Source: Methanobacteriota archaeon | Lineage (GTDB): Archaea > Halobacteriota > Methanomicrobia > Methanomicrobiales > Methanoculleaceae | NCBI GenBank assembly: GCA_030446015.1 | Contig: JASUSO010000016.1 | Coordinates: 1 to 32,330, forward strand | DNA length: 32,330 nt | Direction of reading: 5' to 3' | Shown: piece after piece, positions 1-32,330 of the stretch | Layout: every line of letters begins with the position of its first letter | How positions within the stretch are numbered: the stretch's first letter is position 1 | Translations under genes and position numbers: made by a program | The notes under the pieces: generated by a model | The model's input: the letters and a program-made list of their open reading frames with translations, nothing else | Databases searched by the model: none | Told to the model about the DNA's origin: nothing

Positions 1-6
1 AAGGGC

Positions 7-180
7 CGGAGTTCGAGAAACCCAAAGGGTTTCGAAGTGCGACGGACGAACGTCCGGAGCATGAGCACCGCCAGGTGCGAAGTGCGACGGGCCGAAGGGT
101 GCGACGTTCCGTAGGAACAGAGCTTGAGAAGGCCGAAGGCCTTTGAACCGGAACTTGAGCACCGCAAGGTGAGGGACAAC
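7..180. repeat. Modular hairpin repeat cluster upstream of hisF
   Basis: Short palindromes sit inside a recurring frame. At 7-45 and 55-90 the same flanks (cggag plus a short link ending gag on the left, cgaagtgcgacgg on the right) enclose different stems: AAACCC/GGGTTT at 18-32 and GCACC/GGTGC at 65-78. Further hairpins follow: GGAC/GTCC near 44-55, GTTCC/GGAAC near 106-117, AAGGCC/GGCCTT near 129-142, and CACC/GGTG near 165-176. The stretch has no ORF with coding character. A related module occurs at 20646-20693, so this is a dispersed family. Its function is unknown. Confidence 0.6.
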
Positions 181-312
181 AATACAGTTTTACGCGAAGC
201 CTGATATTTAGCGCTCAAACTCTCCCCCACTCGCACTTTGCATGAGACCATGCCCGCCGACCACCCCACTATAACCAAACCCTCATCACCTCCGCCCCCA
301 AACCCACTACGC
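181..312 (+). other. hisF leader region, no gene seen
   Basis: This stretch precedes the chosen hisF start. Two weak TATA-like stretches are visible, gatattta near 203-210 and ctataac at 269-275. No good Shine-Dalgarno sequence precedes either in-frame ATG (250 or 313), so the transcript may be leaderless or short-leadered. I see nothing else here. Confidence 0.3.
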
Positions 313-1119
313 ATGGTTTTAACCAAGCGGATCATCCCCTGCCTGGACCTCAAGGACGGGCGGGTGGTCAAGGGCACGCACTTCGTCGGCCTGCGCGACG
401 CGGGCGATCCCGTGGAACTCGCCCAGCGCTACAACGATCAGGGCGCGGACGAGGTGGTCTTCCTCGACATCACCGCAACCCGGGAGAACCGGGGCACCAT
501 CATCGACGTCGTGCAGCGGGCGGCCGACCAGCTCTTCCTCCCGCTCACCGTCGGCGGCGGCATCCGGACGATCGAGGATATGAAGCAGATCCTCCGGGCG
601 GGCGCGGACAAGGTGAGTATCAACTCGAGCGCCGTCGCCGACCCGAACCTGATCTCGCAGGGTGCGGAGCGGTTCGGGACCCAGTGCATCGTCGTCGCCG
701 TCGACGTCCGGCGCAACTACGAGATAGCCCCGGGAAAGACGCCGATAACCCTCCCCGGCGGCCAGGTGTGCTGGTACGAGGTCGTGACCCACGGCGGCAG
801 CCGGGGCACGGGGCTTGACGCCGTCGCCTGGGCAAGGGAAGCCGAGGAGCGCGGGGCCGGCGAGATCCTCCTCACCAGCATGGAGACCGACGGGACGAAG
901 GAGGGATTCGATATCCCGATCACGAGAGCGATCGCGGAGACGGTCGGCATCCCGGTGGTCGCGAGCGGCGGTGTCGGGACGCTCGAGCACTTCTACGAGG
1001 GGTTCACGGAAGGAAAGGCCGACGCCTGCCTCGCGGCAAGCGTCTTCCACTACGGGGAGTTCACCGTCCGCCAGGTCAAGGAGTACCTGGCTCGGCGGGG
1101 TATCCCGGTACGGCTCTGA
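313..1119 (+). CDS. hisF: Imidazole glycerol phosphate synthase, cyclase subunit HisF
   Basis: HisF takes ammonia from the HisH glutaminase and converts PRFAR to imidazole glycerol phosphate plus AICAR, in cytosolic histidine synthesis. The 268-residue protein is of normal family length and a complete (beta/alpha)8 barrel. It opens with [19 protein letters not shown], has the two expected catalytic aspartates (D12 and D131, the latter in AVDVRR), phosphate-binding glycines at LTVGGGIR and a late VVASGGVG. I chose ATG 313 because family homology begins there; ATG 250 would add a Pro-rich tail not typical of HisF. The 3' end overlaps convergent pheT by 44 bases. No other his gene is in the window. 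Confidence 0.95.
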
Positions 1120-2716
1120 GATCGAGCGCGAGCGCCGCGACCGGGTGCTCGAGGTCGAACGCCCTGAGAACGGCGGGGTGGATCTCCCCGAAGACCCCGA
1201 CAATTTTTCCGTCGACGACGATATCCCCGCGGCGGCCGTCGAGGAACGCCGGGTCGGCCGACTCGACGACCGTGTAGGGAAGCGAGAGTTCCCGGCAGAG
1301 GACGTCCGCCGCCGCGTAGGCCTCCGAGAAGTCGGCCGCCGGGTGGATGCTCACCGCCGCGGCCTTCTGGTAGGTGACGCAGTCCTCGACCACGTCGCCC
1401 ACCGTAAAGAGCCGCTGCGGGAGTTCGCGGTGCTTGTTCGCAAGGAGCATCTCCATCAGGAGAGGAAGGAGGTCGGTCCTGACCACCGTCTGCTCCTCGC
1501 TGATCGGGTGGAGCAGCCGCAGCGTCCCGGGAGCGGGCTCCCGCTGCATGTTTGCATACAGCACCCGCTCGTTCGTGAGGGTGAACGGGATCGCCTCGAG
1601 GTACCCAAGACCCGTCATCACCGACCGGACCGCCCTCGCGATGGCGGAGATCGGGTGCTCCTGCGCGACCGTGGTGGTCGCCGGAAGGGCGGCATCGAAG
1701 TTCTCGATGCCGTAGGCGATCGCCACGTCCTCGAAGATATCCCAGTCGTGGAGGATGTCCGAGCGGTAGCAGGGGACGAGGATCCGGACCCGCGAGTCAC
1801 CGTCGGGCTCGGCGCCAAAGCGCATCCGCCGAAGGAGCCGCGACATCTCCTCCGCCGTGAGGGGGATGCCGAGGAGGCGGGAGCACTCCGCGACCGAGAC
1901 GACCCTTTCTGCCGGCGCGAGCGTCGGCATCTCCTCGTCCTCGACGGTGACGGTCTCGATCGTCGCCCCGGCCTCGGCGAGCGCCGTGCAGATGATGTTG
2001 ACCGCCGTCATCACTGCCTTTCGATCAGTGCCGGTGCAGTCGAGCAGGATGTTCTTCGTCGCCGTCGTGACCCGCGTCAGCTCGCCGTTGATGATCGGCG
2101 GGAATGAGAGCACCCGGTCATCGGCATCGACGATCAGCGGGAAGTTCTCGAAGTTCTCCACCAGGTGCGCGTAGTCCCGGCCCTTCGGGTGGTCGGTGAG
2201 GATCTCCTCCATCGTCATCTCCCGCTCGAAGTCCAGCGGGACAAAGGAGCGGTCCCGGGGAGAGGCGATGTAGCGGAAGGGCGGCGTGACCGCGTCCAGG
2301 TCGTGGACGCCGATCGCCACCTTGCCCCGCCCTCGCCCGACCGCCCAGTGGAGGGCTTCCTGGAGGCCCATCAGGCTCTCGATAGCCTCTTCGTCGAGAC
2401 TGACGTTCCGGATCACCGCCGACCCGAGGACAGGCCGGATCCCGGCAAGACCCGGGTCGACCGAGAAGGTGATACCGGAGGGGCTGACGGTGTAGACCGG
2501 AAGCCCCTCCTCGATCCCGAGGAACCCGCGCATCGCCCGGGCGACGCCTTCGGGCGAGTAGAGGTCGGGGCGATTCGGGAAGAACTCGACGTCCACGTGG
2601 TCTTCCTCGATCCGTTCGATGTCGGCCCCGATCATCGGAACGCGGTCGATGATCGTCTGCCGGTCGGTCCCGGCAAGCCGTTCCAGGTACCGGTAGGGTA
2701 GCGTGATGATTGCCAT
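1076..2716 (-). CDS. pheT: Phenylalanyl-tRNA synthetase beta subunit
   Basis: This is the beta subunit of the (alpha-beta)2 PheRS that charges tRNA-Phe; in this family it carries the B3/B4 editing domain. The 546-residue protein has the archaeal length and lacks the N-terminal EMAP-like domain of long bacterial PheT. Visible signatures are the start [14 protein letters not shown], the [17 protein letters not shown] segment, [20 protein letters not shown] in the B3/B4 region, a B5-like region (residues about 250-330) and a C-terminal class II-like fold. ATG 2716 lies only two bases after the pheS stop, which argues against the longer in-frame start upstream. It is the last gene of the endA-trpS-pheS-pheT run, and its end overlaps hisF from the opposite strand. 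Confidence 0.95.
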
Positions 2717-2718
2717 GC

Positions 2719-4170
2719 TTACCGCCTCCCGCCGTAGGTGGGCGTCTCCCGGACCCAATCGACGTCGCTCCGGTAGAGCTGCCGGAGATCCCGCAGCCCG
2801 AGCCGGAGCATCGCCACCCGGCTGATCCCGAGACCCCACGCGAGGACCGGGTGCTCGATCCCGAAGGGCTCGGTCACCTCCTGGCGGAAGATGCCCGACC
2901 CGCCGAGCTCCACCCAGCCGAGCCCGTCGACGTAGACCTCCGGCTCCACGGACGGCTCAGTGTAGGGGAAGTAGCCGGGCCGGAACCGGACCTTCTCAAA
3001 GCCCATCTTGGCATAGAACTCCTTCAAGAACCCGAGGAGGTGGCGCAGGTTGACGTCCTCGTCCATGACGATCCCCTCGAGCTGCTCGAACTCCGCAAGG
3101 TGGGTGGGATCGATCGCCTCCCGCCGGTAGACCCGGCCGACGCAGAACGCCCTGACCGGCGGTTTCGGGTGTGCAGCGAGGTGCTGGATGGAGAGGCTCG
3201 TCGTGTGCGTCCGGAGCACGCACTGCATCGCCTTCTCGGCGCTCCAGGTGCCCCCCCACCCGGTCGAGGAGGTCCCGCCGCCGTGCTCGTGCATGTCGCG
3301 GACGCGCTCGTATCCCGCCGGGAGCGGCCAGCGCTCGCCGAGGAAGAAGGTGTCCTGCATCTCCCGCGCCGGGTGGTCCTGCGGCTGGAAGAGGGCGTCG
3401 AAGTTCCAGAACGAACTCTGGACGATCCCGCCCGACATCTCCTCAAAGCCCATATCAAAGAGGATACGGCGCATCTCGTCGATGATGCGCTGGTAGGGGT
3501 GCAACTTCCCCGGGTAGGCGCGCTTTGGCAGTTTCGTGACGTCGTAGCGCCTGAGGGGGAGAGACCTCCACTCGCCGGAGAGGATCTGCTCGCGGGTGAG
3601 CGTCCCCACCTCTTCACGGAGGTCGAGGCCCAGGCTCAGGAGTTCACGGCCGCGGGGCGTCAACGAGACGGTGTAGGCGACCGTCTCCTCCTCCGCGACG
3701 AGCCCGCGCTTTACGAGATCGGCAACCCCCTCGCCGTCGGCGATCTCGCCGCGTTCGGCGAGCCGGGCGAACGCGGTTTCGTCCGGGCCCGGGGCGGTCG
3801 CGCCGGTCTTTGTCACGACCCCGTCGCGGAGCGCGATCCAGCCCTTCTTGCGCATCCAGCCGATGGCGATCTTTGCGAGCGGGTGGCTCTGGAGATCGCG
3901 CATCGGGATCGACTCCTCAAAACTCTCGAGCACCTGCCGCTCGGGAAGGCCCTTCTCCATGTAGGCCCGGCCTTCCTCCGTCGGGACGTACCGCCGGGCG
4001 ACGTGCTTCTCCACGTCCACCAGCCCCCGATCGGCGGCAAGGATCGCGTACTGCACCACCGCTTCCCGGCGGGCATCCATCTTCTCTGCAAGGACGGCCG
4101 CGTCGGCCGACCCCATCGGCCCCAGGGTAACCAGGAGCCTCTTCTCGTTCAGCGTCAGTTCCACCGTCAC
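2719..4170 (-). CDS. pheS: Phenylalanyl-tRNA synthetase alpha subunit
   Basis: This is the catalytic class II subunit of PheRS, activating phenylalanine with ATP and transferring it to tRNA-Phe with PheT. Of 483 residues, the first 150 or so resemble the winged-helix tRNA-binding modules of archaeal/eukaryotic PheS. The catalytic core follows, with [20 protein letters not shown] (motif 2 region), [14 protein letters not shown], a motif with [14 protein letters not shown], and motif 3 [20 protein letters not shown] near the C-terminus. The start is GTG at 4170, overlapping the trpS TGA as GTGA, which implies translational coupling. pheT follows after two bases. Confidence 0.95.
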
Positions 4171-5423
4171 ACCTCCTCCGCAAGATGCTCGACCGCATCC
4201 ATCTTATCCCGCAGATCCGAAAGGAACGCATTCACACGCTCCAGCGTCTCCTTCTTGCACTGCCCGCAGGTGAGTTCGCCGCTCTCGCACCGGCGCCGCA
4301 GATCGGCGAGTTCGATATCGTCCTCGAGCATGTGGAAGAGATTCAGGAGATAGACCGAACAGGCGTCCGGTTCGCCCCCGAGCCGCCTCTGCTCCTCGAG
4401 CGTCATCCGCCCGCCGGTCAGCGCCGCCATGACCTTCTTCTTGATCGATTTATCGGACTCGTAGAACCCGAACGAACTCTCGGGCACGCTGCTCGACATC
4501 TTCCCGCCCTGGAGCCCGGGCATGAAGATGTGGTAGGTCGACGAGGGGAGGTAGAACCCGAACCCGCCGTGAGCGATCTCGATCTCGCGGACGGCGTCTT
4601 CCACCCGACCATGCGGGAGGCCCCGGACGTCGACGTGGCCGGCGTACTTCTTCGAGCCGGGGAAGGCGCGGTGCACGGCCTCGAGAGCCGCCTCGGGAGC
4701 GTTCTTCGACCGGACGCTGATATGGTCGCCCCGGTCCTCGACCGTGAAGAGCCTGAGTTTGTAGGCAACGTCCCGGGTGAGCCGGATGTGCGGGTCCTGG
4801 TCGAGGCCGACCGGGACGATTGTGGGGGCGGGGCCGGCGTCGAGCTGCGGGAAGAGGATGTCGGCGACCTGGGTGACGACGCTCATCGCGTGGGAGAGCG
4901 AAGTGTCAGGCCCGAACCCGTAGATCGCTGAGAGCTCCGAGAAGTTCACCTTTGTGGACGCCTCGAACGCGAGGTCTTTTAGGCGGTCGTTCTTGCTCTG
5001 GTAGTAGGTCGTGCCCTCGAAGCCGAGCGCGTAGAGGGCTTTAAGGTACTCCTTCCCGTACTCGCGGCACTTCTCCCATGAGAGGCCGCGGACCGCGTGC
5101 GCCTCGCGGTCGGCGACGGCGACGTAGCCGTTCCCGCCCTGCTGGACGTGCCAGACGACCTCCTTCATGACCATCAGGTGCCCGAGGTGCGGGAGACCCG
5201 AGGGCATGAACCCGGTCAGCACGTGAAACGGGGTGCGATTCTTGATGGCGTCGGCCACCAGGGCGTAGTCCCGGTGCCCGACGACGATACCCCTGCGCAT
5301 AAACGCCGGTACTTCGGGAAGCCTTCGTGCGACCTCACTGATCGGCTCGATGCCGAACTCGGCAAAGAGTCGATCCACATCAATGGTCTGGTTACTCGAC
5401 CACGGGTTCACTTCAGAATGCAT
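4167..5423 (-). CDS. trpS: Tryptophanyl-tRNA synthetase, archaeal type
   Basis: This class I synthetase charges tRNA-Trp. The 418-residue protein has the HIGH-equivalent PSGLPHLGH around residues 74-82, GLDQDPHIRLTRD near 206-219, and the KMSKS-equivalent KMSSS at 308-312. A segment between the two ATP motifs (about 235-300) makes it longer than bacterial TrpRS, as in archaeal/eukaryotic forms. The C-terminal portion has ESGELTCGQCKKE, two cysteines that may bind metal. ATG 5423 lies 10 bases after the endA stop, and the gene end overlaps the GTG of pheS, placing it in the same operon. Confidence 0.93.
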   Translation of the reverse strand: MHSEVNPWSSNQTIDVDRLFAEFGIEPISEVARRLPEVPAFMRRGIVVGHRDYALVADAIKNRTPFHVLTGFMPSGLPHLGHLMVMKEVVWHVQQGGNGYVAVADREAHAVRGLSWEKCREYGKEYLKALYALGFEGTTYYQSKNDRLKDLAFEASTKVNFSELSAIYGFGPDTSLSHAMSVVTQVADILFPQLDAGPAPTIVPVGLDQDPHIRLTRDVAYKLRLFTVEDRGDHISVRSKNAPEAALEAVHRAFPGSKKYAGHVDVRGLPHGRVEDAVREIEIAHGGFGFYLPSSTYHIFMPGLQGGKMSSSVPESSFGFYESDKSIKKKVMAALTGGRMTLEEQRRLGGEPDACSVYLLNLFHMLEDDIELADLRRRCESGELTCGQCKKETLERVNAFLSDLRDKMDAVEHLAEEV

Positions 5424-5433
5424 GGGCTGACGC

Positions 5434-6444
5434 TCACAGTTTTATTCGCGCGAATTCGACGTATCTGATATCGGTGTTATATATGCAGGCAAACAACATC
5501 TTCTTTTTGACGCTGTGAGCAAGCCTGACCGAGCGGGAGACGCCGCTCATCGGCGTGGTGGTCCCGGACGGGACGGCGTGGACGAGCATCTCGGAGTGGC
5601 TCTTCTTTCCCGAGTAGACACGGAAGTGGTGGCCGAACTTGTAGCCCGTCCGGGGGATGTAGCCCTTCTCCCGCAGATCGGAGAAGACCCGCTCTTTCTC
5701 GCGGATCTCGACGTCCTTCTCCGCCGCCGCATCGAGGAACTGCTCCGCGGTCATCTGTAATCCGTTCTGCACGACAGAGAGGCAGCGCTTCCGCATGAGG
5801 TAGATCGACTCGACCGGGCGCAGAAGCAGCCGTTCGGTATCGAGCCTCTTGCCGTACCAGTCCTCCTCGAGCGGCGTTCCCGGCGGCAGGTGGGCAAGCG
5901 CGTAGGTCCCAAAGAGCGTGGCCTCCACCGGCGTCGCGCACTCCGCAGGCTCCCCGACACCGGGGAGGTCCTGCACCCGCACCTCGTAGTAGGTCAGCTC
6001 GTCCTCGTCGTCGACGACCGCGAGGAGGTACTGCTTGCGCATGTTGACCGCGGCGAGCACGTCCTGGCTCAACCGGTCGAAGTCGACGATGTCACGCTCG
6101 GAGAGGACCCGGATCAGGTACCGGGACGTCCCGGCTCCGGGCTTGTGGCCGCGGCGGAAGACGCGGAAGTCCTGCGGTCCGGGCTGGATCACGTATCCGC
6201 GCTCGCGGATGTCGCGGTAGACGAGATACCTGCGGATGAAGTTCGGCTGGCCGGCAAAGAGGCCGAGCAGGGCATCGAAGCCGAAGTCCTTCACGTCGAT
6301 CTTGCCCCTCTCCATGAGGTAGAGCGCCTCTTCGGGAGAGAGGCGGAGGCCGGTTCCCTCAAGCCTGCCGTAGCCGCCCTGTTCGTAGAGCGTCCGCCCT
6401 TCACCGCCGAGGCGTACCCAGGTTCCGTCGAATGTCGCCAACAC
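5434..6444 (-). CDS. endA: tRNA-intron splicing endonuclease, alpha2 type
   Basis: EndA cuts the bulge-helix-bulge at tRNA introns. The 336-residue length and internal duplication fit the homodimeric alpha2 class. An N-terminal pseudo-repeat (EALYLMERGKIDV, YLVYRDIRERGYVIQPG, residues about 38-95) resembles the C-terminal active repeat (ESIYLMRKRCLSV, VFSDLREKGYIPRTGYKFG). The expected catalytic triad is visible as Y277 (FRVY), H283 (KKSHSEMLV) and a Lys in SVKKKML (313-315). The start is GTG at 6444 with the conserved MLATFDG. It heads the trpS-pheS-pheT run, a sensible tRNA maturation/charging unit. No intron-containing tRNA gene is seen in this window. Confidence 0.9.
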   Translation of the reverse strand: MLATFDGTWVRLGGEGRTLYEQGGYGRLEGTGLRLSPEEALYLMERGKIDVKDFGFDALLGLFAGQPNFIRRYLVYRDIRERGYVIQPGPQDFRVFRRGHKPGAGTSRYLIRVLSERDIVDFDRLSQDVLAAVNMRKQYLLAVVDDEDELTYYEVRVQDLPGVGEPAECATPVEATLFGTYALAHLPPGTPLEEDWYGKRLDTERLLLRPVESIYLMRKRCLSVVQNGLQMTAEQFLDAAAEKDVEIREKERVFSDLREKGYIPRTGYKFGHHFRVYSGKKSHSEMLVHAVPSGTTTPMSGVSRSVRLAHSVKKKMLFACIYNTDIRYVEFARIKL

Positions 6445-6506
6445 GTGCTAGAACTATTGGAGGTTCACGTTCATTAATGGATTGCCGGGGGGCGAACCAC
6501 TACGCT

Positions 6507-6520
6507 TTTTGCATGCAAAA
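6507..6520. promoter_or_regulatory. 14-bp perfect palindrome in divergent intergenic region
   Basis: TTTTGCATGCAAAA reads identically on both strands. It sits between endA (minus) and the surface-protein gene (plus), 20 bases upstream of the latter's ATG. It could be a dimeric regulator site near the + strand transcription start. No known regulator motif is recognised. Confidence 0.35.
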
Positions 6521-6540
6521 CCGCACCAGTGATCGATTCC

Positions 6541-7758
6541 ATGACGGAAAGAGTCCGAGACTTCTGGAAGCCGGGGACGATCTTCGTGGCACTCCTCATA
6601 GCGGTGGTGCTGCCGATAGGGGTCGTCTCCGCGAGTGAGACCTCACCGGAGGTCGCCTGGAACGTGACGTTTGCACCGGAGAACAACAACAAGTTCGACG
6701 CCGTTGCGCCGACCGCGGACGGCGGGTTCATCGCCGTCGGCTCAACCCTTGCGCAGAAGTATGGGGGGAGCGAGACCCTGCTGCTCATAAAGACCGATGG
6801 CCGCGGTAGCGAAGTCTGGAACGCGACGTTTTCAGAACTCTCGCCTGCCGCCGTTGCGGGAACCGCCGACGGGGGCTGCATCGCTGGCGCCTTCAACGTA
6901 TCATCGGCGGGGTCGGGCCAGGATCTCGCCTACGAGGGCACCTCGTTCCTGATCAGGCTCAATGCCGCCGGGGAAGAGGAGTGGCGGCAGGCCATTCCCG
7001 GGATGAAGGTCTCGTCCGTCGCGGAGACTGCGGACGGCGGCTACGCCGCCGTCGGGTGGCTCTGGAACCCGCCCGGATCGGAGAACGCGACGACGGCGGT
7101 CATCATAAAAACCGACGGTAACGGCACGCCCGTCTGGAACCGGACGTTCCCCGGGCTCTCCGCGAATGCAGGTACCGTGACCGCCGACGGCGGCTACGTC
7201 ATCGGGGGCACGACGTCGCCCTTCACCTACAACATCGGGGACGCCTTCCTGATCCGGATGGATGCCGACGGCAACACGCTCTGGCATAAGAACTACCGGG
7301 TCCCGGTCATCTTCGACGTCGAGGCGACCGGCGACGGACGGTTCGTTTACTCGGGCAACTACTGGTACGGCCTCGTCGATGGAGACGGAGAGGAAGTCTG
7401 GCTCCGGAACATGGAGGGGCTCTCCGGATACGCCGTCGAGGTGCGGCCCTCCGGCGGGTACGTGGTTGCAGGCACGAACATACGGAGCGGAGAGGGATTC
7501 GTCTTCGGGACGGATGCTGACGGGACGATCCTGTGGGATACGGCGTTCACCGCCACCGGGATCTACGGGGCCGCCAGCACTCCCGATGGATACACCCTCG
7601 CGGGCATCCAGTTCCTCTCCCCCGACACCAGCGCCGCCTGGCTGGCCGGCATCACGGAGCCGGTGAGTCCCGCCCCGACGGCGGCACCGGGATTCGGTGC
7701 GGCAGCCGCCGGTGCGGCGCTGCTCCTCCTCCTCGCTGGGAGGGGACGGAGAGGGTAA
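6541..7758 (+). CDS. Secreted seven-repeat beta-propeller protein with PGF-CTERM-like tail
   Basis: A surface protein of unknown substrate. From ATG 6541 it has a signal peptide (basic start, then TIFVALLIAVVLPIGVV, cleavage likely after VSA). About seven repeats of roughly 45 residues follow, each with a TADGGY-type turn, a short strand and LIKTDGNG...W.RTF. This pattern suggests a beta-propeller of the PQQ/WD-like kind. The C-terminus is PAPTAAPGFG followed by a hydrophobic stretch and GRGRRG, with PGF at residues 383-385: the three-part layout of PGF-CTERM archaeosortase substrates. A GTG start at 6529 is also possible (four more residues). There is no catalytic motif; adhesion or cell-envelope roles are possible. 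It converges on the PKD gene. Confidence 0.75.
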   Translation: MTERVRDFWKPGTIFVALLIAVVLPIGVVSASETSPEVAWNVTFAPENNNKFDAVAPTADGGFIAVGSTLAQKYGGSETLLLIKTDGRGSEVWNATFSELSPAAVAGTADGGCIAGAFNVSSAGSGQDLAYEGTSFLIRLNAAGEEEWRQAIPGMKVSSVAETADGGYAAVGWLWNPPGSENATTAVIIKTDGNGTPVWNRTFPGLSANAGTVTADGGYVIGGTTSPFTYNIGDAFLIRMDADGNTLWHKNYRVPVIFDVEATGDGRFVYSGNYWYGLVDGDGEEVWLRNMEGLSGYAVEVRPSGGYVVAGTNIRSGEGFVFGTDADGTILWDTAFTATGIYGAASTPDGYTLAGIQFLSPDTSAAWLAGITEPVSPAPTAAPGFGAAAAGAALLLLLAGRGRRG

Positions 7759-7768
7759 CCCCCTCATC

Positions 7769-7775
7769 TTTTTTT
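7769..7775 (+). terminator. T-run terminator after the propeller gene
   Basis: Seven consecutive T follow 10 bases after the TGA-proximal end of the + strand gene, with a second T5 run just downstream (7782-7786). This fits archaeal intrinsic termination. The minus-strand PKD gene, which ends at 7793, shows no comparable T-run of its own. Confidence 0.55.
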
Positions 7776-7792
7776 CTGAACGGTTTTTCCCT

Positions 7793-10294
7793 TCAGGGCT
7801 CATCCTTTCGGAAGTAGAGGAGCGCCCCCGCCCCCGCAATGATGAGGGCGAGCAAGCCCGGGATGAGGTGCGCATACGGGACCGCACGCCCGGCCGCGGG
7901 TTTTTGGCCGGTATCGGCGGCGGCCGCCTGTGCGGCGCCGTCCTCGGGTGCCGCGGCAAAGAGCGCATACGCACTGAAGTGCATGACTTCGGCCGTGACG
8001 CTCCGGGTCTCCGGGACGACGGTGGTGGGGACTTCCTCCCAGGCGCCGGCAGACCGGTTGTATCGCTGCACCACGAGCCCGCCCCGGACGCTCTCGTTGT
8101 AGACGGCGTCCCACTGCTCTTCCGTGAAGTTGAATGCAAGCGTCGCCGGCGGGGAGAATGACGCCCCCTCCGGCCCGGTGGTGCAGGCGTAACCGACGAA
8201 GACATACGTGCCGGGCGCCGCGGGCACGTCAGCCGCATCGATCACCGCAAGGGTCACTGCCGTGAGCGGGCTACCGGCGGCATCGAGAGCACGGATGCCC
8301 TCCGCGATCGTGAGGGTCACGACCCCGTCGGCCGAACGGATCCTGGCGACCTGGTCGACGAGGCCGCCCTCCCCGAGGTGCAGGCTGCCGGCGTCGGCTT
8401 CATGAGGAGTGGGCCTGGCCGTCGCGGTGGAGGTCGGCGTGGGAGCGGTCGTTGGTGTGCTCCAGCCGGGGCTTGCCGGGACGAATCCGCCGCCGCCACC
8501 TCCGCCACCACCACCGCCTCCTCCCCCTCCACCTCCGCCGCCCGCGGATGTCTGCGTCGCGGTCGGGGTGGGCGTCTGAGTCTGCGTCGGCGTTGCGTTA
8601 GCCGTTACCGTTGGGGTCACCGTCGGGGTCACGGTCGGAGTCACCGTCGGGGTCACGGTCGGAGTCACCGTCGGGGTCACGGTCGGAGTCACCGTCGGAG
8701 TCACGGTCGGAGTCACGGTCGGAGTCACCGTCGGGGTCACGGTCGGGGTTACCGTCGGAGTCACGGTCGGAGTCACGGTCGGGGTTACCGTCGGGGTTAC
8801 GATCGGGGTTACAGGATAGACGGTGATGTAGTTGTACTTCGTCTGCGTCGCGCTGACTCCCGCGTTGTCGCAGGTCAGGGAGACGTTATAGACCCCGGGG
8901 CGATCGTAGCGGTGCCGCGCATCCCGTTGCGACGACGTCGCGCCGTCGCCGAAGTCCCAGAGCCAGGCCGTCGCATAATCCGGGGAATCGCCGTAAAACA
9001 GGACTGTAAGGGGCGCCGGGCCGGACAACGGCACCGCACGGAAGTCGATGACCGGCGGCTCCGGGGGGCCTACGTGGATGAGATCGGTCTTCGTGACGGT
9101 GTCGGACCCAAACGCATTATGCACCGTGAGCGAGACGGTGTAGTCCCCGGGGATCTCGTAGAAGTGCCACGGGTCCCGTGAGGTCGAGGTGTTCCCGTCG
9201 CCGAAGTCCCATTCCCAGGCGTCCGGGTCGCCGGCCGAGAGATCGGTGAACCGGACGTAGAGCACCGCCCCTCCTTCGGTCGGGTCAGCCGAGAACTCCG
9301 CCACCGGGGCCGTTCCGCCGAAGTAGGTGAAGGCGTAGATGTCCGAACCCGGACCACGGCCGTTCTGCCAGACGACCCGGTCACCGCTGACGGCGGGATA
9401 GAGTTGTTCGGTCGCGGAAGGAGCGACCGGCATCTGGGTATCCTTCCCGAGAGCGAGGTCGCAGATGTAGACGTTCCACGTCCCGCTCCGCTTGTCCTCC
9501 CAGGCGATGAGGTCGCCGTCGATCGCCGGGGAGACCTGTGCCGTGGGGTCGTTGGTGATCCTCTGCTCTCCGGCGGCAGGGTTGTCGAGATCGAAGAGGT
9601 AGATATCAGGAGCCCCGTGCCGGTAGTCCTCCCAGACGATCCGGCTCCCCGATATCGCCGGGTAGGTCTGCCGTGCGCCGTTTTGAGTGATCCGGCGCCG
9701 CTCTCCGCTCCAGATATCGTACAGCCAGATGTCCCCGTTCCCGGTGCTCTCCTCCCAGACGACGTACCGCTCCGAAAGTGCGGGCTTCCAGTCGGTCACC
9801 GGCGAGCAGGAAAGGAAGGTCTCGCTGCCGGTCTCGATGTTGTAGAGGCAGATGTCCATGCTCCCGCCGCGGGCATCGTACCAGACCACATGCTCCCCAC
9901 AAACGACGGGCATCCGCTGCTCGGCCGGGTCGTCGGTGAGCGCCGTCGTCATGCCGGTTGAAAACTCAAAAAGACTGATATCCGGGCTCATGTTCCGGTT
10001 CTCCTCCCAGACGACGTAATCCCCCGAGACGGACGGGTACCTCTGCCCCGACCCCCCGCCCGCAACCCTCCAGCCATCGCCGCCGGAGCCGCTTGCGCAG
10101 TAGATCGATCCTCCGTTCCTGCCGTCCTCCCAGACGATCGTATCTCCGTCGATGTCAGGATGCTCCTGCGATCCTCCGACGATACAGATCGAAACGATAT
10201 CCCCCAGGGCCCTCTCCCCGGCCATGGCAGGCGATGCCAGCAATCCTATGGCAATGACGATACAGAGAACAATCAGCGCGTTATATCCAGCCAT
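7793..10294 (-). CDS. Surface protein: TolB-like repeats, two PKD domains, TPTV stalk, poly-Gly, C-terminal anchor
   Basis: An 833-residue secreted protein. A signal peptide (to about residue 24, ending SPAMA) is followed by seven repeats carrying VVWED-like motifs (IVWEDGRNG, VVWEENRN, VVWYDARG and others; residues about 30-330), a likely TolB-type propeller. Two PKD domains follow (WEWDFGDGNTSTS and WLWDFGDGATSSQ, about 332-490), then a VTPT stalk (about 496-564) and 19 consecutive glycines (585-603). A conserved-looking globular domain ends in MHFSAYALF (about 632-780), with a final membrane segment HLIPGLLALIIAGAGALLYF plus RKDEP. ATG 10294 was chosen because GGTGATCG lies just upstream and the signal peptide starts there. 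It is probably an S-layer-associated or adhesive protein; ligand unknown. Confidence 0.8.
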   Translation of the reverse strand: MAGYNALIVLCIVIAIGLLASPAMAGERALGDIVSICIVGGSQEHPDIDGDTIVWEDGRNGGSIYCASGSGGDGWRVAGGGSGQRYPSVSGDYVVWEENRNMSPDISLFEFSTGMTTALTDDPAEQRMPVVCGEHVVWYDARGGSMDICLYNIETGSETFLSCSPVTDWKPALSERYVVWEESTGNGDIWLYDIWSGERRRITQNGARQTYPAISGSRIVWEDYRHGAPDIYLFDLDNPAAGEQRITNDPTAQVSPAIDGDLIAWEDKRSGTWNVYICDLALGKDTQMPVAPSATEQLYPAVSGDRVVWQNGRGPGSDIYAFTYFGGTAPVAEFSADPTEGGAVLYVRFTDLSAGDPDAWEWDFGDGNTSTSRDPWHFYEIPGDYTVSLTVHNAFGSDTVTKTDLIHVGPPEPPVIDFRAVPLSGPAPLTVLFYGDSPDYATAWLWDFGDGATSSQRDARHRYDRPGVYNVSLTCDNAGVSATQTKYNYITVYPVTPIVTPTVTPTVTPTVTPTVTPTVTPTVTPTVTPTVTPTVTPTVTPTVTPTVTPTVTPTVTPTVTPTVTANATPTQTQTPTPTATQTSAGGGGGGGGGGGGGGGGGGGFVPASPGWSTPTTAPTPTSTATARPTPHEADAGSLHLGEGGLVDQVARIRSADGVVTLTIAEGIRALDAAGSPLTAVTLAVIDAADVPAAPGTYVFVGYACTTGPEGASFSPPATLAFNFTEEQWDAVYNESVRGGLVVQRYNRSAGAWEEVPTTVVPETRSVTAEVMHFSAYALFAAAPEDGAAQAAAADTGQKPAAGRAVPYAHLIPGLLALIIAGAGALLYFRKDEP
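8486..8542 (-). repeat. 19-codon poly-glycine tract
   Basis: Nineteen consecutive Gly codons of mixed GGN use lie within the PKD-protein gene, between the Thr/Pro stalk and the C-terminal domain. Mixed codon use argues for selection on a flexible glycine linker and not for simple triplet slippage. Confidence 0.9.
8604..8807 (-). repeat. 12-bp minisatellite encoding the VTPT stalk
   Basis: Seventeen tandem 12-bp units (consensus gtyaccgtcggr on the + strand) encode Val-Thr-Pro-Thr repeats in the PKD protein. Units differ only by a few synonymous changes. Unit number is likely to vary between strains by slippage or recombination, altering stalk length without a frameshift. Confidence 0.95.
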
Positions 10295-10393
10295 TCTTCG
10301 ATCACCACGATGAGAACGCCCCCTTCGTCCCATACGATGGTGTCTGTGCGCGCGCCGGGGAAACGGGGCTCCCCGGCAGGCGCACAAACGGAG

Positions 10394-10434
10394 ATCCTGA
10401 GGAATTCCGGAGAAACGCCGTGACTCCTCAGGAT
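10394..10434 (-). promoter_or_regulatory. 10-bp stem inverted repeat in PKD-gene leader
   Basis: The arms atcctgagga and tcctcaggat match perfectly across a 21-base spacer, about 100 bases upstream of the PKD ATG and downstream of the likely TATA box. It could be an RNA stem in the leader or a regulator site. Confidence 0.4.
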
Positions 10435-10516
10435 AAAGGGTTCGCGCGTTGCAGGATAGGATCACAAATATAAATGCATTTCTATAAATTGACAGGAGTG
10501 GAGAACGGAGGGAGCA

Positions 10517-10548
10517 CCATTATAAAAATTGCAAAATAATATTCGCCC
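10517..10548 (-). terminator. T-rich terminator of the ten-gene operon
   Basis: On the minus strand, 60-90 bases after the nfo stop, the sequence becomes ATTATTTTGCAATTTTTATAA-like, the only T-rich stretch near the operon end. It fits archaeal termination at clustered short T-runs. Exact end point is inferred. Confidence 0.45.
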
Positions 10549-10607
10549 CGGGCACCGGCGCAGCATATCCACCGGCGCGATCCCGCCGGAGCGGCGTCCC
10601 TGGGCGC

Positions 10608-11456
10608 TCAGGGCCCCGCAAGTTCGCGGACCTTCGCGATATTCCCCGTATCGTCCCGTCGCCCGTCAACCGGCGTCTCGCAGATGAGAGGGAGGCTCCG
10701 GACGGCCGAATGGCGGAGGATATTCCGGAACCCCTCCTCACCGATGGAGCCAAGCCCGATATGCTCGTGCCGGTCAAGCCCGCTCCCGAGCTCCCCTTTG
10801 CAGTCGTTGAGGTGGATGATCCGGAGATGGGATAGACCGATCTTCTCGTCGAGTTCTCCCATGACCGCATCGACTCCTTCGGCCGTCCGGAGGTCGTAGC
10901 CGGCGGCGAACGCATGGCAGGTATCGAAACAGATCCCGACCCTCCCGTCCGCATCGATCCCCTCCATGATCCTTAAGAGGTCGTCAACGGTCGTTCCCAC
11001 GCTGTTCTTCTCCCCGGCGGTGTTCTCGAGGAGGAGCATCACGCCGCTCTCCCCGGATTCTTCAAACGCCCGGGTGACGGCGGCTACGACCCGCTCCTGC
11101 CCCGCTTCCGTCCCGGCGCCGCGGTGATGGCCGAGATGGGTCACCAGGTAGGGTATCCCGAGGAGGGAGCACCGCCGGAGTTCCCCGGCGAGCGACGCGA
11201 CCGATTTTTCGTAGATCGCGTCGTCGGGCGAGGCCGGGTTCGGGAGGTAGGGCATGTGGTCGACGACGGGGCCGATCCCCGCCTCACTCACCGCCGCCCT
11301 GAAGGCCGCGGCCACCCCGGGGTCGAGGTCTTTTGCCTCCCATCCGCGGGGGTTCCTTGAGAAGATCTGAAATGTATCGCAGCCTGCATCACGGGCCCGC
11401 CCGACCGCACGATCGATCGAGCTGGCGATGGAGACGTGGCATCCCACCAGCACCAT
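10608..11456 (-). CDS. nfo: Endonuclease IV, AP endonuclease
   Basis: This Zn-dependent AP endonuclease cleaves 5' of abasic sites in base-excision repair. The 282-residue protein is full length for the family. Metal-binding signatures are seen in order: GCHVSIASS at the start, LVTHLGHH, LLLENTAGEKNSVG, FDTCHAFAAGYD, HLNDCKGELGSGLDRHEHIG and ICETP near the end. ATG 11456 was preferred over an in-frame TTG at 11477 because homology begins at MVLVGCHVS and GAGAGGG precedes the ATG. It follows the aksF-like gene after 26 bases, so it is probably the last gene of the operon. A DNA-repair gene is functionally odd there and may simply be a passenger. Confidence 0.92.
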   Translation of the reverse strand: MVLVGCHVSIASSIDRAVGRARDAGCDTFQIFSRNPRGWEAKDLDPGVAAAFRAAVSEAGIGPVVDHMPYLPNPASPDDAIYEKSVASLAGELRRCSLLGIPYLVTHLGHHRGAGTEAGQERVVAAVTRAFEESGESGVMLLLENTAGEKNSVGTTVDDLLRIMEGIDADGRVGICFDTCHAFAAGYDLRTAEGVDAVMGELDEKIGLSHLRIIHLNDCKGELGSGLDRHEHIGLGSIGEEGFRNILRHSAVRSLPLICETPVDGRRDDTGNIAKVRELAGP

Positions 11457-11482
11457 ACCGTACCCTCTCGACCGCAAATCGC

Positions 11483-12451
11483 TTAGGCCTTCCCCCGCCC
11501 GACCTCGCGGAGGACCGCCGCCCCGAACTCCCGGGTGCCCGCGGTCCCGCCGAGATCGGGTGTCCGGATGCCTGCACGGAGCACCCGGTCGACGGCCTCC
11601 TCGACGGCCGCCGCGGATGCGGGATCGCCGAGGTGGGAGAGCAGCATCGCGGCGCTCCTGATTGCCGCAATGGGGTTTGCAATGTTCCTCCCCGCGATGT
11701 CGGGAGCGCTCCCGTGGACGGGCTCAAAGAGAGCGGCACGTTCCCCGATGTTTGCGCTCGGCAGCATCCCAAGACCCCCCACCAGGTAGGCGGCGGCGTC
11801 GGAGAGGATGTCGCCGAAGATGTTGGTCGTCACGATGACGTCGTAGCGGTCGGGGTGCATCAGAAGGTCGAGGCAGAGCGCATCGATGTAACTCGTCCTG
11901 CAGGGAACGTTCGCCCGGGCGGCCTCCGCGGTGCAGACCTCGACGAAGAGGCAATCCGACTTCAAGACGTTCGCCTTGTTGCCGACGGTGAGGTGGCGGC
12001 GGGACTTCGCGAGGGTGCAGGCGTAACGGGCGATCCGCTCGCTCCCCCGGCGGGAGACGACCCGGAGGGTGCAGGCGCGATCCGGCTCCGTCCACTCGAT
12101 CCCGGAGTAGAGCCCCTCGGTGTTCTCCCGAACGATGACGACGTCGACCCCCTCGCCCCGGATAGGCCGGACGTTCGCGTAAAGGTCGAGATCACGGCGG
12201 ATCTGAACGAGGACGCTTTTGTAGCCGGGGTCGGGCGGCGTCGTGATCGCCCCAAAGAGGATCGCGTCCGCCGACCCGAGATCGGCGATCGTCTCCTCGT
12301 CGCAGGCACTCCCGGTTCGCTCCCACCGGCCGTATCCCACCTCGACGTCGAAGAACTCGATATCCGGACGCACGGCCGCAAGGATATCACGGGCGACCGG
12401 GACGACCTCGCGACCGATGCCGTCGCCCTCAACAACTGCTACCTTCACCAT
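11483..12451 (-). CDS. aksF: Homoisocitrate/isopropylmalate dehydrogenase family, probably AksF
   Basis: An NAD(P)-dependent beta-decarboxylating dehydrogenase. The 322-residue protein starts with [15 protein letters not shown] and carries [13 protein letters not shown], the catalytic Lys in [10 protein letters not shown], the Asp pair in [19 protein letters not shown] and [13 protein letters not shown]. It is complete. Family members act on isopropylmalate (LeuB) or on homoisocitrate and its longer homologues (AksF, leading to 2-oxosuberate for coenzyme B). Sequence alone does not separate them here. I favour AksF because the linked synthase is AksA/NifV-like and the small dehydratase subunit carries YLRT. 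ATG 12451 overlaps the preceding unknown gene by 23 bases, so translation is likely coupled. Confidence 0.75.
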
Positions 12452-13250
12452 TTTGCTTCCTCCACGCAATCGCAACCCGCCGGACCGCCTCCGCGATATC
12501 CCAGGGCGATGCTCCCCAGTGGACGATCGCGCCGAACCGATCGTTCCAGAGCCCGATGCCGGACCGCTCGCTCCGGCAGCACCGGGCGATGAACGGCTCC
12601 TCTGCTACCACATCGAGCGGGCAGATGCTCTCCACCGTAACGGTATCTCCGCAACACTCCCGGGCAAGATATCTCCCCGTCAGGCAGCCCGCGATCCGGT
12701 CGCCCGGCCGAATCGGGTCCGCATCAAGGGTGCGGGTGAAACCGGCCGCCCGGCAGGGGTAGACGTCGGCCTCAATCTCGCGGATATCCCGGACGTGGTG
12801 CTCGAAGACGACCTCGAGGTCGCCGAAGAGCCCGGTCCGCTCGAGATCGGTCAGCGTGGCCGAGAGGTGGGGACGGGGTGGGGTGATGTCGTAGACGTGC
12901 ATCCGGAGGAACCCCGATATGTCCGGATCGAGGACGAACGTGGTCTGTTCGTCGTGACCGAAGAAGACGGTGCACCGGCGCCCGGACCGCAACGCTGCCT
13001 CTACTAAGAATGTTCTATCATGGACATTCACGCGGTCGGGGTAGCGGTAGACATCGTCACCCGCGGCAAGTACGCGGGTGGAGAGCACATTCCGCAGCAG
13101 TCCGGTCCCCTCCGGGTCGGGGACCACCTCGATCACCTCAAGGCCGGACGGGGTGTCGCGGACCAGGTAGCGTGAGAGGAAGTAGACCCGTTCCCCATAG
13201 GGGGTGCCGGTCGCGGTCCCGACGAACTTGCAGTGGGGCGGGAAGATCAC
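12429..13250 (-). CDS. Conserved-looking Cys-rich protein of unknown function in the aks cluster
   Basis: I do not recognise this 273-residue protein. GTG 13250 overlaps the aksE TGA as GTGA, which fixes the start at VIFPPHCKFVG. It has no signal peptide or membrane segment, so it is probably cytosolic. It holds ten cysteines, most in the second half: YPCRAAG, AGCLTG, ARECCGD, ESICPLD, ARCCRSE and a terminal SSC. A Trp/His-containing stretch (GAIVHWGASPWDIAEAVRR) lies near the C-terminus. The two CC pairs suggest metal, Fe-S or redox chemistry, but no known cluster motif is complete. It sits between the homoaconitase small subunit and the AksF-like dehydrogenase with overlaps on both sides, which argues for a role in the same pathway. 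Confidence 0.8.
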   Translation of the reverse strand: MIFPPHCKFVGTATGTPYGERVYFLSRYLVRDTPSGLEVIEVVPDPEGTGLLRNVLSTRVLAAGDDVYRYPDRVNVHDRTFLVEAALRSGRRCTVFFGHDEQTTFVLDPDISGFLRMHVYDITPPRPHLSATLTDLERTGLFGDLEVVFEHHVRDIREIEADVYPCRAAGFTRTLDADPIRPGDRIAGCLTGRYLARECCGDTVTVESICPLDVVAEEPFIARCCRSERSGIGLWNDRFGAIVHWGASPWDIAEAVRRVAIAWRKQNGEGSSC

Positions 13251-13717
13251 CGTGACGACCTCCAGTAGGGAACCAGCCCTCCGGCCCGGAGGATGGCAAC
13301 CATCTTCTCCGAGAGCGCCCGGGCGGGATAGCGCCTCCCATCCACCTCCACCCACCCGCTATCAAGGTCGAAGGCGACGCGGGCGCCGTCGGTGCAGGCG
13401 ACCGAGGCCTCGATCACCGGCAGGCCGACGTTGACGGCGTTCCGGAAGAAGATCCGGGCGAACGACTCCGCGACGACCGCGACCACCCCGGCCTCGCGGA
13501 GGGCGACCACCGCCTGCTCGCGTGACGACCCGCAGCCCATGTTCCTCCCGGCGACGATGACCGCGCCGGAGAGGCGGGGGGCGAGCGTCGGGTCGAGGTC
13601 CTCGAAGACGTGCTCCGCCCAGACCGAGCGGTCCTTCGTCCTGAGGTAGCGGCCGGCGATGATGAGGTCGGTGTCGATGTCATTCCCGAGACAGACCGCC
13701 GGCCCGGCTCCCTGCAT
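13247..13717 (-). CDS. aksE: Homoaconitase small subunit, AksE/HacB type
   Basis: This is the swivel-domain subunit of an aconitase-family hydro-lyase. The 156-residue protein has the family features GNDIDTDLIIAGRY, the GCGSSREQAV phosphate/substrate loop (residues about 66-75) and FARIFFRNAVNVGLPV. The specificity loop reads YLRT at 24-27 with Arg at 26. YLRT is the motif described for the Methanocaldococcus homoaconitase small subunit, against YLVY in its isopropylmalate isomerase. This supports homocitrate-type substrates (coenzyme B pathway) over leucine synthesis. ATG 13717 shares its A with the aksD TGA. I use the AksE name; older annotations would say LeuD. Confidence 0.85.
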   Translation of the reverse strand: MQGAGPAVCLGNDIDTDLIIAGRYLRTKDRSVWAEHVFEDLDPTLAPRLSGAVIVAGRNMGCGSSREQAVVALREAGVVAVVAESFARIFFRNAVNVGLPVIEASVACTDGARVAFDLDSGWVEVDGRRYPARALSEKMVAILRAGGLVPYWRSSR

Positions 13718-14928
13718 CACGCCACCTCCGGCACGGTGATCTCCCCCGCAAGGGCGCTCGCTGCGGCGGTGGCGACCGACGAGAGGTAGATCTCGCCGCC
13801 CACGCCCATCCGGTTCTTGAAGTTCCGGTTGGCGGTGGAGAGGCAGACCTCCCCCTCCCCGAGCACCCCGGCATGCGCCCCGAGGCACGGCCCGCATCCC
13901 GGCGATCCGACGACGCAGCCCGCATCCACGATCTCGGCGAGGACGCCGGTGGCGATCGCCCGGGCAAGCACCGCACGCGAGGCGGGGAAGACCAGGGTGC
14001 GGACGGCCACCTTCTTCCCCCGGACGATGCGGGCGAACCGGGCAAGGTCCTCGTAGCGGCCGTTCGTGCAGGTCCCGACGAAGACCTGGTCGAGGTGCGT
14101 GCCCGCGACCTCCTCCGCCTCCCGGACGGTATCCACCCGGTGCGGGACCGCGACGAGCGGCACGATATCGTCGAGGTCAATCGCGACCGTCCGCTCGTAA
14201 CAGCTGTCCTCCGGCACCTGGGGGGATGCCGTAACCCCGTGCTCCGCGAGGTAGCGGACGGTGACCGAGTCTGCGTAGAAGATCCCCGTCTTCGCCCCCG
14301 TCTCGACCGCCATGTTCGAGAGGGTCAGCCGCCCGTCCATGGAGATCGTCGCCGCCCCGTCGCCCACGAACTCCAGCGCCCGGTAGGTCGCCCCCTCCAT
14401 CCCGAGTGCCGCGACGTAGGCGAGGGCGACGTCTTTTGGCTCCGCCGCGCCGGAGAGCCGCCCGGAGAGGTCGATCCCGATCGTCTCCGGGACGCGGAAC
14501 CACGTCTCCCCTGACGCCCAGATCGCCGCCATATCGGTCGCCCCCACGCCGGTGGCGAACGCGCCGAAGGCGCCGAGGGTGCAGGTGTGGGAGTCGGCGC
14601 CGACGACGACCATCCCCGGCCGGACGACCCCCTCGCTCATCACCTGGTGGCAGATCCCGCAGCCGGCATCCGAGAGCGCGATCCCAAAGACCCGGGCGTA
14701 CTCGCGAAGTTCGGCCTGGAGCGTCGCCGTCGTCCCGGTGTTCGCCGGGACGATGTGGTCGAAGATGAGGCGCAGGCGGTCGGGGTGCGGGAGGTGCTCC
14801 ACCCCCATCTCCCGGAGCGCTTCACGGGTGAGAACGCCGGTCCCGTCGTGGGCGAAGGCGATATCGACCTCGCGGTCGACGTAACTCCCCGCCGGCGCAC
14901 CGAGGATCGCTTCAGAGAGCGTGCTCAC
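13717..14928 (-). CDS. aksD: Homoaconitase large subunit, AksD/HacA type
   Basis: The catalytic 4Fe-4S subunit that, with AksE, dehydrates homocitrate-type acids and rehydrates them to homoisocitrate types. The 403-residue protein is typical of the archaeal HACN/LeuC group. Cluster ligands are visible as C287 (GTCTNGRYEDL) and C345/C348 (GSPGCGPCLGAH). Other family motifs are FDHIVPANT, GVVRPGMVVVGADSHTCTLG and TANRNFKNRMG. The start is GTG 14928 (V/MSTLSEAILG), overlapping the end of aksA by 17 bases. Substrate choice lies mainly in the small subunit, whose YLRT loop points to homoaconitase; LeuC is the alternative. Confidence 0.85.
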   Translation of the reverse strand: MSTLSEAILGAPAGSYVDREVDIAFAHDGTGVLTREALREMGVEHLPHPDRLRLIFDHIVPANTGTTATLQAELREYARVFGIALSDAGCGICHQVMSEGVVRPGMVVVGADSHTCTLGAFGAFATGVGATDMAAIWASGETWFRVPETIGIDLSGRLSGAAEPKDVALAYVAALGMEGATYRALEFVGDGAATISMDGRLTLSNMAVETGAKTGIFYADSVTVRYLAEHGVTASPQVPEDSCYERTVAIDLDDIVPLVAVPHRVDTVREAEEVAGTHLDQVFVGTCTNGRYEDLARFARIVRGKKVAVRTLVFPASRAVLARAIATGVLAEIVDAGCVVGSPGCGPCLGAHAGVLGEGEVCLSTANRNFKNRMGVGGEIYLSSVATAAASALAGEITVPEVA

Positions 14929-16054
14929 CGACGACCCCCTCCTTTGCCGCCCGCAGGAGACTGCAGAGCACCTCGCGGGTGACGCTGCACTTCCCTTCGC
15001 TCTTCAATTTGACCTGCTCAAGCACCCACCGGACCTCGTCGTCGGATAGGTCGAACCCGTAAGCCTTCGCGACGTGCTCGAGCGCCCGCTTCCCCGTATG
15101 CTTCCCGAGGACGAAACGCCGCTCGCCGCCCACCAGTTCCGGCGGGACGTATTCGTAGGTCGCCGGATCGCAGAGGATCGCGGCGATGTGAATCCCGCTC
15201 TCGTGGGCGAAGGCGTTCTCACCGACGATCGGCCGGGTGCGCTCCGGGGTGACGCCTGAAGCCCGAGCGACCAGGCGCGAGATCTCCTGCAGGCGGGTAA
15301 GATCGTAGCGGTCGACACCGCCCTTCAGCCGCAGGAGGGCGAGCACCTGTTCGAGCGCCGCGTTTCCGGCACGCTCCCCGATGCCGTTGACGGTAGTGTG
15401 GAGCTGAAACGCTCCCGCAGCTGCGGCCGTGATGGTGTTCGCCGTCGCAAGCCCGAGGTCGTTATGGCAGTGAATGCAGAGCGGAAGCGGGGCGGCGTCG
15501 AGGAGGCGGGTGACGACCGCGTGCGTCTCAAGCGGTGTGAGGCAGCCGACGGTGTCCGCGAAACTGACGAGATTTGCGCCGCGTTCGACGCCGCGGGTAT
15601 ACATCTCGATGAGAAACGCCGGGTCGGTCCGCGAGGCGTCTTCGGCGGCGAACCGCACCTGCACGCCGTGATCGGCGGCGAACTCCACCATGTCGAGAGC
15701 GCCGTCGAGCACCTCCTCGCGGGGTTTATGGTACTTGTGCCGGATGTGGAGGTCGGAGGTCGCGAAGAATATGCTGACCATATCCACGTCGCAGTCAATC
15801 GCCGCCTCGATGTCGGGCTTGAGCGCTCGGGCGAGGCAGCAGATACGGGCGGATAGATCGGCCCGGGCAATGGCCGCGACGCACTCCTTCTCCGCCGCGG
15901 AGACCACGGGAAACCCGGCCTCGATCACCTCCACGCCGATCTCGTCGAGGAGTTGCGCAATCGCCATCTTCTCATCACGGGTAAACGAGACGCCGGGAGT
16001 CTGCTCCCCGTCTCGCAGCGTTACGTCACAGATCTCGATATGCCACGGTTTCAT
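14912..16054 (-). CDS. aksA: Homocitrate synthase family, AksA/NifV-like
   Basis: This enzyme condenses acetyl-CoA with a 2-oxoacid. AksA starts from 2-oxoglutarate and repeats the cycle to reach 2-oxosuberate, the coenzyme B side-chain precursor. The 380-residue protein has the HMGL-like barrel motif DVTLRDGEQTPGVSF (10-24), metal-binding His195/His197 in CIHCHNDLGLATAN, and TTVNGIGERAGNAALE. The segment PIVGENAFAHESGIH with FVLGKHTG matches AksA/NifV. The long C-terminal regulatory domain of LeuA or citramalate synthase is absent, against a leucine or isoleucine role. ATG 16054 has GGTGAG six bases upstream; the in-frame GTG at 16063 has none. It overlaps the thiamine enzyme gene by 29 bases. 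Confidence 0.82.
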   Translation of the reverse strand: MKPWHIEICDVTLRDGEQTPGVSFTRDEKMAIAQLLDEIGVEVIEAGFPVVSAAEKECVAAIARADLSARICCLARALKPDIEAAIDCDVDMVSIFFATSDLHIRHKYHKPREEVLDGALDMVEFAADHGVQVRFAAEDASRTDPAFLIEMYTRGVERGANLVSFADTVGCLTPLETHAVVTRLLDAAPLPLCIHCHNDLGLATANTITAAAAGAFQLHTTVNGIGERAGNAALEQVLALLRLKGGVDRYDLTRLQEISRLVARASGVTPERTRPIVGENAFAHESGIHIAAILCDPATYEYVPPELVGGERRFVLGKHTGKRALEHVAKAYGFDLSDDEVRWVLEQVKLKSEGKCSVTREVLCSLLRAAKEGVVGEHAL

Positions 16055-17285
16055 GGGTCTCACCTTCTGGGCAGGAGCCTTCGATCACCACCGTCCGGGG
16101 GCCGTCCTCGGGGGGGACGAGAACCCGGCGAAGCGCCGCGGTATCGTCTGCGACGCAGACGACCGGGTTCGCCCAGGCGATGTAGCGAAGGATCTCGGGG
16201 ACGGGGTGACCGCCGGTCATCCCCATCCGGTTGTTCGCAAAGACGATGCAGAGGAGCGGAAGGTCGCGCTCGTAGACGTCGATGAGGGCGGAGAGCCCCG
16301 AGTGCAGGAGCGCGTAGTCGCCGATGAGCGCGACGCCCGGACCGGTTGCCGCCACGGCGACCGAGGAGCCGAGACCGTAGGTGGCGATGCCGATGCGGTA
16401 GGGCGGATTCATCGCAAGGATTGCGCACCCGGCGTCGCAGACCGCCCGCAGGTTGCGCTCGCGGAGGATGGCAAGGGCCGGGTGGAACGGGCAGTTCCGG
16501 CAGAACGTCCGGGAGAAACCCCGGGTGGAGAACCGTTCCGGCTCTCCGGCGGCATCGGGAGGGGTGAGCAGCCGGTGCTCCCGGAGGAAGGGGCGGCCGG
16601 TCTCGTGGAGCGCGGCGAGCACCTCCGGGTCGGCCGGCGGCGGGTAGACGGTGACGGCACAGTGGTTGCCGCCCGAGAACCAGTTGAGGGGCGATGACCG
16701 CGACCAGGCGAACATCTCCGCCGTCCGGCGGTCGGCCATCAGTGCCCGGCCGGCCATCGTGAGATCCGGGTCGGCGAGGCTCCCCTCCCGGCGCCGTCGG
16801 GAAGCGGTGGATGGTTCGGGCACGTCCGCGTCCAGGACGGTTGGCGTGACCCTGACGATGGCGACCCGCGAGAAGGTCTCCGAGGCCTCGAACGCTGCGT
16901 CGACTGCCGGGCCGAGCGTCTCGCCGTCGGGCTCCAGCACCGGGACCCGGGCCACCTCGCCGTAGTAGCGGGAGTCCTGCACGACGTCCGAGGCCGCCGC
17001 GGCGACGTCGTCGGCGGCGACGATCACGACGCCCGACCGGAGGCCCTGGGCGGTGGCGTGCACGAGCGGGTCGGCGCAGGCGTTGAGGCCGACATGCTTG
17101 ACAAAGACGGCGGCCCTCCTCCCGGAGAGGGAGTCCCCGAGAGCGTACTCGAGCGCCGTCTTCTCGTTGATGGTGATTACGGCCCCCGCCAGGGAGGCAA
17201 CCTCCGATACCGGGTAGCCGGGGACGGCATAGCAGCGGTCCGCCGACTGCCGGATCGCCCGGGCGAGCACCTCGGCGCCCTTCAT
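16026..17285 (-). CDS. IorA-like thiamine diphosphate enzyme without ferredoxin domain; candidate 2-oxosuberate decarboxylase
   Basis: This resembles the alpha subunit of indolepyruvate:ferredoxin oxidoreductase. The N-terminal part has ITINEKTALEYALGDSLSG (candidate ThDP-activating Glu41) and VFVKHVGLNACADPLVH. The C-terminal part has CRNCPFHPALAIL, GCAILAMNPPYRIG and the ThDP-binding signature from GD at 322-323 to NN at 351-352, followed by RMGMTGGHPVPE. At 419 residues it lacks the C-terminal 2[4Fe-4S] domain of IorA, and no IorB-like gene is adjacent. That argues against ferredoxin-linked oxidation and for non-oxidative decarboxylation or carboligation. It overlaps the radical SAM gene (ATGA) and aksA. 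My inference is decarboxylation of the 2-oxosuberate made by the Aks enzymes. A sulfopyruvate-type decarboxylase is the main alternative. Confidence 0.8.
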   Translation of the reverse strand: MKGAEVLARAIRQSADRCYAVPGYPVSEVASLAGAVITINEKTALEYALGDSLSGRRAAVFVKHVGLNACADPLVHATAQGLRSGVVIVAADDVAAAASDVVQDSRYYGEVARVPVLEPDGETLGPAVDAAFEASETFSRVAIVRVTPTVLDADVPEPSTASRRRREGSLADPDLTMAGRALMADRRTAEMFAWSRSSPLNWFSGGNHCAVTVYPPPADPEVLAALHETGRPFLREHRLLTPPDAAGEPERFSTRGFSRTFCRNCPFHPALAILRERNLRAVCDAGCAILAMNPPYRIGIATYGLGSSVAVAATGPGVALIGDYALLHSGLSALIDVYERDLPLLCIVFANNRMGMTGGHPVPEILRYIAWANPVVCVADDTAALRRVLVPPEDGPRTVVIEGSCPEGETHETVAYRDL

Positions 17286-18253
17286 CCGTCCCTCCCCGGC
17301 GTGAGATCGCACCCGGTGCACGCCGCACACATCGTCAGCGCCTGGCGGGGGTCGAGCCCTGCCCGGCGAAGGATCTTCTCCTGAACCTCAAAGAGCGAGA
17401 GGAGCCGTTCGGCGGAGGGGCGGGGCATGCCCGCGAGAGACGCCGCCGGAGTGAGCGGGCGCAGAACCGGGATGACCCCATCGGCGGCGAGGTCTTCCAT
17501 CACCCGCTCCAGGTCGCCGTCGGTCTCCCCGAGGCCGACGATGACGTTCGAGTAGACCCGCCCCCGCCCAAAGAGAGCGACGGATGCCGAGAGCGACTCC
17601 CGGATTCCCTCCCACGAGAGCCCGGGGCACATCTCGCGGAAGAGTTCGGGGGTCGCCGTCTCGATGTTGAACTTCACCTCGGCGACGCCGAGAGCATGAA
17701 GCCGGGCCGGGGTATCCGGCCCCGGGTAGATCGAGACGCCGATGGGGAGACCGAACGGGCGAAGCGCCGAGACGACCTCGAGGACGTATGCCTCCTCCTC
17801 CTCGATCGAGGAGGCGACGCCGCTCGTGATCGAGATGGCATCGATCCGGTCGGCGACGCTCTCGACCATCCGGACGATCTCGTCAACCCCCTTTCGCCGG
17901 CCGGGGAGCGCCGGCACCGGGCAGTAGCGGCAGTGAAAGATGCACGTCCCGCTGACCGTGATGTAGGCCTGGCAGGGGCAGTGGAGAGCGGCGGGTTCGA
18001 GCCGGCCGGCGACGGTTTCGCCGTCGATGATGAGGTCGGCCGCGCCGTCGCCCCGGTGGACGAGCTCGATGGGGCTGTCACCATTGATGCCGGCGCGGAG
18101 ACGCCGGCCGTCGCCGGGGGAGAAGAAGAGCGAGCCGGAACTCCCTGCCGAGGGGCCGGCGGCAGAGCGGGATACGTACCCGTCCACAGGCTCGCCGGAG
18201 AGGCGGACGGATCCCGTCTCAAGCACCCGGGCTTTCAGCCGTTTCCATTCCAT
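17282..18253 (-). CDS. Radical SAM protein with extra C-terminal CxxCxxC
   Basis: A radical SAM enzyme of 323 residues and unknown substrate. The SAM-cluster motif is CxxxCxxC at C104, C108 and C111 (CIFHCRYCPV), preceded by a Cys pair (C92, C94) and followed by a barrel with ISITSGVASS (SAM-binding-like) and VKFNIETATPELF. The last 15 residues carry C309, C312 and C315 (CAACTGC), which could bind an auxiliary Fe-S cluster. The first 90 residues are a separate region of unknown fold. Sulfur-inserting radical SAM enzymes carry auxiliary clusters, but so do many others. ATG 18253 overlaps the mmp11-like gene by 19 bases, and the end overlaps the thiamine-enzyme ATG. Possible roles are a coenzyme B late step or cofactor/protein modification. 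Confidence 0.85.
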   Translation of the reverse strand: MEWKRLKARVLETGSVRLSGEPVDGYVSRSAAGPSAGSSGSLFFSPGDGRRLRAGINGDSPIELVHRGDGAADLIIDGETVAGRLEPAALHCPCQAYITVSGTCIFHCRYCPVPALPGRRKGVDEIVRMVESVADRIDAISITSGVASSIEEEEAYVLEVVSALRPFGLPIGVSIYPGPDTPARLHALGVAEVKFNIETATPELFREMCPGLSWEGIRESLSASVALFGRGRVYSNVIVGLGETDGDLERVMEDLAADGVIPVLRPLTPAASLAGMPRPSAERLLSLFEVQEKILRRAGLDPRQALTMCAACTGCDLTPGRDG

Positions 18254-19128
18254 AGCGCCAGCGCCTCCTCGTATCGGGTGTAGAACGGGATCGCCGCAAC
18301 CGCCCCGATCACGCCCCGGCCGTCCATGACGATGGAGAGGTGTTCGGAGTCAAAGGCGGCAAGGTCGTCTGCGGAGACCTCGCCCCGTTTCACACGGCAG
18401 CCGAACTCTTCGAGCGGCGAGGGGTCGAACCCCCGCCAGACCGCCATCCCGGTCTCGTCCGAGAGGGTGTACTCCTCGAGGAGATCGCGGTAGTTCCTGA
18501 TCAGCCCCTCGGGGTCGGAAGTGGCGAACTCGCAGGCGATGGCGACACAGTTCTTGGTCCGGTAGGGGACAGGATAGAGTTGAATGATGGTGTGGGAGAG
18601 GTAGCGTGAGTGGTCGTCCTCGACGGCGCGGGCGATGTTGTGCGCGAGCGTCCAGGTGGCGCCCTCCTCGGGGGTGTCGGTATCGTCGATACCGATGATC
18701 ACCCGCTCGCGGCGGGGGAGCCAGACGGTTGAGCCTGCAAGACGCCCGCCGCCGGCGGGGTCGCTCACGCAGCGGACGACGCCGCTTGCCGAGGCGCGGC
18801 AGATGGACGCCCCGACACCCCCGCCGCCGAGACCCCGGTAGGTGACGGCGATCTCGTCTTCTTCGACGGCGACGGCGGCGATCCCCGCCGGAAAGAACGA
18901 GCCCTCGAGCGCGAGGTCGGCGCTCCCGGTCGAGAGGAGGTAGCGGTTGGTCGATCCTACGGTGCGGACGGAGCGGACGAGCGGGCTCTGCGCGTAGTGC
19001 CGCTTCACCCACATCGCACCGCCGATGCAGTCGAAGAACTCGACGAGCTCCACCTGCCCGCCGCTCTCGTCGGCCACCGCCACGATCTGAGGATACCGTA
19101 TCGTATACGGACTAGAGAGTCTCTCCAT
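18235..19128 (-). CDS. GIDDTDT protein, probably methanogenesis marker protein 11
   Basis: A 297-residue protein that I assign, from remembered family features, to methanogenesis marker 11, a family found in methanogens with no proven function. It opens with ERLSSPYTIRYPQIVAVADE. VTYRGLGGGGVGASICRA lies near 96-112, and the diagnostic IIGIDDTDTPEEGATW at 134-149. The GIDDTDT motif is shared with TiaS (tRNA-Ile2 agmatinylcytidine synthetase), where it helps bind ATP/Mg, but the OB and zinc domains of TiaS are missing. It is therefore probably an ATP-using enzyme. ATG 19128 overlaps the upstream paralogue by 17 bases. The gene heads into the radical SAM, thiamine enzyme and aks genes, which is the best clue to its role. 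Confidence 0.65.
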   Translation of the reverse strand: MERLSSPYTIRYPQIVAVADESGGQVELVEFFDCIGGAMWVKRHYAQSPLVRSVRTVGSTNRYLLSTGSADLALEGSFFPAGIAAVAVEEDEIAVTYRGLGGGGVGASICRASASGVVRCVSDPAGGGRLAGSTVWLPRRERVIIGIDDTDTPEEGATWTLAHNIARAVEDDHSRYLSHTIIQLYPVPYRTKNCVAIACEFATSDPEGLIRNYRDLLEEYTLSDETGMAVWRGFDPSPLEEFGCRVKRGEVSADDLAAFDSEHLSIVMDGRGVIGAVAAIPFYTRYEEALALWNGNG

Positions 19129-20068
19129 AGAGTCCTGCCGCCTCCACGCCCTTGTTCCCCCAGAGAACGGCTCCGAGCGCTCCAATCCTGCCCTTACGCC
19201 CGTTCGAGTCGATGAACCGGACACCCATCCGCGCCGCCTCAGCCTCCGCGTCCTCGACCGTCAGGAGCTCGGTCTTGACCCGCTTCAGGTAGGGCGACTC
19301 CTCGGCAAACGCAATCCCGCGGTAGACGGCGATGCCGGTATCGTTGCTGACTGCTCCCGCTTCAATGAAGTCGCGGACGTATTCGAGGAGTTCGTCCACC
19401 TTCCCCGGGCGAACGGCGAAGTTCAGGGCGGAGCCGACGCAGTTGGTGGTCTTCTTCGGGACAGCGGGGTTCAGCTGCACGAGGCGCATGTCCAGGTACT
19501 CGACCCCCGGGATCGTGCAGCCCTCGGCGCACTTGAGCGCGAGCACCCACGTGGCGCCCTCCTCGCGGGTGTCGGTGTCGTCGATCCCGATCGTCACCTT
19601 CTCATACAGCGGCGATACGATCCGCACCCGGCAGGTCCGTGCGCCGCCGATCCTGAGATCGTCCTCGGTCGGGTACTCCGCCCGGATCACGCCCGGCGCC
19701 TGCGGGAGGCAGGCGGCGACACCGACGCCCGCCCCCGCGATCCCCGCCCAGGTCGTCACCACTTCATCGCCGACGACCTCGACACCCTCGAGCGCCTGGC
19801 CGCCGATCTCCTGGCTCGCAGCCCCGAACTTCGCGGGGGATACGCCCAGGCGGGCGAGCATCGTCATCGTCGTACCCTCGACGTGGCAGGCCTCGACCGC
19901 GCCCTTCGCCCGCACCCGGTTCGCCGCATCCCACTCGATCGTCCCCCGGGCCCGGCACTGCTCGCGGATCTCCGCAAGACCGGCATCCCGGTCGACCATG
20001 ACGAGGAACTTCATCGAGAACAACCGCCCGAACCGGGCCCTGACTTCATCGGGTGTGAGCGTAATCAT
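19112..20068 (-). CDS. GIDDTDT protein, tandem paralogue of the marker-11-like protein
   Basis: A 318-residue TiaS-like protein and first gene of the operon. It carries TIGIDDTDTREEGATWVLAL (GIDDTDT at 151-157), VTTWAGIAGAGVGVAACLP, VQLNPAVPKKTTNCVG and SNDTGIAVYRGI. Each has a counterpart at the same position in the next gene (for example SDETGMAVWRG), so the pair arose by tandem duplication. A C-terminal extension (FIDSNGRKGRIGALGAVLWG) resembles the end of its neighbour. The N-terminal 60 residues (MKFLVMVDRDAGL region) differ from it. It is too short for TiaS. ATG 20068 has GGTGA four bases upstream; a Met at residue 19 is a weaker alternative. Function unknown, probably ATP-dependent. 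Confidence 0.75.
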   Translation of the reverse strand: MITLTPDEVRARFGRLFSMKFLVMVDRDAGLAEIREQCRARGTIEWDAANRVRAKGAVEACHVEGTTMTMLARLGVSPAKFGAASQEIGGQALEGVEVVGDEVVTTWAGIAGAGVGVAACLPQAPGVIRAEYPTEDDLRIGGARTCRVRIVSPLYEKVTIGIDDTDTREEGATWVLALKCAEGCTIPGVEYLDMRLVQLNPAVPKKTTNCVGSALNFAVRPGKVDELLEYVRDFIEAGAVSNDTGIAVYRGIAFAEESPYLKRVKTELLTVEDAEAEAARMGVRFIDSNGRKGRIGALGAVLWGNKGVEAAGLYGETL

Positions 20069-20094
20069 GATGTCACCGAAATAATCGTTAACAA

Positions 20095-20117
20095 AAATAT
20101 CGTTGATAACGATATTT
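20095..20117 (-). promoter_or_regulatory. Perfect 10+3+10 palindrome at the operon promoter
   Basis: The arms aaatatcgtt and aacgatattt are exact reverse complements around the spacer gat. A further atcgtt half-site lies at 20084-20089. The palindrome overlaps and follows the likely TATA box of the ten-gene operon, 27-49 bases upstream of its first ATG. That is where archaeal repressors commonly bind. The regulator is unknown. Confidence 0.6.
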
Positions 20118-20121
20118 AAGA
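20111..20121 (-). promoter_or_regulatory. Probable TATA box of the ten-gene operon
   Basis: On the minus strand the sequence reads TCTTAAATATC, partly inside the palindrome. A start site about 25 bases downstream, near 20090, would leave a leader of roughly 20 bases with the GGTGA ribosome-binding site. Position is inferred. Confidence 0.45.
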
Positions 20122-20397
20122 GGATCGATCGGGCGGGAGCGGGCGAGCCCGAGAAGGCTTTGGCGGGGCGGTGAGAGAGGAAAGGAGGTTATTCCACGCG
20201 GGTGAGGGGAGCCGGGCGGGGAGGTAGTTGAGTGTGAGGGCGGTTCTTTCATAGTGGGGATCGATTGGATGGTGGAAATGCCGGGAGGTGTGCCCGGGGA
20301 GCAAACGGATTCGAATTTCAGACGATTAATCAACTATCTAGTGCACCGTGTCATCTTATTGTAGAAATTTCTTGCATGTACCAGGACGGAAACCATG
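20118..20397. other. Intergenic stretch, no gene seen
   Basis: GC-rich, purine-biased on the + strand up to about 20300, then AT-rich. No ORF with codon structure, RNA gene or strong repeat is evident. Together with the repeats at 20398-20950 it forms the gene-free gap between the ten-gene operon and ftr. Confidence 0.4.
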
Positions 20398-20526
20398 GTC
20401 TCACGCGAAGAGCGCGAAGCCGCGAAGTGAAGTTGCCAGCAGGTATCGCTCAGTCTTCGCGTCCTTCGCGGCTTCGCGTGAGGTTTTGGTATAGAGGCGG
20501 TACAGTCTCACGCGAAGCCGCGAAGG
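20398..20526. repeat. REP-like triplet, two direct and one inverted copy
   Basis: Three copies share the core CTCACGCGAAGCCGCGAAG. Copy A lies at 20398-20427 (forward, with an extra agcgcgaa step), copy B at 20455-20482 (reverse complement, extended by cttcgcgtc) and copy C at 20505-20526 (forward). A and B can pair into a long stem of about 28 bases with a short loop, and B can instead pair with C. Motifs of this kind are scattered through intergenic DNA of many environmental microbes. No gene is visible here. Confidence 0.75.
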
Positions 20527-20598
20527 TGATGTCGGATTTTAGGTTTAGATGACAACAAGTACTAGAACCTGGAATATTCTGTCCATCACTTGCCCTTC

Positions 20599-20824
20599 CA
20601 CGGCTTTCCATCGGATATCGCCACGCGGGGAGGGGCTGACGGGGAGTGCGATGTTCCGGCAGGAACGGAGCACGAGAAGCCGTTAGGCTTTGAGGGGGTG
20701 CAGCCCCCTCTCCTGTCTCTACCCCGTAAAGCTTTACCTACGCCCCCCCACCGCCCGCGCTTCGCGCTCCTCCCACCCCCCTGGGGGGTGGGCAGTGCGT
20801 GGCGATATCTCCACAAAATCCGTG
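20599..20824. mobile_element. MITE-like element with 28-bp imperfect terminal inverted repeats
   Basis: The ends pair. Left arm 20599-20626 and right arm 20797-20824 match at 22 of 28 positions, including an uninterrupted 13-bp block (gatatcgccacgc at 20614-20626 and gcgtggcgatatc at 20797-20809). Inside are nested hairpins GTTCC/GGAAC, AAGCC/GGCTT, GAGGGGG/CCCCCTC and CCACCCCC/GGGGGTGG. The 226-base unit has no convincing ORF. Target-site duplication was not identified, so mobility is inferred. Confidence 0.5.
20646..20693. repeat. Second copy of the modular hairpin repeat
   Basis: This stretch aligns with 99-147 at the other end of the window: gtgcgaYgttccg, aggaac, gag, gagaa, then a short palindrome and tttga in the same order. 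The stem sequences differ (AAGCC/GGCTT here, AAGGCC/GGCCTT there). It lies inside the MITE-like element. A more diverged run of similar phrases follows at 20877-20950. Confidence 0.6.
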
Positions 20825-21018
20825 CATCGGGGTAGCGATGCCACAGGAAATGATATGCGTACGACCGGCTTCAGGACAGGAGTTTGAGTGCCGAGAGTGT
20901 AGTGACAGTTGACCGAAGGCACGATTGAAGGAGTTCGAAGCGTGATAGAAGGATGTCTTCAGCAGCCTACACCGTCAACAGCACGAGCAAAACACTCAGC
21001 AGCCCCAGCGACCGCCGC

Positions 21019-21025
21019 AAAAAAA
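21019..21025 (-). terminator. T-run terminator of ftr
   Basis: On the minus strand, ATCTCTTTTTTTGCGG follows the ftr TAA by six bases, giving seven consecutive T. This fits archaeal intrinsic termination. Confidence 0.6.
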
Positions 21026-21030
21026 GAGAT

Positions 21031-21939
21031 TTAGAGATAGTCCGCCAGGACGTCCTTCAGCTCGAACTTGAACGGCCCGAGGCTGCCGCCGAAGTTCCCG
21101 GCGCTGATGAACTTCACGCCCGGCACCTTGGTCGCCGCCCTGATGCCCTCAGCCATCGCGGTCTTGACCGAGTCCTCATCGACGCCGTCGATGACGATCT
21201 CGTAGACGGCCTTGACGCCGTCGGGGACCTTGCTGCCCTCGACTTTGTCCTTCAGCGTCGGACAGTAGGCCTCGTTCGTGCTTGCGCCCATGAACTTGTA
21301 CTTCTTGCTCCCGACCTTCGAGCCGCTCGCAACGATGCCGCCGGGGAAGGGCGTAATGACACCACAGACACCGCTGATGGCGTCGACCGCGGCCTGGGCC
21401 GCCGTGAGTGCGGCCATCTGGTTCTCGCCCATGATGAAGAAGTTACCGCCGGCAACACCCTTGACGATGCCGAAATCCTCCTCACCGATGTACTCGCCCT
21501 CCATGATCGGGATCGCCCAGACCGTCCTGCCGCCGACCTCGCGCTTCTCCTCGTAGCCGTCGCCGAAGAAGTGAAGCTTGACCGGGATCTTCTCCGGGAC
21601 CTCGGCGACGACGTCCGCAAGACCGTCGAAGACCGCCGTCGTCGGAGCGGTGAGGACACACTCGGCGAGGCGCTCCACGACCTGCTCTTTGAGCTTCTTC
21701 TTGCTCGCGCAGATCAGGATTGCGTAGCCGGGGCGGCCGTCCGGGGTCTCGTCGGCAGGAACGAAGCAGTCGATACCCGCCTCAGCCGGACACCCGATGG
21801 TCGAGGTGGCAAACCCTACGGCCTCCACTGCTGCCTTGTATGCCCATTCCTCGGTGACGGCAGTGATGATCGGCCGTGCAACCCAGGTCGGGAACGCCTC
21901 TGCATAGGTATCATCTATAGTAACGCCATTCAGTTCCAT
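21031..21939 (-). CDS. ftr: Formylmethanofuran:tetrahydromethanopterin formyltransferase
   Basis: Ftr transfers the formyl group from formylmethanofuran to tetrahydromethanopterin, the second step of methanogenesis from CO2, in the cytosol. The 302-residue protein is full length and collinear with the family: start [19 protein letters not shown], then [73 protein letters not shown] and [19 protein letters not shown]. The start is ATG 21939 with GAGGTG ten bases upstream. It has its own T-run terminator. It is divergent from the fwd/hdr operon, so steps one and two lie side by side under separate promoters. Confidence 0.97.
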
Positions 21940-21972
21940 GGATAGAATACACCTCGTTTGCTACAATGTTAT

Positions 21973-21980
21973 GATATAAA
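21973..21980 (-). promoter_or_regulatory. Probable TATA box of ftr
   Basis: TTTATATC on the minus strand lies 34-41 bases upstream of the ftr ATG. A start site some 25 bases downstream would fall close to the GAGGTG ribosome-binding site, giving a very short leader, so the spacing is tight and the assignment tentative. Confidence 0.4.
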
Positions 21981-22054
21981 CAGAATAAGGTTTCTTTTTT
22001 TCCCGGGAGTGCGCACCCGACCGGCGTCGGCTTCATGCGGCGAGGCAGTCTCCG

Positions 22055-22321
22055 CTACCGGTCGCCCCGGCCGCCTGCCGGGAGATCGGCCCCCGGTACG
22101 GTACGAGGACTGCGGGCATGGCACCGGAACAGGTCAATCGGAAGCGAACGCAGGGACCCGCACGAAGAGTGAAGAGTCGGCAGATACAGAAACCGTTGCC
22201 GCTCCAACCGCGCAATGTATATTGGACACCCATGACCGGGCGGATGGCCGATCACACCGTTCGGGAGGACGATCCGATGCACTCGCAACGCTGCCGGGCG
22301 GGCCAGGCCACCGATTTTCAC
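22055..22321 (-). CDS. Possible small ORF in the ftr/fwd intergenic region
   Basis: A GTG at 22321 is preceded by GGAGG five bases upstream and opens 88 codons beginning VKIGGLARPAALRVHRI. I recognise no family, and the composition is weakly coding-like. It may be spurious; the good ribosome-binding site is the only positive sign. The surrounding stretch 21982-22440 otherwise shows no gene. Confidence 0.2.
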   Translation of the reverse strand: MKIGGLARPAALRVHRIVLPNGVIGHPPGHGCPIYIARLERQRFLYLPTLHSSCGSLRSLPIDLFRCHARSPRTVPGADLPAGGRGDR

Positions 22322-22344
22322 CAGATCCTCCGATTTAAGATTTA

Positions 22345-22555
22345 AGCCTTTGGATTTGGCTCTGCACCGAAAACTGCGCAAAGCATCGAGATTTTGGGCA
22401 TCGGAGTAACATAATACCAGATCTATTTTATAATACCTGACGGATAATCATAGTTCTGAAATATAAGGCTGCCGGATTTCAGAAAGTTTATGTATATTCT
22501 TTGACAATTCTTTTTATATCGATTTTTAATCGATCGAGATCTGGTGCGTGATACC
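22345..22555 (+). promoter_or_regulatory. AT-rich upstream region of the fwd/hdr operon
   Basis: The composition drops sharply to AT-rich here. It holds an inverted repeat ctgaaat/atttcag (22456-22462 and 22476-22482) and the TATA element TTTTTATATC at 22511-22520. Immediately downstream is the palindrome ATCGAT-n5-ATCGAT at 22518-22534. A start site near 22541 would leave a 15-base leader containing GGTG before the first ATG. Confidence 0.5.
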
Positions 22556-22828
22556 ATGGCATTTGCATTGCACATCAATATGGAACGATGTACAGGCTGC
22601 AACAACTGCGTGGTGGCATGCCCGGTCGACGCTCTCGAGCTCTACACTGAAGACCCAGCAACCAAGGACAAGATCTACAAGGTCCGGGACGGCAAGGCCG
22701 TCATCCTTGACTTCAACTCAGAGCTCTGCGCCGGCTGCGGTGTATGCGTCCAGGCATGCCCCTATGGAGTCATCAAGCTTGCAGGACCGTGGGAGAGCCG
22801 GGCCAAGGCCCGAAAAGCGGAAGCCTAG
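22556..22828 (+). CDS. fwdG: Two-cluster ferredoxin, FwdG-like subunit
   Basis: A 90-residue 2[4Fe-4S] ferredoxin. The cluster motifs are CTGCNNCVVACP (near residue 15) and CAGCGVCVQACP (near 61). By size and operon position it corresponds to FwdG, which passes electrons between the polyferredoxin FwdF and the catalytic FwdB in formylmethanofuran dehydrogenase. ATG 22556 (MAFALHINMERC) was chosen over an upstream in-frame GTG at 22544, which would lie in the ribosome-binding region. The C-terminal tail is basic (ESRAKARKAEA). It is the first gene of the ten-gene fwd/hdr operon. A free ferredoxin is a less likely alternative. Confidence 0.8.
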   Translation: MAFALHINMERCTGCNNCVVACPVDALELYTEDPATKDKIYKVRDGKAVILDFNSELCAGCGVCVQACPYGVIKLAGPWESRAKARKAEA

Positions 22829-22843
22829 GAGTGATACTAGAAT

Positions 22844-24013
22844 ATGGCACTGTTTCCAAAGTATTCAAAAACGCGGGAAGGCCAGAACGTCATCATGGAG
22901 CAGAGGCTCCTGAAGGCGGTCAACAACCTGATCCTGAACGCCGAGACCTGTACGGGCTGCGGCATCTGTGTCGACGCCTGCCCTGAAGAGGCGATCGCGC
23001 TCGGACCCGTCGGTGCGACACGCCGCGGAGCCATCGACTATGCAGAGCCCATCGACGTCAACCCTGAGAAGTGTTCGTACTGTGGCGTCTGCGTCATCAT
23101 GTGCCCCTTCAACGCGTTGACACTCAAGATCGACGGCGAGGAGCGCCTCCCGATCCTTGAGCAGGAAGGATTCCCCACTTATGACATGGTCACCGTGATC
23201 GACGAAGAGAAGTGCAACCGGTGTACCATCTGCGACGACGTCTGCCCGAGAGACGCCATCAACCGCGACGTCCCCGCATTCGAAGGCGGCGACGAGGCCG
23301 GCAGGCCGCGCGAGACCGCACTGCAGACCAAGACGACGTTCACCGTCGACACCGAGAAGTGCGACGTCTGCGGCATCTGCGGCGAACTCTGTCCGAGCAT
23401 CACCGTCGCCCGCAAGCCCGCAAACCCCGAGACCGGCACGATCGAGGGGGACGTCCTGTGGGAAGAGAGCACCTGCGACGGCTGCAAGATCTGCGCCGAG
23501 GCCTGCCCCCAGGATGCAATCACCGTCGAGCGCGAGGTCATCAGCACCCGGCTGCCCGGCAAGGTCGAGATCGAGCAGGACAACTGCTGCACCTGCACAT
23601 GGTGTGTCCAGTCCTGCCCCACCGAGGCGATCACCGTCGAGAAGATCTTCGAGGGAGACATCGAGATCAACCCCGAGAAGTGCCCCGGCGGCTGCTCGAC
23701 GTGTGTCGAGGTCTGCCCCTGCAACGCACTCTACCTCCCGTCCCCTGCCCCTGCAAAGGAGATGAAGGGGCGGATTGAGCCCAACATCGCCATCAACAAG
23801 GACTTCTGTATCCTCTGCGGCGCCTGTGTCAACGCCTGCCCGAGCGAGGATGCGATCATTCTGCGGCGGACGGGCATCCGGATGCAGGATAAGGAGACTG
23901 ACCTCTTCAAGAGGATCAAGGAGAAACTGCTCGCCCCGAGGACATCGAAGGTCAAAGAGGCCGCCCCCGGAGAAGTCGAGATCAAAGTTCTGGGAGCAGC
24001 AGAAGAGGCATGA
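22844..24013 (+). CDS. fwdF: Polyferredoxin FwdF, eight [4Fe-4S] clusters
   Basis: This electron-wire subunit of formylmethanofuran dehydrogenase has 389 residues. Eight CxxCxxCxxxCP-type motifs can be counted in order: CTGCGICVDACP, CSYCGVCVIMCP, CNRCTICDDVCP, CDVCGICGELCP, CDGCKICAEACP, a CTCTWCVQSCP motif with an extra preceding Cys, CPGGCSTCVEVCP (one residue longer) and CILCGACVNACP. Eight clusters is the number in structurally known FwdF. A charged C-terminal tail of about 50 residues follows. The ribosome-binding site GGAG overlaps the fwdG stop region. Its position directly before hdrCBA suggests it joins Fwd to the heterodisulfide reductase complex. Confidence 0.9.
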   Translation: MALFPKYSKTREGQNVIMEQRLLKAVNNLILNAETCTGCGICVDACPEEAIALGPVGATRRGAIDYAEPIDVNPEKCSYCGVCVIMCPFNALTLKIDGEERLPILEQEGFPTYDMVTVIDEEKCNRCTICDDVCPRDAINRDVPAFEGGDEAGRPRETALQTKTTFTVDTEKCDVCGICGELCPSITVARKPANPETGTIEGDVLWEESTCDGCKICAEACPQDAITVEREVISTRLPGKVEIEQDNCCTCTWCVQSCPTEAITVEKIFEGDIEINPEKCPGGCSTCVEVCPCNALYLPSPAPAKEMKGRIEPNIAINKDFCILCGACVNACPSEDAIILRRTGIRMQDKETDLFKRIKEKLLAPRTSKVKEAAPGEVEIKVLGAAEEA

Positions 24014-24023
24014 GGGATAGCCA

Positions 24024-24605
24024 ATGGCAGTGAAGAAAGACTATATGGACCAGAAACTCGCCGAGAAACTTCGGGACAGGAAGTACTACGCTCCTGACAG
24101 CAACCCCGAGTTCCTCAAGGAAGTTGAGAAGATCGGGCAGACCCCCGCCCACATGTGCTACCAGTGCGGCACCTGTACCGGATCGTGCCCCTCGGCACCG
24201 CGCAGCTCGTACCGGATCCGGCTGTTCATGAGGAAAGCCGTCCTCGGTCTCGAGGAAGAAGCCCTCACCGACCCGGACCTCTGGCTCTGCACGACCTGCT
24301 ACAGCTGCACCGACCGGTGCCCCCGCGACCTCGCGCCGACCGACACGATCATGGCGATGAGGAACCTCGCATTCAGGCGCGACATCGTTCCGCGCAACTT
24401 CCTCCAGACCGTCCAGCTCATCTACAAGAGCGGTCACGGCGTCCCGAACAACGACGCAAACCGCGCGGCCCGGAAGAGGCTCGGACTCGACGAGGAGCCG
24501 GAGACGACGCACAAGTACCCCGAGTACCTGCCCGGCATCCAGAAGATCCTCGACCACTACAGACTGAAAGAGAACGCGGACAGGATTCTCGCGGAGGGTG
24601 AGTGA
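24024..24605 (+). CDS. hdrC: Heterodisulfide reductase subunit C
   Basis: HdrC is the iron-sulfur subunit that carries electrons from HdrA to the catalytic HdrB. The 193-residue soluble protein has two [4Fe-4S] motifs, CYQCGTCTGSCPSAP and CTTCYSCTDRCPRDL. Then come TDTIMAMRNLAFR and a C-terminal helix region (YPEYLPGIQKILDHYRLKEN) typical of cytosolic HdrC, not of membrane HdrE/DsrM partners. GAGGGA precedes the ATG. hdrB follows four bases after the stop, in the usual C-B order. Confidence 0.93.
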   Translation: MAVKKDYMDQKLAEKLRDRKYYAPDSNPEFLKEVEKIGQTPAHMCYQCGTCTGSCPSAPRSSYRIRLFMRKAVLGLEEEALTDPDLWLCTTCYSCTDRCPRDLAPTDTIMAMRNLAFRRDIVPRNFLQTVQLIYKSGHGVPNNDANRAARKRLGLDEEPETTHKYPEYLPGIQKILDHYRLKENADRILAEGE

Positions 24606-24609
24606 TAGC

Positions 24610-25512
24610 ATGAGCGGAAACAACCACCAGTATGCATTCTTCCTCGGGTGCATCGCTCCGAACCGGTACCCCGGCATCGAGGCGGCGGCCATCGCGACCA
24701 GCAAGAACGTCGGCATCGACCTCCTGCCCTTAAAGGGCGCAAGCTGCTGCCCGGCACCGGGTGCGTTCGGCTCGATCGACTTAAACGTCTGGTACGCAAT
24801 GGCGGCCCGGAACATCGTGCTCGCCGAGCAGATGGGCATGGACATCGCCCTGGTCTGCAACGGCTGCTACAAGTCCATCTGGGAAGTCAACCACAAACTG
24901 AAGCACAACGCTGAACTCCGCGAAGGAGTCAACGAGGTGCTCAAAGAGATCGATATGGAGTACAAGGGGACCATCGACGTCTGGCACCTCGCCGAGCTCT
25001 ACTACGACCCCGAGATCGTAGGCGTCAAGAAGCTCGCCGACAGCGTCAAGCGCCCCCTGACCGGCGCGAAGGTCGGTGTCCACTACGGCTGCCACCTGAT
25101 GAAGCCGCGCAAGGAGCGGCACTTCGGGAACACCGAGAGCCCGATGTGGATGGAAGAACTCGTCGCCGCACTCGGCGCCGAGCCGGTCCAGTACCGCAAC
25201 AAGATGCAGTGCTGCGGTGCCGGCGGCGGTGTCCGTGGATACGATATCACGCACGCGCTCGATATCACAAATGAGAAGCTGATTAACATGGAAGAAGCGG
25301 GTGTCGATGCAGTCACCGAAGTCTGTCCGTTCTGCCAGCTCCAGTTCGACCGCGGCCAGCTTGAGATCAAGGAGAAGTTCGGTGTCGAACACGGAATCCC
25401 CGTCCTGCACTTTAACGAACTCCTGGGACTGGCTCAGGGCATGAGCCCGGACGAGCTTGCACTCGACCTCCACGCCATCGATGTTGAGCCGTTCCTGAAG
25501 AAGATCCTGTGA
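24610..25512 (+). CDS. hdrB: Heterodisulfide reductase subunit B
   Basis: HdrB holds the non-cubane [4Fe-4S] clusters that reduce CoM-S-S-CoB to CoM-SH and CoB-SH. The 300-residue protein starts FFLGCIAPNRYPGIE. It shows two CCG domains: ASCCPAPGAFG with LVCNGCYKSIW, and GVHYGCHLMKPRKE, MQCCGAGGG, EVCPFCQLQFD. All cysteines expected for two non-cubane clusters appear present. ATG 24610 was chosen (GGAGGGTGAG lies just upstream); an in-frame GTG at 24598 overlaps hdrC and would sit in that site. The end overlaps the hdrA ribosome-binding site. Confidence 0.94.
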   Translation: MSGNNHQYAFFLGCIAPNRYPGIEAAAIATSKNVGIDLLPLKGASCCPAPGAFGSIDLNVWYAMAARNIVLAEQMGMDIALVCNGCYKSIWEVNHKLKHNAELREGVNEVLKEIDMEYKGTIDVWHLAELYYDPEIVGVKKLADSVKRPLTGAKVGVHYGCHLMKPRKERHFGNTESPMWMEELVAALGAEPVQYRNKMQCCGAGGGVRGYDITHALDITNEKLINMEEAGVDAVTEVCPFCQLQFDRGQLEIKEKFGVEHGIPVLHFNELLGLAQGMSPDELALDLHAIDVEPFLKKIL

Positions 25513-25523
25513 GGTGCAAAGAC

Positions 25524-27542
25524 ATGGCAGAAGTCAAGAACAAAGAGGCAAGAATTGGCGTTTTTGTATGCCACTGTGGTACCAACATCGCTGGCACCAT
25601 TGACATCGAGGCAGTAAAGGAGTACGCCAAGACAATCCCGAACGTCGTCGTTGCCGACAACTACGCGTATATGTGCTCTACCCCCGGTCAGAACAAGATT
25701 GCAGATGCCATCAAGGAGCACAACCTGACCGGAGTCGTCGTCGCAGCCTGTACGCCCCGTCTGCACGAACCCACGTTCCGTAACGCAACCGCGGCTGGCG
25801 GCTTAAACCCCTTCCGGTTCGAGATGGCAAACATCCGCGACCAGAACTCGTGGGTGCACATGCACCAGCCCGTAGAGGCAACCGAGAAAGCGAAGGACGC
25901 AGTCAGGATCGCCGTGGCAAAGGCATCCCTGCTCGAGGACCTCGTCCCGAAGAGCGTCCCCGTCGAGAAGACCGCAATGGTCGTCGGCGGTGGTGTCGGC
26001 GGTATGCAGGCAGCGCTCGACCTTGCAGACGCAGGGATCAAGACCTACCTCGTGGAGAAGAGCCCGACCATCGGCGGCAGGATGTCCCAGCTCGACAAGA
26101 CCTTCCCGACGCTGGACTGCTCGCAGTGTATCCTGACCCCGAAGATGGTGGATGTCTACCGCAACGAGAACATCGAGCTCCTCACCTACACCGAGGTCGA
26201 GGCGGTCGAGGGATACATCGGCAACTTCGACGTGACCCTCCGCAAGAAGGCACGCGGCGTCCTCACCCCGAAGGAAGCAGAAGCCCGCGGCATCGTCGGC
26301 GGCGGCTGTACCGGTTGTGGTGACTGTGCGAACGTCTGCCCGGTCATCAAGCCGAACCCGTTCGAGCTCGGCATGGCCCCGAGGAAGGCGATCTACATCT
26401 ACCACCCGCAGGTCTCCCCGCTGATCTACACCGTCGACTTCGACGCCTGCGTCAAGTGCGGTCTCTGTGTCGAGGCGTGCGGTGAGAAGAAGGCGGTCGA
26501 CCTCGAAGCGAAGGATGAGTTCATCACCGTCAAGGTCGGTACCGCCATCCTCGCTCTGGGATACGACATCTTCCCCATCGAGAAGAAGTTCGAGTTCGGC
26601 TACAAGAACTTCGACAACGTCATCACGAGCCTCGAGTTCGAGCGGCTGATCTGTGCGTCCGGACCGACCGGCGGCCACCTCGTCCGGCCGAGCGACGGCG
26701 AGACCCCGAAGCGGATCGCGTTCGTCCTCTGTGCGGGCTCCCGTGACAACACCGACACCGGCAAGCCGTACTGCTCGCGGTTCTGCTGCATGTACTCCTT
26801 GAAGCACGCTCACCAGATCATCGAGAAGATCCCCGGCGCGGTGCCCTACATCTTCTACATGGACATCCGGTCCTTTGGAAAGATGTACGAGGAGTTCTAC
26901 TACCGTATCCAGAACGAGGGTGCGAAGTTCATCCGCGGCAGGGTGGCAAACATCACCGAAGACCCGGTGACAAAGAACCTCCACGTCAACGCAGAGGACA
27001 CGCTCCTCGGCCGGCCGGTAGACCTGGAAGTCGACATGGTCGTGCTCGCGGCAGCCATCCAGCCCTCCGCCGAGACCGAGAAGACCCGCAGACTCTTCGG
27101 TGTCTCCTGCTCGCAGGACGGCTGGCTGTTAGAGGCACACCCGAAGCTGAACCCGTGCGGCACCACCACTGCCGGTGTCTACCTCGCCGGCGCCTGCCAG
27201 GGACCGAAGGATATCCCGGACACGGTCGCCCAGGCAGAGGGTGCGGCATCCGCGGCATCCATCCCGATCCACAAGGGAGAGGTGGAGCTCGAGCCCTACT
27301 TCGCCCAGTGTATCGAGGAGAAGTGCGCCGGATGCGGAATGTGTGTCTACCAGTGCCCCTACCAGGCCCTCTCACTCGTCGAGAAGAACGGACGCACGGT
27401 CATGCAGGTCACCGAGGCCAAGTGCAAGGGATGCGGCACCTGTGGCGGGTTCTGCCCCGGCGGTGCAATCTGGATGCAGCACTTCGCAAGCCCGCAGATC
27501 ATTGCGCAGATCGATGCATTCCTCCTCGGAGGTGAACAGTAA
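25524..27542 (+). CDS. hdrA: Heterodisulfide reductase subunit A, flavin electron-bifurcating
   Basis: HdrA carries the FAD that splits electron pairs between ferredoxin and HdrBC. The 672-residue protein starts RIGVFVCHCGTNIAGTID, continues with MCSTPGQ and AACTPRLHEPTF, and has a thioredoxin-reductase-like FAD site VVGGGVGGMQAALDLADAG. Two internal ferredoxin motifs follow (CTGCGDCANVCP; CVKCGLCVEACGEKKAVDL) and two at the C-terminus (CAGCGMCVYQCP; CKGCGTCGGFCPGG). A cysteine version, CCMYSLKHA, stands where some methanogens place selenocysteine; no in-frame TGA is present. ATG 25524 has GAGGTG seven bases upstream. It is immediately followed by mvhD. Confidence 0.95.
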   Translation: MAEVKNKEARIGVFVCHCGTNIAGTIDIEAVKEYAKTIPNVVVADNYAYMCSTPGQNKIADAIKEHNLTGVVVAACTPRLHEPTFRNATAAGGLNPFRFEMANIRDQNSWVHMHQPVEATEKAKDAVRIAVAKASLLEDLVPKSVPVEKTAMVVGGGVGGMQAALDLADAGIKTYLVEKSPTIGGRMSQLDKTFPTLDCSQCILTPKMVDVYRNENIELLTYTEVEAVEGYIGNFDVTLRKKARGVLTPKEAEARGIVGGGCTGCGDCANVCPVIKPNPFELGMAPRKAIYIYHPQVSPLIYTVDFDACVKCGLCVEACGEKKAVDLEAKDEFITVKVGTAILALGYDIFPIEKKFEFGYKNFDNVITSLEFERLICASGPTGGHLVRPSDGETPKRIAFVLCAGSRDNTDTGKPYCSRFCCMYSLKHAHQIIEKIPGAVPYIFYMDIRSFGKMYEEFYYRIQNEGAKFIRGRVANITEDPVTKNLHVNAEDTLLGRPVDLEVDMVVLAAAIQPSAETEKTRRLFGVSCSQDGWLLEAHPKLNPCGTTTAGVYLAGACQGPKDIPDTVAQAEGAASAASIPIHKGEVELEPYFAQCIEEKCAGCGMCVYQCPYQALSLVEKNGRTVMQVTEAKCKGCGTCGGFCPGGAIWMQHFASPQIIAQIDAFLLGGEQ

Positions 27543-27968
27543 ATGGCAGACGAGAACTGGAAACCCAAGATCATCGCCATCATCTGCAACTGGTGTTCGT
27601 ATGCCGGTGCAGACCTGGCCGGCGGCGCCCGCATTCAGTACCCGCCCGACATCCGTGCCGTCCGTGTGATGTGCACGGGCCGGGTCGACCCCCTCTTCAT
27701 CCTGAAGGCATTCCAGGACGGGGCGGACGGCGTGCTAGTCTCCGGGTGCCACTTCGGCGACTGCCACTATCTTGAGGGCAACTACAAGGCGGCCAAGAGG
27801 ATGTTCCTCTTGAAGAGTGTCCTCAAGAACATCGGTCTTGACGACAAGCGTCTCAGAATGACCTTCGTCTCTGCATCCGAGGGTGCAAAGTGGGGCATGG
27901 TCATGGAGGACGTCGTCAAGACCATCAACGAGCTCGGCCCGAGCCCGCTCAATGAACTTGCCAGGTAA
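27543..27968 (+). CDS. mvhD: MvhD/FlpD-type electron transfer subunit
   Basis: A [2Fe-2S] protein linking HdrA to its electron-donating partner, either Mvh hydrogenase or formate dehydrogenase. The 141-residue protein has the expected cysteines in IICNWCSYAGADLAGG, VRVMCTGRVDPLFI and SGCHFGDCHYLEGNY. Its ATG directly abuts the hdrA TAA, with GGAGGTGA just upstream. No mvhA/G or fdhA/B gene lies in the window, so the donor cannot be read here. In hydrogenase-poor or formate-using Methanomicrobiales the partner is often FdhAB, a family-level statement. Confidence 0.9.
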   Translation: MADENWKPKIIAIICNWCSYAGADLAGGARIQYPPDIRAVRVMCTGRVDPLFILKAFQDGADGVLVSGCHFGDCHYLEGNYKAAKRMFLLKSVLKNIGLDDKRLRMTFVSASEGAKWGMVMEDVVKTINELGPSPLNELAR

Positions 27969-27969
27969 A

Positions 27970-27992
27970 CTGGCCAAAATTTCTTTGGCCAG
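27970..27992 (+). promoter_or_regulatory. 9-bp stem hairpin between mvhD and fwdD
   Basis: ctggccaaa and tttggccag form a perfect stem with a five-base loop right after the mvhD stop. An overlapping smaller hairpin gccag/ctggc (27960-27974), whose loop contains the stop codon, shares the ctggc arm, so the two are mutually exclusive. No T-run follows, so it is not a typical terminator. It could set mRNA processing or stability between the hdr and fwd halves of the operon. Confidence 0.5.
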
Positions 27993-28025
27993 ATAAGAAA
28001 TACAACAGACAGGGGATGATTAGTA

Positions 28026-28427
28026 ATGGCAATCAGAGTGAATTTGATCACGGGTCGCACGATCCAGCAGGGGGTGTCCATGGAGGCGGGGAAGGAAAAA
28101 CCCGCCTACACCACCGCCTGCGGGATCATCGAGCTCGACCCAGCGGACTTTAAAAAACTGGGAGCATACCGCAACACGAACGTACGTGTCACGAGCGAGT
28201 ATGGCAGTGTTGTCGTCAAGGCAGTCGAGGCAACCCAGGGCCCTCACCCAGGCGTGGCATACATCCCAATGGGGCCATGGGCGAATATGGTAGTTAATCC
28301 GAATACCTACTCCACAGGCATGCCGACATTTAAAGGGACGCCTGTTGAGGTGGAAGCCGCCAAAGACGAACCCGTCCTCAGCTCACTGGAACTGGTGCGC
28401 AAGGGATGCAGGGGTGAGCTGGCATGA
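28026..28427 (+). CDS. fwdD: Formylmethanofuran dehydrogenase subunit D
   Basis: FwdD is the molybdopterin-dinucleotide-binding subunit. With FwdB it holds the W/Mo-bispterin that reduces CO2 to formate. The 133-residue protein begins MAIRVNLITGRTIQQGVSME, has the family core YRNTNVRVTSEYGSVVVKA with GVAYIPMGPWANMVV, and ends FKGTPVEVEAAKDEPVLS plus a short tail. It is full length. GGGGATGA precedes the ATG. It follows mvhD after 57 bases, the widest gap in the operon, which holds a hairpin. The TGA overlaps the fwdB ATG (ATGA). Confidence 0.93.
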   Translation: MAIRVNLITGRTIQQGVSMEAGKEKPAYTTACGIIELDPADFKKLGAYRNTNVRVTSEYGSVVVKAVEATQGPHPGVAYIPMGPWANMVVNPNTYSTGMPTFKGTPVEVEAAKDEPVLSSLELVRKGCRGELA

Positions 28428-29737
28428 CCAAGACTGTAACCGACGTAATCTGCCCGTTCTGCGGAACGCTCTGTGACGACCTCGAAGTCGTCGTCAGCGA
28501 CGACGGAAAGCAACTCCTCGAGGTCTACAACGCCTGCGCCATCGGTGCCGAGAAGTTCCTCCACTCCCAGGCAAAAGACCGTCTCACCCGCCCCCGCATG
28601 CGGCAGGAAGACGGATCCTGGAAAGAGATCTCCTACGACGAGGCAATCGAGTACACCGCCCGGATGCTCACCGACGCAAAGAAGCCCCTGATGTACGGCT
28701 GGAGCTCCACGAACTGTGAAGCCCAGGCGATCGGCTCGGAGATCGGCGAGCTGGTCGGAGCGGTCATGGACAACACGGCGACCGTCTGCCACGGCACCTC
28801 CCTCATTGCAGTCCAGGACATTGGTATCCCGAGCTGCACCCTCGGTGAGGTCAAGAACCGTGCCGACCGGGTCGTCTTCTGGGGTTGCAACCCGGCACAC
28901 GCCCACCCGCGGCACATGTCCCGCTACTCGATCTTCCCCCGCGGCTTCTTCACCGGCAAGGGCCACACCGGCCGTAAGGTGATCGTCGTCGACCCGCGGC
29001 CCACCGATACCGCAAGCGTGGCGGACGTCCACCTGCAGGTCGAGCAGGGGCGCGACTATGAACTCCTCAACGCATTCCGCGTGGCGTTCAAGGGCGAGCA
29101 ACTCCCCGACGTCGTCGCAGGAATCCCGAAGGAGAAGATCTACGAGGCTGCCGAGACGCTCAAGAGCGGCCGGTTCGTGATCATCTTCTTCGGTATGGGT
29201 GTGACCCAGTCGCTCGGAAAGAACCACAACATCGACGAAGCCATCGCAGTCACCCGTGACCTGAACGAGTACACGAAAGCAGCCATCATGCCGATGCGCG
29301 GGCACTACAACGTCACCGGCTCCGGCCAGGTCTGGGGCTGGCTCTTCGGGTTCCCCTTCGCGGTGGACCTCTCCCGCGGATTCGCCCGCTACAACCCCGG
29401 CGAGACGACGTCAAACGACCTGCTTGCCAGGGACGAGGTGGACGCCGTCTTCGTCCTCGGCAGCGATCCCGGCGCGCACTTCCCGTTCAACTCGGTCAAG
29501 AAGATCTACGACCGCCCGTCGGTCGCGATCGACCCGCACGAGACCCCGACCACCGAGGTCTGCAAGGTCCACGTCCCCGTCGCCTTCGTCGGCGTCGAGG
29601 TGGGCGGATGCGCCTACCGGATGGACAACGTGCCGATTGAGACGAGAAAGGTCGTCGAGCCCCCGGAGGGCATGATGACCGATGAAGAGTTCTTAAAGCG
29701 CGTCCTTGCGCGTGTCAAGGAGATCCAGGGGGTATAA
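28424..29737 (+). CDS. fwdB: Formylmethanofuran dehydrogenase subunit B, catalytic
   Basis: FwdB is the molybdo/tungstopterin subunit that reduces CO2 to formate, which then passes to FwdA. The 437-residue protein has an N-terminal [4Fe-4S] site (CPFCGTLCDDLEV then NACAIGAEKF). The metal-ligand residue is Cys122 in NTATVCHGTSLIAVQD, so this is a cysteine form, not a selenocysteine one. WGCNPAHAHPRHMSRYS, VIVVDPRPTDTA and VFVLGSDPGAHFP are further pterin-enzyme signatures. Whether the metal is W or Mo cannot be told from sequence. It overlaps fwdD and is three bases from fwdA. Confidence 0.94.
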   Translation: MTKTVTDVICPFCGTLCDDLEVVVSDDGKQLLEVYNACAIGAEKFLHSQAKDRLTRPRMRQEDGSWKEISYDEAIEYTARMLTDAKKPLMYGWSSTNCEAQAIGSEIGELVGAVMDNTATVCHGTSLIAVQDIGIPSCTLGEVKNRADRVVFWGCNPAHAHPRHMSRYSIFPRGFFTGKGHTGRKVIVVDPRPTDTASVADVHLQVEQGRDYELLNAFRVAFKGEQLPDVVAGIPKEKIYEAAETLKSGRFVIIFFGMGVTQSLGKNHNIDEAIAVTRDLNEYTKAAIMPMRGHYNVTGSGQVWGWLFGFPFAVDLSRGFARYNPGETTSNDLLARDEVDAVFVLGSDPGAHFPFNSVKKIYDRPSVAIDPHETPTTEVCKVHVPVAFVGVEVGGCAYRMDNVPIETRKVVEPPEGMMTDEEFLKRVLARVKEIQGV

Positions 29738-29740
29738 GCG

Positions 29741-31447
29741 ATGGCAGAGTATCTCATCAAGAACGGTTTCGTCTTCGACCCGGTCCTGGGGATCAGGGGA
29801 GACAAGGCCGACGTCGCCATCAAGGACGGCAAGATCGTCGAGACGTCGGCTCTCAGCAGCCCGAAGGTCATCGATGCGACGGGGAAGACCGTCATGGCCG
29901 GCGGTGTCGATATCCATTCCCACGTTGCCGGTCCGAAGGTGAACGTCGGCCGCAACTTCCGCCCCGAAGACAAACTCTTCGGCTACAAGGCAAAGAGTGG
30001 TATCGAGCGGATGCAGGGCGGGTTCTCCGTCCCGACGACGATCCGGACCGGCTACAACTACGCCCGCATGGGCTACACCACGGTGATGGAAGCGGCCATG
30101 CCGCCGCTGTATGCCCGGCACACCCATGAGGAGATGCGGGACACCCCGATCCTCGACCAGGGCGCCTACCCGGTCTTCGGGAACAACTGGTTCGTGCTCG
30201 AGTACCTCAAGAACAACGAGATCGAGAACGCCGCTGCCTACATCGCCTGGCTGCTCCGCGCGACGAAAGGGTACGCCGTCAAGGTCGTCAACCCCGGCGG
30301 CACCGAGGCCTGGGCCTGGGGCTTGAACTGTGAGAACGTTCACGACCCGGTTCCCTACTTCGACATCACCCCGGCACAGATCGTGAAGGGCCTCATCGAG
30401 GCGAACGAGTACCTCGGCCTCCCGCACTCGATGCACGTTCACGCAAACAACCTCGGAAACCCCGGCAACTACACGACGACGCTTGACACGTTCAAGCTCT
30501 CGGAGGGCATCAAGCCGAAGAGCAAGTTCGGCCGCGACCAGGTGATGCACCACACCCACGTCCAGTTCCACTCCTACGGCGGCGACTCCTGGGCGAACGT
30601 GGAGTCCAAGGCGAAGGATATCATGGACTACGTGAACTCGCACGACAACATCACCATCGACATGGGTCAGGTGACGCTCGACGAGACCACGACCATGACC
30701 GCCGACGGACCGTTCGAGCACCACCTCACGGAGCTGAACCACTTAAAGTGGGCGAACGCCGATGTGGAACTCGAGACCGGCTCGGGTGTCGTACCGTACG
30801 TCTACAGCCCGAGCATCAAGGTCTGCGCCATCCAGTGGGCAATCGGTCTTGAACTCGCTCTGCTCGCGAAGGACCCCATGCGTGTCTTCATCACCACCGA
30901 CCACCCGAACGCCGGACCGTTCATCCGCTACCCGCGGGTCATGAAGTGGCTCATGAGCGAGGAGGCCCGGAAGCAGCAGTTCGACGCCTTCAAGCACAAG
31001 GACAAGGTTATTGACGCGACCAACCTCGCCGGCATCGACCGCGAACTCGACCTCTACGAGATCGCGCAGATGACCCGTGCAGGACCGGCAAAGGCGCTCG
31101 GTCTTTCGCACATGTACGGCGGGCTTGCCCCCGGCCTCGAGGCGGACGTTGCGGTCTACGACTTCAACCCGAACGAGCCCTACGCGCCCGACGACATCGA
31201 GAAGGCGTTCCTGAACGCAGAGCACCTCTTCAAGACCGGTGTCCAGGTCATCCGCGACCACGAGATCGCCAGCAACGGCAACAAGAGGACGCTCTGGGTG
31301 AACGCAAAGGTCGACGAGAACCCGCAGGTGATGCGTGACGTCAAGGAGAAGTTCCTCCGCTACTACACTGTCACCTTAAACAACTACGAGGTTACCGGAC
31401 ACTACCTCCCGAACCCGTACGTAATCGAGGTTGATGCCACCGAGTGA
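29741..31447 (+). CDS. fwdA: Formylmethanofuran dehydrogenase subunit A, amidohydrolase
   Basis: FwdA is the dinuclear-metal amidohydrolase-like subunit that condenses formate with methanofuran. The 568-residue protein has the metal ligands expected of the family: H59 and H61 (VDIHSHVAG), a carboxylatable Lys near 181 (AVKVVNPGG), His near 232-234 (SMHVHANNLG), HHTHVQFHSYGGD near 270-282 and Asp387 (TTDHPNAGPF). It opens with EYLIKNGFVFDPVLGI, the usual amidohydrolase beta-sandwich start. The family product is N-formylmethanofuran. It sits between fwdB and fwdC with spacings of 3 and 12 bases. Confidence 0.96.
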   Translation: MAEYLIKNGFVFDPVLGIRGDKADVAIKDGKIVETSALSSPKVIDATGKTVMAGGVDIHSHVAGPKVNVGRNFRPEDKLFGYKAKSGIERMQGGFSVPTTIRTGYNYARMGYTTVMEAAMPPLYARHTHEEMRDTPILDQGAYPVFGNNWFVLEYLKNNEIENAAAYIAWLLRATKGYAVKVVNPGGTEAWAWGLNCENVHDPVPYFDITPAQIVKGLIEANEYLGLPHSMHVHANNLGNPGNYTTTLDTFKLSEGIKPKSKFGRDQVMHHTHVQFHSYGGDSWANVESKAKDIMDYVNSHDNITIDMGQVTLDETTTMTADGPFEHHLTELNHLKWANADVELETGSGVVPYVYSPSIKVCAIQWAIGLELALLAKDPMRVFITTDHPNAGPFIRYPRVMKWLMSEEARKQQFDAFKHKDKVIDATNLAGIDRELDLYEIAQMTRAGPAKALGLSHMYGGLAPGLEADVAVYDFNPNEPYAPDDIEKAFLNAEHLFKTGVQVIRDHEIASNGNKRTLWVNAKVDENPQVMRDVKEKFLRYYTVTLNNYEVTGHYLPNPYVIEVDATE

Positions 31448-31459
31448 GGAGGGAGAAGG

Positions 31460-32266
31460 ATGGAAACCGTTACACTCACCATAAAGAACCAGCCCGATCT
31501 CTACCTCGAGGCCGACACCATCTGTCCCGACGCGTTCGCCGGGAAGAAGACCGAAGAGATTGCCGGCCTCCCCGTGTATGTGGGCCGCGAGCAGCACCGG
31601 CTCGGAGACTTCTTCGAGATCTCCGGGAAAGCCGGAGCAACGGCTGCAGAGACGAAGATCGTCGTCAACGGCGATCTCTCCCGGGTCAAGTACATCGGCA
31701 TGAAGATGACCGGCGGCGAGGTCGTCGTCAACGGAAACGCCGATATGTACGTCGGGGCATGGATGCAGGGCGGCAAGATCACGGTGAACGGGAACGTCGA
31801 TGCCTTTGCCGGGACCGGCATGAAGGGCGGCGAGCTCGTCATCAACGGCAACGCCGGGAACTACCTCGGCGCCGCCTACCGCGGCGACTGGCGCGGCATG
31901 CAGGGCGGCAAGATCACCGTCACCGGCAACGCCGGAAGCGATCTCGGCACCTTCATGAACGGCGGCGAGATCATCGTCGGCGGCGATGTCGACGTCCACG
32001 TCGCCACCCATGCCGAGGGCGGAAAGATCATCATCAAGGGCAATGCGAAGAGCCGCGTCGGCGGCCAGATGGTCGAGGGCGAGATCTACGTCTTCGGCAG
32101 CATCGACGTCATGATGCCCGGATTCGCATACCGCAAGGATGTCGATCTCGATCAGGACGGCATCAAGGGGCGGTTTGCTCTCTACGAGGGTGACCTCGGG
32201 GAGCGCCACCGAAAGAGGAAAGGTCAGACGATCTACGCTAAACTCTACCAGCGGATCGAGGCCTGA
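31460..32266 (+). CDS. fwdC: Formylmethanofuran dehydrogenase subunit C
   Basis: FwdC is a beta-helical scaffold subunit related to the C-terminal domain of glutamate synthase. The 268-residue protein has the tell-tale GxxGxxxG-type repeats, at least seven, each with MxGGKI or GGEVVVNGNA (residues about 65-215). The C-terminal part (YEGDLGERHRKRKG) is basic. The start is ATG 31460 preceded by GAGGAGGGAGAAGG, a strong ribosome-binding site. It is the last gene of the operon; the order D-B-A-C agrees with other methanogen fwd clusters. A T-run follows its stop. Confidence 0.95.
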   Translation: METVTLTIKNQPDLYLEADTICPDAFAGKKTEEIAGLPVYVGREQHRLGDFFEISGKAGATAAETKIVVNGDLSRVKYIGMKMTGGEVVVNGNADMYVGAWMQGGKITVNGNVDAFAGTGMKGGELVINGNAGNYLGAAYRGDWRGMQGGKITVTGNAGSDLGTFMNGGEIIVGGDVDVHVATHAEGGKIIIKGNAKSRVGGQMVEGEIYVFGSIDVMMPGFAYRKDVDLDQDGIKGRFALYEGDLGERHRKRKGQTIYAKLYQRIEA

Positions 32267-32273
32267 ACCCCTC

Positions 32274-32280
32274 TTTTTTT
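32274..32280 (+). terminator. T-run terminator of the fwd/hdr operon
   Basis: Seven consecutive T begin eight bases after the fwdC stop, in the form cccctcTTTTTTTcgg. This is the only such run downstream and marks the probable operon end. The remaining 50 bases show no feature. Confidence 0.65.
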
Positions 32281-32330
32281 CGGCGCGCACACATCACGGT
32301 GCCGATCGTCGAAGAACGGACATGATCGGC

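Follow-up and report, generated by a model that had tools for sequence, protein, structure and literature searches.

Nine genes on the minus strand, running from 20068 down to 11483 in the window (the whole stretch of 32,330 nucleotides that was analysed), overlap their neighbours by 1-29 nt and form an operon in the order MMP11a-MMP11b-rSAM-P0001-aksA-aksD-aksE-DUF7714-aksF:

19112..20068, minus strand: MMP11a, a second, diverged MMP11 homologue (191.9 bits, under the cut-off)
18235..19128, minus strand: MMP11b, methanogenesis marker protein 11 (345.6 bits, cut-off 255.8) with TiaS-like domains
17282..18253, minus strand: rSAM, a radical SAM protein of 323 aa with CxxxCxxC and an invariant C-terminal C-x2-C-x2-C
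16026..17285, minus strand: P0001, the focal gene, 419 aa, an IorA-related protein of ThDP fold and candidate 2-oxosuberate decarboxylase
14912..16054, minus strand: aksA, homocitrate-synthase type, 380 aa
13717..14928, minus strand: aksD, homoaconitase large subunit type, 403 aa
13247..13717, minus strand: aksE, homoaconitase small subunit type, 156 aa
12429..13250, minus strand: DUF7714 (PF24830), 273 aa, a remote relative of the XcbA family
11483..12451, minus strand: aksF, homoisocitrate dehydrogenase type, 322 aa

P0001 shares 29 nt with aksA (ATG at 16054) and 4 nt with the radical SAM gene (stop at 17282), just as an earlier note on this DNA had described it, overlapping both genes within an operon of coenzyme B type. 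The open reading frame starts with ATG, ends with TGA and has no internal stop. An internal TGA in many homologues was followed up as a selenocysteine lead and rejected, this TGA being the gene's own final stop codon within the overlap with aksA. The rSAM protein resembles variant_rSAM, MSMEG_0568 and LipS2, with all scores far under the cut-offs. The DUF7714 and MMP11 genes, like the four conserved cysteines of P0001, are absent from the earlier note.

P0001 consists of an N-terminal PYR part with Glu41, a short, reduced middle and a C-terminal PP part with GD at 322-323 and N351. Pfam finds TPP_enzyme_C (6.4e-8), and in the structure model a PYR plus PP fold, which defines the superfamily of ThDP-dependent 2-oxoacid decarboxylases, spans the chain. 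Among the 50 chains listed by Foldseek rank, which do not include OFOR chains, the model matches decarboxylase-type ThDP enzymes over its full length. By sequence, the short type gives weak matches to solved structures, led by oxalyl-CoA decarboxylases (E 3.6e-4); the longer homologues come closest to alpha subunits of oxoacid:ferredoxin oxidoreductases. Pyruvate and benzoylformate decarboxylases, acetolactate synthase and pyruvate oxidase, with chains of 519-608 residues, are 13-17% identical to P0001 and to our knowledge lack its four conserved cysteines. In alignment A5, made up of P0001 and 59 of the best 80 of 267 relatives from a scan of all genome contigs, E41, G322, D323 and N351 are invariant (60/60 rows), and the first three are found in these 60 short, in 16/16 long and in 15/15 IorA sequences. 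The ThDP signature of the earlier note stands for these four residues; N352 is not among the invariant or nearly invariant columns, and NN is no fixed motif.

In methanogens coenzyme B serves methyl-coenzyme M reductase and is needed for the release of methane. The steps catalyzed by AksADEF are assigned and end at 2-oxosuberate; the semialdehyde intermediate of the coenzyme B route is 7-oxoheptanoate. For the decarboxylation after AksADEF we found no gene named in the open-licence literature, and in an excerpt of one paper two of the proteins needed for coenzyme B are given as unknown (PMC3087415). On comparative evidence P0001 appears to be a strong candidate for this step, because the gene is kept and lost together with the neighbouring coenzyme B genes (see below). 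We therefore propose, with a probability of roughly 0.7, that P0001 is a ThDP-dependent 2-oxoacid decarboxylase that converts 2-oxosuberate to 7-oxoheptanoate and CO2 for coenzyme B. The same role had been put forward in the earlier note; it fits the comparative evidence, although the link by which the note arrived at non-oxidative chemistry is weak.

The top NCBIfam model for P0001 is IorA (TIGR03336), with which it shares the ThDP-binding PYR and PP parts, Glu41, the GD/N signature and four aligned cysteines in the PP part, and from which it differs by the missing C-terminal ferredoxin domain, the missing IorB neighbour, a shorter middle region and a score of 127.3 bits, the cut-off being 650.9. 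In a tree of 13 of the 20 short, 16 long and 15 of the 16 IorA sequences, the P0001 group and IorA form separate clades with 100/100 support. With ComDE, the sulfopyruvate decarboxylase of coenzyme M synthesis, P0001 would have in common that a ThDP-dependent decarboxylase turns a 2-oxoacid into an aldehyde in a cofactor pathway of methanogens. Membership of the same superfamily and the IorA model as best match are what one would expect if P0001 were simply a sulfopyruvate decarboxylase or an indolepyruvate oxidoreductase lying near aks genes by chance. We regard this as extremely unlikely: the genome has a true IorA that scores 838.6 bits, the ComD/ComE models (TIGR03845/TIGR03846) do not match P0001 at E <= 0.1, a level at which three families matched, and aks genes are found close by in more than one taxonomic family. 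Moreover, ComDE is another gene, MA3298 in Methanosarcina acetivorans, as given in excerpts of two papers (PMC12068725, PMC12713407), and according to a passage of a third it was confirmed genetically in Methanococcus maripaludis (PMC3787637).

C262, C265, C287 and C405 of P0001 align one to one with cysteines of IorA and are kept in 60/60 short sequences (A5, from the best 80 of 267 relatives), 15/16 long ones and 15/15 IorA (of 16; the split IorA L197 was left out). They are probably ligands of a putative [4Fe-4S] cluster near ThDP. The C-terminal ferredoxin motif C-x2-C-x2-C-x3-C is present in all 15 full-length IorA open reading frames examined and in none of the 60 short (same selection) or 16 long homologues; an IorB-like gene is not found among the nine genes of the operon. 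The earlier note was right on both absences, but its step from there to non-oxidative decarboxylation fails by itself, because the four IorA-aligned cysteines are retained. Their near invariance is odd for a plain decarboxylase.

The cysteines would find a ready explanation if P0001 were a minimal 2-oxosuberate:ferredoxin oxidoreductase, in which the ThDP-proximal [4Fe-4S] cluster reduces ferredoxin and pimeloyl-CoA or pimelate is formed, to be reduced later; the kinship of the longer homologues with oxidoreductase alpha subunits among solved structures points the same way. Yet P0001 lacks the CoA-binding gamma domain, its operon lacks an IorB-like gene, and the full-length fold match, within the chains ranked by Foldseek, is to decarboxylase-type enzymes. 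One homologue in an aks operon, from family f23, has lost all four cysteines, which favours non-oxidative decarboxylation, and in an excerpt of PMC3087415 the coenzyme B route runs via a semialdehyde. An oxidative reaction is for these reasons unlikely.

In all 20 loci fetched first, from six families of Methanomicrobiales, the order MMP11b-rSAM-P0001-aksA-aksD-aksE-DUF7714-aksF is conserved; rearranged orders were met in later-fetched loci, in G149 and genus g15. In four other families (f14, f7, f27 and f23; 5/18 long-type loci) longer homologues have aks genes in their vicinity, with L182 of f27 as a further such locus, and in two more they adjoin MMP11; at 2/18 long-type loci (L156, L158) neither aks nor MMP11 is nearby. 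The earlier note would have taken its proposal as refuted if such homologues adjoined aks genes only in this lineage and were absent from most coenzyme B makers. The proposal withstands this part of the test, by the four other families on the first point and by the genome counts on the second: with mcrA taken as marker of a coenzyme B user, P0001 homologues are found in 113/138 mcrA-positive genomes of the sample, which covers one phylum and whose counts are not corrected for kinship.

The constant neighbourhood with rSAM (20/20 Methanomicrobiales loci) could mean that P0001 acts at another step of coenzyme B synthesis, for example as partner of the radical SAM protein or in sulfur insertion. 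In locus L161 of G260 the two even share one frame of 719 aa, for which a one-base change or a sequencing error would suffice; the fused frame was seen only there and not in L219 of the same genus. Long open frames at eight other loci had also been considered as rSAM-P0001 fusions, and no open reading frame held both. Against a role at another step stand the f8 and f21 loci that were read, in which the rSAM gene stands apart from P0001 and belongs to a different clade, and the losses, in which P0001 disappears along with the aks genes but sometimes leaves rSAM or DUF7714 behind. We consider such a role improbable. The rSAM gene is found in 120/120 DUF7714 carriers and in 5 other genomes; this co-occurrence carries less weight because rSAM proteins encoded in the operon form one clade and the solo ones of other families another.

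The strongest support for a role of P0001 in coenzyme B synthesis comes from its loss together with aks genes. Seven of 135 Methanomicrobiales genomes are without P0001, one of them owing to a contig break; in the other six the operon's aksA and any aksD-type gene are missing too. Two of these six show a clean gap that takes P0001, aksA, aksD, aksE and aksF, and rSAM, MMP11 and DUF7714 remain (for aksE and aksF the loss is documented by fetched loci only). Among all losses rSAM stays in G141 and G202 and DUF7714 in five genomes. An AksA-like gene of G141 (at C13) was considered as a surviving aksA, which is unlikely: it adjoins genes resembling nifH/nifD, the same arrangement occurs in G160 alongside a complete operon, and the NCBIfam scores (LEU1_arch 414, nifV 358 bits) are both under cut-off.

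Conversely, 113/120 carriers of P0001 have mcrA; the seven without a hit are four Methanomicrobiales, the window's own genome included, and G139, G150 and G226. G139 has an aksADEF-P0001 operon and gives no hit for mcrA, DUF7714, MMP11 or rSAM at the thresholds used, as would be expected if AksADEF and the ThDP enzyme made a C7 unit for a purpose other than coenzyme B, e.g., pimelate for biotin. However, G139 is alone in this, its assembly (1.9 Mb, 120 contigs, 98% complete) may have mcrA on a missing contig, and mcrA accompanies P0001 in nearly all carriers, so that this use is very unlikely.

P0001 cannot be the sole solution for the decarboxylation step, because it is missing, by score, from 25 mcrA-positive genomes of the same phylum. 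Among the best 80 of 267 relatives listed, none is titled as a class I methanogen. A passage of PMC5311999 describes the MJ0663 group (arCOG02000) as ThDP-binding proteins of unknown function, about 506 aa long and present in 15/15 Methanococci, which unlike P0001 have a central TPP_enzyme_M domain and about 30% identity to acetolactate synthase. Because of these two features the group probably belongs to another family; that MJ0663 might stand in for P0001 in class I methanogens is speculation.

As a decarboxylase P0001 would be a dimer with active sites formed between PYR and PP domains. Glu41 would activate ThDP, the ylide would attack the keto carbon of 2-oxosuberate, CO2 would leave, and protonation of the enamine would release the aldehyde. 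The four-cysteine site of the PP part would most likely hold a structural or vestigial [4Fe-4S] cluster, the ancestor having been an oxidoreductase from which the ferredoxin domain and the CoA-binding partner were lost. A bolder and improbable variant is that in class II methanogens this stripped IorA-like enzyme is the decarboxylase dedicated to coenzyme B, in complex with rSAM and/or DUF7714, in which the cluster passes the C7 enamine or aldehyde to sulfur insertion and free 7-oxoheptanoate does not occur.

With P0001 the decarboxylation step becomes directly testable in vitro, and genetics would be possible too if the f8 genomes belong to relatives of Methanosarcina, as they seem to. The losses predict methanogens that must obtain coenzyme B or its C7 precursor from other organisms. 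In PMC10658910, Table 1 gives a coenzyme B requirement for Methanomicrobium mobile, although section 12, as excerpted, calls the nature of its growth factor unknown.

DUF7714 was considered as the thiol-forming enzyme of coenzyme B. It may serve elsewhere, because at L186-L188 it is still present although aks genes, P0001 and rSAM have been lost. A control search did not find it in Methanocaldococcus jannaschii. In excerpts of PMC12068725, the primary coenzyme M synthase in M. acetivorans is MMP16, and for coenzyme B L-ASST/MMP16 are suggested. The DUF7714 tree comprised 22 of 26 loci (one double of G035 and three without the gene in the stretch were left out); an nfo tree of 16 sequences carried a long-branch warning. 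DUF7714 scores 43.3 bits in the window and 76.6 in L159 against the XcbA family (NF052538), whose cut-off is 150, and has seven cysteines that are invariant in 15 sequences.

The window makes up all of contig C67 of genome G000 (2.1 Mb in 105 contigs), whose nearest named relatives, Methanoculleus species, place it in the order Methanomicrobiales. The ThDP-fold protein P0001 (419 amino acids), related to IorA, the alpha subunit of indolepyruvate:ferredoxin oxidoreductase, is encoded among nine minus-strand genes that run from 20068 to 11483 and overlap one another by 1-29 nt, in the order:

18235-20068, minus: MMP11a and MMP11b, a tandem pair of TiaS-like methanogenesis marker protein 11 genes, of which only MMP11b passes the family cut-off
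17282-18253, minus: rSAM, a radical SAM gene with a C-terminal C-x2-C-x2-C motif
16026-17285, minus: P0001
following in order, minus: aksA, aksD and aksE
12429-13250, minus: DUF7714, distantly related to XcbA and with seven cysteines that do not vary
last in order, ending at 11483, minus: aksF

The order from MMP11b to aksF is retained in all 20 loci fetched first from other Methanomicrobiales (six families, picked from P0001 homologue matches). Genus g15 (L165, L221, L226, L227) is rearranged, with DUF7714 inverted and aksF after aksE; in G149 (L180) other ORFs separate MMP11b from rSAM, and the stretches fetched from G265 (L223) and G267 (L225) have only P0001 and the aks genes together. A 719-aa frame in G260 (L161, 6089-8248) joins rSAM and the ThDP protein, either as a genuine fusion or by a one-base sequencing error.

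P0001 is present in 128 of 135 Methanomicrobiales genomes; G263 (L185), whose contig ends at aksA, was left out of the losses. G141 (L163) and G202 (L164) retain MMP11a, MMP11b, rSAM and DUF7714 in order, and P0001, aksA, aksD, aksE and aksF are missing from between and after them. Of the reduced operons of G270, G271 and G285 (L186-L188), that of G270 retains DUF7714 and nfo in the stretch read, that of G271 retains MMP11a, DUF7714 and an ORF of 100 aa that matches rSAM weakly (23.7 bits), and that of G285 retains MMP11a and DUF7714; in L187 and L188 MMP11a outlasts MMP11b. In G298 no AksD-type, operon AksA-type, DUF7714, rSAM or P0001 protein was found, loss and assembly gap being indistinguishable there. 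Whole-genome searches found an AksD-type protein in none of these six genomes: the only matches were LeuC-like with 41-45% identity (none in G285), as compared to 63-68% among the AksD of the intact genomes compared. Nor was an AksA-type protein found in the six, except for one match at 58% in G141. This is unlikely to be a surviving operon aksA: the genes next to it look like nif genes, and G160 has an equivalent in addition to its full operon. The absence of aksE and aksF refers to the fetched loci only. The losses amount to three changes on the DUF7714 tree, at least two of them forced by well-supported branches, and to two on the nfo tree.

P0001 was lost together with the chain-elongation genes, and its loss either preceded that of rSAM, MMP11 and DUF7714 or was unconnected with it. 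This would assign P0001 to the AksADEF part of the pathway, in the making or first processing of 2-oxosuberate. Because the aks and ThDP genes are gone from the operon, G141, G202, G270, G271 and G285 are predicted to be auxotrophs for coenzyme B or a C7 precursor; DUF7714 is kept in five of five.

The loss of CO2 is a classical ThDP reaction. According to the sections available of PMC3087415, AksADEF yields 2-oxosuberate by an established pathway, and two unknown proteins are counted for coenzyme B; the open-licence literature searched names, in its accessible parts, no gene for the decarboxylation step. Since the loss of CO2 remains after AksADEF, ThDP suits it and the operon contains one ThDP protein, we propose that P0001 would remove CO2 from 2-oxosuberate, the remaining need on the AksADEF side. 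We give about seven chances in ten to P0001 being the non-oxidative 2-oxosuberate decarboxylase of coenzyme B synthesis. The observation of the earlier note is confirmed. As a candidate, its claim is well supported by the comparative data, but its reasoning on the iron-sulfur site had to be corrected, four IorA-like cysteines being kept.

In the alignment E41, G322 and D323 are identical in 60/60 short homologues, 16/16 long homologues (other families) and 15/15 IorA, as is N351 with the single exception of one long homologue; of the ThDP signature proposed before, only N352 falls outside the conserved positions. The cysteines C262, C265, C287 and C405 in the PP part, absent from the earlier note, are kept in 60/60 short and 15/16 long homologues and align with cysteines in 15/15 IorA, whereas the C-terminal ferredoxin domain of IorA is indeed missing from P0001. 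In oxoacid:ferredoxin oxidoreductases cysteines of this kind bind a [4Fe-4S] cluster adjoining ThDP. Because its four cysteines match those of IorA, P0001 has probably retained the inner [4Fe-4S] cluster site despite the missing domain. The only long homologue without equivalents, all four being missing, is that of G139 (L155), located inside an aksADEF operon; with the cysteines gone and this placement kept, the cluster cannot be needed, at least in this homologue. G139 has aksADEF and the cysteine-free homologue without a match to mcrA, DUF7714, MMP11 or rSAM, which may point to a different role for the C7 unit or to a contig absent from the assembly.

That P0001 acts on sulfopyruvate or indolepyruvate is unlikely, since indolepyruvate is the substrate of a separate IorA, and for sulfopyruvate there is a separate gene, ComDE, in the methanogens described, G000 (the genome of the window) itself not among them (PMC12068725, PMC12713407, PMC2686161; sections available).

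The linkage to aks genes is not confined to the lineage of the window, a restriction that the earlier note had named among the refuting outcomes. Beyond Methanomicrobiales, in the phylum sample described below, the longer homologues score 496-740 bits with profile A4, and IorA about 330-370 bits among the matches listed; G143, where the match falls into pieces, has an ORF of 632 aa. Among 18 long-type loci (L143-L160), aks genes adjoin or lie near the homologue in five (L153 and L154 of family f14, L159 of f7, L157 of f27, L155 of f23), MMP11 adjoins it in 11, namely all loci read from f8 and f21, and both are missing near it in two (L156 of f24, L158 of f28).

In a phylum sample of 245 genomes, each at least 90% complete, P0001 type was called at E <= 1e-60 with A1 or above about 490 bits with A4 (our own score limits) and the methanogen marker mcrA at E <= 1e-50. 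P0001 type and DUF7714 were each present in 120 genomes, both in 117, and mcrA in 138. Of the 138 mcrA-positive genomes, 113 have the P0001 type; since the genomes sampled are related, none of these counts represents independent events. The mcrA-positive genomes without it number 25 (12 of f10, 5 of genus g31 in f9, 2 of f12, 1 of f15, 2 of f18, G141, G202 and, in f28, G195, which was scored negative and has two weaker matches). Seven carriers lack an mcrA match: G000, G147, G160 and G257, all four Methanomicrobiales, and G139, G150 and G226. For G000 (90% complete), in which mcrA was not found at E <= 1e-50, the gap is presumably a missing contig. The homologues of G150 and G226 may not be true members of the P0001 type, because the stretches read show no adjacent aks gene and, in the tree, the G150 homologue is closest to IorA.

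Outside f28, most of the loci read have DUF7714 next to aksE, aksF or both, and it also persists where aks genes were lost; among the control genomes it is present in Methanosarcina acetivorans and was not found in the other 13, Methanocaldococcus jannaschii included. MMP11 is present in both of these control methanogens and, because of its TiaS-like domains, might, speculatively, carry out a phosphorylation or the formation of an amide at the expense of ATP. By the tree, rSAM falls into two paralogous clades, since a second copy in G000 (contig C23, L189) groups with solo copies of other families. For class I methanogens one may speculate that MJ0663, a ThDP protein conserved in 15/15 Methanococci (PMC5311999, section available), is a candidate for the 2-oxosuberate step.

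Elsewhere in the window, the ORF list has a long minus-strand ORF (7793-10465) that may encode a surface protein, as it contains a poly-glycine tract and a repeat of threonine, proline and valine, and ORF translations indicate a putative ferredoxin, heterodisulfide reductase and formylmethanofuran dehydrogenase gene cluster on the plus strand (22544-32266).
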